DNA of 64,000 bases from Thalassotalea nanhaiensis (lineage in GTDB: Bacteria > Pseudomonadota > Gammaproteobacteria > Enterobacterales > Alteromonadaceae): NCBI RefSeq assembly GCF_031583575.1, contig NZ_CP134146.1:2108001-2172000 (forward strand). The letters run 5' to 3'. The stretch's first letter is position 1; each line of letters starts with the position of its first letter. A program made the position numbers and the translations under genes. The notes beneath the pieces were generated by a model. That model was not told the origin of the DNA, did no database searches, and saw only the letters and a program-made list of their open reading frames with translations. This document shows positions 1-64,000 of this stretch, piece by piece.

Positions 1-188
<188 letters not shown>

Positions 189-250
189 CTATAACTATGA
201 TATTTATTATTGATTGGGATGATAGGCAATTAATGCAAGAGCATCAACAA

Positions 251-282
251 AAAAAACGCAGTCATTACTGACTGCGTTTTTT
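251..282 (-). terminator. Rho-independent terminator after ald
   Basis: Perfect 8-bp stem CGCAGTCA/TGACTGCG with loop TTAC, flanked by A-runs on the left and T-runs on the right, so it could work in both directions. On the minus strand it follows the ald stop and precedes trxB. Confidence 0.85.
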
Positions 283-338
283 AATAAATTTAGATTTTGT
301 AAACTAAGTGGTACTAAGTTACAAAACTAACAAGGTAT

Positions 339-1454
339 TTAGCCTAAAGCTACTTTTGGTTCAACAAATTCAAAACCAAGGTTTTCAGCTACTTCACGTA
401 CTGTAACTTTACCGTTTATAACGTTAAGACCGTTTAAGAAATGGTCGTCTGACAATAGTGCTTCTTTGTAGCCTTTATTCGCTAAGTTGATAATGAACGG
501 TAATGTTGCATTATTTAATGCGAACGTAGAAGTACGTGGCACTGCGCCTGGCATATTCGCAACACAGTAATGAACAACGTCGTCAACGATAAAGGTTGGT
601 TCTGCATGAGTTGTAGCGTAAGAAGTTTCAATACAACCACCTTGGTCAATTGCAACATCTACAATGGCTGAACCAGGCTTCATGTTTTTGATATGTTCTT
701 TTGTTACTAGTTTAGGAGCAGCTGCGCCTGGGATAAGAACGCCACCAATAACAAGATCTGCTTCTAAAACATGTTTCTCTAATGCATCAGCAGTTGAGTA
801 AACGGCTTTTACTTTGTTACCAAATTGAGCATCTAATTTACGTAATACATTGATGTTACGATCTAAAATTACAACTTCAGCGCCCATACCTACAGCCATT
901 TGCGCTGCGTTGTTACCAACCATGCCGCCACCAATAACAACTACTTTAGCTGGTTCAACACCAGGTACGCCGCCAAGAAGCATACCGCGACCAGCGTTAG
1001 ATTTTTCTAATGCTTGTGCGCCTGCTTGAATTGACATACGGCCTGCAACTTCTGACATAGGAGCAAGAAGTGGTAAACCACCGTGACTATCAGTTACTGT
1101 TTCATATGCTATACAAACAGCCTTAGATCTAACAAGGTCTTCAGTTTGAGCAAGATCAGGTGCTAAATGTAAGTAAGTGAATAAAATTTGGCCTTCACGT
1201 AACATTGCACGCTCTACAGCTTGTGGCTCTTTTACTTTAACGATCATTTCAGCTTTAGCGAACACTTCACTGGCAGTATTTAAAATCGTTGCACCAGCTG
1301 TAATATAATCAGCATCAGAAAAGCCAATGCCACTACCAGCATTCGTTTCTACAAATACTTGATGGCCGTGAGCAATTAATTCACGAACGCTTGCAGGAAC
1401 CATACCTACACGGTATTCATGGTTTTTAATTTCTTTAGGTACACCGATAATCAT
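339..1454 (-). CDS. ald: alanine dehydrogenase
   Basis: 371 residues, the usual length for NAD-dependent L-alanine dehydrogenase (L-alanine + NAD+ + H2O to pyruvate, NH4+ and NADH; cytoplasmic). The N-terminus [17 protein letters not shown] is diagnostic of the AlaDH/PNT family. The substrate-binding lysine is in VKVKEP (about residue 75), the catalytic histidine in TYLHLA (about residue 95), and the Rossmann motif [14 protein letters not shown] is near residue 172. The gene is divergent from lrp across a 180-bp spacer. Lrp-family proteins commonly control ald in gammaproteobacteria, so local control by the neighbour is likely but inferred. Metabolically it links to the alanine racemase and D-amino-acid aminotransferase encoded about 44 kb away. 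Confidence 0.96.
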
Positions 1455-1634
1455 AATTAATATCTCGCTATGTTTGCTGTAATGTAAAATTCATAGTTTA
1501 AAATGCTACGAATTGTTATTTGTTTTATTTAACGCTAGTATATCTAGGCATTTATAGGATTACATACCGTTATATTTATAACTGCAGAATAAAATATCGT
1601 AAAAGTATAAGTTATCGGAGTTAAAAACTACGTT

Positions 1635-2117
1635 ATGCCAGCTGAAAATAAAAAACTTGATCGTATTGATAAAAACATTCTAGTTGAACTTCAAAATAAT
1701 GGGCGGTTATCTAACGTTGAATTATCAAAAAGAGTAGGCTTAAGTCCAACGCCTTGTTTAGAGCGGGTAAAGAAGCTTGAACAAGAAAGGGTAATCACGG
1801 GTTACAGTGCCAATTTGAACCCACAGGTATTGAATGCAGCTTTATTGGTATTTGTCGAAATAACATTAAGCAGAACAGGTCCAGATGTGTTTGAAGAGTT
1901 TTCAAAGGCAGTAATGGGTTTGGACGTTATTCAAGAGTGTCATTTAGTGTCTGGCAGTTTTGATTTCTTATTAAAAACTCGAGTGTCAGATATGCAAGCG
2001 TATCGGAACTTACTTGGTGACACACTACTTACGCTCCCGTCAGTCAGTGACAGTAAGACTTATGTGGTAATGGAAGAGGTTAAATCGGGCAATAAATTAC
2101 CAATTAACTATAGATAG
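1635..2117 (+). CDS. lrp: leucine-responsive regulatory protein (Lrp/AsnC family)
   Basis: 160 residues. The N-terminal AsnC-type helix-turn-helix spans about residues 8-60 (DRIDKNILVELQNNGR, then LSKRVGLSPTPCLERVKKLE), followed by a RAM effector-binding domain (VFVEITLSR ... QECHLVSGSFDFLL). Length and motifs match global Lrp rather than small AsnC paralogues. The position next to ftsK is conserved in many gammaproteobacteria. It is divergent from ald and is the plausible regulator of the shared 1455-1634 spacer. Lrp proteins form octamers or hexadecamers and respond to leucine or alanine. The best SD-like GGAG lies about 14 nt before the ATG, longer than ideal, but no better in-frame start is visible. 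Confidence 0.93.
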   Translation: MPAENKKLDRIDKNILVELQNNGRLSNVELSKRVGLSPTPCLERVKKLEQERVITGYSANLNPQVLNAALLVFVEITLSRTGPDVFEEFSKAVMGLDVIQECHLVSGSFDFLLKTRVSDMQAYRNLLGDTLLTLPSVSDSKTYVVMEEVKSGNKLPINYR

Positions 2118-2202
2118 TCATAATTACCGCGTTTAGATATTTTATCTAACGTAATAATCTGCTATTTTGTAAGTATATAACAACAATTATAATCACAAAT
2201 TC

Positions 2203-4713
2203 ATGGATGCGACTTTGGCAGCTAAAGAATCTATAAAACTTACTGGTACGCAACGCTTATTAGAAGCGGGACTTATCTTTACCAGTATATTCTCCCTTTA
2301 CCTAATTATTGCCCTTATAAGCTTTGACCCAGCAGATCCAGGTTGGTCACAAACGGCTTATCATGCCACAGTCAATAATGCTGGTGGTGCCTTTGGAGCC
2401 TACCTATCTGACATATTTTTATTCGCCTTTGGCAGCGTTGCCTACAGTTTGCCTTTTGTTATCGCTATTATCGGTTGGTTATTATTTCAACGTATTCATT
2501 ATCTGCTTGAAATTGAATTTTTTACCTTAGGGTTAAAGTTCATTGGTTTTATGATGTTTTACATCGGTTTAACCTCGATAGCGAGTATGAATTTTGATGA
2601 TATATTTGATTTTTCGGCTGGTGGTATCGTCGGTGATTATATCTCGTATTCATTACTGCCTTATTTTAACTTTATTGGTTCCAGCCTTTTATTTTTGGTA
2701 CTAACGTGCTCGGGCTTTGTGCTATTAACCGGCTTATCATTATTTACAATTATTGATTTCATTGGTGAGCATACGATTAAGTTCGCGTTATTAATTAAGT
2801 CTTTGCTTATTAGTTTTAAACAGAACTTTAATTCTACGCCTGTAGCAAATGACAAAACTAAGAAAAAGCCTGTTGCCAAAGAAGACCCTTCAAAAAGTGC
2901 AAGTCAAACAACTAAATTTGATGAGCAAGCTGATCTTGCAGCACAGTTATTTGGTAATAGCGACAGCTCACCTGCAGTGTCAATTGATGATGAGCATCCT
3001 GAGCCTATGATAGCGGATGATGGCTTTGTTGAGATAGATGATTTAATTGATGAACCTATGATCGCCAATTTAGATGAAAATATTGGTGAACATGAACTAG
3101 ATGCCGCATTTAAAACAGTTGACAAAATTGATGTTGAAGATGATGACATTGCCGACACTAAACCAGCCACCAAAACTGATGCAAGCAATAAAGTAGAAGA
3201 AAACCCGCTTGAACGTTATAAAGGCATGCCAACAATTGACTTGCTTGATAAACCTAATCGTACTAAAAATCCTATTTCTCAAGATGAACTTGATCAGGTT
3301 AGCCGTTTAGTAGAAGCAAAATTGTTAGATTACGGCGTGATATGTGAAGTTGTTGATGTTTATCCAGGCCCTGTTATTACAAGGTTTGAACTTGATTTAG
3401 CCCCCGGAGTTAAAGTTAGTAAAATAACCAATTTATCAAAAGATTTAGCCAGAGCACTTTCTGCTGCCAGCGTACGGGTTGTTGAAGTAATACCGGGTAA
3501 ATCTGTAATTGGTATAGAAATTCCAAATAAACACCGTGAAATGGTGCGCTTGAGTGAAGTTATAGAAAGCGAAATATTTGTTGAATCAAAATCATCATTA
3601 ACTATGGTTTTAGGTAAAGACATCGCCGGCGATCCTATTATTGCAGATTTAGCCAAAATGCCACATTTGCTAGTTGCAGGTACTACGGGCTCAGGTAAGT
3701 CTGTGGTTGTAAATGTAATGATTGTAAGTATGTTGTATAAATCAACGCCAGATGATGTACGTTTCATTATGATCGATCCAAAAATGTTGGAGCTTTCCGT
3801 TTATGAAGGCATTCCGCATTTATTATCTGAAGTAGTTACCGACATGAAAGATGCTGCCAATGCACTTCGTTGGTGTGTCGGAGAAATGGAGCGTCGTTAT
3901 AAATTAATGTCTGCACTTGGTGTACGTAACCTAACCGGTTATAACCAAAAAATACTCGCGGCTAAAAAAGAAGGCAAAGCGATTGTCGATCCGTTATGGA
4001 AACCAGGCGACAGCATGGAAGAAACAGCACCGGAGCTTGAAAAATTACCGAGCATAGTTGTTGTTGTAGATGAGTTTGCTGACATGATCATGATTGTTGG
4101 TAAAAAGGTTGAAGAGCTAATTGCTCGCATCGCTCAAAAAGCTCGTGCTGCTGGCATACACCTTATTTTAGCGACTCAACGTCCATCGGTAGATGTTATT
4201 ACAGGTTTAATTAAAGCCAACATTCCAACTCGTATGGCGCTTACCGTTCAATCAAGAATTGATTCAAGAACAATTTTAGACCAGCAGGGCGCAGAACAGC
4301 TACTTGGTAATGGTGACATGTTATTTTTACCGCAAGGAACCAGTGTGCCAGTTCGAGCACAGGGTGCTTTTGTTGATGACCATGAAGTACATGCGGTAGT
4401 AAACGATTGGAAAGCTCGCGGCAAACCTAGATACATTGAAGAAATATTATCTGGTGATACTACTGAAGATACGTTACTACCAGGTGAAGCTGCTGAAGGT
4501 GAAGACCAAGAAACTGATGCTCTATACGATGAAGCGTTAATGCATGTAACTGAATCTCGTCGTGCATCTATATCGGGTGTACAAAGAAAATTCAGAATTG
4601 GTTACAATAGAGCGGCGAGAATTATTGAACAAATGGAAGCCAATGGCGTCGTAAGTAGTCCAGGCCATAATGGTAACAGAGAGGTAATTGCGCCTCCTCC
4701 AGTAAAAGATTAA
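2203..4713 (+). CDS. ftsK: DNA translocase FtsK
   Basis: 836 residues. Four to five N-terminal membrane segments lie within about residues 20-190, followed by an acidic linker (about 210-330, rich in D and E), then the RecA-like motor. Walker A is GTTGSGKS near residue 498, the Walker B region is [11 protein letters not shown] near 618, and [19 protein letters not shown] follows. The C-terminal winged-helix gamma domain, which reads KOPS sequences, is recognisable in [20 protein letters not shown]. FtsK sits at the division septum, pumps DNA and activates XerCD at dif. The linker is much shorter than in E. coli FtsK (about 1330 residues), as in many marine relatives. The order lrp-ftsK-lolA-rarA-serS is conserved. 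Confidence 0.97.
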
Positions 4714-4721
4714 GAAGTAAT

Positions 4722-5360
4722 ATGCCTAAATTAACATCCGTTACAAAAATACTGCCAGCAACGTTTCTAGCTTTAGCTTTTAGCTTTGCTAATGCTACAG
4801 AAATCGAAATAGATCAAAAAGCTATGTTAAAAGACAAACTCAATACAGTGCAAGGCTTCAGTTCATCATTCACTCAGAACGTTGTAGATGCCGATGGTAA
4901 TGTTTTACAAAATTCCAGTGGCACGTTAGCAGTAAAACGACCTAATTTAATTTATTGGGAAACGAAAGCCCCAGATGAAACGTTGGTGGTGAGCGATGGT
5001 GAAACATTGTGGTTTTATAACCCATTTGTCGAACAAGTATCGGCCTTTAATATTTCAAATGCCGTCACTAATACGCCAATTTTATTATTGTCAGGGTTAA
5101 ATGATGAAGCTTGGCAAGATTACAGTGTTGCTAAAGTTACTGAAAACGAGTTTCGCATCACATCTTTAAATGAAGATGCACAAGTTAAAACATTACATTT
5201 GGTGTTTTCTGGTAATGACTTAATTAAATTCACCGTAACCGATGCAACAGGGCAGTTAAGCCATTTTAATTTAGCAGATGTGGTATCTACGCCACTGCCA
5301 AAAGATTCAATGTTTAAGTTTACCTTACCTGAAGGTGTAGATTTCGATGACCAAAGATAA
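4722..5360 (+). CDS. lolA: outer-membrane lipoprotein carrier protein LolA
   Basis: 212 residues with a cleavable signal peptide (hydrophobic core [12 protein letters not shown], cleavage near residue 25). The mature protein is the unclosed beta-barrel LolA domain, with motifs [33 protein letters not shown] and SNTPILLL-like NTPILLLSG. LolA carries lipoproteins through the periplasm from LolCDE to LolB. It starts 8 bp after ftsK and its end overlaps rarA by 14 bp, so ftsK-lolA-rarA are probably co-transcribed and translationally coupled. Confidence 0.95.
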
Positions 5361-6705
5361 TGGCAGCCTGTCATTAGAGTTTGATCATCAATCTACATTT
5401 GCGCCATTAGCCGCAAGAATGCGCCCACAAGTGCTTGACGATTACATTGGTCAAAAGCACTTATTATCTGATGGTAAACCATTAAAAGTCGCAATCGAAC
5501 AAGGGTTGTGTCATTCCTTGATTTTTTGGGGACCTCCCGGCACTGGTAAAACGACGTTAGCTGAACTGATAGCTACTTATGCGAACGCTGAAATTGAACG
5601 TATTTCAGCGGTAACATCAGGTGTTAAAGAAATTCGAGCCGCAATAGAAAAGGCGAAACTAACCGCGCAAGCAAGAAATCGCCGTACCATTTTATTTGTA
5701 GACGAAGTGCACCGCTTTAATAAGTCACAACAAGATGCGTTTTTACCCTTCATTGAAGACGGTACCATTACTTTTATCGGCGCCACAACAGAAAATCCAT
5801 CGTTTGAATTGAATCAGGCTTTATTATCGAGAGCTCGTGTATATCTATTACAAAAACTCTCAAATGAAGACTTAAATACAGTATTAAGCAAAGCGTTAGA
5901 AGATAAAATTAAAGGCTACGGTGACTATGATGTTTCCCTAGAGCCTAAAGCACAAGAGTCGTTACTTGCGCTTGCCAATGGTGATGCACGTCGTTTACTT
6001 AACCTGCTGGAAAATTGTTTCGATATCAGCGAACAAGCCGATAATAAGGTTATTATCACTTTAGATATCGTGAATATGGTTGCCGGTGAAAAACAAGCTT
6101 TGTATGACAAAGGTGGTGATCACTTTTACGATTTAATAAGCGCCTTTCACAAATCAGTAAGGGGTTCTGACCCAGATGCAGCGTTATATTGGTATTGCCG
6201 AATACTAGAAGGTGGCGGTGATCCTTTATATGTTGGTAGAAGGTTATTAGCCATTGCCAGTGAAGATATTGGTAATGCCGACCCTAGAGCGATGCAGCTC
6301 GCAATAAATGCCTGGGATACTTATCATCGAGTAGGACCCAGTGAAGGCGAACGAGCAATCGCACAAGCTACCGTTTACATGGCCTTAGCGCCAAAAAGTA
6401 ATGCCGTGTATACCGCATTTAAAAAAGCTAGAGAACTGGCTAAAGATACTGGTCACTTAGAAGTGCCATTACATCTTCGTAACGCGACTTCTAAGTTAAC
6501 TAAAGAGTTAGGCCATGGGGCAGAATACCGTTATGCTCACGATGAACCAGGGGCCTATGCCGCTGGAGAGTGTTATTTACCTGAGTTGATCAATCATGCT
6601 AATTTTTATCAACCTACTGATCGTGGATTAGAAAAAAAATTGCAGGAAAAAATCAAATACTTACGTGAACGTGACGATATGAGTGGGAATAAGCGTTATG
6701 AATAA
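5347..6705 (+). CDS. rarA: replication-associated recombination protein A (RarA/MgsA AAA+ ATPase)
   Basis: 452 residues, full length. Walker [10 protein letters not shown] is near residue 60, Walker [20 protein letters not shown] near residue 118, sensor 1 [12 protein letters not shown], and the arginine-finger region SRARVYLL. The C-terminal MgsA tetramerisation domain contains [20 protein letters not shown]. RarA acts at stalled replication forks with SSB and RecA. The chosen ATG overlaps the lolA end and has GAAGGTG about 9 nt upstream, which supports this start. Its stop overlaps the preferred start of crcB. Confidence 0.96.
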
Positions 6706-7075
6706 TGCAATGATTTATTTGTTTGTTGCCATTGGTGGTGCAGGCGGAGCATGTCTGCGATTTTTTATTGCACAAATAGTGTTAAATTTACTTGGAAAAG
6801 GATTCCCTTTTGCCACCTTGATCGTTAATATAACGGGCTCGCTCATAATGGGTGTTTTATACGGATTAATTGAACAAGGTGTTATCGAGGTTGTCTTATA
6901 CCGGACATTAATAGGTATTGGATTTCTGGGTGCTTTTACCACCTTTTCTACGTTTTCATTAGATACGTTGTTGTTATTGCAACAAGGTGAGATAATGAAA
7001 GCCATGTTAAACGTTCTTTTAAATGTGGTGCTATGTGTATTAGCGGCAGGTTTAGGAATGTTTTTTACAAAATAA
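6698..7075 (+). CDS. crcB: fluoride ion transporter CrcB/Fluc
   Basis: 125 residues from the ATG at 6698, which overlaps the last codon of rarA (ATGAATAA arrangement). An in-frame GTG at 6683 would add five residues and is less likely. Four membrane helices are visible. Fluc signatures: [11 protein letters not shown] near the N-terminus, the GxxTTFSTF segment as [16 protein letters not shown], and NITGSLIMG with the helix-2 asparagine. The family forms dual-topology dimers that export fluoride by electrodiffusion. No fluoride riboswitch is visible because the gene is embedded in the operon. The serS start follows 22 bp later. Confidence 0.93.
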
Positions 7076-7091
7076 ATTTATAATACAGTGA

Positions 7092-8378
<1,287 letters not shown>

Positions 8379-8401
8379 CCAACACAGTAATACTTCTTAA
8401 T

Positions 8402-8427
8402 AAAAAGCGCTTCGGCGCTTTTTTTGT
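8402..8427 (+). terminator. Rho-independent terminator after serS
   Basis: AAAAAGCGC-TTCG-GCGCTTTTTTT: perfect stem, stable UUCG-type tetraloop and a run of seven T. It ends the serS operon. Confidence 0.93.
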
Positions 8428-8739
8428 ATATGGACATACTTATACACGGCAGGCATGGATAGCCTTTAGAGTGTGATTTAATCATGGATGAATTAACTTA
8501 GAATAGCCAAGGACCATTTCTTCACATCCTTGTGATCATTGCATATACAACTTCCATGTTGAAAATGGCTTATATTCTGTTTGTATATGGACATACTTAT
8601 ACACGGCAGGCATGGATAGCCTTTAGAGTGTGATTTAATCATGGGTGAATTAACTTAGTATTGCCAAATTGACCATTTCTGCATTTCCCTTTGCATATGT
8701 CATTTACAACTCATAAGTTGAAAATTGTTTAAATTAACA
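8426..8739. repeat. two tandem copies of a 157-bp intergenic repeat
   Basis: The stretch between serS and the next gene (about 500 bp) is mostly a direct repeat. GTATATGGACATACTTATAC starts at 8426 and again at 8583, a period of 157 bp. The first 75 bp or so of the two units are nearly identical (one change, ATGGATG to ATGGGTG). The second halves have diverged but keep the same layout of short hairpins: TCACA-TCCT-TGTGA (8522-8535) and CAAC-TTCCAT-GTTG (8548-8561) in unit 1, and CAACT-CATA-AGTTG in unit 2. No open frame with a ribosome site covers it. About 740-895 is AT-rich sequence holding the promoter of the next gene. Confidence 0.85.
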
Positions 8740-8895
8740 ATTTTATTAGATTGCTAGTAAACCTTTGTCATAGCTAAAAAAATCGGAAATGTTTACGGAA
8801 ATGTAATAGAATTTGTTTTAAAATAACATTTAGAGAAAACTCTTAAGTTATAATCATTTCAAACCATTAAATTCAACTTTAAATAAGGTTCAGCC

Positions 8896-10017
8896 ATGTC
8901 AGTTCGTCGTAGTAGAAGTAAAGGAAACACCATTTTTTTGCCATCTAACTCTCGTTACAATCAGTATTTACTTGCCGAGTTTAAGATCACAGATGAATTA
9001 TTAGATCGTTTAAAGGCAGAGCAAAATGCCGATAAATTAACACCTTGGCAAGGTTTTTATCAAAATGTCTCTGAACAATTATTTTCAATATGTGAAGATG
9101 AAGAGATAGATAATGTTCACTTTATTGCTAATGACAAATTACCAAGAGTACGGTTTAACCAAGAAATTCGTCATTGGGAAACAGAACAGCAAATGTTGAT
9201 ATTTTATAATCCTGAATATCATCAATTTTACAAATCACATTTTGATCCCGCATTGCGAGCCAAGAAAATATCAATATTATTTCTTGCTTCTGGAAGTACT
9301 GTTAGAACAAGTGCAGCAGGTTACCATACAAAAGTTCGCAAGGTCGTTAATAAATTAATTGACCAACTTGGCGTTAATGCGTCACAAGTACGTTTACGCG
9401 ACCATCAACATTTAACTTACGATTTATTTGCTAAAGATAAAGGTGTAGAGGGCGGTAATAGCCATAATTTACGATTAATTAAAAACCGTTACCAAGCATC
9501 AGATGTCACGTTACCAACCAAGCACGATACCATTAGCTACGTTGTTGCCAGCCTGCCAATAACGAGAAGATTATTGAAAAGTGCAAATATTAAGTTAGTT
9601 GGACAAGAATCTTATGATCAATTCTATAAAATGATCAGCGATTCCTGTAGTGCCGCAGCTAAAAGAAAAAATTTAACTACAGGCGCATTTATTGCAAATG
9701 GTTTAACACCGATCGTGCGTAACAGCTCGAATGAACCCGAGCAAAAAGTTGGAGAACTACAGTTATTAGGTTTTGATCCAAAGCAAGCTAATGACGAATT
9801 TTACAGTAGCTGGAAAGCTGATACGTTAGTTGATTATGTGCAAATTGTTTTTGCCGCAACAGAACAAGATATCGAAAACAAAGGCTATAGTGAATTTCTT
9901 AAACGAGTAGACAGTGCCTTAAAACTGTTGGCTACTGACTTAGAAATGACGCCAGAGCATGAAGAAATTGCGGTACGCTTCCATCAGCACCTTGCTTATC
10001 ATTTTAATGAACAGTAA
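8896..10017 (+). CDS. DUF3083-like protein of unknown function
   Basis: 373 residues, start supported by AAGG 8 nt upstream. It resembles the gammaproteobacterial DUF3083 family in length and in its N-terminus (MSVRRSRSKGNTIFLPSNSR); this assignment is from memory of the family and is moderate. No signal peptide or membrane segment. The sequence is mixed-charge and soluble, with a basic N-terminus and recognisable blocks LFLASGSTVRTSAAGYH and TISYVVASLPITRRLL. No catalytic motif is evident. It is a single gene between the 157-bp repeats and a convergent terminator, so context gives no functional hint. Confidence 0.75.
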   Translation: MSVRRSRSKGNTIFLPSNSRYNQYLLAEFKITDELLDRLKAEQNADKLTPWQGFYQNVSEQLFSICEDEEIDNVHFIANDKLPRVRFNQEIRHWETEQQMLIFYNPEYHQFYKSHFDPALRAKKISILFLASGSTVRTSAAGYHTKVRKVVNKLIDQLGVNASQVRLRDHQHLTYDLFAKDKGVEGGNSHNLRLIKNRYQASDVTLPTKHDTISYVVASLPITRRLLKSANIKLVGQESYDQFYKMISDSCSAAAKRKNLTTGAFIANGLTPIVRNSSNEPEQKVGELQLLGFDPKQANDEFYSSWKADTLVDYVQIVFAATEQDIENKGYSEFLKRVDSALKLLATDLEMTPEHEEIAVRFHQHLAYHFNEQ

Positions 10018-10044
10018 ATCACTTGCGAGTTAAACCGTAAACGT

Positions 10045-10076
10045 AAAAAAAGGCTATATAGAAATATAGCCTTTTT
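10045..10076. terminator. bidirectional terminator between convergent genes
   Basis: Stem GGCTATAT/ATATAGCC with loop AGAA, an A-run before and T-run after. It serves the DUF3083-like gene on plus and the molybdenum hydroxylase on minus. Confidence 0.88.
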
Positions 10077-10088
10077 AGTTTCAAAACA

Positions 10089-12314
10089 TTAAACCGCCAT
10101 AGGTTTCATTGGTAGGTCTCGATAACGTTTACCTGATGCGGCAAATATAGCATTACTTAATGCAGGGGCAAAAGGTGATACGCCAGGCTCACCTAAGCCG
10201 GTGGGGCCTTTATTTGAATCAATAATGTGTACATTTACATTTGGCATATCAGATATTCTCATAACCGGATAATTATGGAAATTCGAATTAACAACGGCAC
10301 CGTCTTTAAATGAAATTTCAGTAGCAAGAGCCAGTGACATCCCCATAACAACAGCACCTTCCATTTGTGCGGTTGCACCATCTGTATTTAAAATTTGGCC
10401 ACAATCTATGGCACAATCGACATTTAATACTTTTATATCGTCGCCATCAACTTTCACGTGTACTGCCATTGCTACATAACTTTTAAAACTATAATGTACA
10501 GCAAGACCAATACCTTCTCCTTTTGGTAATTCTTTACCAAAACCAGAATGTTTAGCCGCAAGAGCCAGTGTTGCTTTAGAGCGTTTTACTTGTTCTGCTT
10601 GCTTAGGATTGTCATTAGCATCATAAATGTTGTTGAGCATTGTCAACGTATCTGTACCGGCCTCTACCGCTAATTCATCTGCGAAGGTACCAAAGGCAAA
10701 GCCATAAAAAATAGAATAAACCGCTCGATACCAACCGATACGTGTATGTGCAGGTGCGAGACCTGTTTCACTGCGATAGTTTTTAATGCCAAATGGGTGA
10801 TTATCAACTTGCCCCAATGTTTGTGCAGGAGCTCTATCAAGGCCTTCTTGAAATAATGAAACTATGGAAGGAAACGCAGCACGGTGTAGCCAGCCAGTTA
10901 CATTACCTTGGTCATCTAAAGACGCTTCTATGTGTTGAGCACTGATTGAGTGATAAAAACCGGTTCGCATATCTTCTTCACGAGACCAAATAAGTTGTAC
11001 GGGCGCCTTGATTTTCTTTGAAATAACCGCCGCTTCATGCACATAATCACATTTAAATTTACGGCCAAATGCGCCACCTGCCATCATAACATTCACGTAA
11101 ATGTCTTTTGCTTCACGGCCAAGCAGTTGGGCAAGGACTTTTTGGATATCAGCAGGGCTTTGAGTGGAAGCCCAAACTTCACAACTGGTATCCGTTACCG
11201 ATACAACGCTAGCATTCGGTTCCATAGGGGCATGTGATAAATGCCCTCCAGTATAAGTTGCTTTTACTGTTTTGCTAGCCGATTGAAAAGCATTTTCTAG
11301 ATCTCCTCGCTCTTTAGCTACCTCAGCAGGCTTTTCAACATTTTTAACTAACTCAGCTTTATATTCTTTAGTGTTATAAACCTTGTTAGGACCAAGGTCC
11401 CATTCAACAACTAATTTTTTAACTGCTTGTTGTGCTGTCCATGAATTATCGGCAACAACAGCAACCGCTCCAACAGAACTAAATGGGTGTTCAATAGGCG
11501 TTATTTCAACAACATCAATAACACCTGGTACTTTAAGCGCAGCTGTTTTATCTACGGATTTTAATTTTCCACCAAGTACCGGGCAATGCGTGACTGCAGC
11601 GTATTTCATACCTGGCAATTTAGTGTCGACACCATAAGTACGTTTACCAATTACAACTTTGTCTTGGTCGTGTCTGTCCAATGCCTTGCCAATGTATTTG
11701 AATTCCTCTTTTGTTTTTAGCTTAGGTTTTTTGGGTGTTTTAACATTAGCGGCCAAACTTGCTAACTCGCCATAGCCCAACTTTTGTTTATTGAGTTTAT
11801 TAATGACAAAATGATTTTCAGCGTAACAATCTGTTGGTTTTACATCCCAAACTTTTGCGGCAGCGATAATTAACATTTCTTTAGCTGCTGCACCTGCTTT
11901 ACGCATAGGTTTATACATTTTACGAATACTTGCTGAGCCACCAGTCGCCTGATTGCCATATTTGTCTTCATTGCCTTCACCTTGCTCAACGGTTACTCTT
12001 GACCAGTCTGCCTCCATCTCATCGGCAACAGCTGCTGGTAGTGCGGTAGAAATACCTTGTCCCATTTCACAGCGACCACAAAATAACAATAAGTCTCCGT
12101 TTTCACTTAAATGTATGAATGCATTTGGATTAAACTCGTCTGTTGGAGATTTAGCAACAGTAATATTTGGAATTGAAACACCAAGTACCAAACCTCCTGC
12201 AGTAATTCCGGTAGCTTTTAAAAAACTGCGACGATTCATTTTAGTGATAGTACCTAAATCAGGTGTGTTTGATTTATAGTACTCGGCTAGTGCTTCTTCG
12301 ACATGCTTATTCAT
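10089..12314 (-). CDS. Tat-exported molybdopterin-binding hydroxylase, large subunit (IorB-like)
   Basis: 741 residues, xanthine dehydrogenase superfamily, closest in plan to isoquinoline 1-oxidoreductase beta subunits. A twin-arginine signal (MNRRSFLKATGITAGGL) begins at about residue 26, so the signal has a long N-region. The start at 12314 is fixed by a perfect AAGGAGG 5 nt upstream. Cofactor-contact motifs include MAGGAFGRKFKCDY, GEPGVSPFAPALSNAIF near the C-terminus (with the catalytic-glutamate GxxE pattern TGLGEPG) and NVDCAIDCGQILN. It probably hydroxylates an N-heterocycle or aldehyde in the periplasm. The physiological substrate cannot be read from sequence. It is co-transcribed with the [2Fe-2S] subunit, and no FAD subunit gene is adjacent. 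Confidence 0.9.
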   Translation of the reverse strand: MNKHVEEALAEYYKSNTPDLGTITKMNRRSFLKATGITAGGLVLGVSIPNITVAKSPTDEFNPNAFIHLSENGDLLLFCGRCEMGQGISTALPAAVADEMEADWSRVTVEQGEGNEDKYGNQATGGSASIRKMYKPMRKAGAAAKEMLIIAAAKVWDVKPTDCYAENHFVINKLNKQKLGYGELASLAANVKTPKKPKLKTKEEFKYIGKALDRHDQDKVVIGKRTYGVDTKLPGMKYAAVTHCPVLGGKLKSVDKTAALKVPGVIDVVEITPIEHPFSSVGAVAVVADNSWTAQQAVKKLVVEWDLGPNKVYNTKEYKAELVKNVEKPAEVAKERGDLENAFQSASKTVKATYTGGHLSHAPMEPNASVVSVTDTSCEVWASTQSPADIQKVLAQLLGREAKDIYVNVMMAGGAFGRKFKCDYVHEAAVISKKIKAPVQLIWSREEDMRTGFYHSISAQHIEASLDDQGNVTGWLHRAAFPSIVSLFQEGLDRAPAQTLGQVDNHPFGIKNYRSETGLAPAHTRIGWYRAVYSIFYGFAFGTFADELAVEAGTDTLTMLNNIYDANDNPKQAEQVKRSKATLALAAKHSGFGKELPKGEGIGLAVHYSFKSYVAMAVHVKVDGDDIKVLNVDCAIDCGQILNTDGATAQMEGAVVMGMSLALATEISFKDGAVVNSNFHNYPVMRISDMPNVNVHIIDSNKGPTGLGEPGVSPFAPALSNAIFAASGKRYRDLPMKPMAV

Positions 12315-12315
12315 T

Positions 12316-12783
12316 TTAAACCTCCTTCGCTAAATCAAAGGCAACAGACTTAATTGCTTTTTTGATCCGCTGATAAGTGCCACATCGGCAAATATTTCCT
12401 TGCATGGCATTATCTATTTCGTCATCTGTAGGCGTAGCATTGGTCGCTAAAAAACTTGCTGCATTCATGATCTGACCTGCCTGACAATAGCCACATTGTG
12501 GTACATTGTTTTCTAACCAAGCGGTTTGTAATGGATGGGTACCATCTTTAGATAATCCTTCTATGGTGGTAATGGATTTACCAGCTAATACACTAACAGG
12601 TGTAATGCATGAACGTGTCGCCACACCGTCTACGTGTACAGTACAAGCGCCGCATAAGCCACTGCCACAACCAAATTTTGTGCCAGTAATTTCTAATCGG
12701 TCGCGTAGATACCAAAGAAGCGGCATGTTTTCATCGACATCTATTGGCTGGTCTACGCCATTAACTTTAATTGATTTGCTCAT
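12316..12783 (-). CDS. (2Fe-2S)-binding subunit of molybdenum hydroxylase (IorA-like)
   Basis: 155 residues, the standard size. The plant-type [2Fe-2S] ferredoxin domain has [15 protein letters not shown] (about 40-54) plus a later Cys, and the C-terminal four-helix [2Fe-2S] domain has [10 protein letters not shown] (about 98) and [16 protein letters not shown] (about 129). It relays electrons from the Mo centre of the partner to an external acceptor. It has no signal peptide; Tat systems can export such a subunit as a hitchhiker on the RR-bearing partner. Its last codons contain the ribosome site of the large-subunit gene, whose start is 2 nt past the stop, indicating translational coupling. 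Confidence 0.93.
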
Positions 12784-12931
12784 CGTAGCTCTCTTATAGA
12801 AGGTTTAAACTAAGTCTAATATGTTAATATCATATTAATATACATTACTTTAGCAAATAATCACTATGTAACTGTGGATCTTTAATTGTAAGAAAGTATG
12901 AGTTAGTTAAAAATAGGCAGGTAACAATGAT

Positions 12932-12954
12932 AAAGCCCCATGGAATGGAGCTTT
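12932..12954 (-). terminator. weak terminator after tusE
   Basis: AAAGCCCCAT-GGA-ATGGAGCTTT pairs with one C-A mismatch. The T-tract on the minus strand is short (TTTATC), so termination may be partial. It separates the tus operon from the molybdenum hydroxylase operon. Confidence 0.5.
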
Positions 12955-12958
12955 CGTA

Positions 12959-13291
12959 TTATATACAGCGAGCAGGTTTTGGTAGGCCGGCAATTTTTGT
13001 CGCTTGTTTGGCAGGGCCTTTAGGGAATAATCGGTAAAGGTAGCGACTATTTGCTTTTTCTTCACCAAACTCTTGTTTTAGCGCTTTTATTAAAGCGCGA
13101 ATAGCGGGAGACGTTTTGTATTCTAAATAAAAACCGCGTACGAAATTAACAACTTGCCAATGATCCTCTGATAAAACAATGTTATCGCCTTCGGCAATAA
13201 TAATCGCTAGCTCTGCATCCCAATCACTAACCTGTAATAAATAGCCTTCTTTATCGGTTTCTATTTGTTGATTTTTAAATGTTATTGCCAT
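12959..13291 (-). CDS. tusE: sulfurtransferase TusE (DsrC family)
   Basis: 110 residues. DsrC/TusE hallmarks are the central [15 protein letters not shown] and the C-terminal [20 protein letters not shown] segment ending in PARCI, with the penultimate cysteine that receives sulfur from TusD. It passes persulfide sulfur to MnmA for 2-thiouridine at U34 of tRNA Lys, Glu and Gln. It is the last gene of tusDCBE and overlaps tusB by 10 bp. The single C-terminal Cys (no second Cys ten residues before) argues for TusE rather than dissimilatory DsrC. Confidence 0.93.
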
Positions 13292-13569
13292 GTGATCACT
13301 TTTGTTGCTGTATCAGACAATGTAACCAAGTCTTTTAAATTGGCCAAAACGATAGCACTATCGCCTATATCTACACCTCGTGCTTGTAGATGATTATATA
13401 AAGCATATACAGTTAGTGAATCAGTTCTCGTCATAAGCTTTGGATGAGCGACATTATAAACACCATCATCCATTAAAAAGAGGGTGTCTTTACTACTGAT
13501 AATGCTTAAGCAAAGATTGAGTTTATTGTCGTTAAATGCGCTGCTGCGCACAATATGTAAAATAGCCAT
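13282..13569 (-). CDS. tusB: sulfurtransferase complex subunit TusB (DsrH family)
   Basis: 95 residues, matching TusB/DsrH size. Begins [12 protein letters not shown] and contains the family's [10 protein letters not shown] segment. TusB forms the (TusBCD)2 heterohexamer and has a structural role in sulfur relay for tRNA 2-thiouridine. It lies between tusC (3-nt gap) and tusE (overlap) in the normal operon order. Confidence 0.9.
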
Positions 13570-13572
13570 AAA

Positions 13573-13944
13573 TTAAAAAGTTAAAATAACGTCTGCTTGG
13601 TTGAGAATGAGTGAAAGTTCATCTTGGTTAACTAACTTAACATCTTTAAAGGCGAAGTTAGTAGTTAATTGTCGTTCGGTTAAACAAGCCTGACTAATAT
13701 AAATATTATCGATGTCGTAAAAGCCTAGCGCTTTAAAAGAAGATATAAAATCTTTACCATCAACACGCTCTGGATCCTGCTTAGCTTGCGTTTGATATAC
13801 ACCATCACCGATAAAAAATAATGACACATCCATTTCATAACTGGCCAATATTAGAGCTGCATCAAGCGCCTCTTTAGCATTGAATCTATCGAATGTTGAA
13901 CTGGTGTTTAATATTGCATACTTTTTTATTTGATCGGGCATCAT
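13573..13944 (-). CDS. tusC: sulfurtransferase complex subunit TusC (DsrF family)
   Basis: 123 residues, DsrE/F-like fold. ALILASYEMDVSLFFIGDGV is the family signature with the residues that line the trimer interface. Part of TusBCD. Overlaps tusD by 4 nt (ATGA type), so it is translationally coupled. A candidate cysteine is in ISQACLTERQL, but TusC is not thought to carry the catalytic sulfur. Confidence 0.9.
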   Translation of the reverse strand: MMPDQIKKYAILNTSSTFDRFNAKEALDAALILASYEMDVSLFFIGDGVYQTQAKQDPERVDGKDFISSFKALGFYDIDNIYISQACLTERQLTTNFAFKDVKLVNQDELSLILNQADVILTF

Positions 13945-14315
13945 AATTGTACCACCTTGTCAGCAGTACTTGTTAAAACAACTAGCTCGCCTAGGCCTGA
14001 TATCGTAAATGCAGGGTGAATATTATGATTAAACCCTTCATCATCATTATCAGTTAAACCACGACGTTCTCCAGCAGTAATACAAAGATGTAGGGGGGTT
14101 GATGTAAGTTTATTAAAATCTATCCAGGCAGTTAATAAATTAGTTTCATCACTAGGAGCTTGTACGTATTTATTCGCATTTAATACGCCATCTTGATAAA
14201 AAAAGATCCCATTAATACTGTGACCTTGTTGTACCAACTCTTGAGCATATGCCAAGGCGGTATTGGTTTTATTGTCAATGACTGAGGTTGTCACTATCAA
14301 CGCAAAACTACTCAA
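13941..14315 (-). CDS. tusD: sulfurtransferase complex subunit TusD (DsrE family)
   Basis: 124 residues, first gene of the operon. It starts with the TusD-like MSSFALIVTTSV and has the conserved sulfur-accepting cysteine in LHLCITAGERRGL (about residue 78). It receives persulfide from TusA and hands it to TusE. Upstream on the minus strand are two 53-bp hairpin repeats (14384-14472), so the tus mRNA leader may contain them if the promoter lies beyond. Confidence 0.92.
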   Translation of the reverse strand: MSSFALIVTTSVIDNKTNTALAYAQELVQQGHSINGIFFYQDGVLNANKYVQAPSDETNLLTAWIDFNKLTSTPLHLCITAGERRGLTDNDDEGFNHNIHPAFTISGLGELVVLTSTADKVVQL

Positions 14316-14383
14316 TTTATACCTATTTTTTATTAATTAAAAACAAAATGGCCATCAATGCCGACCGTGTATAACTATAAGCC

Positions 14384-14472
14384 GTCCATGTTTGATTGGC
14401 ATTCCATCATCCCTGATGTGAGTCAATCATTAAAACATCCATGTTTAATTGGCATTCCATCATCCCTGATGT
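14384..14472 (-). repeat. two 53-bp units of the NGGA-loop hairpin repeat
   Basis: CCATGTTT[G/A]ATTGGCATTCC followed by the hairpin CATCA-TCCC-TGATG occurs at 14386 and again at 14439 (period 53). A second hairpin, AACA-TCCA-TGTT, sits in each unit. Read on the minus strand (the transcribed strand of the flanking genes) the loops are GGGA and TGGA. The same 53-bp unit occurs inverted at 49856-49950. The 216 bp between tusD and the next gene otherwise hold the terminator at 14477-14506. Confidence 0.88.
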
Positions 14473-14476
14473 AAAA

Positions 14477-14506
14477 AAAAGCTCCGTACTAAGTAAGGAG
14501 CTTTTG
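14477..14506 (-). terminator. Rho-independent terminator after the BI-1 family gene
   Basis: AAAAGCTCC ... GGAGCTTTT with a run of eight T on the minus-strand side. It terminates the membrane-protein gene that ends at 14532. Confidence 0.88.
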
Positions 14507-14531
14507 ATTATAAATGATTTTTTATAATTTA

Positions 14532-15203
14532 TTAATCATCATTACCTGATAACACAGCTAATAAATGTAGTAAATGTACAAAAATATTATATATGTTTAA
14601 GTATAAAGACACTGTAGCGCGAATATAGTTCGTTTCACCACCGTGAATAATACGACTAGTATCAAACAGAATTAGACCAGACATAATTAAAATGATGCCT
14701 GCGCTAATTGCAAGTGATAGAGCCGGAATTGCAAGGAAGATATTGGCAATTATTGCAACAACAGCAACTAGTAGACCTACCATCAAGAAACCACCCATAA
14801 AAGAGAAGTCTTTTTTACTGGTTAGCGCATATGCTGATAATCCGAAGAAAATTAATGCCGTTCCACCTAAGGCTTGCATGATTAACGCGCCGCCACCTGG
14901 CATAGATGCATACATGCTTAACATAGGACCTAAAGAAGCACCCATTAAACCAGTAAATGCAAAAATCCAGTAAATGCCACTCGCTTTATCCGCTTGCTTA
15001 TGAACAACAAATAATAAACCAAATGCAGCTAAAGTCATTACTAACGCCGCTATGTGAGAAAGGCCCATGGCCATTGAGATACCCGCTGTTACCGCACTAA
15101 AAGCTAACGTCATACCTAATAGCATATAGGTGTTGCGTAAAACCTTATTGATTTCGATAGCTGAGCTTTGGCTAGCAGTATTAAAACCCATTTGAGATTG
15201 CAT
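14532..15203 (-). CDS. Bax inhibitor-1/YccA family inner-membrane protein
   Basis: 223 residues with seven predicted membrane helices, as in YccA/YbhL. Family signatures are the N-terminal NKVLRNTYMLLGMTLAFSAV and the C-terminal FDTSRIIHGGETNYIRATVSLYLNIYN. The C-terminal aspartates tied to pH-dependent Ca2+ leak in bacterial BI-1 homologues are present (FDTSRI and the terminal SGNDD). In E. coli, YccA interacts with and restrains FtsH. Single gene with its own terminator, and no operon partner. Confidence 0.93.
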   Translation of the reverse strand: MQSQMGFNTASQSSAIEINKVLRNTYMLLGMTLAFSAVTAGISMAMGLSHIAALVMTLAAFGLLFVVHKQADKASGIYWIFAFTGLMGASLGPMLSMYASMPGGGALIMQALGGTALIFFGLSAYALTSKKDFSFMGGFLMVGLLVAVVAIIANIFLAIPALSLAISAGIILIMSGLILFDTSRIIHGGETNYIRATVSLYLNIYNIFVHLLHLLAVLSGNDD

Positions 15204-15403
15204 AAAATTTCCTTTGAAAACTTAATTACTTAGTAAATCACTATTTATATTAGATGGGGATAAATTAAAAAAATTCAATATTTTTAGATTAAATGATTTT
15301 AAATCAATCCCTTTACCTACTTTTATATCGTAAACATCAACATAGGTAAACATAAATCGTGACATATTATGACATACGTTAAAATATTTGCCAGAAAAAG
15401 TGA

Positions 15404-16000
15404 CTAATAAGCATTTATTATTTGTTGTTTTCTGTAACAGTCATTGCTGTGATCGTTCACCATGCCACACGCCTGCATATGAGCGTAGATAATAGTAGAG
15501 CCAACAAATTTAAAACCTCTGTTTTTTAAATCTTTGCTGAGTTTGTCGGATATTTCTGATGTAGCAGGGTAGTCGGCCAATTTATCTAAATTATTTATTA
15601 TCGGCTTGTTATCTACATAAGCCCATATATAACTACAAAAACTGCCAAACTCTTGTTGGATTTCTAAAAACAGTTTGGCATTGTTCACTGCCGCCTTTAC
15701 CTTTAATCGGTTACGAATGATACCTGCGTCCAGTAAAAGCTCTTCTATTTTGTCGTCATCAAACTTTGCTACAGCTTTAACATCAAAATTGGCAAAAAGT
15801 CTGCGATAATTTTCTCTCTTTTTTAATACCGTATACCAACTCAAGCCAGCCTGTGCTGATTCTAACGTTAAAAATTCAAACATAGTTTGGTCATCTCTAA
15901 CAGGAACTCCCCATTCTTTATCGTGATATTCAACATAATCGGCTTTAGATTTATCTAGCCATGGACAACGGCATTTCATTTTAACAGTAGAGTTGGGCAT
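15404..16000 (-). CDS. tag: DNA-3-methyladenine glycosylase I
   Basis: 198 residues. Excises 3-methyladenine from alkylated DNA (base excision repair). The zinc ligands of E. coli Tag are all present: Cys in KCRCPWL, His in EYHDKEWGVP, and His and Cys in DHSNDCYRKQ. The catalytic region around FLTLESAQAGLSWYTVLKKR is typical. The start at 16000 has AGGAAA at good spacing; a start seven codons later would give a length closer to E. coli Tag but lacks a ribosome site. The spacer to the BI-1 gene (15204-15403) is AT-rich with nothing recognisable. Confidence 0.94.
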   Translation of the reverse strand: MPNSTVKMKCRCPWLDKSKADYVEYHDKEWGVPVRDDQTMFEFLTLESAQAGLSWYTVLKKRENYRRLFANFDVKAVAKFDDDKIEELLLDAGIIRNRLKVKAAVNNAKLFLEIQQEFGSFCSYIWAYVDNKPIINNLDKLADYPATSEISDKLSKDLKNRGFKFVGSTIIYAHMQACGMVNDHSNDCYRKQQIINAY

Positions 16001-16110
16001 TTAATTTCCTGACAGAAGGTGAGGGGTTGTTCATATATTGTTAATTTAGCAGAAAATTCAATCGAACTGGCGAAAAAATTTGCAAACAAACTTTTTTTTG
16101 AAATTAATGC

Positions 16111-16139
16111 TTTACAACAATTAAGAGACTCTTTAATAT
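16111..16139 (+). promoter_or_regulatory. sigma70 promoter of tRNA-Ser copy 1
   Basis: TTTACA (16111-16116), 17-bp spacer, TAATAT (16134-16139), then the GC-rich discriminator TCGCCCC typical of stringently controlled stable-RNA promoters. The same -35, 17-bp spacer and -10 occur before the second tRNA-Ser at 46498-46526. The tRNA begins about 31 nt after the expected start site. Confidence 0.8.
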
Positions 16140-16177
16140 TCGCCCCATCTTGAAGCAAGCATTGTTTTAAGACTTCA

Positions 16178-16268
16178 GGTGAGATGGCTGAGTGGTCGAA
16201 AGCACCGGTCTTGAAAACCGGCATGGGTTTGTAGCCCATCTAGAGTTCAAATCTCTATCTCACCGCCA
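16178..16268 (+). tRNA. tRNA-Ser (anticodon TGA), copy 1
   Basis: 91 nt including encoded CCA. Acceptor GGTGAGA pairs with TCTCACC, then G and CCA. Anticodon stem CCGGT/ACCGG has loop CTTGAAA, giving anticodon TGA at 16212-16214. The long variable arm (CATGGGTTTGTAGCCCAT) is the class II feature expected of tRNA-Ser. The sequence is identical to the copy at 46537-46627. Confidence 0.97.
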
Positions 16269-16277
16269 TATTTAAAG

Positions 16278-16307
16278 AAAAGCCCAACATAAGTTGGGCT
16301 TTTTTTT
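16278..16307 (+). terminator. terminator after tRNA-Ser copy 1
   Basis: AAAAGCCCAAC-ATAA-GTTGGGCTTTTTTTT: perfect 7-bp GC-containing stem and T8, 10 nt past the CCA. Confidence 0.93.
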
Positions 16308-16321
16308 ATCCAATAAAAAAT

Positions 16322-16430
16322 CATGGGTTTGTAGCGCTAATCCAACTTAGAGCTCAAATCTCTATCTCCAGGTTTTTTTCACGTCCTTGTGAAAACCACA
16401 TCACTTCATTCTTGAGGTTAACCGTCATAT
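16322..16430 (+). repeat. decayed tRNA-Ser 3'-half plus hairpin repeat
   Basis: Fifty bases past the tRNA, CATGGGTTTGTAGC reappears, followed after a short insertion by TAGAGCTCAAATCTCTATCT. These match the variable arm and T-arm of tRNA-Ser at 16222-16260 with one change in the second block. Next come hairpins TTTTCAC-GTCCTT-GTGAAAA and ACTTCA-TTCT-TGAGGT, then ACCGTCATAT resembling the tRNA end ACCGCCATAT. It cannot fold as a tRNA. The equivalent tail follows the second tRNA-Ser at 46673-46861. Together with the terminator it fills the spacer up to the next gene. Confidence 0.8.
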
Positions 16431-16555
16431 AAAAAAGCCTTTGCTAGAATATATTGTGATCATAAAAAACTTGAAAAAACTACTTACAAATCTCCTACTA
16501 AACATACTTTTTATTAGAAAATTTAATTGCTAGGCTTAAGAAAACACGTAAACCA

Positions 16556-17095
16556 ATGGAAAAAAAATTGAAAAATACAGTGCTGTCCATTTTTCTTGTA
16601 ATTTTGGTAAGTGGATGTGCCAATAATTGGCGCACAGCAAGTCGAGAATCCGCTGGTATTGCTCCTATACCCAGTGAGAATAAAGCTGCTGTGATTGAAG
16701 TATATGCTGCCGATGCCTTCAGTTGGCGTGGTTGGTTTGCTGTGCACCCTTGGATAGCAATCAAAGAGGCTAACGCATCAGAATATACCGTTTATGAAGT
16801 AACAGGGTGGCGGGTAAAAAGAGGCTTGCCAGCAATAAGAAGCTATCAAACAGTAACACCAGATCGTTATTGGTATGGTTCAAAACCGGAAAAGTTAATC
16901 TCGTTAAAAGGCGAACAAGCCGAAAAATTAATTCCTAAGGTTAAAACTGCAGTTGAAAGTTACCCCTGGGCAAATGAATATACTGTATTTCCTGGCCCTA
17001 ATAGTAATACTTTTTTAGCTTGGATAGGTTTACAGGTGCCCGAGCTTGAGTTAGAGCTACCGTTTAGTGCTATTGGAAGTGGTTATGTAGACTAG
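16556..17095 (+). CDS. DUF3750 family lipoprotein
   Basis: 179 residues. Type II signal peptide with lipobox VSGC (Cys about 21). The mature domain matches DUF3750 as I recall it: VIEVYAADAFSWRGWFAVHP, GWRVKRGLPAIR, TPDRYWYGSKPE, GPNSNTFLAWIG and LPFSAIGSGYVD. Function is unknown. The conserved His in AVHPWI and Asn in PGPNSNTF look like a papain-like/NlpC-type pocket, but that is a guess. It is probably exported and anchored to a membrane. Single gene behind the tRNA-Ser. Confidence 0.85.
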   Translation: MEKKLKNTVLSIFLVILVSGCANNWRTASRESAGIAPIPSENKAAVIEVYAADAFSWRGWFAVHPWIAIKEANASEYTVYEVTGWRVKRGLPAIRSYQTVTPDRYWYGSKPEKLISLKGEQAEKLIPKVKTAVESYPWANEYTVFPGPNSNTFLAWIGLQVPELELELPFSAIGSGYVD

Positions 17096-17203
17096 AAGGT
17101 TAGCGACTTCCATTTGGTAATCATCAAAAGCAATTAAAGCTTTTACATTTTCAGCATTCTTAACATAATCTTGGGCTTAATCTTTGTATCCTCCCAAAAA
17201 TAT

Positions 17204-17229
17204 AAAAGCCCACAACTGTGGGCTTTTAC
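17204..17229. terminator. bidirectional terminator
   Basis: AAAAGCCCACA-AC-TGTGGGCTTTT lies between two convergent lipoprotein genes and has A- and T-runs on both sides. Confidence 0.88.
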
Positions 17230-17254
17230 AATTTCAATTATATGTATTCACTTA

Positions 17255-17704
17255 TTAGATCATAATTGAATTATATAATGGTCTCATTGAACATGCGTCT
17301 TCAACAGAGCCTACATGGAAAGACACGCCTTCAATCCATCGTAAGTTAATTGTATGTTCTTCTCTTTTTCTAAAATTTTCTTCATTTGAATTATTGGTTT
17401 TGTAAAAACAATCTACAACAACAATGTACTTTTTAGGTTTAACTTTTAATATATTTTGCTCAAATGTTTCTTGATTGCCTTTAGCATTAAAAATATATTT
17501 ATTACTATCTAAATGCCTAATACTTTCAATCTCAAAATGCCATTGAGCTTCACTGTACTTTTCTATACCAGAATAATTTTTTCCACTAAGTTTTATTGCT
17601 CTTACATTATCCTGATCAAAAGAGTTACTTGTAGGGGAGGTAGAGCAGCCAACCATAATCATCGTTAGCGCGCAGATAAGGTAAGTTTTAATTTTTGTAC
17701 TCAT
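17255..17704 (-). CDS. hypothetical lipoprotein
   Basis: 149 residues from the ATG at 17704 (MSTKIKTYLICALTMIMVGC). The lipobox MVGC at residues 17-20 fixes this start; an upstream ATG at 17761 would put 19 polar residues before the signal peptide. The mature part is a small, charged, probably beta-rich domain with two Cys (VVDCFYK and EDACSMRP) that could form a disulfide. I do not recognise the family. No operon partner. Confidence 0.72.
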   Translation of the reverse strand: MSTKIKTYLICALTMIMVGCSTSPTSNSFDQDNVRAIKLSGKNYSGIEKYSEAQWHFEIESIRHLDSNKYIFNAKGNQETFEQNILKVKPKKYIVVVDCFYKTNNSNEENFRKREEHTINLRWIEGVSFHVGSVEDACSMRPLYNSIMI

Positions 17705-18104
17705 AATATTTTTCTTTATTAAGCTTTTAAATTTTTGACAATCACACAATAAACAAAACATCTTTACGATTTTGTAAATATTTGTTAATTATTGTAAAGA
17801 TGTACAATATACATAAAAAGTCCGTAGAATCAATTGTTAACGTTCGTTTATTTATCATTTTTTTATCTATTTTATATCAATCAATTGAGGATGTAGCGTT
17901 TAACTATTTACTAATAAGTTGATTTTAATAGGATTTATCAGATAAATGATGCGTATTCATACGTAATGATACTTAAGGGTTACTATTTTGATTATTTAAC
18001 CTTAAATAATAAATTTAACTAACAGAGCTATTGAAAGGCGTATTGGTTAGATGCAACACTGTAATTTCTATATGTAATTGCCGATAAATAATAACAGGGA
18101 ATTT
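17705..18104. other. gene-free AT-rich spacer
   Basis: About 400 bp between two divergent genes. It is strongly AT-rich and presumably holds both promoters. A 40-codon frame at about 17801 lacks a convincing ribosome site. No repeat or stable hairpin was seen. Confidence 0.5.
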
Positions 18105-19796
18105 ATGAGCAAACTAGCAACCGAAGCAGACGATGATTTTAGTACTGACAGAACAAATAAAAAAACAACTGTTAGAAATGGTCGTCGCTTTAGAAAGTCA
18201 CTGGTTGATGAACATTATGATGTTATCGTTGTTGGCTCTGGTATTGGTGGGCTAACAAATGCAGCTTTATCATCGCTACTTGGAAAAAAGGTTTGTGTAC
18301 TTGAGCAACATTATACCGCGGGTGGCTTTACTCATGCATACCGACGTAAAGGATACGAATGGGATGTAGGTGTGCATTATATTGGTGAAGTTCATAAAGA
18401 GTATTCTTCATTACGCCGTATATTCGATGTCATTAGTAACAGTCGCCTCAAATGGGCCGAAATGGATCCCGTGTACGACAAAATTGTATTAGGTAATGAA
18501 GAGTATGATTTTGTTGCAGGAAAAGATAATTTTATTTCTCATCTTGTAGAGCGTTTTCCTGACGATGAACGTGCTATTAATCTCTATGTAGAACTGGTTA
18601 GAAAACTCAGTAAACAAAGTGCTAAATACTTTGCAGGACAAGCATTGCCACTATGGTTCGCAAAGGTTTATAACCAATTTAGGCCCTTGTTTGTATCTAA
18701 AGAGTTCTTTCTAACGACACGTGAAGTACTTGAAAGCTTGACGTCAAACCAAAAACTTATCTCGGTGTTAACAGGTCAATGGGGAGATTATGGTCATGTT
18801 CCTAAAGAATCTGCATTCTTAATGCATGCATTACTTGCAAAACACTATCTTGCCGGTGCAGCTTATCCAGTTGGTGGCGCCTCAGCAATTGCACGCGAAA
18901 TAATACCTACAATTGTTAAATCAGGCGGAGGTGTTTTTACTGATGCTCTTGTTGAAGAAGTGTTGATAAAGAATAATACCGCTTATGGCGTAAAACTCAG
19001 TAATGGCTGCGAAATTACTGCAGATAAAATCGTCAGCAACATTGGCTTTGTTAAAACCATGCAGAAGTTATTACCTGAATCCATCCAAAGCGAACATAAA
19101 ATTTCGCATTGGATGAATGAGGTTAATCTTTCTAGCAGCTCTATTTGTTTATATGCCGGATTTAAAGGTGACAGTAAAGAGTTAAATTTACACAGTACTA
19201 ATTTATGGTTATACCCTAATAGTGATCATGAGGGGAATGTAGAGCGTTTTCAAAATACAACCAAAGATGATGTCGAAACAGAGCTACCATTAGTATACAT
19301 ATCCTTTCCTTCAACTAAAGATCCTCAGTGGTCTACTCATTTTCCTAATAAATCTACTGTTGAAATTGTTTCTATCACTCATAGTCATTGGTTTGAGCAA
19401 TGGCAAGGAACAGAGTGGAACAAAAGAGGCGATGAATATATTGCATACAAAGAGGCGCTGTCACAAAAACTATTAAATAAGTTGTTCGAACGAAAGCCAC
19501 AATTACGTGACAAGCTTGATTATTATGAGCTGTCAACGCCATTATCTACGCAATTTTATCAGCATAATGTTGAAGGTGAAATTTATGGATTGGATCATAG
19601 GGTAGAGCGTTTTAATAAATCGTTCCTGCATCCTCAAACTCCGATTAAAAACCTTTATTTAACCGGTGCCGATATTATGACTGCAGGTGTTGGTGGTGCC
19701 TTAATGGGTGGTGTGATGACAACTATGCGTATGCAAGGTTTAAGAAAAATGTCACAGGTAACAAAATTACTGAAACGTTACTCTAATAACAGTTAA
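18105..19796 (+). CDS. CrtI/CrtISO/retinol-saturase-like FAD oxidoreductase
   Basis: 563 residues from the ATG at 18105, preceded by CAGGGA; a TTG at 18078 is in frame but weaker. The N-terminal FAD-binding motif is DVIVVGSGIGGLTNAALSS (about 40-58), then the second-strand acid LEQHYTAGGFTHAYRRKGY. The C-terminal FAD motif is LYLTGADIMTAGVGGALMGG. The plan matches phytoene desaturase, carotenoid isomerase and all-trans-retinol 13,14-reductase relatives. No other carotenoid gene is nearby, so the substrate could be another polyunsaturated lipid or isoprenoid. Confidence 0.88.
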   Translation: MSKLATEADDDFSTDRTNKKTTVRNGRRFRKSLVDEHYDVIVVGSGIGGLTNAALSSLLGKKVCVLEQHYTAGGFTHAYRRKGYEWDVGVHYIGEVHKEYSSLRRIFDVISNSRLKWAEMDPVYDKIVLGNEEYDFVAGKDNFISHLVERFPDDERAINLYVELVRKLSKQSAKYFAGQALPLWFAKVYNQFRPLFVSKEFFLTTREVLESLTSNQKLISVLTGQWGDYGHVPKESAFLMHALLAKHYLAGAAYPVGGASAIAREIIPTIVKSGGGVFTDALVEEVLIKNNTAYGVKLSNGCEITADKIVSNIGFVKTMQKLLPESIQSEHKISHWMNEVNLSSSSICLYAGFKGDSKELNLHSTNLWLYPNSDHEGNVERFQNTTKDDVETELPLVYISFPSTKDPQWSTHFPNKSTVEIVSITHSHWFEQWQGTEWNKRGDEYIAYKEALSQKLLNKLFERKPQLRDKLDYYELSTPLSTQFYQHNVEGEIYGLDHRVERFNKSFLHPQTPIKNLYLTGADIMTAGVGGALMGGVMTTMRMQGLRKMSQVTKLLKRYSNNS

Positions 19797-19822
19797 AGTC
19801 TTTTAATTTCATTAGCATTAAA

Positions 19823-19847
19823 TTTAGCCTGTTTTATGCAGGCTAAA
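19823..19847. terminator. bidirectional terminator overlapping the chrA stop
   Basis: TTTAGCCTG-TTTTATG-CAGGCTAAA, a 9-bp perfect stem between convergent genes. The last codons and stop of chrA lie inside it. Confidence 0.75.
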
Positions 19848-20997
19848 CAAATAACCCTACAACTAAGCCTGATACTATAAAAAACGCCACTAACCACATT
19901 ATTGACACCTTTAAGTGCTTAAATAAATACCAACCGGCCCCAACTAGAGCAATGTCTACAGTATTAAACACCGCATTAGCAAATACTGGATTATAAAGTG
20001 CTGAAAACAGTAACCCTACTACAGAGGCGTTTACGCCTGCGACAATGCCAGACAGCTTAGGATGATTGGCAAGCTTGTGCCAATTATTTAGAACGGTTAG
20101 TAATAATAAAAAACCAGGTAAGAAAACAGCTAAGGTAGCAAGTAATGCACCGACAAGGGGTGTACTTGGTAATAAGTGAAAACCTAAATATGTCGCAAAC
20201 GTAAACATAGGCCCCGGTACTGCTTGAGCCGCAGCATAACCGGTAAGAAAAGTATCTTGAGTGACTTGCTCACCTAGAATATTTTGCAATAATGGCAGTA
20301 CTACATGTCCGCCACCGAATACCAAACTACCAGCTTGGTAAAAGTCACTAAACACTTTGATCGAAGTAGAATATTCCCCTAATAAAGGCAAACCAAATAG
20401 TAGTCCAACAAAAACTATAAAAGGTATGGTTGAAATATTTGATTTTTCTGTCAAGTGATTGGTGTTTTCAGATAAGTACTTAAGGCCTATTAAAGCAGCA
20501 ATAACCAAAACCATTATTTGAGACAATATCCCTGAAACTAGCCATAATGCAATAGCAGTAAAGAAACACAACCCTACAGTTATAGTGTCCTTACAAAAGC
20601 TTTTATACATCCCCCAACAAGCGTCAGCAACGACCACTACAGCTAAGAGTTTTAACCCATGAATGATTTGTTGAAATATACTTGTGTCGGTAAGTTGGCT
20701 ACTAAGTACTGCGAGTATTAGCATTAATAGCACTGAGGGCAATGTAAAGCCTATAAATGCGAGGCATGCTCCCATGAGTCCGTGCTTTTTATAGCCTATG
20801 GCGAAGCCAACCTGACTTGAACCTGGCCCTGGTATAAATTGGCTTAATGCAACTATTTGGGCGTACTCTTGATCGTCCAGCCATTTTAGTTTTTCAACAA
20901 AGGTGTTTCTAAAATAGCCAATGTGAGCAGCAGGGCCTCCAAAACTGATCCAACCAAGTAAAAAAAAGGTTTTAAAAACAATAAACAAAACGTTCAT
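19843..20997 (-). CDS. chrA: chromate transporter ChrA (CHR family)
   Basis: 384 residues, long-chain CHR protein with two homologous CHR domains and about 10-12 membrane helices. N-domain motifs are FFLLGWISFGGPAAHIGYFR and the signature LSQFIPGPGSSQVGFAIGY. The C-domain has the matching GGGHVVLPLLQ and AAAQAVPGPMFTFATYLG. ChrA proteins export chromate by proton-coupled antiport. Resistance is the known role, although many marine CHR proteins are uncharacterised and might move sulfate or other oxyanions. Divergent from the CapA-like gene, no chrB regulator nearby. Confidence 0.93.
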   Translation of the reverse strand: MNVLFIVFKTFFLLGWISFGGPAAHIGYFRNTFVEKLKWLDDQEYAQIVALSQFIPGPGSSQVGFAIGYKKHGLMGACLAFIGFTLPSVLLMLILAVLSSQLTDTSIFQQIIHGLKLLAVVVVADACWGMYKSFCKDTITVGLCFFTAIALWLVSGILSQIMVLVIAALIGLKYLSENTNHLTEKSNISTIPFIVFVGLLFGLPLLGEYSTSIKVFSDFYQAGSLVFGGGHVVLPLLQNILGEQVTQDTFLTGYAAAQAVPGPMFTFATYLGFHLLPSTPLVGALLATLAVFLPGFLLLLTVLNNWHKLANHPKLSGIVAGVNASVVGLLFSALYNPVFANAVFNTVDIALVGAGWYLFKHLKVSIMWLVAFFIVSGLVVGLFV

Positions 20998-21184
20998 CCA
21001 TAAAAGACAATGTATTAATATTATTAAACCGAGGCTGTGTATACAATTAAATTTAAGTTAAATTTTTATGAATCTACTTTGTTATATAATTGTATAACCT
21101 TAAGTTATGGTTCATTGGTAAATATGAATGCACCATAAGCTTTTAAATAGTTACACTGGTTCTTTTGTCATATTAGGAATGTGA

Positions 21185-23233
21185 ATGCGCAATTACTTAA
21201 TTATTTTATTACTTGTATCTCTTGGGTGTACTGCTGAGCAATCAAAAATAATCACTATTGAGGGCAAACTGTTTACTGAATCAAACCAACCGATCGCGGG
21301 AGTAGGTGTTCTTTCTGCAAATAAATCAGCAACAACCGATAAACAAGGTAAATATACGCTTAAACTCCCTAAAGCAGACATATATCAACTTAAATTTTCT
21401 AAGAAAGGTTTTTATCATTCAGTGCAAACTTTCAGCGACTATGAATTACACACAAATATCAATAGTCACGCTTTAATTGCAGATATTACACTGGTTGAAC
21501 AAACAGAAAAGCGAGTGATGTTTGCCTTTGGCGGTGATGTGATGATGGGGCGTCGGTATTATCAACCAAAATTTGGTGATGGTGTTTTGATTTCAGATGA
21601 TAATCGTCTGAGTGACAGCAAAGCCATAGTACAGCATGTTAAACCGTATATGAGTCTTGCTGATTTAGCAGCTGTAAATTTAGAGACTCAGGTATCTGAA
21701 ACCGAACCAGAAGAGCGCGCACCTAAATCAGTTACCTTTTATTCAAAACCTGAAGTATTAGAGGCATTGTCTTGGGCGGGAATTGATTATGTAACATTAG
21801 GGAATAACCATACGTTCGATTATATGAATTCTGGTCTTAAATCTACTTTGGAAAACCTCAGCAACAGTACTCTTGGCTATTCCGGAGCTGGCATTAATGA
21901 ACAGCAGGCTTTGTCTGCTTATCACACAACTATAAATGATAATGATTTTGCTATGCTTGGTTACGTCGGTTGGGAAGGCGGCTTTACACCAAATCAAACT
22001 GCTGGCAAAGATAAAGGCGGGGCAGCTTACGGTTCAATGAACAATATTAAAAACTCAGTAAGTCGCGAAGTTGCTAACGACAAGGTTACCTTTGTGCAAT
22101 ACCATGGCAGTCAAGAATACTCTACTGGACCTACCGGTGTTACAGAGCAACGGTTAAAGTCGGCAATTGATGAAGGTGCGGCATTAGCTATCGCCCATCA
22201 CCCTCATGTCACCCAGGGCCTTGAGCTTTATAATGGAAAGCTTATTGCGTACTCAATGGGGAATTTTGTTTTCGATCAGTACTTCAATTCAACCCCTCAT
22301 AGCTTTATCCTTTATGTGTGGATGGATGGTGAAAAGTTTCATCGTGCTGAAATAGTACCAATTTATTTAAAAGGCTATAAACCAACTCCTGCTACAGGTA
22401 TGAATCGATTTAATACCATGAAAAGATTGGTGACATTATCGAAAGCAAGAGGAACCAATATTGGTTATTCTGGTGGTCACGGAGTGATCACGTCTGCCAA
22501 TAAAGCAGTAGAAAATACTGGTCAATATACGTTAAATTTTAAATCTGGCACCCGAGTTAGAAGCTTGTCAAACCTACCATGGTATAACAATTTAACATCC
22601 GTTGACTTACCTGAGCCGAATTTAAGTTACCGGTTAGGGACGAACTTAATAAATGGCAGTGACTTTGAAAGTTTTGCAACATTTGATTCAAATGAACGCG
22701 GTTTTTTATTTAATAGAGAAAACACTAAAATTAATGACTTTAATGGCAATAAGAACCTTCAAATAGGGATCGATAAAAGTGAGCCAACAATATTTGGTAT
22801 GCAAACCTTCAGACGTGTTTACAAGCCAAGTAGCCCGATGACTATCAAAGCTAATATCAGAACGAGTCAACTGACGAAGGCAACTTTTTATTGGCAGGGA
22901 CGTAAATCAAAACAAAGTTTTACTGATGCGTTAACTAATGGCAAGAAACATGTTATTAGTTCAGTTATTTTTAATAATGAAAATACCTGGCAACCGATTG
23001 AAATAGATTTTAATTCACCACGTATTGGTTATCGAAGTTTTAGAGTGTTAGTAGAATTTGAATTACAAGATGGTAGTAACGGTACCATCGACTTGGATGA
23101 TTTTTCCTTAATCGAGTGGCAAAGTGCATTTTCAAAAGAGCCTGTGCCAAAGTTGTTTAATTTAGGTAGTAAGCAAGCAAGTTTCATTGGATTAAATTTA
23201 ACCACCGATGAAGCTGTTACCGTAATTCATTAG
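21185..23233 (+). CDS. CapA-family lipoprotein (PGA-synthesis-like metallophosphatase fold)
   Basis: 682 residues in three parts. First is a lipoprotein signal peptide with lipobox SLGC (Cys about 15). An N-terminal carboxypeptidase-regulatory-like beta-sandwich follows (about 25-95: IEGKLFTESNQPIAGVGVLS ... DKQGKYTLKLP). Then comes the CapA domain (about 110-400) with FAFGGDVMMGRRYY, VNLETQVSE, TLGNNHTFDY, QYHGSQEYS and IAHHPHVTQGLELYNGK, the metal-ligand pattern of calcineurin-like folds. The C-terminal 250 residues are a carbohydrate-binding-like beta domain I cannot name. CapA relatives take part in poly-gamma-glutamate or capsule biogenesis, but the capB/capC genes are absent here. Confidence 0.88.
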   Translation: MRNYLIILLLVSLGCTAEQSKIITIEGKLFTESNQPIAGVGVLSANKSATTDKQGKYTLKLPKADIYQLKFSKKGFYHSVQTFSDYELHTNINSHALIADITLVEQTEKRVMFAFGGDVMMGRRYYQPKFGDGVLISDDNRLSDSKAIVQHVKPYMSLADLAAVNLETQVSETEPEERAPKSVTFYSKPEVLEALSWAGIDYVTLGNNHTFDYMNSGLKSTLENLSNSTLGYSGAGINEQQALSAYHTTINDNDFAMLGYVGWEGGFTPNQTAGKDKGGAAYGSMNNIKNSVSREVANDKVTFVQYHGSQEYSTGPTGVTEQRLKSAIDEGAALAIAHHPHVTQGLELYNGKLIAYSMGNFVFDQYFNSTPHSFILYVWMDGEKFHRAEIVPIYLKGYKPTPATGMNRFNTMKRLVTLSKARGTNIGYSGGHGVITSANKAVENTGQYTLNFKSGTRVRSLSNLPWYNNLTSVDLPEPNLSYRLGTNLINGSDFESFATFDSNERGFLFNRENTKINDFNGNKNLQIGIDKSEPTIFGMQTFRRVYKPSSPMTIKANIRTSQLTKATFYWQGRKSKQSFTDALTNGKKHVISSVIFNNENTWQPIEIDFNSPRIGYRSFRVLVEFELQDGSNGTIDLDDFSLIEWQSAFSKEPVPKLFNLGSKQASFIGLNLTTDEAVTVIH

Positions 23234-23252
23234 CAAGCGGTGTTATTATAAT

Positions 23253-23281
23253 GTTGTTTCCTTTGAGCATGAGGAAACAAC
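23253..23281 (+). terminator. probable terminator after the CapA-like gene
   Basis: GTTGTTTCCT ... AGGAAACAAC, a 10-bp perfect stem with a 9-nt loop, followed by GTTATTTAAT. The T-run is weak, so confidence is moderate. Confidence 0.6.
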
Positions 23282-23466
23282 GTTATTTAATAGGTTCACC
23301 AATTAAAGTAGAAAAACTCTTCCATAGCCTTTCTTTCTTATTTTCCCTGTTTAAAACCAAATATTTCGTAAGTTAACTACAAAATAGATGTAAATAACCC
23401 TGTTTACTTGTTATTTAACTCATTTTACTGTAATAATATTACATAATGATTGTTCAGGAGAATATA

Positions 23467-23607
23467 ATGGAAGAGCAGAACGAAAGAGTAGAAGTAAATA
23501 AAGTGTCAGATACAACAGTGTTTGATTATGATAATGGCGGCTGGCCACGTGACTTTGACATTCGCATTGAAGTCGCTGAACAACGTGAAGTTTTGGAAGC
23601 TAATTAG
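23467..23607 (+). CDS. small acidic protein, 46 residues, unknown
   Basis: The ATG at 23467 has a strong AGGAG 6 nt upstream, and the frame runs to TAG at 23607. The product begins MEEQNERVEVNKVSDTTVFD, is strongly acidic and contains NGGWPRDFDIRIEV. It has no signal peptide, membrane helix or Cys. It ends 4 bp inside the stop of the convergent channel gene. I do not recognise the family. The ribosome site, the compositional bias and the Gly-Trp-Pro core argue that it is a real gene too short for routine calling. Confidence 0.65.
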   Translation: MEEQNERVEVNKVSDTTVFDYDNGGWPRDFDIRIEVAEQREVLEAN

Positions 23608-24704
23608 TTAGTACCAAGGTATTTTTCCAGTTTTTCGCGCCAGCTATCGTTACGAACAATTCGTATTAATACACGATTTAGAGGCTCTCTTAGTTCACTG
23701 CCTTGAGTTAAGGCAAAACCATAGTCTTGTCGTTCAAATGTAGCAGGCGATATTTCAATTTCACCTTTAAACTCTGTTTCTACAAAGTACTGTAGTAAAG
23801 GTGCGTCGTATACCATGGCATCAACTTTCCCTTCAGTAATTGCTTGTAGTCCACCTTTCACATCGGCAAAAGTGACGATCATATAGCCGTTATTTTGAAG
23901 AAAGGCTTCACTGGTTGAACCGTCTAATGTAGCGATTTGAAGTTTATTTAAATCGGTTAAATTTTGAATGTTAGTATTAATTTTTTGAACAGTTAATATG
24001 CTTGAGAATGCAGCAATAAAACTGGCTACAATCATCAATGCAGTAAACATCCAAATCACACCAAACGCCCGTCCTATCTTAGTCATCGGTGTTTTATCAC
24101 CATAACCAACGGTTGTCATCGTCGCTGCCGCCCACCAAAAACCTTCACTGATATACTCAATTGTATGAGTGTCTTCATTTTTGGATTTATGCTTATGCTC
24201 AACCAACCACATAAGCCAACCGACAATAAATAATAATAAAAATAGAGAAACGACTACTTGAATAAACTGCCATGAAAATAATTGTTTAAAGGTGGATAAC
24301 CATACATTGACTTGCTCGTCAGACAAGGTTGCAATGGCAAACCCGGTGGAATGGTGTGGGTGAGTAAAGTCCATTAATGGTTCACGTTCTTCCGTGATGG
24401 TAATCGCTGCAATGGCAGCATCTAAATTCCCTTGCTCTACGCCTTGTAATAACTCCGGTAATGTATGTTCTTCAAATTCATATTTAAGATTGAGTTCGAT
24501 GGCTATTTCTCGCCATAATTCTACACTGATCCCTGACCAACTATTGTCAGGGTTTTTAATAGCGAAAGGGGGAGAATGCATAGTACCAACACGTAACACT
24601 TGTTGTGAGGTTTGTTGAGTTGTTCTATCTTGGGCGTTAACAGAATTTATCGACAACAAAGTTGCAGATAAATAAATAATCATATAGATAAATTGTTTCA
24701 ACAT
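23604..24704 (-). CDS. GluR0-type ligand-gated K+ channel (ionotropic glutamate receptor family)
   Basis: 366 residues. Signal peptide (to about residue 25, cleavage near VNAQ). S1 half of a periplasmic-binding-protein domain, with LRVGTMHSPPFAI and TITEEREPLMDFTHP containing the carboxylate-binding Arg. Membrane helix 1 (about 148-172), re-entrant pore with the K+ selectivity filter TMTTVGYGDKTP (about residue 200), helix 2 (about 215-240), then the S2 half with the ligand-amine Asp in MVYDAPLLQYF. This inverted-pore layout is that of Synechocystis GluR0 and its bacterial relatives. The gene is 15 bp downstream of gltS on the same strand, so receptor and symporter are probably co-expressed. 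Glutamate as ligand is inferred. Confidence 0.88.
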   Translation of the reverse strand: MLKQFIYMIIYLSATLLSINSVNAQDRTTQQTSQQVLRVGTMHSPPFAIKNPDNSWSGISVELWREIAIELNLKYEFEEHTLPELLQGVEQGNLDAAIAAITITEEREPLMDFTHPHHSTGFAIATLSDEQVNVWLSTFKQLFSWQFIQVVVSLFLLLFIVGWLMWLVEHKHKSKNEDTHTIEYISEGFWWAAATMTTVGYGDKTPMTKIGRAFGVIWMFTALMIVASFIAAFSSILTVQKINTNIQNLTDLNKLQIATLDGSTSEAFLQNNGYMIVTFADVKGGLQAITEGKVDAMVYDAPLLQYFVETEFKGEIEISPATFERQDYGFALTQGSELREPLNRVLIRIVRNDSWREKLEKYLGTN

Positions 24705-24719
24705 CCTAAGTCTCTAAAG

Positions 24720-25931
24720 CTAATTTCCAACAAATGGTAAACTTAAATATAGCTGAATCACTAAAGCATTTGTAATATCGATAAAAAATGCACCAACCAA
24801 CGGAACCACTAAGAAAGCTTGAGGGGAAGGGCCGTGACGGGCAACTAATGCTTCCATATTGGCCACCGCTGTTGGTGTTGCTCCTAAACCAAAACCACAA
24901 TGACCACCGGCCATAATTGCGGCATCGTAGTTTTTTCCCATAATTCTAAAGGTGATAAAATAAGCAAACATCATTAGAACTATGGTTTGAATTAATATTA
25001 TAAACATCATTGGGCCAGCAAGGTTAGCCAACTCCCAAATCTTTAATGACATTAATGCCATAGCCAAAAATATAGACAGAGCCATAGTGCCCCATAAATC
25101 AATACATGGGCGACTTATAGTATAAACCTTTGAAAATTCACATACATTGGTGGCTAACACACCAAATAACAGTGGGATTAAAAAGGAGGGAAGAATAACA
25201 CCTGCTTCTTTCAACGCAATGTGACCAATATGGCCAACAACCATACATAACAAAATCACAAACAATGTCTCCATCATTCTTTTTGGAGTCACCAAATCAT
25301 GATCTTCTGGACTAAACGTTACTGTGTCATCGACTTCTTCATGATACTCAGCCGGTTTTAAATTATGGCGTTTAATTAAGCGTTTACTCACCGGTCCACC
25401 AACCAAACCACCTAACACTAAACCTAAAGTAGCAGCCGCCATTGCTAATTCGAATACACTGCCAGGCATGCCATATTCTGAAATAAATAAGTCTGCATAA
25501 GTTGCACCATTGCCATGACCACCAGAAAGAGTAACCGAACCGCCCAGTAATCCCATTAAGGAGTCCATGCCAGTAGACATTGCTAGTGTTACTCCTACTG
25601 CATTTTGCAAAATTAAATACACTGAGGTCACGACTAAAAACAACACAACTTTAGGGCCGCCTTTAAGCAGCAATTTAAAACTGGCACCTAATCCTACTGT
25701 GGTAAAAAAGATTGTCATAAATGGCTTTTTAAAGCTCATATCAAAATCGAATACAATATCAAAATAGCTGTATGCAATGGCAGCTATTAAAGAGAAAATA
25801 ATACCGCCAACGACAGGCTCTGGAATATTGTTGTTACGTAGAATTGCAATTTTACTATTGCAGAAATAGCCGGCAAATAAGATCAATAACGCGACTAACA
25901 ATGTTTCTATAATACCAATTTCAATATTCAT
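24720..25931 (-). CDS. gltS: sodium/glutamate symporter
   Basis: 403 residues, standard GltS length, with ten or more hydrophobic helices. Family motifs are IPEPVVGGIIFSLIAA near the N-terminus, the first re-entrant loop LLGGSVTLSGGHGNGA (about 128-143) and the inverted-repeat counterpart AGGHCGFGLGATPTAVANME near the C-terminus. It imports L-glutamate with Na+, fitting a marine bacterium. It is followed directly by the GluR0-like channel and preceded (137 bp) by a PLP enzyme on the same strand. Confidence 0.95.
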   Translation of the reverse strand: MNIEIGIIETLLVALLILFAGYFCNSKIAILRNNNIPEPVVGGIIFSLIAAIAYSYFDIVFDFDMSFKKPFMTIFFTTVGLGASFKLLLKGGPKVVLFLVVTSVYLILQNAVGVTLAMSTGMDSLMGLLGGSVTLSGGHGNGATYADLFISEYGMPGSVFELAMAAATLGLVLGGLVGGPVSKRLIKRHNLKPAEYHEEVDDTVTFSPEDHDLVTPKRMMETLFVILLCMVVGHIGHIALKEAGVILPSFLIPLLFGVLATNVCEFSKVYTISRPCIDLWGTMALSIFLAMALMSLKIWELANLAGPMMFIILIQTIVLMMFAYFITFRIMGKNYDAAIMAGGHCGFGLGATPTAVANMEALVARHGPSPQAFLVVPLVGAFFIDITNALVIQLYLSLPFVGN

Positions 25932-26068
25932 GGGAGAGTATTCACCTCTTAATTTTTATATTTGTTTTTTAGCACTTGTTAACGAACAAAGTGTTTCCTG
26001 CTTTTGACTTTACTATGAATAAATTTAATTTCTCTCAGTCAGTAATTTTTTGAATAATTTGATGTCAG

Positions 26069-27346
26069 CTACATTTTATTTGCAACATCTTCAAAGGAGT
26101 CGGCTTTTCGAATGCAGGAAAAATTTAGATTTTCATCATCGCCGCTTACTGAGAACACGCCGACGCGAGGTAAGCTATTGTAATCAAAGTGATTACTAAA
26201 GTAATAGCCTCCTGTATCATGAGCCATCACATAGTCATTAGGTACAAGCTTTGGTAATTGTTTCCCTACACAAATTAAATCACCTGCAAAACAGCACGGT
26301 CCGGCAACATCCGTTGTTACAACTTCACAGGTATCTGCGGTTTTTTCTATTCCTTCGGCGCTAAAGCCGGTTACCCTAATTGGCCAAGATTTTGGTAAAA
26401 ATGCGGTTCGGGTAAATATTTGTGCTCCAGCATGGGTTGTTGCAATGTGACGTCCACCTGAGTTTTTAGTATATTCAACCCGAGTTATTATCACCCCATT
26501 TTTAGCTGCAATAGCTCTTCCAAACTCAGTTTTAACCTGATATTTATTGGTAAATAATAGTGGTACATTCTTCTTCAATATTTGTGCATAATCAGCAAAG
26601 CTCGGGGTAACATCTTCAGATGCAAAATTTACGGGCAAGCCGCCACCTATATCAATTCGGACAACTTGTTGGCTGCCGATGTTGTTATTAATTTCTTCAG
26701 CTAGCTCTGTAATAACTTCAATGCCCTTTGCCATTAACTCCAATGCGCAGCCCTGTGATCCACTATGGGTATGCAGGCTAGTAAGCCATGGACGCTGACG
26801 ATAAATATTTATTAATTCTTGTCTATTATTGGCATCTGCTAATGGGTAGCCAAATTTAGATGTTGCTGTTGCCGTACTGGTGGAGCTTATCGCGCCACCA
26901 CCTATTTGCGGGTTAATTCTAAAGCCGATCACTGATTTTGTATTAGGGTGCTCCTGCATCAGTTGCTCTACACGAGTGAGTTCTTGCAAGTTATCAATAT
27001 TTATCGAAATATCATTTTTAATACATGTTCGCAAATCATGTAATGTTTTTGCTGGAGAATCAAAGATAATATCCTGGTTTAAGAAACCGGCATTTTTTGC
27101 AATTAATAACTCCCCTGGGCTAGCTACTTCAGCTCCCATTCCATATTCACGCAATACTCTTAACACCTCGACAAGTGCATTGGCTTTTACTGCAAATGTA
27201 TGAAAAAAATTCTTTGGAAAGGCATCATAGGCTGCAGCAACAGTTTTTTGTAAACCGTCGAAATCCATAATACCAATAGCAGTCAGGTCACTATCAATAA
27301 CATTCGTCGCTATGGCAGTTTTCATTATCTGTTGCTTTCTAATCAT
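26069..27346 (-). CDS. fold-type III PLP enzyme (Orn/DAP/Arg decarboxylase 2 family)
   Basis: 425 residues from the ATG at 27346; an ATG at 27325 is possible. The PLP lysine is in FHTFAVKANAL. The family segment YGMGAEVASPGELLIAKNAG is intact, then IDIGGGLPVNF (phosphate-binding Gly-rich loop) and the C-terminal GPCCFAGDLIC, equivalent to the catalytic GPxCxSxD of decarboxylases. The usual EPGR motif reads EFGR. No family member's substrate can be assigned: diaminopimelate, ornithine/lysine, D-amino acids or another amino acid are all possible. This is probably not the housekeeping lysA. Divergent from the glutamate dehydrogenase, upstream of gltS and the receptor-channel. Confidence 0.82.
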   Translation of the reverse strand: MIRKQQIMKTAIATNVIDSDLTAIGIMDFDGLQKTVAAAYDAFPKNFFHTFAVKANALVEVLRVLREYGMGAEVASPGELLIAKNAGFLNQDIIFDSPAKTLHDLRTCIKNDISINIDNLQELTRVEQLMQEHPNTKSVIGFRINPQIGGGAISSTSTATATSKFGYPLADANNRQELINIYRQRPWLTSLHTHSGSQGCALELMAKGIEVITELAEEINNNIGSQQVVRIDIGGGLPVNFASEDVTPSFADYAQILKKNVPLLFTNKYQVKTEFGRAIAAKNGVIITRVEYTKNSGGRHIATTHAGAQIFTRTAFLPKSWPIRVTGFSAEGIEKTADTCEVVTTDVAGPCCFAGDLICVGKQLPKLVPNDYVMAHDTGGYYFSNHFDYNSLPRVGVFSVSGDDENLNFSCIRKADSFEDVANKM

Positions 27347-27441
27347 TTTGTCATCTCTAGTGTTGATTTTTGTAAAAAATTTGATGCATTTAAGATAAAG
27401 GACAGTTACAGATAGCGATATTATTAAGTGTTGGCTAATGT

Positions 27442-27456
27442 ATAGCTTTTGGTTAT
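27442..27456. promoter_or_regulatory. candidate LysR-type box, site 1 of 3
   Basis: ATAGCTTTTGGTTAT followed by GGCATT fits the T-N11-A rule with imperfect dyad symmetry. It sits in the divergent spacer between the PLP enzyme (starts 27346) and gdh (starts 27609). It is closely similar to the perfect palindrome at 33742-33766 and to 40047-40061. Function is inferred. Confidence 0.55.
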
Positions 27457-27608
27457 GGCATTGTAAATGCAAGTACAACACTAGGTTATACCTTTGCTAT
27501 TGAAATGAATTTGTCGAAGATATTTGCACTGGATATGATTTTTAAATCCCAAAGCATAAGCTTGTTTGCGCTTTGGTTGAAACTAAATTTCATATTAAGG
27601 TGATTATT

Positions 27609-30600
27609 ATGACTACAGCAATGCCTCAGGACTTTAACAGTTATATTGCTAAAAATTACAATGAAGCGAACGTCCACTCATTTACCGCGTTTTCCCAGGA
27701 ATTGCTTGAATCCTCCTTAAATGACGAAATACTACTAATGCCTCTAGAGCGCCGATTCAGTTTGGCACTTTCACTTTGGAGTAGTTTTACCAGTCGTAAA
27801 CCGCAGGAAAACAAAGTCACTATTAGTCCCCTAAGGCAAGGTGGCATAGACGTGTCAACGTTGCACATAATCAGTGATGATAAACCCTTTATTTTTGATT
27901 CCATTACTAACTTGTTGCTTGAACAAGGGTACCGCATCAAAAACTGTTTACATCCGGTAATATCTGACAAGCAACTATCATCAAACGTAAATTATAAGTC
28001 AGACGTTTCAGTAATTTATATACAGTTAGGTAGTTTATTAAATGACAATGCATGTGCATCTTTAAAGACCAAAATTATTGCGCTGTTAACAAATGTTCAG
28101 TTAGTAACGGATGATTGGTCAAATATGCTTAATCAAGCAAAAGCAGTTGCCCAAGATCAAAGTGATAGCGTTATCAAAAGTAAAAATAGTGAACAAGCGC
28201 AAGACTTCATGTATTGGCTTTGCCAGGATAATTTCACTTTTTTAGGCTATCATCAATTTCTTATTGATGAACACCAAGAACAACGTGGTGTTGAAAGTTT
28301 AGGAATTTTTAAACAAAGTAGTGAATTTATTGCATCTGAAGAGTCAGGGCTCAAATTAAAAAATGAGGAACTGCAGCATTTTATCGATTCTGAACAATCC
28401 TTGTTAATATCAAAATCTACTGTAAAAGCAAAAATTCATCGCCTTGATTATTATGATCAAATAAGCATAAAAGAATACTCTAAAAATGGAAATATCATTG
28501 TAATACATAGGTTTATTGGATTGTTTACTCAAGCCGCGAACAATCAAAACCCATTAAACATCCCTTATTTAGAGGCTAAATTAAACACCGTACTTAAACG
28601 CGTCAATTACAAAGTCGAAAGTCATAAGTACAAAACATTTCGACATATCCTTAAAGCTTTGCCCAAACGAGAGATATTTGAGAGCAATGCCAGTAACTTG
28701 TTTAATTTGGCGAAAGGTATTTATAACTTAAATGCGCAAAATAAAGGCGGAACCTTTGTACGTGAAAATAACTTTAATCAACAGGTATCTGCCTTGGTAT
28801 TTGTTTCTAAAGATGCGTTTTGTACAGACCTACGTGATGAAATTGAAACATTATTTTGCCAATTTTATGGAGGAAAAATATTATCTCGCTGTTCGATGCT
28901 TAACGATAATAATCTCGCCCAATGGCATTTTACTTTAGTAAAAGATGAACAAATATCTAGTGGCTTAAACCGTAATGTTTTAATTAATCGAATTGAAGCA
29001 AAAACAAAGAGTTGGATGGAATCGCTAAACAGTTCGATACTTGAACGTTGGAAAGATGAATACGCAACCCAAATTATTCAAAAATACAGCAACAGTTTTT
29101 CAAAAAGTTATCGAGAGACGTTTTCTGTAACCGCCGCACTTAAAGATATTGAGTATTTTGAAAAACTTACACAAGAGAGTAAATATCAATTTCAAATTTA
29201 CCGAAACGAAGAAGACCAAAGTAATTTATTACGTTTGAATATATATTCTCTTGCTCAAGGTATAGCTCTAAGTGATTCAATTCCAATTTTAGAAAACCTT
29301 GGATTTAGACCATTAGATGAATTTAGTTTTAAGGTTATAACAAAGGATAATAGTTGTAATGCTTTGTACAGCTATACCCTTGAGTGTCCAGTTAATACAG
29401 ACCTTTGTCTAAAAGAGATTAAAATTAATCTAGAACAAGCTCTAACTGATATATGGGCCCAGCACATTGAAAATGATGGTTACAATAAATTATTATTAAC
29501 CGCCAACATCAATATTAGACAAATCGTTATTATACGGGCTTATGGTAAATATTTACGTCAATTAGGGCTAGGTTACAGCGAAGAGTATTTTCAACAGGCA
29601 TTGATTTCATACCCAGATATAGTGTCAGATTTAGTTGCATTATTTGAACAACGCTTTTCAATAAATGACAGTTCTATTGCTAAACGCATGCTATTAGCAA
29701 ATGATATTTCAAAGTGTTTATTTGGCCGTTTGAACGGTGTCTCTCAGATAGATCATGACCGTATTTTACGTAACTTCATCGCTGCTATTTCTGCAACCGT
29801 AAGGACTAACTTTTACCAACAATCGGATACTGGGCAACAAAAATCATATTGTTCATTTAAGATATTAAGTGGTGAAATTGAAGATGCCCCGCAACCAAGA
29901 CCTTATGTTGAAACCTTTGTTTACTCGCCCAGATTAGAAGGTGTTCATTTACGCTTTAGTGCGGTGTCACGAGGTGGACTTCGTTGGTCGGATAGAAAAG
30001 AAGACTTCCGTACTGAAATTCTAGGTTTAGTAAAAGCTCAGCAAGTTAAAAATGTTGTTATAGTACCGCAAGGTGCAAAAGGCGGGTTTGTTCCTAAACA
30101 ACTCCCAATTGATGGTACTAGGGCAGAAATAACCAGCGAAGCTATAGAATGTTATAAAATATTTATCTCATCCTTACTTGATATTACCGACAATAACACC
30201 CCACAAGGCATCGTTAAGCCTAAACAGGTTGTTTGTTTTGATGGTGATGATAGTTACCTGGTTGTAGCTGCTGATAAAGGTACGGCAACATTTTCAGATA
30301 TTGCGAACCAACTCGCTGATGATTATGGTTTTTGGTTGGGCGATGCCTTTGCTTCTGGTGGTAGTGTTGGTTACGACCATAAAAAAATGGGCATTACCGC
30401 AAAAGGCGCGTGGGTTTCTGTACAAAGACACTTTCGAGCAATGAACGTGAATGTCCAGAAAGATGAAATCATGGCAATTGGTATTGGTGACATGTCTGGT
30501 GATGTGTTCGGTAATGGTATGTTGTCATCTAAGACCATAAAGCTAGTTGCAGCATTTGATCACCGTGACATTTTTATCGATCCTTCACCAGAGGCAATGG

Positions 30601-32360
30601 CAAGCTTTTTAGAACGTCAACGCCTATATAATCTGCCACGCTCATCTTGGGCAGATTATAACCCTGAATTGATTTCATCAGGTGGTGGTGTATTTAGCCG
30701 TAGCCTTAAAAGTATTAATCTTAGTGATCAAACTAAGCAATTGTTGGATATACCATCTGATATAAATACCTTGTCTCCTAATAAGTTAATCACTTATATA
30801 TTAAAGGCAAAAGCTGATTTGCTATGGTTTGGCGGTATTGGCACATATGTAAAGGCAACAGAAGAAAATAATAATGATGTTGGCGACAAAGGTAACGATG
30901 TAGTACGAATAAATGCAGCTCAATTGGGCTGTAAAGTCATAGGCGAGGGTGGTAACTTAGGCTGTACACAGTTAGCCAGGATAGAATTTGCAAAAGCTGG
31001 AGGCAGGATAAACACTGATGCCGTAGATAATTCTGCTGGAGTGAATTGTTCGGACAATGAAGTAAACATAAAAATTTTACTCAATCGTTTAATCACAGAC
31101 CGCAAATTAACTAAGCTAGAACGAGATAAATTACTGGAAGAAATGACCAATGACGTCAGTGAATTGGTGTTGCAGAATAACACACTACAAGTGCAAGCCT
31201 TAAGTTTGGATGAAGCAAATAGCCATTCGCATTTTGACAGCTTCACTCGACTGACCAACTATTTAATCGACAATGTAGAGTTAAACCGAGAGTTGGAATA
31301 CTTGCCCGATGAAGATGAATTGCAAGGGCGGAGCCAGCATAAACAAGGCCTTACACGTCCTGAATTAGCTGTTTTAATGGCGTATTCAAAAATGGATGTA
31401 AATAATGCATTATTGCAGCAATCAAATTTACTCGAGGATGAGTATTTTCAGAGATATTTATTGGCAGCATTCCCATCAATATTACAGACAAGGTATCCAA
31501 TAGAAATTTTAGAACATCCTCTAGCTAAGCAAATTGTTGCAACAGCTGTCGCTAACGAGATCTTTAATCGTGGTGGCATTCATGCCGTTCGCGAACAAAC
31601 TGGAGCAAGTATTGCTCAAATAGTGAAGGCATTCGTGATCACTAAAGAAGTGTTCCAACTCGATAAAATTTGGCAAGAAATAGAGTCTTTAGACGGAATT
31701 GTTTCTTCTGAGATACAAGTCAAAATGATGGTAGAAGTGCAACGTTTCTATCGGTTAATGGCTATTTGGTTTATAAATAATGACGATCAAAAATCGACTG
31801 TAATCACTGTTGTAAATAAATTTACGCCGGGTATAAAGCTGTTACAACAACTTAACGGAGATGAAGTAATATTACCGTTTACCCCTGTTGCAAAATCTTT
31901 ATATCAAATACAAACCGGGGAATGTAGTCGCAGTATTGTCGATAAAATTCATCAGTTAAAAGTATCAAGTGTCGTTTTTTGCGATATTGTAAAAAACTCT
32001 GTTGAATTAAAAGTACCTATTGAACACGTGTTAATGAGTTACCAAAAGTTAACTCCACTTATTGGTATCTCTTGGTTGATTGAACAAATAGAAGTTATTG
32101 ATACTACAGACCATTGGTCTAGAATGGCGCTGTTTTCGCTATTGTTAGATTTGCTCGAGTTACGAGAGCAATTAGTTGTAAAAATAAGTAAAGCCTATGC
32201 TAAGTTTGCTGCTGATATTGCTATAGACAAGTGGGCAGAAACCAAACAAGCTGATTTAAAAAGAGTAAGCAGAGTTATTGAGGATCTAAAAGCTACCGGA
32301 TTACTTAATATCGACAAATTGCATTTTGCTAATAGACAAATGCGCACTTTGTTAAGTTAA
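27609..32360 (+). CDS. gdhB: NAD-specific glutamate dehydrogenase, large (GDH-180 type)
   Basis: 1583 residues from the ATG at 27609, which has AAGGTG upstream; an upstream in-frame start at 27573 lacks this. Large catabolic NAD-GDHs of this class run about 1600 residues. N-terminal ACT-like regulatory segments fill about 1-600, the catalytic core follows, with RLEGVHLRFSAVSRGGLRWS, VVPQGAKGGFVPK, GIGDMSGDVFGNGML (NAD domain) and KVIGEGGNLGCTQLARIEFA. A long C-terminal helical domain ends the protein. It oxidises L-glutamate to 2-oxoglutarate and ammonia. It is expected to drain glutamate produced by GltS uptake and by the oxoprolinase operon downstream. Confidence 0.95.
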   Translation: MTTAMPQDFNSYIAKNYNEANVHSFTAFSQELLESSLNDEILLMPLERRFSLALSLWSSFTSRKPQENKVTISPLRQGGIDVSTLHIISDDKPFIFDSITNLLLEQGYRIKNCLHPVISDKQLSSNVNYKSDVSVIYIQLGSLLNDNACASLKTKIIALLTNVQLVTDDWSNMLNQAKAVAQDQSDSVIKSKNSEQAQDFMYWLCQDNFTFLGYHQFLIDEHQEQRGVESLGIFKQSSEFIASEESGLKLKNEELQHFIDSEQSLLISKSTVKAKIHRLDYYDQISIKEYSKNGNIIVIHRFIGLFTQAANNQNPLNIPYLEAKLNTVLKRVNYKVESHKYKTFRHILKALPKREIFESNASNLFNLAKGIYNLNAQNKGGTFVRENNFNQQVSALVFVSKDAFCTDLRDEIETLFCQFYGGKILSRCSMLNDNNLAQWHFTLVKDEQISSGLNRNVLINRIEAKTKSWMESLNSSILERWKDEYATQIIQKYSNSFSKSYRETFSVTAALKDIEYFEKLTQESKYQFQIYRNEEDQSNLLRLNIYSLAQGIALSDSIPILENLGFRPLDEFSFKVITKDNSCNALYSYTLECPVNTDLCLKEIKINLEQALTDIWAQHIENDGYNKLLLTANINIRQIVIIRAYGKYLRQLGLGYSEEYFQQALISYPDIVSDLVALFEQRFSINDSSIAKRMLLANDISKCLFGRLNGVSQIDHDRILRNFIAAISATVRTNFYQQSDTGQQKSYCSFKILSGEIEDAPQPRPYVETFVYSPRLEGVHLRFSAVSRGGLRWSDRKEDFRTEILGLVKAQQVKNVVIVPQGAKGGFVPKQLPIDGTRAEITSEAIECYKIFISSLLDITDNNTPQGIVKPKQVVCFDGDDSYLVVAADKGTATFSDIANQLADDYGFWLGDAFASGGSVGYDHKKMGITAKGAWVSVQRHFRAMNVNVQKDEIMAIGIGDMSGDVFGNGMLSSKTIKLVAAFDHRDIFIDPSPEAMASFLERQRLYNLPRSSWADYNPELISSGGGVFSRSLKSINLSDQTKQLLDIPSDINTLSPNKLITYILKAKADLLWFGGIGTYVKATEENNNDVGDKGNDVVRINAAQLGCKVIGEGGNLGCTQLARIEFAKAGGRINTDAVDNSAGVNCSDNEVNIKILLNRLITDRKLTKLERDKLLEEMTNDVSELVLQNNTLQVQALSLDEANSHSHFDSFTRLTNYLIDNVELNRELEYLPDEDELQGRSQHKQGLTRPELAVLMAYSKMDVNNALLQQSNLLEDEYFQRYLLAAFPSILQTRYPIEILEHPLAKQIVATAVANEIFNRGGIHAVREQTGASIAQIVKAFVITKEVFQLDKIWQEIESLDGIVSSEIQVKMMVEVQRFYRLMAIWFINNDDQKSTVITVVNKFTPGIKLLQQLNGDEVILPFTPVAKSLYQIQTGECSRSIVDKIHQLKVSSVVFCDIVKNSVELKVPIEHVLMSYQKLTPLIGISWLIEQIEVIDTTDHWSRMALFSLLLDLLELREQLVVKISKAYAKFAADIAIDKWAETKQADLKRVSRVIEDLKATGLLNIDKLHFANRQMRTLLS

Positions 32361-32405
32361 TAAAACGGACGATTGAAGAGAAAGGCAGTTAATGATTAAC
32401 TGCCA

Positions 32406-32606
32406 TTATACCAATCCGTATAATGATCTGATCATTGAGTAACTCATATAAACAACATATGAGTTACCCTTCGGTAAAGTAGATAAAGCTTGATAACGTC
32501 CTGAAATTTTAAAAAGATATGAATAACTATCTATTTAAAATTTCAGTTGTTCTAAAGCTTTCTATATCATTCTCAATTGTTCACATCATTACGCGAACGG
32601 GTATTA
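32406..32606. repeat. MITE-like large imperfect palindrome
   Basis: About 200 bp between the convergent 3' ends of gdh and the LysR gene. The left end TTATACCAATCCGTATAATG matches the reverse complement of the right end (TAATACCCGTTCGCGTAATG). The inner arms also match: AAAGCTT ... TGAAATTTTAAA at about 32486 against the complement of 32543-32575. The left arm carries an extra 11-bp perfect hairpin GTAACTCATAT/ATATGAGTTAC (32439-32467). No coding frame. It may double as a bidirectional terminator. Confidence 0.78.
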
Positions 32607-32607
32607 A

Positions 32608-33495
32608 TTATTTTTTGCTGGCAAATACTTCGGTCAAATAAGGAATGTATTCTTGTACTACTTTAGGCAAGCCTTTGTTTTCTAAATGTAACCCTTTAAT
32701 CGACACATTTAAAAGTGGATCAAACGAAGCAATGGCAATATCCTCAGTTAAGTTATTTTCTGCAGTAAACTTATCGACAATACATATTCCCAATCCTTGG
32801 GCAACTAATCTCGCGGCAATAAAATAGGTTTGTACTTTAATTAAAGATTTTGGCGCAACCTTTTCTTCCAGCAATCTTTTCCAAGCAATATCACCCAGTG
32901 GACCACTGCTAGTAATATCGATGAACTCAACATCGGCAACTTCACTCAGTTTAAGTTTATCTGGACAATGCGGGAATAATTTTTTTGGATAAACAATAAC
33001 TAATTCTGATGTAGTCAAGTCGATTGCTTTTACTCCTGGCATGTCTTCAGGTGCAAATAACACAGCTAAATCGCATTTGTGTTCCATCAAAGCTTGCTGC
33101 ACTGAATCGTTATGAATTGTGGTGATATTAAATTCTACATTTGAAAATTTTTGATGATATTTAGCAATACTTATAGGTGTAACATCAAAACCTAGGGCAG
33201 GGCTGATACCTAGATTTATACGGCCAAACTCCAACTTCTTGATATTATCCGTTGTATTTTTTAACGCTAAAATTTGTTTATATATTTTATCTACTTCGGT
33301 ATAAAGCATTTCTGCTTCATCGGTAGGAATTAACCGCCCCTTAATGCGCTTAAATAGATTAAAACCTAACTGCAGTTCTGCATGGGCTAACACCTTACTT
33401 ACCGATGGTTGGGACACGTGCAACATGTTTGCCGCATTAGTAATTGAGCCAGTAGTGTATATGGCATGAAATATTTCGATATGACGTAGTCGCAT
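32608..33495 (-). CDS. LysR-family transcriptional regulator
   Basis: 295 residues. N-terminal winged HTH (RHIEIFHAIYTTGSITNAAN, then HVSQPSVSKVLAHAE) and a C-terminal periplasmic-binding-like effector domain (about 90-290; NLGISPALGFDVTP, LVAQGLGICIVDKF). LTTRs usually act on the adjacent divergent gene, here the TonB receptor. The spacer carries a perfect dyad with a T-N11-A core (33742-33766), and similar sites precede gdh and the D-glutamate operon. The effector is unknown; a D-amino acid, 5-oxoproline or glutamate is plausible from context only. Confidence 0.92.
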   Translation of the reverse strand: MRLRHIEIFHAIYTTGSITNAANMLHVSQPSVSKVLAHAELQLGFNLFKRIKGRLIPTDEAEMLYTEVDKIYKQILALKNTTDNIKKLEFGRINLGISPALGFDVTPISIAKYHQKFSNVEFNITTIHNDSVQQALMEHKCDLAVLFAPEDMPGVKAIDLTTSELVIVYPKKLFPHCPDKLKLSEVADVEFIDITSSGPLGDIAWKRLLEEKVAPKSLIKVQTYFIAARLVAQGLGICIVDKFTAENNLTEDIAIASFDPLLNVSIKGLHLENKGLPKVVQEYIPYLTEVFASKK

Positions 33496-33741
33496 ACATT
33501 TCTCTCTTTAGTGAATTTATACATATCACTACAGTAAAACATCTAATTTTTGATTCAAAAGCTTATAATAAAGCCAGTATTTTATGCTTTCATTATCATA
33601 GTTAAGTTAATCAGAACATCTGTAGAGTGCAAATTAATAGTTTTAATGTTGCACCCAGTTTTGTGCAATATTTTTAAATTGTGCTATTTTTTCAGTAACA
33701 TAACATCTATTTAACACCTTGTATTTAAGCTATTCAACCTT

Positions 33742-33766
33742 AATCCATAACCTTTGGTTATGGATT
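33742..33766. promoter_or_regulatory. perfect inverted repeat with LysR-type box, site 2 of 3
   Basis: AATCCATAACC-TTT-GGTTATGGATT: perfect 11-bp arms around 3 nt, with core ATAACCTTTGGTTAT satisfying T-N11-A. It lies 164 bp before the TonB receptor start and 246 bp before the LysR start. The rest of the 430-bp spacer also holds TTGCAC-N8-GTGCAA at 33649-33668, a second possible operator. Confidence 0.65.
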
Positions 33767-33924
33767 TACAATCAACAGTCATTGGTATTTGTTACGTTTT
33801 TTATTCATGGTTACTAGGTGTTAATTAAACGTAAACCAATTGAAAACAAAATCGAAATATAAATTTAGTAGCAACTTACTAAATTAAAAAAATAAACGAT
33901 TAACTGGGAAATAAGGTGAATAAA

Positions 33925-36765
33925 ATGAAAACGAAGACTATGGCAAATTTAAAACGTAAGCATTTAAGTTTGTGTATCTTAGCTGCAATGTCATCACAGT
34001 TTGTGTATGCACAAGAAGCCGAATCTGATGATGCAGATATTGAACAAATTCTTGTTGTAGGTTCACATATCAAACGCGGTACTGATGTTGAAGCTATGCC
34101 GGTTACGACTTTGTCTGCAAAAGACATTGAAAACCTAGGTGTGTCAACAGGTGATGAATTATTAAGAAGTATTCCACAAATTGGCGCAGTAAATTTTGGT
34201 GCAGCTACCGGTAACGGTGGTGTAAATGATGCACGAGGAGATGTTTCTTCAATTAATTTACGTGGTATAGGTACGGGTAATACTCTTACGTTATTAAATG
34301 GACGCCGCCTGGTAACTCATCCAGGTACACAATCAGAAAACTTTGTGCCTGTTTCTACCGTTAACTCAAACACTTTACCAGTTGCAGGTTTACGTTCTTT
34401 AGAAATACTAAGAGATGGCGCTGCGGCTATTTATGGTTCAGATGCTGTTGCAGGTGTAGTTAACTATGCATTAAACAGTGATTACGTTGGTAATAAAGTA
34501 AGTTTAACTCATGGTGTTTCTGAGGGTACTGAACTTGATGAAACAACGTTTAACTACCTTACAGGATTTGACTTTAATGAAAGTAAATCTCACCTAACTG
34601 CATCATTTAACTTTTATCAACGTAATGGCATGATGGCAAGCGAAAGACCTTATTCAGCAAGCCATGACTTACGTGAATACCCTGGTTTACCAGAAAAGTT
34701 TGTTGGTGACACACAATTAGATAACCGTACAACATCAACACCTTGGGGTGAGTTTCAATCTGATTCGCTTGGCAGATTCCATATTCAACCTGATACCATG
34801 TCGGGTTGTGAAGTTAATTTAGCTGGTGGTGTTTGTGCTGATGGAGGTAGTATTTCTCGTGACCTTCGTTTTGATCGTGGTACAACACGTTCATTATCAT
34901 CTGATGTTGACCGTTTAAACTTTTATGGTTATTTCACTCATGAATTAAGCGATGATTTAGAGTTTTTCTCTGAAGCTATTTATTACAGCGCAACAGCAGA
35001 GCGTACACGTGAACAAACTCATAATTTAACAGCACAACGTTTTCAAGTATCTGCTGATGCTGCTTACAATCCATTTGGTGAAGAAGTAACGTTACGCCGC
35101 TATAGAGCTATTGATAGTGGACCTCGTAACATCGAAGTGGACGATACCAGTTATCGTATTCTTGGTGGTTTAAGAGGTATGTGGGGCGATTGGGACTGGG
35201 AATCTGCTGTGTTTTATACCGAAGCTGAAACTAATGATGTCGCTAATCGTATTCAGGCCAGTAAGTTTCAAGCAGCCATTAATAGTACTGATCCTGCTTT
35301 AGCATATGATTTATTTACCGGTGGTGATTTAAATAACTGGAATACAGGTGACTCCACGTTAAATCCAGCAAGTGTTATTGACCAATTTATGGTTAACGTT
35401 TCACGAGATTCAAAAACAAGTTTGGCACAAGTAGATTTTAAAGTGAGTAATGGTGATATTTTTGAATTACCTGCCGGTACAGTAGGTGTTGCAGCGGGTG
35501 TTGAATTTCGCCATGAAACGTTTGAAGATGATCGTGATTCATTGTTAGATGGAAGTAATCCATTTGTAGATGCAATTACTGGCGAAGAGCTTTCAGGAAG
35601 TGATGTATTAGGCTCTAGTCCAACGCCTGATTCAGACGCTGATCGTGATATCTTTGCAGCTTACGCAGAGTTTTTAGTACCATTACTTGAATTTGGTGAC
35701 CAGTATGTAGAGTTACAACTTGCTGCTCGCTACGAAGATTACTCAGATGTAGGCGATGCTCTTAAACCAAAAGTAGCTCTATTTTGGGAAGCTGCACCTT
35801 GGTTAAGCTTTAGGGCATCATATTCTGAAGGTTTCCGAGCTCCAGGTCTTCCGCAAGTAAGTGCAGAAGGTGTTCCTCGTAGTAATAACTTGTATGACCC
35901 TGTACTTGATGATTCATATGCAATTGTAGATATTCGCAGCGGTACAACTGATTTAGAGCCTGAAGATGATGTGAATACTTCATTTGGTATCGTGTTACAA
36001 CCTGGTGATGATTTAACCATTACGTTTGATACCTGGACTATAGAGCAAGAAAAATTAGTAGGTATCCTTCCGGGCTCTTCACACTTACTTTATGATTCTT
36101 TATTACGTAGTCAAGGCTCTAGTAATGAAGCAGTTATTCGCGACCCTGATACTGGTGAAGTGATTCAAATAAACAATGATTACATGAACTTGGGTGTACG
36201 TAATATCGAAGGTTATGATGTAAGTGTTGTGTATGATATTGATACGTCTTTCGGTGATTGGGGCTTTACGTTAAATGCGGCTAAATTAACTAAGTTTGAT
36301 CAAGAAGCAGATCCAATTTCACAAATGCTACTAGATGCCCAAGAAGCCGGCGACCCGTCAGTTCCAGCTGATAGAAATGTTGCAGGTGCTGGTGATTTAA
36401 TTAAAGAAAATGGTCGACCTGAATGGCGCGCACGAGTTGCACTTGATTGGGATTTAAATCAATGGGGCGCAGGTATTAGTGCAAATTATATTAGCGAAGT
36501 ATTTGACACCAGTGCTACCGCAACAGTAGAAGGTGATGACACCATTTATGACTTACCAGTTGATAGTTTTACAACCATTAACTTATATGGTGAATATCGT
36601 TTTGCTAATGAAGGTTTCCTAAAAGACAGTAAAATTAGATTAACTGCTCGTAACATTGAAGATGAAGAACCACCATTAGCTGATGAATTAGCACATGGTT
36701 ATTTCGGTGGACTTCACTCAAACCGTGGCAGATACTTCCAATTAAGTTTAAGCAAAGAGTTTTAA
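33925..36765 (+). CDS. TonB-dependent outer-membrane receptor
   Basis: 946 residues. The start at 33925 is preferred because AAGGTG lies 6 nt before it; the in-frame GTG at 33916 is part of that site. Signal peptide ending VYAQEA (about residue 30). TonB box-like IEQILVVGS, plug domain (ATGNGGVNDARGDVSSINLR, LRDGAAAIYGSDAVAGVV), 22-stranded barrel, C-terminal KEF with the terminal Phe typical of outer-membrane proteins. The plan is that of the large Alteromonadales receptors that take up peptides or glycans. Context (carboxypeptidase and D-aminoacylase downstream, divergent LysR) suggests a peptide or D-amino-acid conjugate as substrate. Confidence 0.93.
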   Translation: MKTKTMANLKRKHLSLCILAAMSSQFVYAQEAESDDADIEQILVVGSHIKRGTDVEAMPVTTLSAKDIENLGVSTGDELLRSIPQIGAVNFGAATGNGGVNDARGDVSSINLRGIGTGNTLTLLNGRRLVTHPGTQSENFVPVSTVNSNTLPVAGLRSLEILRDGAAAIYGSDAVAGVVNYALNSDYVGNKVSLTHGVSEGTELDETTFNYLTGFDFNESKSHLTASFNFYQRNGMMASERPYSASHDLREYPGLPEKFVGDTQLDNRTTSTPWGEFQSDSLGRFHIQPDTMSGCEVNLAGGVCADGGSISRDLRFDRGTTRSLSSDVDRLNFYGYFTHELSDDLEFFSEAIYYSATAERTREQTHNLTAQRFQVSADAAYNPFGEEVTLRRYRAIDSGPRNIEVDDTSYRILGGLRGMWGDWDWESAVFYTEAETNDVANRIQASKFQAAINSTDPALAYDLFTGGDLNNWNTGDSTLNPASVIDQFMVNVSRDSKTSLAQVDFKVSNGDIFELPAGTVGVAAGVEFRHETFEDDRDSLLDGSNPFVDAITGEELSGSDVLGSSPTPDSDADRDIFAAYAEFLVPLLEFGDQYVELQLAARYEDYSDVGDALKPKVALFWEAAPWLSFRASYSEGFRAPGLPQVSAEGVPRSNNLYDPVLDDSYAIVDIRSGTTDLEPEDDVNTSFGIVLQPGDDLTITFDTWTIEQEKLVGILPGSSHLLYDSLLRSQGSSNEAVIRDPDTGEVIQINNDYMNLGVRNIEGYDVSVVYDIDTSFGDWGFTLNAAKLTKFDQEADPISQMLLDAQEAGDPSVPADRNVAGAGDLIKENGRPEWRARVALDWDLNQWGAGISANYISEVFDTSATATVEGDDTIYDLPVDSFTTINLYGEYRFANEGFLKDSKIRLTARNIEDEEPPLADELAHGYFGGLHSNRGRYFQLSLSKEF

Positions 36766-36804
36766 ATACTGCTTAACACTTATTGAAATTATCTAAACTC
36801 AATG

Positions 36805-36840
36805 TGGCTCGGCTCGTTAATCTAGTCGGGCCATATTTTT
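36805..36840 (+). terminator. terminator or attenuator after the TonB receptor
   Basis: TGGCTCGGCT ... AGTCGGGCCA pairs over 10 bp with two G-U wobbles and is followed by TATTTTT. It lies 28 bp before the carboxypeptidase start, so it may lower downstream expression rather than end the operon. Confidence 0.7.
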
Positions 36841-36867
36841 CTCCAATAAATTAATAAAGATAAAATT

Positions 36868-38049
36868 ATGAAAAATTTATTATTTACTTGCTCATTATTA
36901 TTTTCAACTGCATTACTTTTCTCATGCACATCAAGTAACAGTGATAATGCGCAAGCGTGTAATACTGGCAATGTTACATTAACCACTAACTTTGCGACCG
37001 GTCGAATGGATAGCTGTAAACGAATTGCTGAAAACGAGTACTTTATAACTTTAAAACCAGAAATAAATAAAGCCAAAACGCCGATCAACTCTAGTCCTTG
37101 GTATGCATTTAAAGTTCAAGCAAAACAACCTGCATCGATCAAAGTTACTATGGTTGTTAAAGGTGATGAACATAGGTATCCGCCTAAAATCAGTAAAAAT
37201 GGTAAAACTTGGCAATTACAACCCTACAAATTAAATGGTCAACGCTTGGTTATGAATATAGAAGCATCAAATGAAGCTATATATATTGCTGGTCAGGAAA
37301 TTATTAACAACGAATACTATGATGATTGGGCTCAGCAACTATTAGAGCAATCATCAATTAGTTATGACTTACTGGGTGAGTCTACTCAAGGTCGACCAAT
37401 TTATAAAATAGAAAGTAAAGGCAGTAGTAATGAATGGCTAGTCATTTTAGGCCGTCAACATCCGCCCGAAATAACAGGCGCATTGGCTCTTTTCCCCTTC
37501 GTTGAAACGCTACTTTCGAACAGTGATTTAGCATCTTCATTTCGTGAAAAATATAATATATTAGTTATTCCTAATATTAATCCAGATGGCGTACAAGCCG
37601 GTAATTGGCGTCATAATGCCAATGGTTATGATTTAAATCGTGACTGGAATGATTTTAATCAAGTTGAAACTCGTCAAATAAATGCCTATTTAGAACAGCT
37701 GGTAGAGAATAACCAAAAAATCAAATTTGCCGTCGATTTTCATTCCACTAGAAGTAATGTGTTTTATACAATGCCGGTTGATTATGGTGTTGAAAATGCT
37801 TACTTTGTACGTCATTGGTTAGGTGACTTAGACAAAAAAATGCCAGATGTAGAAGTGGTATTAAAACCTGGTAACAATCCTGATTTGGGTGTTTCAAAAC
37901 AATATTTTTCAGATAAATTTGGTGTACATGCCATTACTTATGAAATGGGTGATAACACCGATAGACAAGAGATTATAGATATAGCCATTAATGCCTCTAA
38001 TCTATTAATGAGTAATATGTTGTCTGACAAAGACCATAATAAACAGTAG
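36868..38049 (+). CDS. M14-family zinc carboxypeptidase, lipoprotein
   Basis: 393 residues. Signal peptide with lipobox LFSC (Cys about 20). An N-terminal beta domain (about 30-150) is followed by a peptidase M14 domain. Zinc ligands are His and Glu in GRQHPPEITG and His in VDFHSTRSN, the substrate-binding arginine region is YDLNRDWNDF, and the catalytic Glu is in ITYEMGDNTD. It removes C-terminal residues from peptides, here probably in the periplasm or at the outer membrane. It may process peptidoglycan-type or cross-linked peptides, given the D-amino-acid genes next to it. It starts 103 bp after the receptor and ends 15 bp before the amidohydrolase. Confidence 0.9.
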   Translation: MKNLLFTCSLLFSTALLFSCTSSNSDNAQACNTGNVTLTTNFATGRMDSCKRIAENEYFITLKPEINKAKTPINSSPWYAFKVQAKQPASIKVTMVVKGDEHRYPPKISKNGKTWQLQPYKLNGQRLVMNIEASNEAIYIAGQEIINNEYYDDWAQQLLEQSSISYDLLGESTQGRPIYKIESKGSSNEWLVILGRQHPPEITGALALFPFVETLLSNSDLASSFREKYNILVIPNINPDGVQAGNWRHNANGYDLNRDWNDFNQVETRQINAYLEQLVENNQKIKFAVDFHSTRSNVFYTMPVDYGVENAYFVRHWLGDLDKKMPDVEVVLKPGNNPDLGVSKQYFSDKFGVHAITYEMGDNTDRQEIIDIAINASNLLMSNMLSDKDHNKQ

Positions 38050-38064
38050 GGTAAAAAACTTTAT

Positions 38065-39645
38065 ATGAAAAATTTTAACCGAAGTCCGATATTTCTAGCC
38101 GTTAGTTTAACTTTGTTGTCTTCGTGTTCTCCTGAGAATGTTGATACCAACAATGTTGCTGATATCGATTTACTGATCACCAATGGGACTGTTTATACGG
38201 GTGATAAATTACACCCTCAAAACTTGGATATTGCAGTATGTAAGCAAGTGATTTGTGGTTTATATCCGTCAGGTAATGTAAAGGTTGATGCAACAAAAGT
38301 CATTGATGCTAAGGGAAAAATAGTTAGTCCAGGCTTTATTGACCCTCATACACATAGTCTTGAAGAGTTACGTAGTAAAGATAAGAATCATAACTTAAAT
38401 TATTTAACCCAAGGCGTAACCACTGTTGTTAATGGTAACGATGGTGAAGGACCTGTTGATATTGCTGGAACAGCCAAGTTACTTGAAAATAATGGTATAG
38501 GCACTAATGTTGCGTTGTTTGTTGGACATGGCAGTGTTCGTCAACAAGTAATGGGACGAGAGCAACGCTTTGCTACAGATGCAGAACTGACAGAAATGTC
38601 CGCATTAGTAGAACAAGCTATGAAAGATGGCGCTGTTGGTTTATCGAGTGGTTTATATTACGTTCCTGGCAGTTATGCTAATACAGAAGAAGTAATCACA
38701 CTGGCAAAAGTCGCCAGCAAATATAAAGGGATTTATGACACTCATATGCGTGATGAAAGTACCTTCAATATTGGTTTTTTATCTTCTTTGGATGAAGCTA
38801 TTGAAGTGGCAGAAAAGGCAAGCATTCATTTGCACTTAGCTCATATTAAAGCCTTGGGCGTAGATGTTTGGGGGCAAAGTGAACAGGCCATTGCTAAAAT
38901 TGAATTAGCACAACAAAACGGCATCAGTATCACTGCCGATCAATATCCGTGGCTTGCATCAGGTACCAAATTACATAGTGCAGTAATGCCCAAGTGGGTC
39001 ATGGCAGACTCAAAGTCTGCTTTTCATCAACGACTCAATGATCCTGAATTGGCAGAACAGCTTTATCGAGAAATTAAAGAAAACATTAGGCGTAGAGGTG
39101 GTCCTACATCGTTACTTGTAACAGCCTTTAAAGATCAGCATTTAGTAGGTTTGAATTTACAACAAATTGCCGAACAGCGTAATTTAACTGCAGAGCTAAC
39201 GGCAATGCAATTAGTTCAAGAAGGTGATGTACGAGTAGCTTCATTCAATATGTCGCCAAAAGATGTTGAACGCTTTATGGTTAAACCTTGGGTAGTAACT
39301 TCTTCTGATGGTACAAACGGTCACCCGCGCAAGTTTGCCAGCTTTCCACAAAAATTTAATGAATATGTACGTAACAAAAAATTACTTACTGTAGGTGAGT
39401 TTATTTCCAGAAGCTCGACAAAAACAGCAAAGATTTTAGGTTTACATAAACGAGGTTCATTACAACAGGGCTTTACTGCAGATATTATTATTTTTGATGG
39501 TGATAAATATTCACCTCAAGCGAGCTTTGCTAAATGGAATGTATATTCTAAAGGTGTTGATACCGTTATTATTAATGGTGATGTAGTTATTGAGAATGAA
39601 CAATATTTAAACAAATTGTCCGGTAAGTTTATCTCGAATAAATAG
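38065..39645 (+). CDS. N-acyl-D-amino-acid deacylase-like amidohydrolase, exported
   Basis: 526 residues. Hydrophobic N-terminus with lipobox-like LSSC (Cys about 21). Amidohydrolase superfamily: metal-binding HxH in GFIDPHTHSLEEL, YDTHMRDE, HLAHIKALG and the catalytic Asp in VTSSDGTNGHPR. These match D-aminoacylases, which cut N-acyl-D-amino acids (D-Glu, D-Asp or neutral D types). A D-aminoacylase in an exported form beside an M14 carboxypeptidase fits extracytoplasmic release of D-amino acids. It could instead act on a dipeptide or lactam. Followed by a hairpin terminator. Confidence 0.87.
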   Translation: MKNFNRSPIFLAVSLTLLSSCSPENVDTNNVADIDLLITNGTVYTGDKLHPQNLDIAVCKQVICGLYPSGNVKVDATKVIDAKGKIVSPGFIDPHTHSLEELRSKDKNHNLNYLTQGVTTVVNGNDGEGPVDIAGTAKLLENNGIGTNVALFVGHGSVRQQVMGREQRFATDAELTEMSALVEQAMKDGAVGLSSGLYYVPGSYANTEEVITLAKVASKYKGIYDTHMRDESTFNIGFLSSLDEAIEVAEKASIHLHLAHIKALGVDVWGQSEQAIAKIELAQQNGISITADQYPWLASGTKLHSAVMPKWVMADSKSAFHQRLNDPELAEQLYREIKENIRRRGGPTSLLVTAFKDQHLVGLNLQQIAEQRNLTAELTAMQLVQEGDVRVASFNMSPKDVERFMVKPWVVTSSDGTNGHPRKFASFPQKFNEYVRNKKLLTVGEFISRSSTKTAKILGLHKRGSLQQGFTADIIIFDGDKYSPQASFAKWNVYSKGVDTVIINGDVVIENEQYLNKLSGKFISNK

Positions 39646-39666
39646 GCTTAAATACATATAAATTGG

Positions 39667-39694
39667 TTGAAGATGTTTTGCATCTTCAATTAGT
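39667..39694 (+). terminator. probable terminator after the amidohydrolase
   Basis: TTGAAGATG-TTTTG-CATCTTCAA, a 9-bp perfect stem followed by TTAGTTTTAAA. It separates the receptor/hydrolase genes from the D-glutamate operon, which has its own promoter region. Confidence 0.65.
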
Positions 39695-39775
39695 TTTAAA
39701 AGGAATAGGTGTTTTTCATATGACAGGGGAAAATAAAATGTGGCTAAATCCTTTTAACCACCAGGGAAGAGGGGG

Positions 39776-39940
39776 TTAGTTATATCCAAGTACAAAAGCT
39801 TCGCAGGACCCTTCCAGTTGTTCATAGAGTTTCGTCTGTAACTTTTGTTTCATAAATTTGTCATCAATCACTTTTGGGGAATAGTATTTATTCAATAAGT
39901 CTAAAATTGAATCGTTATCTTCATTTTTAACTTCGTTCAT
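39776..39940 (-). CDS. small protein, 54 residues, unknown
   Basis: The ATG at 39940 has AAGGTGA 5 nt upstream, and the frame runs to TAA at 39776. The product begins MNEVKNEDNDSILDLLNKYY, is charged and helical, with a single Cys in LEGSCEAFVLGYN. No signal peptide or membrane helix. It is divergent from the D-glutamate cyclase/oxoprolinase operon, with candidate LysR box 3 (40047-40061) in the shared spacer. It is lone and opposite in strand in an otherwise one-way 13-kb run. Family not recognised. The remaining spacer (39941-40308) is AT-rich promoter DNA. Confidence 0.65.
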   Translation of the reverse strand: MNEVKNEDNDSILDLLNKYYSPKVIDDKFMKQKLQTKLYEQLEGSCEAFVLGYN

Positions 39941-40046
39941 GACTTCACCTTATTTGCTCTAATATAGGGATTTGGATTAACATTATTTCTACATTTAGAT
40001 TAAAACATTTTAACAACTAAGAACATTCGAAAGAGTTTTCAATGCT

Positions 40047-40061
40047 ATAGATAAAGGTTAT
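40047..40061. promoter_or_regulatory. candidate LysR-type box, site 3 of 3
   Basis: ATAGATAAAGGTTAT followed by GGCTG keeps the T-N11-A spacing and the GGTTATGG half-site of the perfect palindrome at 33742-33766. It is about 250 bp before the first gene of the D-glutamate operon and 107 bp before the small divergent gene. Confidence 0.5.
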
Positions 40062-40308
40062 GGCTGTTAAATTGCTCTATAAAGTCAACGTTTTATATGC
40101 GCGATTAGAAAGGTAGTAGTTAAAAATAAAGAAATTGATATATCAAATCCTTCATTTTCTATTTCAAACGCTGATAATATTTCCATATCATACAAATTTT
40201 CATTCAAATGACTATAATAAACTACCTTTCGCCTAGACTATGAATATTCTGTAAAGCAATATAGAGTAATAGTACTAATAGTCATCATTTAAAAAGTGTC
40301 CATATATC

Positions 40309-41097
40309 ATGAGTACAAACTTTAGCCCGGTTCAGTTAAGACAAAAAATCAGAAATGGCGAGCATAATTCTAACACTTCCGGATATTGCCATGGCTTTGT
40401 GCAATGTAATTTAGTGATGCTGCCAAAAGATTGGGCGGCAGATTTTTTAAAGTTTTGTCAATTGAATCAGAAACCTTGCCCATTGATTAGTGTTTCTGAA
40501 AACCCAGGTGATACACATTTACCTGATGTAGCAACAGATTTAGATTTAAGAACTGATATACCGAGCTATCGAATTTTCAAAGATGGTGTGATGACAGAAG
40601 AGGTATCCGATATAACACCGTATTGGCGCGATGATCTTGTTACCTTTGCTTTAGGTTGTTCATTTTCGTTTGAAGAAAGTCTTATTGCTGATGGCTTGGA
40701 TGTAAGAAATATAAGCGAACAAGTAAATGTACCTATGTATCGAACAAATATTGAGTGCAAACCAGCCGGGCCATTCAAAGGCAATATGGTAGTCAGTATG
40801 CGCCCATTTAATCCAAGTGATGCAATAAGAGCAATACAGATATGTACAAGGTTCCCTTCAGTTCATGGTGCGCCTGTTCATTTTGGCGATCCTAGTATGA
40901 TAGGCATAGATGATATTAATTCTACAGACTACGGTGATCCAGTAACAATAAAACCAGGTGAACAACCGGTATTTTGGGCTTGTGGTGTAACACCGCAAGT
41001 AGCATTAGAACAAGCTAAACCACCATTTTGTATCACTCATAGCCCAGGCTGTATGTTAGTAACCGATTTACCTAACAGTAAATTAGCTGTTTTATAA
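40309..41097 (+). CDS. DUF1445 protein (D-glutamate cyclase N-domain / YcsI type)
   Basis: 262 residues, the whole DUF1445 domain (PF07286; annotated as putative hydro-lyase in bacteria, ycsI in Bacillus). Recognised by [68 protein letters not shown] and [15 protein letters not shown]. In mammalian DGLUCY this domain is fused to DUF4392, and the protein cyclises D-glutamate to 5-oxo-D-proline. Here DUF4392 is a separate gene four positions downstream. The 18-bp gap to pxpA matches the frequent DUF1445-pxpABC neighbourhood. Catalysis by this half alone is not proven. Confidence 0.88.
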
Positions 41098-41115
41098 TTA
41101 TATAAAGGAATATTC

Positions 41116-41850
41116 ATGTCGTTGTTATTAAATTGTGATTTAGGTGAAAGTTACGGCTCTTGGACTATGGGACTGGATGCCGCAGTAATGCCGTTTATTG
41201 ACCAAGCAAATATCGCCTGTGGATTCCACGCTGGTGACCCTTTAGTAATGCAAAATACGTTGGCGTTAGCAAAAAAACACGATGTAATGGTTGGTGCTCA
41301 TCCCGGCTATCCAGACCTAGTGGGTTTTGGACGTCGCTCAATGAACTGCTCAAAACCTGAAATTATTGCTTTTATGCATTATCAAATGTCGGCAATATGG
41401 GGTATGGCTAAAGCCCAAAATTTATCGTTAGATTATGTTAAACCACACGGTGCTTTGTATAACGATATGATGGCCAATATTGATGTTCGCTGTGCAATTA
41501 TGCAAGCAATTGCAGAGTTTCCATACCCGATCACCTTAATGTTACAAGCAACTCCTGCCTATAAAGTTCATCAAAAAGAGGCTGAACAGCTTGGCATTAA
41601 ATTATGGTTCGAAGCGTTTGCAGATCGTTGTTACGACGACGATGGAAAATTATTGTCCCGCACTCAGGTTGGCGCCGTACACAACAAAGAAAAAATGATC
41701 GCCCAGGTAGAGCAACTATGTGCTCACGGAACAGTAACAACAGTAAGTGGTAATTCATTGGCTATTCATGCGGATACATTGTGTGTTCATGGTGACAACA
41801 TGGAAGGCATAAATGCTATTCAAGAAGTTAGAGAGCGGATATCTAAATGA
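41116..41850 (+). CDS. pxpA: 5-oxoprolinase subunit PxpA (LamB/YcsF)
   Basis: 244 residues, usual length. Signature LLNCDLGESYGSWTMGLDAA, NIACGFHAGDPLVM, VKPHGALYNDMM, EAFADRCYDDDGKLLSR. With PxpB and PxpC it forms the ATP-dependent prokaryotic 5-oxoprolinase that opens pyroglutamate to L-glutamate in the cytoplasm. AGGAA precedes the start, and it overlaps pxpB by 4 nt. Confidence 0.96.
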   Translation: MSLLLNCDLGESYGSWTMGLDAAVMPFIDQANIACGFHAGDPLVMQNTLALAKKHDVMVGAHPGYPDLVGFGRRSMNCSKPEIIAFMHYQMSAIWGMAKAQNLSLDYVKPHGALYNDMMANIDVRCAIMQAIAEFPYPITLMLQATPAYKVHQKEAEQLGIKLWFEAFADRCYDDDGKLLSRTQVGAVHNKEKMIAQVEQLCAHGTVTTVSGNSLAIHADTLCVHGDNMEGINAIQEVRERISK

Positions 41851-42524
41851 ATATAGAGATCGCGGGTGAAAATTCGTTAATCATTTATTTTTCTGAACAT
41901 GCATCACCACAAGTATCTGCGCAAGTACAGAAATCATCAAGACTACTGCAAAATGTTCTTGCTGATGTATTAGTAGATGTTGTTCCTTCATACGCATCGT
42001 TACTGATCATTTATGATCCGCTGTTAACGGATAACTTTTATGTGCTATCCACCATTAATAGAACATTATCTGACAGCTCAACTGCGATCGTAGAAACAGG
42101 TAAAGTCGTTACGTTACCTGTTTATTATTCAACAGAATCTGGTGCTGATCTAGAGCGTATTGCTCTGCATTCAAAATTAAGCGTAGATGAAGTCATAGAT
42201 ATACATCAACAATCAGAGTATCGAGTATATGCCATCGGTTTTGCACCTGGTTTCGCCTATTTAGGTGAGGTGGATGCTCGCATTGCAATGCCAAGACTTG
42301 CCACGCCCCGTTTAAAAGTTCCACTCGGTGCAGTAGCTATTGCAGACAGACAAACTGCTGTGTACCCCGCAGAATCACCTGGCGGATGGAATATTATAGG
42401 CCTTTGTCCGCAGCGAATGTTTGACCCGAAAGCAACACCAACCATGCCTGTAGAAGTCGGAGATACAGTAAAGTTTAAAGCGGTTAGTCGCAGTAAATTT
42501 ATTGCTTTAGGTGGTGTGATATGA
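41847..42524 (+). CDS. pxpB: 5-oxoprolinase subunit PxpB (KipI family)
   Basis: 225 residues. Cyclophilin-like KipI domain with IGFAPGFAYLGEVD, RLATPRLKVPLGAVAIADR and ESPGGWNIIGLCP. In Bacillus the KipI relative inhibits the KinA kinase, but in a pxpABC operon its role is as an oxoprolinase subunit. Four-nucleotide overlaps with pxpA and pxpC indicate coupled translation in equimolar amounts. Confidence 0.95.
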   Translation: MNIEIAGENSLIIYFSEHASPQVSAQVQKSSRLLQNVLADVLVDVVPSYASLLIIYDPLLTDNFYVLSTINRTLSDSSTAIVETGKVVTLPVYYSTESGADLERIALHSKLSVDEVIDIHQQSEYRVYAIGFAPGFAYLGEVDARIAMPRLATPRLKVPLGAVAIADRQTAVYPAESPGGWNIIGLCPQRMFDPKATPTMPVEVGDTVKFKAVSRSKFIALGGVI

Positions 42525-43480
42525 GTGAATCGAACGCACTAGGCTTTAAAGTGTTAAAGCCAGGAATGCTTACCCTTATTCAAGATTTAGGACGCTTCGG
42601 TTGTCATAATATCGGCCTGACAACCGGAGGCCCGTTAGATCCAAATGCTTTTAATTGGGCAAACAAATTATGCTCAAACTCAAGCAATACCAGTTGCTTA
42701 GAAGTGACTGTTGGCGGCTTAGAGTTAGAAGTACAACTTGATACAACTTTTTGCGTCACAGGTGCTAAATTACCTCTAACGGTAAATGGTAAAAGCAAAC
42801 CACAATGGCAATCTTTATCTGTTTATAAAGGTGACATTATAAAGTTAGGTTTTGCCTGTGAAGGAATGAGAGCATACTTGACTGTATCGGGTGGTTTTAA
42901 TATAAAGCCAACCTTTGACAGTGTCAGTACAGTGGTTAGAGAAGGTATTGGTGGAGTAGATGGTGACAAAGTATTGCAAGGGCAGATTCTACCTTTTTCA
43001 GCGAGTAATACTGCTCATCACAACAGGCTTGTTAAGACGCCATCTTATAAGAAAGACGTAACATTGAGAGTCTTACTTGGGTATCAACATAACGCATTTA
43101 CCGAATTGCAAAAACGGGTGTTTTTTTCAAGTAAATATACAGTATCAGAAAGTTGCGACAGAATGGGATATAGACTTAAAGGTGCTAAAACAAAACCTTC
43201 GATTGATGGAATTTTATCAGAAGGAATTTGTTTAGGAGCAATTCAAGTGCCTGCAGATGGTCAACCCATTGTACTGATGAATGATAGACAAACTATAGGC
43301 GGCTACCCAAAAATTGGTTCGGTTTTATCATTAGATTTAGCTAAGTTGGCACAATGCGGGCCAGGTGCAACGGTCACTTTTGAGCCTGTTTCAATTGAAG
43401 AAGCACACAACATCCTACATTTAGAAAAAGCAGTAATAGAGCTAAACCCAATTGAGCCTATTGAGCTTCTATTACATTAA
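42521..43480 (+). CDS. pxpC: 5-oxoprolinase subunit PxpC (KipA family)
   Basis: 319 residues, biotin-dependent carboxyltransferase-like/allophanate hydrolase subunit 2 fold. Motifs: KPGMLTLIQDLGRFGCHNIG, GGPLDPNAFNWANKL, SESCDRMGYRLKGA, DGQPIVLMNDRQTIGGYPKIG. Completes the PxpABC oxoprolinase. It is 20 bp before the DUF4392 gene, tying the oxoprolinase to D-glutamate cyclase in one transcript. Confidence 0.95.
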   Translation: MSESNALGFKVLKPGMLTLIQDLGRFGCHNIGLTTGGPLDPNAFNWANKLCSNSSNTSCLEVTVGGLELEVQLDTTFCVTGAKLPLTVNGKSKPQWQSLSVYKGDIIKLGFACEGMRAYLTVSGGFNIKPTFDSVSTVVREGIGGVDGDKVLQGQILPFSASNTAHHNRLVKTPSYKKDVTLRVLLGYQHNAFTELQKRVFFSSKYTVSESCDRMGYRLKGAKTKPSIDGILSEGICLGAIQVPADGQPIVLMNDRQTIGGYPKIGSVLSLDLAKLAQCGPGATVTFEPVSIEEAHNILHLEKAVIELNPIEPIELLLH

Positions 43481-43500
43481 GTATTTAAAAGAGATTAATT

Positions 43501-44361
43501 TTGACTGATTTAAGCCTATCGCTAGAAAGAGATATTGAGTTAAGTAAGCATATTGAAGATTTACTTGTCGCTCGAAACCCTCGTGGTATGAAGGATGTCC
43601 AAACGGCACTAACGCCTGGATATTATTTTCGCGCAGCCCAAACTTTACAAGGTTTAACTGGTACAATTTTGATCGGAACCGGATTTCCTGTAACGGATAC
43701 ATTTGAAACAGATGGACCAGTAGGTGCCATTGCTTTATATAATGCTCTTGAAGAATTGGGAGCACATCCCATTTTAGTCGGTGGAGAGTCGTTTTTAAGT
43801 TTAACTGAAAATGAATTTCGTGTGCATAAACTGATAGAAGGTGATCTCAGTAATGCCAAACAAGAAGCGATCAAAACTTTAGCTGATTTAAATCCCCAAG
43901 CTGTTATATCCATTGAACGACCTGGCCTTTCTGAGCAAGGTGGCTATTTTAATATGCGAGGTGAGGACATAAGTACGTATTGTGCTTGTTTTGATCATTA
44001 TTTGAATGAAGCTAAATGTTCGACAATAGCCATTGGCGACGGTGGTAATGAAATTGGTATGGGCAATATTAAACAAGCTATTTCAAGTTTAGATATTACG
44101 CCATCAGTTACAACATGTGATGAGCTGTTAATAGCCGATGTTTCTAATTGGGGGGCTTATGGGATCCTTGCGTTATTAGGAATGTGGGCAAATGTTGACT
44201 TGCTTGCAAAGGTCGACCCTATTGCAATATTAGAGTATATCTCTGAACGGGGTAGTGTCGATGGCGTTACCCGAGAAAACAATTTAACCGAAGACAGTTT
44301 CCCTCCTGCTTATGGACATGAAATCATTTCAAATTTGCGAAAATTAACAAAATTTATTTAA
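43501..44361 (+). CDS. DUF4392 protein (D-glutamate cyclase C-domain)
   Basis: 286 residues, starting at TTG 43501 with AAGAG about 8 nt upstream; the next Met is residue 30, which would cut the conserved start of the domain. DUF4392 (PF14336) features: TGTILIGTGFPVTDTFETDG, GAIALYNALEELGAHPILV, ISIERPGLSEQGGYFNMRG and CSTIAIGDGGNEIGMGNI. In mammals this domain forms the C-terminal half of DGLUCY. Its glycine-rich blocks suggest nucleotide or substrate binding. Together with the DUF1445 gene it makes a split D-glutamate cyclase in this operon; direct partnership is inferred from the eukaryotic fusion. Confidence 0.87.
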   Translation: MTDLSLSLERDIELSKHIEDLLVARNPRGMKDVQTALTPGYYFRAAQTLQGLTGTILIGTGFPVTDTFETDGPVGAIALYNALEELGAHPILVGGESFLSLTENEFRVHKLIEGDLSNAKQEAIKTLADLNPQAVISIERPGLSEQGGYFNMRGEDISTYCACFDHYLNEAKCSTIAIGDGGNEIGMGNIKQAISSLDITPSVTTCDELLIADVSNWGAYGILALLGMWANVDLLAKVDPIAILEYISERGSVDGVTRENNLTEDSFPPAYGHEIISNLRKLTKFI

Positions 44362-44375
44362 GATTAGAGAGTAGT

Positions 44376-45233
44376 ATGAGTATTGTATTTTTAAACGATT
44401 CTTTTATGCCGATGGATCAGGCAAAAATTTCCCCAATGGATCGTGGTTTTTTATTTGGTGACGGTATTTATGAAGTAATCCCAACATACAATGGAAAAAT
44501 GGTTGGTTTTGCTCCTCACATAGCCCGCATGCAAGAAGGGTTAGGGCTTATCGGTATTAACCTTGGTTGGACCGAAGCAAAATGGCGTGACGTTGTTGAA
44601 ACATTGATCGAAAAAAATGACGGCGGTAACTTAGGTGTCTATTTGCATGTAAGTCGTGGTGCTGATGTTAAGCGCTCACATGCTTATCCTGAGAACGTAA
44701 CACCTACAGTATATGCTTTCGCGTTTGAAATTCCGCCGGCCAATGTTGCCGATAAATCAGTGACCAAAACCTATAAAGTTAACTCAACAGAAGACTTACG
44801 TTGGAAACGTTGTCATATTAAATCGACAGCTTTACTAGGTAATGTCATGCACTATCAACAAGGCTTTGCTGAGGGTTGTAATGAAACCTTATTATTCAAT
44901 GCAAATAATGAGTTAACTGAAGCAAGTGCTTGTAATGTCTATGTCATTAAAGATGGAGTCATTGCAACTCCGCCATTAGATAATCAAATTCTGCCTGGTA
45001 TCACTCGTTTAATTTTATTAGACCTGCTTGCAAAAGAAAGCTCATTGAAAGTTGAAGAACGTCCAGTTACTATGGAAGAAGTTGAAAATGCTGATGAAAT
45101 TTGGCTAACCAGTTCAAGTAAAGAAGTAGCTCCTGTTATAGAATTTAACGGTAAAGCTGTTGGTAATGGTGAAATTGGCGATGTTTGGTTAATCGCCCAG
45201 TCGATTTTTAGTTCAGGAAAATATAATTACTAA
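44376..45233 (+). CDS. dat: D-amino-acid aminotransferase (class IV PLP)
   Basis: 285 residues, DAAT size. The N-terminus SPMDRGFLFGDGIYEVIPTY is the class IV signature, the PLP lysine is in CHIKSTALLGNVMHYQQ, and the cofactor-binding segment NNELTEASACNVYVIKDG follows, with the phosphate loop LPGITRLILL. DATs interconvert D-alanine + 2-oxoglutarate with pyruvate + D-glutamate and accept many D-amino acids. Branched-chain aminotransferase is the alternative, but the close link with alr and the D-Glu cyclase favours DAT. Its stop shares a base with the alr start. Confidence 0.9.
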   Translation: MSIVFLNDSFMPMDQAKISPMDRGFLFGDGIYEVIPTYNGKMVGFAPHIARMQEGLGLIGINLGWTEAKWRDVVETLIEKNDGGNLGVYLHVSRGADVKRSHAYPENVTPTVYAFAFEIPPANVADKSVTKTYKVNSTEDLRWKRCHIKSTALLGNVMHYQQGFAEGCNETLLFNANNELTEASACNVYVIKDGVIATPPLDNQILPGITRLILLDLLAKESSLKVEERPVTMEEVENADEIWLTSSSKEVAPVIEFNGKAVGNGEIGDVWLIAQSIFSSGKYNY

Positions 45234-46339
45234 TGTCACGTCCTACTAAAGCGTTAATAAGCAAAAAAGCTCTGTGTCACAACTATCAAGTAGCACAAGA
45301 ATTAGCGCCTAATTCAAATAACCTCGCCGTGGTAAAAGCTAATGCTTACGGCCATGGCGCCGTTGTTGTCGCGTCTATATTAGAAGCGTTAGTTCCTGCT
45401 TTTGGTGTCGCTTGTATTGAAGAAGCATTAGAGCTAAGAGCAGGTGGGATACAGAAACCCGTACTGTTATTAGAAGGTATTTTTAGTAGTGATGAAGTTG
45501 AATTAGCCGCCAATAACAACTTTTGGATTATGGTGGATAATTCACAACAAGCAGAATGGGTATTGAACGCGAACATTTCAAAACCTGTTAAAGTTTGGCT
45601 TAAAGTGGACACTGGCATGCACCGTTTAGGTGTACAGCCTAAGTTTGTGAATGAGATATATTTAGCATTAAGAGCGAGTGACAATGTTAATAATGACATT
45701 GTACTAACGACTCATTTTTCCAGTGCTGACGAACATGGCAGTGGTGAAACAGCAAATCAAATGGCGATTTTTGATAAAACGAAAGCATCCCTTCAAGACT
45801 GTTTAGATCAAGCTGACAACATTCCTTGCAGTTTAGCTAACTCAGCAGGATTACTTGCTCACCCTAAATCCCATTTAGACTGGAATCGTATAGGTTTTAT
45901 GCTTTATGGTAATTCACCTCTTGAAAGAGAGAACGAGGCTTCAAAACGTTTAATTCCAGTGATGACACTTAAGTCAGCAATAATATCTATAAGAGAGATA
46001 TCTGCAGGTCAATCTGTTGGCTACAATCAGACCTGGACAGCATCAAGAACAACTAAGATTGCAACCGTTGCTATCGGTTATGGGGATGGTTATCCTAGAA
46101 GTGCGAAGTCTGGTACACCTACCTTGATTAATGGTCAAATAGCACCATTGGCCGGCCGAGTATCTATGGATATGATCACTATTGATGTGACAGATATTAC
46201 AGATGTTAAGTTAGGCGACAAAGTTATTTTGTGGGGACCTGAGCTTCCCGTTAATGAAGTAGCAAAGTGTTCTTTCACGATTGGCTATGAAGCGTTAACT
46301 CGTATGCCAAAAAGAACACCAAGTGTGCTAGTAGATTAG
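45233..46339 (+). CDS. alr: alanine racemase
   Basis: 368 residues. The PLP lysine is in NNLAVVKANAYGHGA, then VKVWLKVDTGMHRLG, the catalytic tyrosine region SVGYNQTWTA followed by TVAIGYGDGYPR, and the PLP contact AGRVSMDMITIDVTD. Converts D-alanine to L-alanine and back. Directly coupled to dat (1-nt overlap), so here it probably works catabolically (DadX-like), feeding L-Ala to alanine dehydrogenase; whether the genome has another alr is unknown. Last gene of the seven-gene operon. Confidence 0.94.
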   Translation: MSRPTKALISKKALCHNYQVAQELAPNSNNLAVVKANAYGHGAVVVASILEALVPAFGVACIEEALELRAGGIQKPVLLLEGIFSSDEVELAANNNFWIMVDNSQQAEWVLNANISKPVKVWLKVDTGMHRLGVQPKFVNEIYLALRASDNVNNDIVLTTHFSSADEHGSGETANQMAIFDKTKASLQDCLDQADNIPCSLANSAGLLAHPKSHLDWNRIGFMLYGNSPLERENEASKRLIPVMTLKSAIISIREISAGQSVGYNQTWTASRTTKIATVAIGYGDGYPRSAKSGTPTLINGQIAPLAGRVSMDMITIDVTDITDVKLGDKVILWGPELPVNEVAKCSFTIGYEALTRMPKRTPSVLVD

Positions 46340-46393
46340 TAATTAATACAAGTTTATTTATCTGAGTACGCTCAATTCTTTTAGGCTGCTTTT

Positions 46394-46424
46394 ACTTCCA
46401 TTTTTTGGAGTTTTTTATTTTTTG
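46394..46424 (+). terminator. probable terminator after alr
   Basis: ACTTCCA-TTTTT-TGGAGT with one bulged T, followed by a long T-rich tract (TTTTTATTTTTT). Confidence 0.55.
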
Positions 46425-46497
46425 TACAGAGTTCGATGTTTTTTTCTGCAAACAGTCAAGTTTTCTTAAAATAATTCAAAATATTTAGATTTAGGTC

Positions 46498-46526
46498 TTT
46501 ACAAGTGCGCCATCAATCTTTAATAT
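46498..46526 (+). promoter_or_regulatory. sigma70 promoter of tRNA-Ser copy 2
   Basis: TTTACA (46498-46503), 17-bp spacer, TAATAT (46521-46526), then TCGCGTC. Same elements as the copy-1 promoter, but only about 10 bp separate the -10 from the tRNA, so the 5' leader is a few nucleotides. Confidence 0.8.
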
Positions 46527-46536
46527 TCGCGTCATT

Positions 46537-46627
46537 GGTGAGATGGCTGAGTGGTCGAAAGCACCGGTCTTGAAAACCGGCATGGGTTTGTAGCCCATCT
46601 AGAGTTCAAATCTCTATCTCACCGCCA
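46537..46627 (+). tRNA. tRNA-Ser (anticodon TGA), copy 2
   Basis: Base-for-base identical to 16178-16268: acceptor GGTGAGA/TCTCACC, anticodon TGA, long variable arm, encoded CCA. The flanks differ except for the core promoter and a related degenerate downstream tail. Confidence 0.97.
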
Positions 46628-46636
46628 TATTAGGAT

Positions 46637-46665
46637 AAAACCCCGTACTTTGTACGGGGTTTTTT
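46637..46665 (+). terminator. terminator after tRNA-Ser copy 2
   Basis: AAAACCCCGTAC-TTT-GTACGGGGTTTTTT, a strong perfect stem with T6. Confidence 0.94.
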
Positions 46666-46672
46666 CGTTTAA

Positions 46673-46861
46673 CCCATTTGGGTTTGTATCGCAAAGCCAA
46701 CCCAAGAGTTCAAACAAATGTATGGAACATTTTTTCACGAACTCGATCGTCCATAGGGTAAATTATAGGGAAGTAATTTATACAATCCCTATCTCCAGGT
46801 TTTAATCACATCCTTGTGAAAACCACATAACTTCATCCTTGAAGTTAACCGCCATATTTAA
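46673..46861 (+). repeat. decayed tRNA-Ser 3'-half plus hairpin repeat, interrupted
   Basis: GGGTTTGTATCGCAAAGCCA and AAGAGTTCAAA echo the tRNA-Ser 3' half. About 60 bp of unrelated sequence intervenes, then CCCTATCTCCAGG resumes the pattern seen at 16362-16372. Hairpins CACA-TCCT-TGTG and ACTTCA-TCCT-TGAAGT, and the tRNA-end-like ACCGCCATAT, follow in the same order as after copy 1. Not a functional tRNA. Confidence 0.75.
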
Positions 46862-47021
46862 ATAACATTTCTTAAGTTTGCATCCACTCCATACTAATCA
46901 ACTGAAATCCCTATTAATTGTAATATAGTATTTCTAATCAATGGATTTTCTGTCATTTTTTATATCTTTGGTTATGCTTAAATTATCAGCAAATATTTGT
47001 TTTTGTTCACTCGAGGGCAGT

Positions 47022-48206
47022 ATGAAGATAAGTACGAAACAGTTCACCTTATTTTTTACAATCAGTTTGTGTTTGTTATTAAGTGGTTGTTCGAGTAACC
47101 AAGCTACTCCTCATGTTGTCGATGTTGATACAAGTGATTTATTATACGATGAAGCATTTCCTGAACATTCAACGTTTACCATAGAAACAGAGAAACAAAT
47201 TTACGCCTTAGACGATGAAATGTATGACTTTGTTCATAGTCATTTAATGCAAAAAGATGATCCCTTCATTCGAGCTAAACTTTTATTAACTAAGCTGTTC
47301 TATCGCTCGCCTGAAAAATTACAATATCTAAGCGGTGCAAATCTAACGGCACAGCAAGCATTTCATCAAAATACCGCTAATTGTTTGTCATTAACCATTT
47401 TGGCCTATGCCTTAGCAAGAGAATCAAATTTAGACATCAAATTTCAAGAAGTTATTATCCCTGAATATTGGATCCGAGAGGGCAGCTATAACATGTTGAC
47501 AGGGCATGTTAACTTAAAAGTTGTTGGTGATGCCAAAACCCAATATAAGATTGTCTGGGGAAGAAATGAAACCACAATAGACTTTGATCCATATGCAGTA
47601 AAAAAACATTTCCCTAAAAATATCATATCTAAGAATCGCGTAACCGCGATGTATTACAACAACAAAGGTGCTCAAGCGTTAGTAGATGATGAGTTATCTT
47701 TAGCCTATGCTTATTTTAAAGCCTCAATAATACAAGAGCATGATTTCAGTCCTGTCTGGGGTAATCTAGGGCTTCTATATAAAAAGGTAGGGTTAACTGA
47801 TTACGCAGAACAAGCATATTTGGCGTCAGTAAAATTTAATAATAAAAATTATAATGCCTGGAATAATCTGGCTATTTTAGTAACCGAGCAAGAGAAGTAC
47901 GAGGAAGCCACGAAAATTTATAGTTACATACATAAAGCGCGTATGAAGAACCCTTATTATCACGCATTGTTAGGTGAAGAGGCATTTTACAATGGTGATT
48001 ATAAACTCTCGATTAATCATTATAAAAAAGCTAAAACGATGTCTGATAGAGAGCATGAATTTTATTTTGGTTTAGCAAGGTCATACTATAAATTAGGTGA
48101 CTATAAACAGTCTGAATATTATTTATTGAAAGCCAAACGTTATGCTAATTTCAAAGACTTAGAAGATAAATATCAAAGCAAACTCAATTTGCTTTCAAAA
48201 TTATAA
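47022..48206 (+). CDS. lipoprotein with transglutaminase-like and TPR domains
   Basis: 394 residues from the ATG at 47022 (GAGGG upstream). The lipobox LSGC (Cys about 23) fixes the start; an in-frame ATG at 46941 would add 27 residues before the signal. After the anchor comes a transglutaminase-like cysteine-protease fold with FHQNTANCLSLTILAYALAR (Cys), then the His region YNMLTGHVNLKV. At least four TPR motifs follow (about 220-385: WGNLGLLYKKVGLTDYAEQA, AWNNLAILVTEQEKYEEA and others). Such proteins are usually scaffolds in the periplasm. It overlaps the M28 peptidase gene by 1 nt, so the two are made together. Confidence 0.83.
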   Translation: MKISTKQFTLFFTISLCLLLSGCSSNQATPHVVDVDTSDLLYDEAFPEHSTFTIETEKQIYALDDEMYDFVHSHLMQKDDPFIRAKLLLTKLFYRSPEKLQYLSGANLTAQQAFHQNTANCLSLTILAYALARESNLDIKFQEVIIPEYWIREGSYNMLTGHVNLKVVGDAKTQYKIVWGRNETTIDFDPYAVKKHFPKNIISKNRVTAMYYNNKGAQALVDDELSLAYAYFKASIIQEHDFSPVWGNLGLLYKKVGLTDYAEQAYLASVKFNNKNYNAWNNLAILVTEQEKYEEATKIYSYIHKARMKNPYYHALLGEEAFYNGDYKLSINHYKKAKTMSDREHEFYFGLARSYYKLGDYKQSEYYLLKAKRYANFKDLEDKYQSKLNLLSKL

Positions 48207-49141
48207 TGTTTAGAGGACGTAGTTTACTGATTGTTGGTGTTGTTTGTTATTTATATAGTGTAAATGGGCATGGTTTTAACGATAATAATAAACAATTAAT
48301 CAATCATTTAGAACAGCTTTCTTCCTCGCGTTTTTCTGGTCGAGAGCCTGGCACCGTTGGGCATACTTTAGCGTCTAATTATATTGCTCAACATCTTATA
48401 TCTACATCTCCTTTAACGAATTCAATCACAGAGGTATTTACCTATAAATATGGGTTTAATAATAAACAGGGCACTAATCACCTTTTTATTAAAACCGGGA
48501 GCCTATATGAAAGAAAATATATTGTCATTACAGCTCATTACGATCATCTTGGAAAAAAATCGGGAAAAATTTACCATGGTGCAGATGATAATGCTTCTGG
48601 TGTAGCAGCATTGCTCACCTTAAAGTCTTGGTTGAGTTCAACAGATACAAACTATTCTATAGTACTATTAGCTACTGATGCCGAAGAGGAGGGCTTATAT
48701 GGAGCGAAGGCATTTTTATCAGCTTCAACAGTCAAAAAGTCAGATATTATTTTTAATATAAACTTAGATATGATCTCATATGGCACAAAGCAGCAGAATT
48801 TATATATTGTCGGTACTCGCAAAAGGCCTGAACTTAAAACTTTAGTAGAAAAAGTAAATCAAACCGCAGAGGTAAACTTTACCTATAAAAGTCGACTTAA
48901 AGATAACTCGATATCATCAGTTAAGTCTTATATTAATTTACACAAAGCCAGCGACCATTATGAGTTTCATAAAAGCGATATACCTTATTTGTTTGTCACC
49001 GGTGAAAATCATAAAAACTACCATTCTACTAATGATACGTTTGAAAATATTAATATGAGTTTTTATTCAGAAGCATTTGAAAGCATTAAAAACCTTATTT
49101 TAGCTGTTGATCAAGATTTATCTCAAAAAAATAAAATTTGA
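48206..49141 (+). CDS. M28-family zinc aminopeptidase, exported
   Basis: 311 residues. N-terminal signal peptide (SLLIVGVVCYLYSVNGHG). Peptidase M28 zinc ligands and catalytic acid in order: VITAHYDHLG (His), HGADDNASGVAALL (bridging Asp), ATDAEEEGLYGA (catalytic Glu and ligand Glu), INLDMIS (Asp) and the last His near HKNYHSTNDT. Co-translated with the TPR lipoprotein, which may dock it at a membrane. Probably trims peptides in the periplasm. Confidence 0.9.
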   Translation: MFRGRSLLIVGVVCYLYSVNGHGFNDNNKQLINHLEQLSSSRFSGREPGTVGHTLASNYIAQHLISTSPLTNSITEVFTYKYGFNNKQGTNHLFIKTGSLYERKYIVITAHYDHLGKKSGKIYHGADDNASGVAALLTLKSWLSSTDTNYSIVLLATDAEEEGLYGAKAFLSASTVKKSDIIFNINLDMISYGTKQQNLYIVGTRKRPELKTLVEKVNQTAEVNFTYKSRLKDNSISSVKSYINLHKASDHYEFHKSDIPYLFVTGENHKNYHSTNDTFENINMSFYSEAFESIKNLILAVDQDLSQKNKI

Positions 49142-49245
49142 ATCTCAAAATTTACCCTTTTACGTTATAATCAACTTTTGTTTATTTCACTATCATTTGA
49201 TTGCCTTATAACAGTCAAATTGATCAATCCATGGGAATTAATAAT

Positions 49246-49809
49246 ATGGATAAAAAGTTCATTACCGCACAAGAGCTTCTAGAGGACTCTTTTCGTGTCG
49301 CACATAAAGTATATAAAGATGGTTTTAAACCACAGTTTATTATTGGTATCTGGCGTGGTGGTGCACCAATTGGTATTGCTGTACAAGAGTATTTTGATTA
49401 TAAGGAAATAGAAACGGATCATATTGCTGTTCGTACTTCTTCTTATTATGGAATCAATCAACAATCAAAAGAAATTAAAGTACATGGCTTACATTATCTT
49501 ATTGAAAATGCCAATGCTGACGACTCATTGTTAATTGTTGATGACGTATTTGATTCAGGTCGAAGTGTTGCAGCATTAATTGATAAAATTAAAGAGCAAA
49601 TGCGTTTAAATACACCAAAAGATATTCGAGTTGCATGCCCATGGTACAAACCACAAAACTCTAAAGTAGATATAGTACCAGACTACTATGTTCACTCTTC
49701 TGATGAATGGCTAGTGTTCCCTCATGAATTATCAGGCTTGTCAAAAGAAGAGATTATCGCTGGCAAACAAGATTTAACAAACATTCATGATATATTATTT
49801 GATGAATAA
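49246..49809 (+). CDS. purine phosphoribosyltransferase-family protein
   Basis: 187 residues from ATG 49246, with TGGGAA 8 nt upstream; earlier in-frame ATG (49231) and TTG (49201) starts lack a site. Type I PRTase fold: FIIGIWRGGAPIGIAVQEYF as the hood entrance and the PRPP loop LLIVDDVFDSGRSVAAL. Related to hypoxanthine or xanthine/guanine phosphoribosyltransferases, recovering purine bases with PRPP; exact base is not readable. Single gene. Confidence 0.85.
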   Translation: MDKKFITAQELLEDSFRVAHKVYKDGFKPQFIIGIWRGGAPIGIAVQEYFDYKEIETDHIAVRTSSYYGINQQSKEIKVHGLHYLIENANADDSLLIVDDVFDSGRSVAALIDKIKEQMRLNTPKDIRVACPWYKPQNSKVDIVPDYYVHSSDEWLVFPHELSGLSKEEIIAGKQDLTNIHDILFDE

Positions 49810-49855
49810 TAAATTTTGAAACATGGAAGAAGGGCACATTAGTACTCTTTTTTTT

Positions 49856-50050
49856 ACTTCAGGGACGAAGGAATGCCAATTAAACATGGATGTTTATAAG
49901 ATTGGCTCACTTCAGGGATGAAGTAATGCAAATCACTAGGGACGGTATTAGATTTGTAGCATGGAAGTGCTTATCCTTCCGTGCCAAGGATGGCGACAAG
50001 GGAGGGGGTCGTCAGGGAGGAAGGAATGGCAAGTAAACAAGGATTGTATC
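49856..50050 (+). repeat. array of NGGA-loop hairpins (53-bp repeat family), possible CsrA-binding RNA
   Basis: Starts with two 53-bp units (ACTTCAGGGA at 49856 and 49909), the inverted form of the 14384-14472 units, then degenerate units. On the plus strand the hairpins are CTTC-AGGGAC-GAAG, AACA-TGGA-TGTT, ACTTCA-GGGA-TGAAGT, AGCA-TGGAAG-TGCT and GCCA-AGGA-TGGC, plus further GGA motifs (roughly ten in 200 nt). This loop/stem pattern equals the CsrA site ACANGGAUGU. The array ends just before a strong terminator. Either dispersed repeat DNA or a small regulatory RNA; see findings. Confidence 0.7.
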
Positions 50051-50069
50051 TTTACTTTTGAGTAAAAAT

Positions 50070-50098
50070 AAAAAAAGGTCTCTACTGAGACCTTTTTA
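50070..50098. terminator. bidirectional terminator
   Basis: AAAAAAAGGTCTC-TACT-GAGACCTTTTT: strong stem with A- and T-runs. It serves the phosphoribosyltransferase/hairpin array on plus and mipA on minus. Confidence 0.92.
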
Positions 50099-50119
50099 TA
50101 TAAACTAATATAAACGCTA

Positions 50120-50917
50120 TTAGAATGTGTAAGTAGCACCAAATAATGCGGTAGTACCTGAATCTTCCATTCCTGCGCCACGATTTGTTGGAGCGTCAGC
50201 AATTGCATCACCGTAAGATGTTGCTAACACTGCACCAATCAATGTCCATTTAGGCGCGATGTTGTATGTACCAACTAGGCCAACAGAAACGTTTGTTGTA
50301 CTCTCGCCACCTGAGAATATTGGGTCACCAGAATTTGCATTTGCGCCATAGTAGAAGTAATTAACTGAATCTTCTGATAGTGATTCAGCTTTTACCATAC
50401 CAGTAAGTGTACCTTTAGCTGATGCCAAGAACGTATAGCTCGCAGTAATGTGCATTTCACCACCGCTGTCTTCTTCAGAAGAACCTAATAAAGATGCATC
50501 TAATTTGAACATGCCAGATTTCCATTGAGCACGAACACCAGCTAAACCGGTATCGTCAACTTCATGGCTTGTCCAAGGACCATCGCCGCGGTCATAACCT
50601 TTTCGTGATTGAGCAACTAAACCTAAACGGAAGCCAGTATCAGCTGGTTTCCAAGCCCACCAACCAAGTTTGTTGTATTCAAAGTAAAATGTATCGTTGT
50701 AGCTTACATTTATTAATGGTACGCCTGTAGATTCTGTGTCATCAACACCGGCAAATGTAGGTGCATTCACCACACCTAGACCAACAGATGCTTTCCAACC
50801 CGATTTAGCTTCAGTTGGAGTGTCTGGCACATCACTCACGCTACCTGCAACACCAGAGCCACCAGCCATAGCTGAAGTTGACGCTAATAATAGCGACGTA
50901 ATTAATAGTTTTTTCAT
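50120..50917 (-). CDS. MipA/OmpV-family outer-membrane protein
   Basis: 265 residues. Cleavable signal peptide MKKLLITSLLLASTSAMAGG, then a beta-barrel rich in alternating aromatic and polar residues, ending in the outer-membrane signature ATYTF with C-terminal Phe. Family segments WKASVGLGVVNAPTFAG and GAVLATSYGDAIAD are typical. MipA in E. coli bridges MltA and PBP1B; OmpV types are porin-like. AAGGAT precedes the start. The 310-bp spacer to the next gene is AT-rich. Confidence 0.9.
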   Translation of the reverse strand: MKKLLITSLLLASTSAMAGGSGVAGSVSDVPDTPTEAKSGWKASVGLGVVNAPTFAGVDDTESTGVPLINVSYNDTFYFEYNKLGWWAWKPADTGFRLGLVAQSRKGYDRGDGPWTSHEVDDTGLAGVRAQWKSGMFKLDASLLGSSEEDSGGEMHITASYTFLASAKGTLTGMVKAESLSEDSVNYFYYGANANSGDPIFSGGESTTNVSVGLVGTYNIAPKWTLIGAVLATSYGDAIADAPTNRGAGMEDSGTTALFGATYTF

Positions 50918-51075
50918 TTTATTATCCTTAAAGACAAATACAAACCTAGGTTAAAGGCTAATTATTTTTATAAGGGAATTCATTTAATTCCTCTTGATAT
51001 TAAGTATTAGTTCAAAACGTAAACTATGCAAGAAAATATAAGTAAAAATTACAAATTTCTAAGAAAAATCATAAA

Positions 51076-51097
51076 GTTGTAATCGCTTGATTACAAA
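51076..51097. promoter_or_regulatory. inverted repeat in the mipA/pqiA spacer
   Basis: GTTGTAATC-GCTT-GATTACAAAC: 8-9-bp dyad in the divergent promoter region. Looks like an operator; no regulator can be named. Rest of 50918-51227 shows nothing else. Confidence 0.4.
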
Positions 51098-51227
51098 CCA
51101 GTTTGTTTATTGAGCTAAATCAAGTGGATTAAAATAAATATATGCATATAAAGCTTGCCTAATCTCTGTTTATTAATACAATCATATACATAGAAGTTCA
51201 AATACATATTATTGGGGCGACACTACT

Positions 51228-51836
51228 TTGAATCAAACGCAATTTGCTTGTTATGAGTGCGATACTTTAATAACAGTCACTTCGATAAATGAAGGGGAGA
51301 TTGCTAGTTGCCCAAGATGTCATCATCATATTTTAGATAAAAAACATGATTCAATTAACCGTACTCTCGCAATAAGTGGTACGGGGCTTTTATTGTTTAT
51401 ACCTGCTGTTTTTTTTCCATTAATGTCTATGCAATTATTGTCAGTAGAAAGTTCTGCAAGTTTAATATCCGGAATAGCGGCACTTTGGCAAACCAAGCTT
51501 TACTTTGTTGCAACCTTAATTTTTCTATTTTGCGTGTTATCTCCTTTAATAAAATTAACCGCTGCTTTTGTTGTTACTTTGGGTTTTAAACACAATAAAC
51601 ATCAGCATCCTTTCTATAAACAATTGTTATTGTTCTATCATCATGTTGATAGTTGGGAAATGTTAGAAGTGTTTTTGATAGGCATTTTGGTGTCTATTAT
51701 AAAGCTAAAAGACATGGCTGATTTATCCTTTAATCTAGGACTGTTGTGTTTCAGTGCTTTTATGCTTTGTGTCTTATCTTTAAAAATCACGTTAGACAAG
51801 CAAATGATCTGGGATGATCTAAACTATGAGCGCTGA
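51228..51836 (+). CDS. PqiA/LetA-like membrane protein, N-terminal half
   Basis: 202 residues beginning at TTG 51228 (GGGGCG upstream). Zinc-ribbon-like CYECDTLITV ... ASCPRCHHHI at the N-terminus, then four membrane helices of the PqiA domain (GTGLLLFIPAVFFPLMSMQ, SPLIKLTAAFVVTLG). E. coli PqiA and LetA are single proteins with two such domains; here they are two genes overlapping by 11 bp. They work with MCE-domain proteins in lipid transport between inner and outer membranes. Confidence 0.9.
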   Translation: MNQTQFACYECDTLITVTSINEGEIASCPRCHHHILDKKHDSINRTLAISGTGLLLFIPAVFFPLMSMQLLSVESSASLISGIAALWQTKLYFVATLIFLFCVLSPLIKLTAAFVVTLGFKHNKHQHPFYKQLLLFYHHVDSWEMLEVFLIGILVSIIKLKDMADLSFNLGLLCFSAFMLCVLSLKITLDKQMIWDDLNYER

Positions 51837-52500
51837 TCAAAATACAACTGTGCATGACATTCAGACAGCTAAATCTAAAGGTTTGGCACAATGTCATGTC
51901 TGTAAACTGTTAGTCCGTGTTGAAGAAACAGTAGATAACTATTGCCCACGGTGTGATAGCAAGATTCATATGCGTATTTATGACTCTTTACAGCGCTGTT
52001 GGGCGTTGACCATTTGTTCGCTAATAGCGTTTATCCCTGCCAATGCCTATCCTATAATGACTATTTTGTACTTTGGTAAAGGCCAACCCGATACAATTTT
52101 GTCTGGCATAATTTTGTTACTTAAACTTGGCATGTATCCAATTGCAGCCATTGTATTTATCGCCAGTTTTGTTGTGCCATTAGCAAAAATCATAGGTTTG
52201 TTTGTATTATTAGTCTCATTAAAAAATAAATCTAAATTTACCAAACAGCAAAGAACCAAGATGTACAGATACATCGAATTATTTGGTCGTTGGTCAATGC
52301 TTGATGTTTTTGTCGTGGCATTATTGGTCGCGTTAGTTGAAATAGGAGCTGTCGTTGAAGTTGTGGCTGGGGCAGGAGCAACGGCTTTTGGACTGATGGT
52401 GATTTTAACTATATTTGCTGCTAATAGCTTTGATCCTCGCTTGTTATGGGACGAGGAAAACGAAGAAGATGCTTTTAATAATTTAACAGAAGAAAAATAA
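51826..52500 (+). CDS. PqiA/LetA-like membrane protein, C-terminal half
   Basis: 224 residues. Second PqiA domain with zinc-ribbon CHVCKLLVRV ... YCPRCDSKIHMR and helices with IAFIPANAYPIMTILYFG and VVPLAKIIGLFVLLVSL. ELFGRWSMLDVFVVALLVAL is the typical last block. Expected to pair with the previous protein as a LetA-like unit supporting the MCE tunnel protein, whose gene starts 2 bp after this one. Confidence 0.92.
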   Translation: MSADQNTTVHDIQTAKSKGLAQCHVCKLLVRVEETVDNYCPRCDSKIHMRIYDSLQRCWALTICSLIAFIPANAYPIMTILYFGKGQPDTILSGIILLLKLGMYPIAAIVFIASFVVPLAKIIGLFVLLVSLKNKSKFTKQQRTKMYRYIELFGRWSMLDVFVVALLVALVEIGAVVEVVAGAGATAFGLMVILTIFAANSFDPRLLWDEENEEDAFNNLTEEK

Positions 52501-52502
52501 AT

Positions 52503-55487
52503 ATGAGTGAAGAACAAGCTGTAATTTCAAATAAATCGCCAATTTCATCCATATGGTTATTACCTGTTTTGGCTGCTTTAATTGGTTTATGGTTATTATT
52601 TAAATCTTTCAGCGATGCTGGTGTTGATATCATAGTAAAAACAGACAGTGCTGATGGCATCGTTGCGGGTAAAACTGAAGTTCGCTACAAGGGTTTTCCA
52701 GTTGGTTTAGTAAAAGCTTTAGATTTAGAAGACCTCAATACAGTATTAGTGTCTATTGAAGTTAATAACAGCGTCAAAAAATATCTTTCTGAAAATACAT
52801 TGTTTTGGTTGGTAAAACCAAAAATTAGTTTGTCTGGTGTATCTGGTCTCGATACTGTTATAACGGGTAACTACTTTGAACTTTTGCCAGAAGAAGGCAA
52901 TACATTTGTTAAAGAGTTTGTCGCTTTAAATGAGCCACCACCAAAGTCAGAAGATGCGCCAGGGTTACATGTTACCCTTCATGCGAAAGAGCTAGGCTCA
53001 ATAACACATGGGAGCAGTATCTATTTTAAACAAATTAAAGTTGGTGAAGTGTATGGGTATGATTTTTCTGACGATAAAAGCCATATAAAAATCCATTTGT
53101 TAATAGAAGAACAGTACAAAGATTTGGTTAAATTAAATTCTCGCTTTTGGAATGCCAGTGGTATTGAGATGGCAGGGGACTTATCTGGATTTAAATTGAG
53201 AACTCAATCTTTATCATCGATTATAGGAGGCGGCATCGCCTTTTATACACCAGAGTTAGGCGACACTAAAACAAAAGTAGAGAACTTTACTGAATACCCT
53301 TTATTCGAAGGTTTTGATGAAGCAAAGTCCGGCATTATCGTTAAGATGAATTTTCCTCGTAACAGCGGTATAAAAGCTGGGATCACAAAAGTGATTTTTG
53401 AAGGTGTTGAAGTTGGTTTAATAGAGGACTTTGTCTATAACCAGGCAAAAGGAGGTGTAACAGCTACCGTATTATTTGATCCTCGTTTAGAACCTTATCT
53501 ATTAAGCAATATGGAATTTTGGTTAGTAAAACCACGTATAAGCCTAGCTGGAGTTTCTAACATTGATCGCTTGCTTAGTGGTACTTATGTATCTTTTAGA
53601 CTCGGCGATGGTGAGCCTAGTCGCGAGTTTGATGTATTACCATCAGTACCTGCTTTAAAATATACTGAAGAAGGCCTGCACCTTAACATAGTTGCCAACA
53701 GTGTTGATTCATTATCGTTTGGCTCTCCGGTGTTTTATAAAAACTTACAAGTAGGTAGTGTCCAGGATCATAAACTGTCTGATAATCAACGTTTCTTTAA
53801 CGTTCATATTCATATTGAAAAAGAATATGCGCACTTGATCAATTCAACATCAGTTTTCTTCGAACAAGGCGGTGTTGAAGTGACAGGATCTTTAAAAGGT
53901 TTCACGGTTAAAACATCTCCTATACAGTCGATGTTAATTGGTGGTGTCTCTTTTCATACTGTCGATTTTGACAACGTCGAAGCGGTTAAGAATGGGGCTT
54001 CTTTTGATTTAAACAGAAATTTTGAAGATGCGTTAAATACCGAATTAGTAACGATTATTGCGGCTAATAAATATGAGCTTACGCCAGGCATTACTAAATT
54101 AATGTTTGCGGATAAACAAATAGGTACGATTAAAGACATCAAGCCAAGTTCCGACTTAAAGTCGTCAATCTTAACTATTGGTTATCATCGAGATTATAAA
54201 GAATTATTTAAAGAAGATTCAAAAATTTGGATTGTTGAGCCTAAATTATCTAGTGGTAATTTAGCCGGTTTCAGTGCATTAATCTCAGGAACATTCATAC
54301 AAGTTAAACCTGGTAACAGTGCTAAATATAAAAACAGCTTTAAACTGTTAGCTAAAGCACCGCCATCTTCTGCTGAAGATGAGGGCTTACAACTGGTATT
54401 TAAGTTGAAAACTGCCGGTTCAATTGAAAAGGGCACGCCAATTTCTCATAAGAAAATGGTTATCGGTATAGTTGATTCTGTTAATTTTAGTGCTGATGGA
54501 AAACACATAGAAGTGGCTGCAACTATAGCTGATAGTTTTAGATACTTAGTTAGTAACAGTTCTCAGTTTTACCAAAGTAGCGGTATTAGAGCCCATGCAG
54601 ATATGACAGGCATGACCATACAGACTGAAAGCTTGCAAAGCATCATTCGTGGCGGCATTGCTCTTGATAACGAACGAGCAAATTTAGACGATTTGGCTGC
54701 AGAAATGGCCGAATTTATCCTACATCCAAACTTTGACACGATGAACCAATCAGGGAAAGAAGTAAGTTTAGTATTTAATGAAGTGGTTGATATTAAAGTG
54801 AACGCTAGCGTTCAATATGCGGGTCATATTGTTGGCCATGTTATGTCAGTTTCCCTTAACGATGAATTAACTCAAACCAAGTTATTGCTAACATTAAGCA
54901 AAAGTCATCCGCAATTAAGCGCTACAGACACAAAGTTCTGGTTGGTTAAACCGGAAGTTAGTGTGGCAAGAGTTGCCAATGCCAAAGCTTATTTTACAGG
55001 TAATTATATTGGCGTTTTACCTGGTAACGGTGAAGATGAAACAAATTTCATAGGTTCAATTAGTGAGCCGGCAACAACGACAAAACCAACTGGAGTTAAT
55101 ATCGTATTAACCAGCGATGTTAAAGGTTCAATTAATATTAATAATCCTGTCTATTATCGTCAGGTAAAAGTTGGCAGAGTGTTAGGCGTAAATCTAAATG
55201 AAAATTCAGATGGTGTTTATGTTTATATAAATATTGATGATCAACATAAGCATTTAGTTAATAACAAAACAAAGTTCTATAATGCCAGCGGAATAAAAAT
55301 CGATGCAGGTTTATTTTCAGGCGTTAAAGTAGACACAACATCCATAGATGCCATTTTAGCCGGCGGTATAGCATTTGCGACGCCGGAAGATAATGACGCA
55401 ACGGTAATTGAAGATGGTCACATATTTAAACTGAATGCCGAAGCTGAAGAAAGTTGGCATAACTGGAAACCTCAGCTTAATAGATAA
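52503..55487 (+). CDS. LetB/PqiB-like protein with eight MCE domains
   Basis: 994 residues. One N-terminal transmembrane helix (about 16-33), then eight MCE domains starting near residues 41, 154, 278, 395, 515, 630, 752 and 871. Odd domains carry the tail FWLVKPRISLAGVS (or a variant) and even domains a tail like NASGIEMAGDLSGFKLRT with SIIGGGIAF, so the protein is four copies of a two-domain unit. E. coli LetB (seven MCE) and PqiB (three) form stacked hexameric rings that make a hydrophobic tunnel for phospholipids between membranes. Domain count by eye. Coupled to both PqiA-like genes. Confidence 0.92.
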   Translation: MSEEQAVISNKSPISSIWLLPVLAALIGLWLLFKSFSDAGVDIIVKTDSADGIVAGKTEVRYKGFPVGLVKALDLEDLNTVLVSIEVNNSVKKYLSENTLFWLVKPKISLSGVSGLDTVITGNYFELLPEEGNTFVKEFVALNEPPPKSEDAPGLHVTLHAKELGSITHGSSIYFKQIKVGEVYGYDFSDDKSHIKIHLLIEEQYKDLVKLNSRFWNASGIEMAGDLSGFKLRTQSLSSIIGGGIAFYTPELGDTKTKVENFTEYPLFEGFDEAKSGIIVKMNFPRNSGIKAGITKVIFEGVEVGLIEDFVYNQAKGGVTATVLFDPRLEPYLLSNMEFWLVKPRISLAGVSNIDRLLSGTYVSFRLGDGEPSREFDVLPSVPALKYTEEGLHLNIVANSVDSLSFGSPVFYKNLQVGSVQDHKLSDNQRFFNVHIHIEKEYAHLINSTSVFFEQGGVEVTGSLKGFTVKTSPIQSMLIGGVSFHTVDFDNVEAVKNGASFDLNRNFEDALNTELVTIIAANKYELTPGITKLMFADKQIGTIKDIKPSSDLKSSILTIGYHRDYKELFKEDSKIWIVEPKLSSGNLAGFSALISGTFIQVKPGNSAKYKNSFKLLAKAPPSSAEDEGLQLVFKLKTAGSIEKGTPISHKKMVIGIVDSVNFSADGKHIEVAATIADSFRYLVSNSSQFYQSSGIRAHADMTGMTIQTESLQSIIRGGIALDNERANLDDLAAEMAEFILHPNFDTMNQSGKEVSLVFNEVVDIKVNASVQYAGHIVGHVMSVSLNDELTQTKLLLTLSKSHPQLSATDTKFWLVKPEVSVARVANAKAYFTGNYIGVLPGNGEDETNFIGSISEPATTTKPTGVNIVLTSDVKGSININNPVYYRQVKVGRVLGVNLNENSDGVYVYINIDDQHKHLVNNKTKFYNASGIKIDAGLFSGVKVDTTSIDAILAGGIAFATPEDNDATVIEDGHIFKLNAEAEESWHNWKPQLNR

Positions 55488-55498
55488 AACAGCTTATT

Positions 55499-55789
55499 AT
55501 GTATATTATGAATTTTATAAAACAAAATATAACTGTAATTTTTTTCAGCATTTTATTGTTTATTTTTGGAAAAATTCTATTAACAGAGAGTCAGCAAATC
55601 GTGAATTGGGGTGCGTCTGCTTTATTTTATATGATCGGTTTCCATTGGATTTTGGCTTATTTCACCAATAGTATAATGTTCGCACCGTATGTCACCCTTA
55701 AAGCTGAAGGAAGTGATGGTAATAAATTTGTTAGATTAATTTTTATGTTGTTCGGATTTGTGTTTTGTATAGCTGCAATTATCAAATGA
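55499..55789 (+). CDS. small membrane protein, unknown
   Basis: 96 residues (or 93 from the ATG at 55508) with three hydrophobic helices: IFFSILLFIFGKILL, ASALFYMIGFHWILAYF and LIFMLFGFVFCIAAII. No ribosome site of note, but it begins 11 bp after the MCE gene and is probably in the same transcript. A role with the lipid-transport complex is inferred from position only. Family not recognised. Confidence 0.65.
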   Translation: MYIMNFIKQNITVIFFSILLFIFGKILLTESQQIVNWGASALFYMIGFHWILAYFTNSIMFAPYVTLKAEGSDGNKFVRLIFMLFGFVFCIAAIIK

Positions 55790-55936
55790 TACATTCATTA
55801 CGAAAATTATTCCGACGCTTATGTGGCTGTATATATGAAGTTTACGAAAACTGATAGGTTTGTATTTGGGAATATAAGTGATTGTAAATAGACATAGAAG
55901 CGTATATAGACTCATAAGGGCATCTTTATTACATTA

Positions 55937-55968
55937 AAATGTCCGTTAATGTTAATTAGTGGACATTT
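55937..55968. repeat. inverted repeat between the MCE operon and the recombinase
   Basis: AAATGTCC - 16 nt - GGACATTT. Could be a weak terminator or a recombinase-binding site; the 275-bp spacer shows nothing else. Confidence 0.35.
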
Positions 55969-56064
55969 GGTTTTAAACTATTTAACATAGGCTCTAACGC
56001 TGCTACTTAATTAAATTTAAGAAATGGCGTTTTAATCAATAATAATAACTTCGGTGCTTTTACT

Positions 56065-57342
56065 ATGTCAGATGTTTTCAACGCTGAGCCTTTATTCGAT
56101 TCTCATCGATATTTCCAACTTATTCATAAAAACACTTTATTCTGTGATGACAACCCAACCGTTAAATCATTTGTCGAACTTTCTGTTAAATCTGTGCCTG
56201 ATGCATTAGAAGATTATCGATATACAAAAGAGTTTCTACAATCTAAAGGACGCCGCAATGAAGCAACGTATAATTTGTTTCGCGGTGAAACTGAAAAGTT
56301 TTTATTGTGGTCTTGGCTCATTGCTAAAAAATCTGTTGTGCAATTAAAGCGCCGTGATTTAGAAACCTACATTGATTTTATTAATAAGCCTCCACATTAT
56401 TGGATTGCTGATAATGTATATCGACGCTTTGATAATCGTAACGGTATTCGAGATGTGAACCCTGACTGGCGGCCGTTTGCGATTAAAATCCCTAAAGCTC
56501 AACGCCTGGATAAAATTGACCATAAACAAAAGAAGCTTAATTATAAATGTTCACAAGATACGCTTAAAGCAACGTTCTCAGTGCTTAATGTCTATTATGA
56601 CTATTTAGTTACCGAAGATTATGCATTTGGTAACGCCATTGCATCTGTAAAGAAAGATTGTCCCTATTTAATAAAAGACAGTTCTTTTACCGAAGTTAAG
56701 CGATTATCAAGCTTACAGTGGGATTATATCCTTGAAAGCGCAACTAAAATGGCTGATGAAAACGAAGATCATGAACGCACCCTATTCATTATTGCCAGTC
56801 TAAAAACCCTATATTTACGTATATCCGAGCTGTCTGAACGGAGCAATTGGGCGCCAGTTATGGGCCATTTTTGGCAAGATAAAGACAAAAATCACTGGTT
56901 TAAAGTCTTTGGTAAAGGCTCTAAACAAAGAGATGTATCAGTGCCCGACTCATATCTTTTATACCTGGAACGCTACCGTGAATGCCGTGGCTTATCAGGG
57001 TATCCACTATCCAGTGAAACAGACCCTTTGATCCATAAGCTTAAAGGCTCTGGCGGTATGACTTCAAGACAATTACGACGCATTGTTCAACAGGCTTTTG
57101 ACTTTGCTTACGAGCAAATGGTTAGAGAAGGTTTTAGCAATGAAGCACAAACATTAAAAGAAGCCACAACTCATTGGCTTAGACACACAGGCGCTTCTAT
57201 GGACATAGATTCAAGACCATTGAAACATATGGCTGATGAATTGGGTCATGCGAGCATGGGCACTACAGATAGAGTGTACGTACAGTCTGATCATCTAGAA
57301 CGAGCTAAATCAGGTAAGAAACGTCTTATTGAAAGTAAGTAA
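56065..57342 (+). CDS. solitary tyrosine recombinase/integrase
   Basis: 425 residues. SAM-like core-binding region (about 60-210) and catalytic domain with the complete set: Arg in LYLRISELSER, Lys in FGKGSKQRDV, HxxR in THWLRHTGAS, His in DELGHASMGTT and nucleophile Tyr in DRVYVQS. No phage, plasmid or cassette genes adjoin it, no tRNA is at either side, and no direct repeats were seen that would mark att sites. It might be a domesticated recombinase. Followed by a palindromic terminator-like repeat. Confidence 0.9.
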   Translation: MSDVFNAEPLFDSHRYFQLIHKNTLFCDDNPTVKSFVELSVKSVPDALEDYRYTKEFLQSKGRRNEATYNLFRGETEKFLLWSWLIAKKSVVQLKRRDLETYIDFINKPPHYWIADNVYRRFDNRNGIRDVNPDWRPFAIKIPKAQRLDKIDHKQKKLNYKCSQDTLKATFSVLNVYYDYLVTEDYAFGNAIASVKKDCPYLIKDSSFTEVKRLSSLQWDYILESATKMADENEDHERTLFIIASLKTLYLRISELSERSNWAPVMGHFWQDKDKNHWFKVFGKGSKQRDVSVPDSYLLYLERYRECRGLSGYPLSSETDPLIHKLKGSGGMTSRQLRRIVQQAFDFAYEQMVREGFSNEAQTLKEATTHWLRHTGASMDIDSRPLKHMADELGHASMGTTDRVYVQSDHLERAKSGKKRLIESK

Positions 57343-57348
57343 AACAAT

Positions 57349-57386
57349 AAAGGGGTCAGTGAATTTTAACTTTCGCTGACCCCTTT
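57349..57386. terminator. palindromic GGGGTCAG repeat acting as bidirectional terminator
   Basis: AAAGGGGTCAG ... CTGACCCCTTT with 16 nt between, at the convergent ends of the recombinase and M23 peptidase genes. Similar GGGGTCAG palindromes are common intergenic repeats in gammaproteobacteria, so it may also be a mobile palindromic unit. Confidence 0.75.
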
Positions 57387-57403
57387 AATTTAACTAGCTG
57401 CGG

Positions 57404-58273
57404 CTATTCAGCCGCTTTAGTCTTTTTTGGTTTAAATGTATGTGAATTGGGCAGAGTTAATGCCAATGCGGGATCCAGTCTTACATTGTGCCAGTTTACT
57501 CGCCAGTCAAGATGAGGACCAGTTGAGCGCCCTGTCGAACCGATTTCTGCAATTGGCTGACCTTGCAATACTTTATCACCAACATCAACTTTGCTTGCGC
57601 TTAAGTGTAAAAATGTTGAAGTAATCCCGTGACCGTGATCGATAATTAACGTGCCACCAGAATAAAACATATTTGGTGCCCATAGTGTGATCACTCCTGC
57701 CGCTGGAGATTTTACCGCAGTACCTTTAGGTCCGGCATAATCTAGACCGTAATGAGGATTTTTAGGTACACCATTGTATATACGTTGGCTTCCGTAAACA
57801 CCAGTAATTCTGCCTGTTGCAGGCGCCTTAAAGCCATGAGCAAAATCTATATTGTCTGATGAAATCGCACGGGCAGCTCTAATTTGTATACTGTCTTTAG
57901 CAATTTGTTTCAGAGCTTCAGCACTTGGCTCCATAATTTTTTTATCAATGCCTTCAATACTTTGTACATTATATTTACGCTTGGTTGGCGTTAAATATTG
58001 CACCAGCTTTTGTCCGTCAGATTTTATAATCTTCAGTTCATGTGTTTGATCATCATCTCTAGAAAAACCTAATGTAAACAAACCATGTCGTGAGACTTTT
58101 AATGGGTCTTTATCATAATAAACTTCATTGCCGGGACTTGTTTTACCAACAACTAAACCACCTTGAGTAATTTCACCATCAAGCTCTAATGATACCTTTG
58201 CTTGTATTGATTGACTCAAACAGGCTAATAATAAGCCTGAAACAACTTTGCCTACTAAATACTTCTTAAGCAC
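57404..58273 (-). CDS. M23-family peptidase (LytM domain), exported
   Basis: 289 residues. Signal peptide ending QSIQAKVS (about 26). An N-terminal beta domain, then LytM/M23 domain with zinc ligands: HYGLDYAGPKGTAV (HxxxD type), and the second motif DHGHGITSTFLHLS (HxH). Conserved end GSTGRSTGPHLDWRV. Cleaves peptidoglycan cross-bridges or regulates amidases. Overlaps the QueD-like gene by 8 bp, so it is co-translated. Confidence 0.92.
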   Translation of the reverse strand: MLKKYLVGKVVSGLLLACLSQSIQAKVSLELDGEITQGGLVVGKTSPGNEVYYDKDPLKVSRHGLFTLGFSRDDDQTHELKIIKSDGQKLVQYLTPTKRKYNVQSIEGIDKKIMEPSAEALKQIAKDSIQIRAARAISSDNIDFAHGFKAPATGRITGVYGSQRIYNGVPKNPHYGLDYAGPKGTAVKSPAAGVITLWAPNMFYSGGTLIIDHGHGITSTFLHLSASKVDVGDKVLQGQPIAEIGSTGRSTGPHLDWRVNWHNVRLDPALALTLPNSHTFKPKKTKAAE

Positions 58274-59153
58274 TTGCTATTGCTCCTTTACCTACACCTT
58301 CAAATGCAACAACTCTATAATCATTAGAATTGTTAGCTGCCTTTAATTGTCTGGCAATATAATCCGCTAAAAGTTCTACTGTAGAATCACAATCTACCAC
58401 CTCTAGTGTGCCTTTTCGTACCGCAATGTCAAACCTTCCTTGTGGTGCATAGTAGGAAAAGTATTGGTGATCGGGTTTTAAATTAGCTTTTGCATGTTCT
58501 GACAGTTCAACTTCGTTTAATTGAATTTGATCTGAATGAGTTGCTAAATATATATCTTGCCAACGTTTACACCACATTTGCTCAAGATCGTTACTCCGAT
58601 TACCATTTTCATAAATGTGGATGGTAGAACGATGCCCGTGTGCTATACGCTGGCAATTACCATCATGTTTTTTCAAACCATGGGTGTAATGATAGGAATT
58701 TCCAGGAACTTTTTCTGGTCTTAGAGTTAATTCTATACCTTGTACGTTTTCTGGAAGCTGTTGTTTTATCACAAGTTCAAGGTAACGCGTAACGTTTTCC
58801 TCATTGATAAAGTCAGTTTCTATTTGCGCGAATGCTTCACTTGGCGATTGTAAAAATAAACCGTTATCTTTTAAGTCGAAATCAACATATAAATGATTAA
58901 TTCGACTTGATTTTGAGATAGAAATATCAGGGTTTAACGTTGGTAGCACTAACTTGTGATCAACACTGTTATCGATAATGGCTTTAATTTGTTTTTTAAC
59001 AATACCAAAATCAAGTACCATACTTTCCGCATTCAAGTCACCAGATAAAAGTACATCAACTATCCAACTTTCACCGACAACTCCCCTTTCACTACATAAA
59101 TAAGAGAAATCAATTACGGTTAAATCATTAACAAACAGTTGCATGTTTTTCAT
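58266..59153 (-). CDS. 6-carboxytetrahydropterin synthase-like protein (QueD/PTPS family), double length
   Basis: 295 residues, over twice the size of E. coli QueD (about 120). Two PTPS-like halves: residues 1-130 with LCSERGVVGESWIVDVLLSG and MVLDFGIVKKQI and a degenerate metal site (DHKLVLP), and 130-290 with HYTHGLKKHDGNCQRIAHGH, which holds the His residues and Cys expected for zinc and catalysis. Longer versions like this occur in marine gammaproteobacteria. A role in queuosine or pterin synthesis is possible but not certain. Between pyrC and the M23 peptidase. Confidence 0.8.
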   Translation of the reverse strand: MKNMQLFVNDLTVIDFSYLCSERGVVGESWIVDVLLSGDLNAESMVLDFGIVKKQIKAIIDNSVDHKLVLPTLNPDISISKSSRINHLYVDFDLKDNGLFLQSPSEAFAQIETDFINEENVTRYLELVIKQQLPENVQGIELTLRPEKVPGNSYHYTHGLKKHDGNCQRIAHGHRSTIHIYENGNRSNDLEQMWCKRWQDIYLATHSDQIQLNEVELSEHAKANLKPDHQYFSYYAPQGRFDIAVRKGTLEVVDCDSTVELLADYIARQLKAANNSNDYRVVAFEGVGKGAIASA

Positions 59154-59162
59154 CGAAAGTAC

Positions 59163-60191
59163 CTACTTTACTTGCCATAAAATTTTATCGTTTGCACGAA
59201 TAGGAACAACTACATCGTTGCCAAACGGCATAGTAGCAGGAACATCCCAGCTTTCTTTTACTAAAGTAATTGTATCTGTGTGTCTTGGCAGCTTGTAAAA
59301 GTCTGGACCATTAAAACTTGCAAATCCTTCTAGTTTATCGATGGCATTTTCTTGATCAAATACTTCAGCATAAAGCTCAATGGCGGCATGCGCAGTGTAA
59401 GAGCCAGCACAACCACAGGCATTTTCTTTATTCGCTTGTGTGTGTGGTGCAGAATCTGTACCTAAAAAGAATTTAGAGCTACCACTTGTTGCGGCTTCAA
59501 TAAGCGCTTGTTGATGGATATTACGTTTTAACACAGGTAAACAGAAATAATGTGGACGAATGCCACCAACCAACATGTGATTGCGATTAAACAATAAATG
59601 ATGTGCTGTAATGGTTGCCGCTACATTTGAACTTGCACTTTTAACAAAATCTACCGCATCTTTAGTGGTGATATGTTCAAGTACAATTCTTAGTCCAGGA
59701 AAGTCTTTAACAACAGGTGTTAAAATTCTATCAATATATTCTTTTTCACGGTCAAAGATATCTATGTCATTGTCTGTCACTTCTCCGTGCAGTAATAATG
59801 GCATATCTTCAGCTTGCATAGCCTCAAGTACAGGGTAAATATTTTTAATATCAGTTACACCAGATGCTGAATTGGTTGTTGCACCAGCAGGATATAATTT
59901 AGCGGCATAAACAATACCACTTTCTTTACACGCTTTGATGTCTTGAGCAGTAGTGTTATCAGTTAGATACAAAACCATTAATGGTTGAAAATGCTCAGTT
60001 TCGTTAACCGCTTGAATTCTATCATGATATTCTCTAGCTTGGTCAGCGTTCATCACAGGGGGCACCAAGTTCGGCATAATGATTGCTCGGCCGAAATAAC
60101 GGCTAGTATCTTTTACGGTATCTTTAAGTACATCACCATCGCGTAAATGTACATGCCAGTCATCTGGACGGGTAATTGTTAATGTAGTCAT
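59163..60191 (-). CDS. pyrC: dihydroorotase
   Basis: 342 residues from the ATG at 60191 ([20 protein letters not shown]); an upstream ATG at 60227 adds 12 non-conserved residues. Class II dihydroorotase: metal motif DWHVHLRD, carboxylated Lys region [15 protein letters not shown], metal His in [10 protein letters not shown] and [10 protein letters not shown], and catalytic Asp in [10 protein letters not shown]. Third step of pyrimidine synthesis. Heads the pyrC-QueD-like-M23 run (9-bp gap). Confidence 0.97.
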
Positions 60192-60319
60192 AGTTTCCAA
60201 CTTATTCAGCTTACAATTCGTAAGCAAATTTTAATTTTATACTGTTGTCGATCCTAGCTCGCCTTATTTATTAAGACAATAAAATCAACATTTTATTACA
60301 CATTCATATAATCAATTAA

Positions 60320-61417
60320 CTAAAATTGATTCGTAGTTTCTTGCTGATATTGGCTTTCTTCTTGCTTTTGCTTTTGCTTTTCATCTTCAGCAGCGGCAAG
60401 TAGTTTCATTAACTGATCTTTTAAGTTTGGTGGAACTTTATGAATCGTTAACGAACCTTTTAATGGGTTGTAGGTAACGTCTGTTCCAAAATGAGAGCGT
60501 TCAAAGCTCACGCTGATTCCTGCACCAAATCCAGAGTATTTTGTTACTTTATTAATAACGGCCTGATCGTGCGGAAACGTATGTTCGATTTCATATTCAT
60601 TTTCTTTACAAAAATTAAAGAACTCATCACCATTATCTTCATGGGGTATTGCTTGTGACAATTCTTGTAAATCAACTTCTTTACCCGTTTGTTGCTGTTC
60701 CTTACAGTAAGAAAGTAACTCTTTACGTGTATTTTGCTTTTCTTCAGGGTTTAGCTGATTAACACTTACAAAATCTTCTACCGCTTGTACTAAGACCTGC
60801 GATTGTTGTTTAGGGTCAACGCCCTCTTCACAGCCTAAAAAGTCTAAAAAGAAGTCTGATACTTTACGACCAGCACGCCCTTTAATAAAGGATATATAAC
60901 GAGCTTTATCTGGTGAGTCAGCATAGTCAAATAAATCTATACGGGCAGCGAGTTGCATTTTAGAGCTATCAATATGTTGGTCAGCGGCTATATTTAGTTC
61001 ACCATCTACATAATAATGTTCAGTAACTGGTAATAAACAAACAAATAAATAGCGACCTCCAAGCATTTCATAGTGACAAGTAACTAAATAGCCTGTTTCT
61101 GCAAGATCATATTTTTCTAGTTCTTGTTTTAACCTGATACAGGCTTGATTAGAAAACGGAATAAATTGCTCTTGATCATCTAAGTAATCTTGCATTAATT
61201 TTTTAAATGGCTGTGATACGTCTTCAGCAGGTTCATCTTTAAAAGAACCGTAGGCTTTACTACCCTTGCTGTTATAAGTATTGTGAAGAGATTCAACGAA
61301 GTTTGTAATTTTTTCATTGATGTCAATTAGCCCTTTACTTGATGTAATTTTAACATCAGAGCTATTTTCTGCTTTAGTTAGATAATGCAGATCGATATTG
61401 GTTATAATTAAACTCAT
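60320..61417 (-). CDS. yejK: nucleoid-associated protein YejK
   Basis: 365 residues (E. coli about 335). NdpA/YejK family: begins MSLIITNIDLHYL, with ISFIKGRAGRKVSDFFLDFLG and VTKYSGFGAGISVSFERSHFG. C-terminal tail (about 340-365) is a Q/K/E-rich coiled segment not in E. coli. Binds DNA and topoisomerase IV in the nucleoid. Divergent from yejL-yejM, the usual conserved neighbours. Confidence 0.94.
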   Translation of the reverse strand: MSLIITNIDLHYLTKAENSSDVKITSSKGLIDINEKITNFVESLHNTYNSKGSKAYGSFKDEPAEDVSQPFKKLMQDYLDDQEQFIPFSNQACIRLKQELEKYDLAETGYLVTCHYEMLGGRYLFVCLLPVTEHYYVDGELNIAADQHIDSSKMQLAARIDLFDYADSPDKARYISFIKGRAGRKVSDFFLDFLGCEEGVDPKQQSQVLVQAVEDFVSVNQLNPEEKQNTRKELLSYCKEQQQTGKEVDLQELSQAIPHEDNGDEFFNFCKENEYEIEHTFPHDQAVINKVTKYSGFGAGISVSFERSHFGTDVTYNPLKGSLTIHKVPPNLKDQLMKLLAAAEDEKQKQKQEESQYQQETTNQF

Positions 61418-61508
61418 AATAATTGGTCAGTGTTAACTTGTGTTAGGTTTTGATAAACTAAATGCTATTAAACTAAAAACCCTGTAAAAGGATGTAATTT
61501 AAAAAATA

Positions 61509-61730
61509 ATGCCTATTGTATCTAAATATTCTAATGAACGTGTAGAAAAGATTGTTCAAGACTTAATTGATGTTCTCGTTAATGAAGAAGCCTCTACGGA
61601 TCTTGCCTTAATGTGTCTTGGTAACACATTATCAACGATAATAAATAATCAAGTACCAGAAAATCAAAGAGACGCTATTGCTAAAAACTTTGCAAATGCA
61701 TTAGCTAAATCAACAAAAACAATAAAATAA
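61509..61730 (+). CDS. yejL: YejL family protein
   Basis: 73 residues, the whole UPF0352/DUF1414 domain: [36 protein letters not shown]. Small helical protein of unknown function between yejK and yejM, as in E. coli. Confidence 0.94.
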
Positions 61731-61751
61731 CAAAATTTCAAGAATATTTAT

Positions 61752-63443
61752 ATGGTTACTACAGAAAATAGTTCATACAGTAAAAAACTATTGCATCTTA
61801 TTAGTTGGGGACATTGGTTCACCTTCTTCAATATAGGTGCTGCATTATTAATCGCTATAATATTTTTGGATGCAGAAGGCATACCTGAACAACTAATTGG
61901 TAAAATTTATATGCTTACTAATTGGTTGAGTCACATGGCTTTTCTAACGTTTATCACCTTTGTACTTACTGTATTTCCGTTAACCTTATTGTTTCCCAAA
62001 ACTCAATTTATACGAGGCGCAGCTTCTTTTATATTCAGTTTTGTCCTTTGTTTATTAGTTGTTGACGGTTTTACCTTTGCAGAGCTTGGTTATCACATAA
62101 ACACAGATTCCAGCTCGCAAATATTTGCATTGTTAAAGGAAAAGTTTCAATCTGGAACTGTCTCTTTAACAACGTTTAATTGGATAATATTTATTGCTAT
62201 TTTATTATTTCAATTAGTTATGAGTAATTATTGTTGGAGACACCTTAAAGAGTTACAACAACGAAAAGCGCCTAAATATATTGTGGCCGCGCTTGTTTCA
62301 TCATTCTTTATTTCTCATTTAATTCACGTTTGGGCTGACGCCAAGCTTGAATACAGTGTATTAAGACAAGATACTGTTTTACCTTTTTCATATCCATCAA
62401 CGGCTAAAACATTACTTACTAAATATGGCTTATTTGATCGTGCCGATTATGAACAGCGTAAAAACAACCCCTTTTCGTTTACCAATAAAGCTCCTGCTTA
62501 CCCTGAACTAACACAAGAGTGTAAGGCGTTAACGGGGCCTCAAAGTTCTACATTTTTAGTGTTAAATGATAAAGTGTTAACTGAGAAACAACTTAAACAA
62601 TTCAATCAAAGCTCTGGCATCAAAGGTAGCAATTTAGTTAACTATATTGACAATGCCAATAGTCATGATGCTTGGTTTAACTTGCTTTATGGTTTACCAA
62701 CAATTTATCAAGAAGACATGAAAGACCAGCAGTCAGTACCTATTCTACTGCAACAAATCAAAGCAGCTAAGCTTGATACATCAATTAATGTATTTGCAAA
62801 TGAAGGGCAAAATACAAGCTTACCATTATGGCTTTCTAAATTATTTAACCATCAAAGCCAATATGAAGATATTTCAAGCTTTCTATTTGCAGATAAACTC
62901 AATGGTTTAAATGCTGGTTTACATGTTTTTTATTTTTCAGGACAAACTGATTATCAATATGAATTGTTTGTAAATGCATTGCTGCTTGCTCAACAGCAGA
63001 AAGAGTTAAAGGATATTATATGGCTTAGCTCTCTAGGTAATGTAACAGACAAAACATCGTTAACACCAAAGCCCGCACTGTTTATATTTCCTGAACAACA
63101 AAGTCGCCCAATTACTGAATTAACAAGTGTTATGGATGTTCAAACAACGTTAATGAGAAATTGGTTTGGCTGCCGCTTGGATTACAAGCGCTACAGTAAC
63201 GGCCATAACATATATCGAGTCCGCGATGATAGGTTATTCGCCAACACAACAGAAAATGGTTTGATGGTGATCAAAAAGGATAAAAATTTGTTTGTTGATC
63301 AACAAGGAAACTTTGAAACATATTCTACTCAGCTAGATACGTTGATCAGTGAAGATTCTGATTTTCCGATGCTTATTGATGGTGTGAAACTAATTAACTC
63401 TTTTAGTTTGAAAAATAAACCTACTGAAAAGATTAATAATTAA
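61752..63443 (+). CDS. yejM: YejM/PbgA-like inner-membrane sulfatase-fold protein
   Basis: 563 residues (E. coli 586). DUF3413 domain with five membrane helices (about 20-195, starting HLISWGHWFTFFNIGAALL), then a periplasmic sulfatase-type domain (about 260-545). The sulfatase core is eroded: the family's metal-binding start is replaced by SSTFLVLNDKVLTE, and only the FNLLYGLPTIYQ block is clear. In E. coli PbgA/YejM senses periplasmic LPS and controls LpxC through LapB/FtsH and has no sulfatase activity. It follows yejL by 21 bp. The QIFALLKEKF loop is in the region of the E. coli arginine-rich lipid-A binding segment but has fewer positive charges. Confidence 0.9.
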   Translation: MVTTENSSYSKKLLHLISWGHWFTFFNIGAALLIAIIFLDAEGIPEQLIGKIYMLTNWLSHMAFLTFITFVLTVFPLTLLFPKTQFIRGAASFIFSFVLCLLVVDGFTFAELGYHINTDSSSQIFALLKEKFQSGTVSLTTFNWIIFIAILLFQLVMSNYCWRHLKELQQRKAPKYIVAALVSSFFISHLIHVWADAKLEYSVLRQDTVLPFSYPSTAKTLLTKYGLFDRADYEQRKNNPFSFTNKAPAYPELTQECKALTGPQSSTFLVLNDKVLTEKQLKQFNQSSGIKGSNLVNYIDNANSHDAWFNLLYGLPTIYQEDMKDQQSVPILLQQIKAAKLDTSINVFANEGQNTSLPLWLSKLFNHQSQYEDISSFLFADKLNGLNAGLHVFYFSGQTDYQYELFVNALLLAQQQKELKDIIWLSSLGNVTDKTSLTPKPALFIFPEQQSRPITELTSVMDVQTTLMRNWFGCRLDYKRYSNGHNIYRVRDDRLFANTTENGLMVIKKDKNLFVDQQGNFETYSTQLDTLISEDSDFPMLIDGVKLINSFSLKNKPTEKINN

Positions 63444-63503
63444 ACAATCAATCACTTAAGTTAAATTTTAACTATGCATTAGTTAAAAACTTAATTACTA
63501 TTG

Positions 63504-63530
63504 AAGAGTCATTTATATGGCTCTTTTTTA
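63504..63530 (+). terminator. terminator after yejM
   Basis: AAGAGTCAT-TTAT-ATGGCTCTT with one G-U pair, followed by TTTTA. Confidence 0.85.
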
Positions 63531-63561
63531 TTTATAGATGAACATTAAAATTGAATATAGT

Positions 63562-63638
63562 CGGGGTGTAGCGCAGCCTGGTAGCGCGTGCGTCTGGGGG
63601 ACGTGAGGTCACAAGTTCGAATCTTGTCATCCCGACCA
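63562..63638 (+). tRNA. tRNA-Pro (anticodon GGG)
   Basis: 77 nt with encoded CCA. Acceptor CGGGGTG/CATCCCG, anticodon loop CTGGGGG, T-arm ACAAG-TTCGAAT-CTTGT. CGGGG and ACCA ends with G-U at position 5 resemble E. coli proL. No separate promoter is clear in the 30 bp after the yejM terminator. Confidence 0.95.
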
Positions 63639-63934
63639 ATTCAAAGAAAAAATACAACAATCTGCTCTCTTTCAAAAAGGTCACAAGTTTCTTATATAGA
63701 CATCCCGACCAATTCAAAGAAAAAATACAACAATCTGCTCTCTTTCAAAAAGGTCACAAGTTTCTTATATAGACACCCCGACCAATTCAAAAAAAATTAT
63801 AAAACAAAATACTCTCTATCTAAAAATGGTCACAAGTTTATTGTATAGATATCCCACCAATTCAAAAAAATTATAAAACAAAATACTCTCTATCTAAAAA
63901 ATGGTCACACGTTTCTTATATAGACATCCCGACC
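63639..63934 (+). repeat. four tandem 73-75-bp repeats, each ending in a copy of the tRNA-Pro 3' end
   Basis: After the tRNA, units of 73, 73, 75 and 75 bp end at 63711, 63784, 63859 and 63934. Each ends in GGTCACAAGTTTC...ATCCCGACCA, a mutated copy of the tRNA's last 32 nt (63607-63638) in which the T-arm 3' side is destroyed. Units 1-2 are almost identical to each other, as are 3-4, so the array grew by a later doubling. A 3'-tRNA rudiment of this kind is known from the E. coli tyrT/rtT locus. The last 66 bp of the window hold nothing recognised. Confidence 0.9.
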
Positions 63935-64000
63935 AATAAACCTCGATAAACAATACAGTTCACCGTTTAATATCAGTTAAATTCTCTTATTTTATTTACC

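Follow-up and report, generated by a model that had tools for sequence, protein, structure and literature searches.

D-glutamate is a near-universal component of the cell wall, and we know of no settled account of how bacteria without a glutamate racemase dispose of it. The reactions of D-glutamate cyclase (in the form of a fused mammalian protein), D-amino-acid aminotransferase (DAT) and alanine racemase (Alr) are established in other organisms, from which the 5-oxoprolinase PxpABC is likewise known to act on the L form of 5-oxoproline. The ycs-kip operon of Bacillus subtilis includes ycsI, which we take to be a DUF1445 gene, and to our knowledge encodes neither DAT nor Alr. Yu and colleagues reportedly described, in 2023, a dgcN-dgcA pathway that masks the amino group of D-glutamate by N-acylation.

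Mammalian DGLUCY (9030617O03Rik / C14orf159) is a fusion of a DUF1445 and a DUF4392 domain which, when purified, was reported in the available portion of PMC5339696 to give 5-oxo-D-proline, and humans excrete mainly the D form. The accessible part of PMC11580864 tabulates six gut-bacterial homologues of the human enzyme that are split, so the split form itself is already in print. Excerpts of PMC13274462 and PMC10448178 describe the use of 5-oxo-L-proline in other bacteria by PxpABC with adjoining transporters, and the latter gives the B. subtilis ycsF-ycsG-ycsI-kipI-kipA operon as pxpABC plus YcsG. The dgcN-dgcA D-glutamate pathway of marine Proteobacteria is known to us through a citing paper (PMC12363236, in part), while the MurD2-MurL route to peptidoglycan D-glutamate, in which MurL epimerises a nucleotide-linked dipeptide, is described in the excerpted text of PMC8788868. 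Within the openly licensed literature we found no test of a bacterial route from D-glutamate through 5-oxoproline to L-glutamate, and no paper on such a route or on a 5-oxoproline racemase.

The window analysed here is a 64,000-nucleotide stretch of Thalassotalea nanhaiensis DNA. It contains seven ORFs on the plus strand (40309-46339), in the order DUF1445, pxpA, pxpB, pxpC, DUF4392, dat and alr, together with the following neighbours:

36868..38049, + strand: M14 peptidase, lipoprotein by eye (PF00246, 59 bits; weak match to MpaA, 23 bits, cut-off 157)
38065..39645, + strand: D-aminoacylase-like protein, lipoprotein by eye (PDB 1rjp, 1e-49; N-acyl-D-glutamate deacylase 3gip, 4e-44)
40309..41097, + strand: DUF1445 (PF07286, 222 bits, Pfam; PDB relatives 3db9 and 2pif)
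41116..41850, + strand: pxpA, 5-oxoprolinase subunit (PF03746, 298 bits; NF003816, 345 bits, over cut-off)
41847..42524, + strand: pxpB, 5-oxoprolinase subunit (PF02682, 225 bits; TIGR00370, 164 bits, over cut-off)
42521..43480, + strand: pxpC, 5-oxoprolinase subunit (PF02626, 288 bits; TIGR00724, 269 bits against a cut-off of 230)
43501..44361, + strand: DUF4392, the DGLUCY C-terminal domain (PF14336, 218 bits; solved relative TON_0340)
44376..45233, + strand: dat, D-amino-acid aminotransferase (PF01063, 171 bits; best PDB match 3daa, 191 bits)
45233..46339, + strand: alr, alanine racemase (TIGR00492, 361 bits, over cut-off; PF01168/PF00842, 208/149 bits)
46637..46663, + strand: terminator-like hairpin (12-bp stem and T run, 298 bp 3' of alr; pattern match only)

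The first-pass annotation had described seven tightly spaced plus-strand genes, and this description holds: the successive intergenic distances are 18, -4, -4, 20, 14 and -1 bp, and the Pfam matches of all seven genes agree in family and exceed their cut-offs. The three PxpABC subunits are present and contiguous according to the ORF map, Pfam and NCBIfam, with PxpC passing only the broader TIGR00724 and falling below the NF045499 cut-off (225 versus 500 bits). The DUF4392 ORF starts with TTG and has no NCBIfam match. For dat, the TIGR01121 score of 242 bits is below the cut-off of 277 (NCBIfam); its nearest solved relatives are D-amino-acid aminotransferases (191 bits versus 120 for branched-chain enzymes).

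The enzyme families of the operon are known already, and most of its gene set recurs in related bacteria. As in DGLUCY, whose known substrate is D-glutamate (PMC5339696, available portion), both domains are present in the order DUF1445 then DUF4392. Unlike in DGLUCY, they are unfused, forming two ORFs with pxpABC between them, and they adjoin a 5-oxoprolinase, through which the lactam could return to L-glutamate instead of being excreted. The operon shares with that of B. subtilis the combination of DUF1445 and PxpABC; B. subtilis is the only control genome with DUF1445, and DUF4392 was detected in no control genome, B. subtilis included.

We consider it probable, though well short of assured, that the operon is a D-glutamate/D-alanine hub in which D-glutamate is returned to L-glutamate via 5-oxoproline. 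Alr would form D-alanine, and DAT would convert this with 2-oxoglutarate to pyruvate and D-glutamate, a probable supply of wall precursor without MurI. Surplus or peptidoglycan-derived D-glutamate would be closed to 5-oxo-D-proline, without ATP, by the DUF1445/DUF4392 system, inverted to 5-oxo-L-proline and opened by PxpABC with ATP to L-glutamate, which could feed glutamate dehydrogenase. We infer the cyclisation by the split pair, an inversion and its subunit, and the physiological direction; the most likely division of labour would assign inversion to DUF1445 and cyclisation to DUF4392. The path from D-glutamate through 5-oxoproline to L-glutamate had been proposed in the first-pass annotation, and gene order, co-occurrence and, within the family, peptidoglycan-breakdown neighbours favour it, but an inversion step must be added. 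Tolerance of 5-oxo-D-proline by PxpABC, also suggested there, fails as a full explanation by chemical reasoning: ring opening keeps the configuration, so that opening the D ring returns D-glutamate, a D-tolerant PxpABC alone gives no L-glutamate, and an inversion is needed. The proposed scheme resembles that of dgcN-dgcA, in that the amino group of D-glutamate is masked, the centre inverted and the mask removed at an energy cost, but the mask would be ring closure here rather than N-acylation and the enzymes are unrelated. If correct, it would account for the function in bacteria of the two halves of a human mitochondrial enzyme, point to a protein that may carry out the missing inversion and provide a testable bacterial route from D-glutamate to ordinary carbon and nitrogen. 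The earlier suggestion that no D-amino-acid oxidase is required may hold for the route itself, but a gene for a DadA-like dehydrogenase is present in the genome. A broken dadA with one apparent stop was considered and rejected, as the ORF is intact (421 aa).

To follow the gene set in relatives, we used a family sample of 147 genomes, a phylum set of 398 genomes and named loci, which represent the nearest relatives only. DUF4392 occurs in 29 of the 147 family genomes, DUF1445 in 30 and both in 28 (Fisher 1e-26, uncorrected for kinship); the contig of the sole family genome with DUF4392 and no DUF1445 (G494) stops inside pxpA. The two domains are always separate ORFs in the family loci, and 16 of the 28 other family loci have the exact order DUF1445-pxpABC-DUF4392, as do 60 of the 79 named loci. 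The association of the two domains around pxpABC noted in the first pass extends to other genomes. At four loci (L055, L061, L062 and L064) the two are directly adjacent (1-81 bp) and PxpA is encoded elsewhere in the genome. The operon pxpA is the single PF03746 match in the T. nanhaiensis genome, and the 29 DUF4392 family genomes all carry a single PxpA copy. Three Pseudoalteromonas loci (L112, L126 and L128) keep pxpA and lack pxpBC at the site, with PxpC elsewhere in those genomes, and at L125 PxpC and DUF4392 are fused in one ORF. The operon might instead serve only the repair or use of L-pyroglutamate, with DUF1445, DUF4392, DAT and Alr as bystanders, in line with the PxpABC-transporter systems that serve 5-oxo-L-proline elsewhere (PMC13274462 and PMC10448178, excerpts). 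We regard this as highly improbable: DUF4392 and DUF1445 are closely linked in inheritance, their positions on either side of pxpABC are constant, and 58 of 65 well-flanked named loci have DAT on the same strand within 6.5 kb.

DUF4392 carries a conserved two-metal site and is the likelier D-glutamate cyclase of the pair. The acidic residues E69, D71, E139, D180 and E184 are present in 111 of 111 sequences and align with the TON_0340 metal ligands named in the available text of PMC5132392; D265 (108 sequences, 3 gaps) lies outside the TON_0340 alignment and was matched to Asp246 on the strength of its position and conservation. TON_0340, the solved DUF4392 protein, is described there as a weak Mn phosphatase, an activity that the cyclase reading leaves unexplained. 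Two genomes carry DUF4392 without DUF1445 either adjoining MurL (G057) or two genes from it (G108), and neither has PxpA. MurD2-MurL offers a different way of doing without MurI; no MurL match occurs in the stretches mapped around the operon. A 464-aa ORF beside DUF4392 in L065, first read as MurL-like, proved to be a wrong-frame ORF.

DUF1445 (PF07286, also UPF0317) is named D-Glu_cyclase in Pfam and would be the best candidate for 5-oxoproline inversion within the operon itself, because, where DUF4392 is absent, it lies next to importers and to both types of oxoprolinase, and because it has two near-invariant cysteines. C117 is present in 106 of 109 aligned sequences and C225 in 107 of 109; comparing the two halves of the protein sets C117 opposite C225, at a non-significant E of 0.08-0.11. 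None of the five Foldseek matches at E up to 0.001 has a racemase fold, and the only one outside DUF1445's own family is NrpR MJ0159. DUF1445 without DUF4392 lies beside TRAP importer genes and PxpABC in L153 and L154, and with TRAP importer genes and a hydantoinase-type oxoprolinase in L158, with the same cluster in L160 and L162. These are probable 5-oxoproline importers; the TRAP binding protein of L153 matches PDB 2pfy (3e-94). PxpA is absent from 12 of the 64 phylum-set genomes with DUF1445, and five of eight DUF1445 loci from PxpA-less genomes show no oxoprolinase within the mapped stretch. A rather unlikely alternative, though one to be taken seriously, is that DUF1445 and DUF4392 form a D-glutamate cyclase only, with inversion by an unlinked enzyme, or with the D lactam excreted and PxpABC serving the L lactam. 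The two domains nearly always occur together in the family, the genome encodes an unlinked Asp/Glu racemase family protein (L171:8777-9466), and the mammalian two-domain protein yields 5-oxo-D-proline (PMC5339696, available portion), an argument against racemase activity in the fusion itself. However, DUF1445 is far commoner than DUF4392 (64 versus 10 of 398 phylum-set genomes), and at several loci it occurs with genes for taking up and opening 5-oxoproline, a setting that calls for no cyclase. Returning to DUF1445 as the inverting subunit, we tentatively raise a broader possibility, itself on the doubtful side: PF07286 may be a cofactor-independent two-cysteine 5-oxoproline racemase and DUF4392 the cyclase, forming with PxpABC a general ATP-driven bacterial converter of D-glutamate to L-glutamate, while DUF1445 alone would open both pyroglutamate enantiomers to other bacteria. 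If so, many bacteria with this converter may be without glutamate racemase, and the human DUF1445 domain may hold an activity that nobody has looked for.

DAT and Alr had been assigned in the first pass to interconversion of D-glutamate, D-alanine and L-alanine. The two are probably biosynthetic here, because no alanine racemase other than the operon alr was found in the genome and a profile search of this single-contig genome gave no murI over threshold. DAT often follows the operon and Alr less often: DAT is missing from the stretch in 10 of 28 family loci, and Alr, not a constant part, is absent from all 28 other family loci, covered over stretches of 7.6 to 19 kb, and occurs in 29 of 65 well-flanked named loci. 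The lack of a murI match, the location of the only alr and the family loci without DAT would also fit a reverse route replacing MurI, in which L-glutamate is cyclised, inverted to 5-oxo-D-proline and opened by PxpABC to D-glutamate for the wall, since ATP hydrolysis would drive this direction as well. Such a reversal appears very unlikely, as the window operon includes DAT, a known D-glutamate source, the established substrate of PxpABC is the L form, and 103 of the 118 family genomes that lack DUF4392 have PxpA, so that PxpA is no general maker of D-glutamate.

The neighbourhood also suggests removal of D-glutamate. Peptidoglycan-breakdown genes (NagZ-like GH3, NamZ, MurNAc-6-phosphate etherase with a BadF-type kinase domain, amidase and NagX-like) lie near half of the family loci (14/28), whereas just 5 of 80 named loci have them nearby; the peptidoglycan setting can therefore be no more than a trait of the family. 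An RpiR/SIS regulator adjoins the DUF1445/DUF4392 pair in L051 and, by sequence cluster, in L062. In the window, the M14 peptidase may act on peptidoglycan peptides and the D-aminoacylase-like protein may release D-amino acids. These two and an upstream TonB receptor were rejected as members of a conserved system, close relatives being absent beside the operon in 28 family loci. Terminator-like sites number seven in 7.5 kb, against 4.8 expected from shuffled sequence. Upstream of the operon, the window also encodes GltS (14 kb away) and an NAD-glutamate dehydrogenase (8 kb away).

The first-pass annotation had described seven tightly packed plus-strand genes in the window, and this order was confirmed:

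40309-46339, plus strand, seven ORFs: DUF1445, pxpA, pxpB, pxpC, DUF4392, dat and alr, in that order

Successive genes are separated by 18, -4, -4, 20, 14 and -1 bp. The family assignments of all seven are firm, as judged from sequence matches. With 242 bits, the aminotransferase falls below the cut-off of the D-amino-acid transaminase model (277 bits), and its top solved relatives are D-amino-acid aminotransferases (DAT); PxpC passed only the broader domain model. The genome is a single 4.31 Mb contig, of which the window covers positions 2108001-2172000. Upstream of the operon in the window lie genes for GltS (14 kb) and NAD-glutamate dehydrogenase (8 kb). Adjoining GltS on the minus strand (23604-24704) is a bacterial glutamate-receptor-like channel, a ligand-gated ion channel inserted in a periplasmic binding domain (PF00497, PF00060, PF10613), and a 37% relative of it lies directly 3' of the DAT gene of the same operon in locus L043.

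A co-occurrence survey, suggested in the first-pass annotation, bore out the association of DUF1445 with DUF4392. DUF4392 was found in 29/147 genomes of the host family, DUF1445 in 30/147 and both in 28/147 (Fisher 1e-26, kinship ignored). PxpA is present in 132/147 family genomes, including all 29 with DUF4392, where it is single copy. The exact order DUF1445-pxpA-pxpB-pxpC-DUF4392, with gaps below 300 bp, occurs at 16 of the 28 other family loci, while DUF1445 and DUF4392 are directly joined without pxpABC at four; the remaining eight are interrupted, reordered, end inside the operon at a contig end, or have one gene absent at the site.

A scan of named genomes confirmed at least 531 DUF4392 relatives among at least 593 candidate stretches, and the best 80 of these (biased towards near relatives) were used. 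Their recorded hosts include Marinobacterium, Amphritea, Neptunomonas, Halioglobus, Colwellia, Pseudoalteromonas, Rheinheimera and HTCC2207. Within this best 80 of at least 531, the exact order was found at 60 of 79 mapped loci, the 80th being a Porticoccaceae metagenome contig on which PxpC and DUF4392 form one 607-aa ORF (L125:8987-10810), possibly an assembly artefact. At the 65 well-flanked loci from the same best 80, DUF1445 was present at 60, PxpA at 64, PxpB and PxpC at 61 each, a same-strand DAT at 58 and a same-strand Alr at 29. Three Pseudoalteromonas loci (L112, L126, L128) carry GH3-DUF1445-pxpA-DUF4392-dat without pxpB and pxpC, with PxpC elsewhere in those genomes. At four others (L080, L085, L089, L102), a PLP-dependent PALP-family gene (PF00291 in L080; same sequence cluster in the rest) separates DUF4392 from the LysR-dat genes and is encoded on the opposite strand. 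Downstream of DUF1445, L069 has an open frame of 3573 aa (5183-15901, minus strand) that contains two stretches of DUF4392 and also matches DUF4781.

We lean towards the prediction that this conserved operon routes D-Glu to L-Glu via 5-oxoproline. The route had been proposed in the first-pass annotation; gene order and co-occurrence support it, but it needs an added inversion step. Tolerance of the D form by PxpABC, offered there as one solution, does not complete the path to L-Glu, because hydrolysing 5-oxo-D-proline would remake D-Glu; an enzyme that inverts the centre is therefore required. D-Glu would thus be cyclised to 5-oxo-D-proline, the centre inverted, and the L lactam opened by PxpABC to L-Glu.

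We tentatively propose DUF1445 as the 5-oxoproline racemase, though we hold this to be the less probable side of the question; the odds we give to both the route and the racemase come from gene order and co-occurrence. In a phylum set of 398 genomes, DUF1445 was found in 64 and DUF4392 in ten, eight of which also have DUF1445. PxpA is present in 52/64 DUF1445 genomes versus 97/334 others (Fisher 8e-15, kinship ignored), and lies within 12 kb of DUF1445 in 21 of the 52 (one genome, for which no position was listed, was scored as non-adjacent). We fetched 19 DUF1445 loci from genomes lacking DUF4392, several picked for nearby PxpA, so that counts among them are not rates. At six (L153, L154, L158, L159, L160, L162), DUF1445 lies ahead of genes of one DctM permease cluster (Pfam run on L153). 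The L153 binding protein matches 2pfy (3e-94) and 2pfz (3e-75), which we take to be Bordetella pyroglutamate receptors. PxpABC follows in L153 and L154. Among eight fetched loci from PxpA-less genomes, L158, L160 and L162 carry instead same-cluster proteins of about 1200 aa, which Pfam identifies in L158 as a hydantoinase A/B oxoprolinase; no oxoprolinase was found in the mapped stretch of the other five. Beside an importer and an opener of 5-oxoproline, a cyclase would be needless and a racemase would be of profit. The strongest point against a racemase is that the human DUF1445-DUF4392 fusion is reported, in the available part of PMC5339696, to give 5-oxo-D-proline.

Two DUF1445 cysteines are nearly invariant (C117, 106/109; C225, 107/109), and E122, M164, R165, H186 and T228 are conserved in 109/109. 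In the AlphaFold model (pLDDT 92.8), each cysteine directly follows a strand and is followed by a helix. When the two halves are compared by HMM, C117 falls opposite C225, though not significantly. Also against a racemase, the model matched no racemase fold at E <=0.001, where the only matches were the solved family members 2pif and 3db9 and the nitrogen repressor NrpR MJ0159. The NrpR match (3nek; Foldseek E 1e-5 and 6e-5, TM 0.35-0.44) suggests a possible distant fold relation. C117 is absent in L163, L164 and L165, and C225 and H244 also in L163 and L165. L163 and L164, with S117, represent the two DUF1445-bearing family genomes without DUF4392; the L165 genome lacks PxpA.

For DUF4392 as the cyclase, dihydroorotase sets a precedent, since its binuclear metal site closes an amide ring with no need of ATP. 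DUF4392 retains the six acidic residues that coordinate the two metals in TON_0340, as given in the available part of PMC5132392: five in 111/111 sequences, and D265, assigned by position beyond the printed TON_0340 alignment, in 108 with three gaps. TON_0340 is reported there as a weak Mn phosphatase, an activity that the cyclase reading leaves unexplained. In two genomes DUF4392 occurs without DUF1445, adjoining the epimerase MurL in G057 (L067:9080-11441) and two genes from it in G108, with a MurD-like ligase between (L068:9257-14211). The L067 MurL scored 435 bits (model cut-off 700) and shares 39% identity across 327 residues with the L068 protein. Neither DUF1445 nor PxpA was found in G057 or G108. 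A D-Glu-consuming cyclase would make sense beside MurL, as a candidate D-Glu disposal enzyme of MurL bacteria.

The operon alr is the single alanine racemase of this one-contig genome by family search. No glutamate racemase passed the threshold; the best TIGR00067 match (24.6 bits versus a cut-off of 147) is a 229-aa Asp/Glu racemase family protein, which presumably resembles YgeA. D-Glu is usually supplied by MurI or D-amino-acid aminotransferases, and the Gammaproteobacteria named as using MurD2-MurL are Xylella, Stenotrophomonas, Dyella and similar genera (available part of PMC8788868). D-Glu therefore likely comes from DAT, and some genes of the operon are likely essential. This genome thus seems to make D-Glu by transamination; surplus or wall-derived D-Glu would be the input to the route.

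At least one peptidoglycan-breakdown gene surrounds the operon at 14 of 28 family loci: NagZ-like GH3, NamZ exo-muramidase, NagX-like protein, MurNAc-6-phosphate etherase with a BadF-type kinase domain, or N-acetylmuramoyl-alanine amidase with a beta-lactamase-type domain (each type named from a single representative; GH3 and NagX matches under NCBIfam cut-offs). The same markers occur at 5/80 named loci (best 80 of at least 531) and, among 20 further loci, only near L163 and L164, both from the host family. Being rare beyond the family, this wall context is a trait of the family and not of the operon at large. The M14 peptidase and D-aminoacylase of the window fit peptidoglycan-derived D-Glu; neither recurs beside the operon at the 28 family loci. 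An RpiR/SIS regulator adjoins DUF1445 in L051, as does a same-cluster protein in L062. Elsewhere in the genome, a DadA-like dehydrogenase (421 aa, 383.3 bits versus a cut-off of 383) lies between a TonB receptor and a D-aminoacylase-like gene in a second D-amino-acid cluster (L170:6076-12570), with a regulator recognised by eye.
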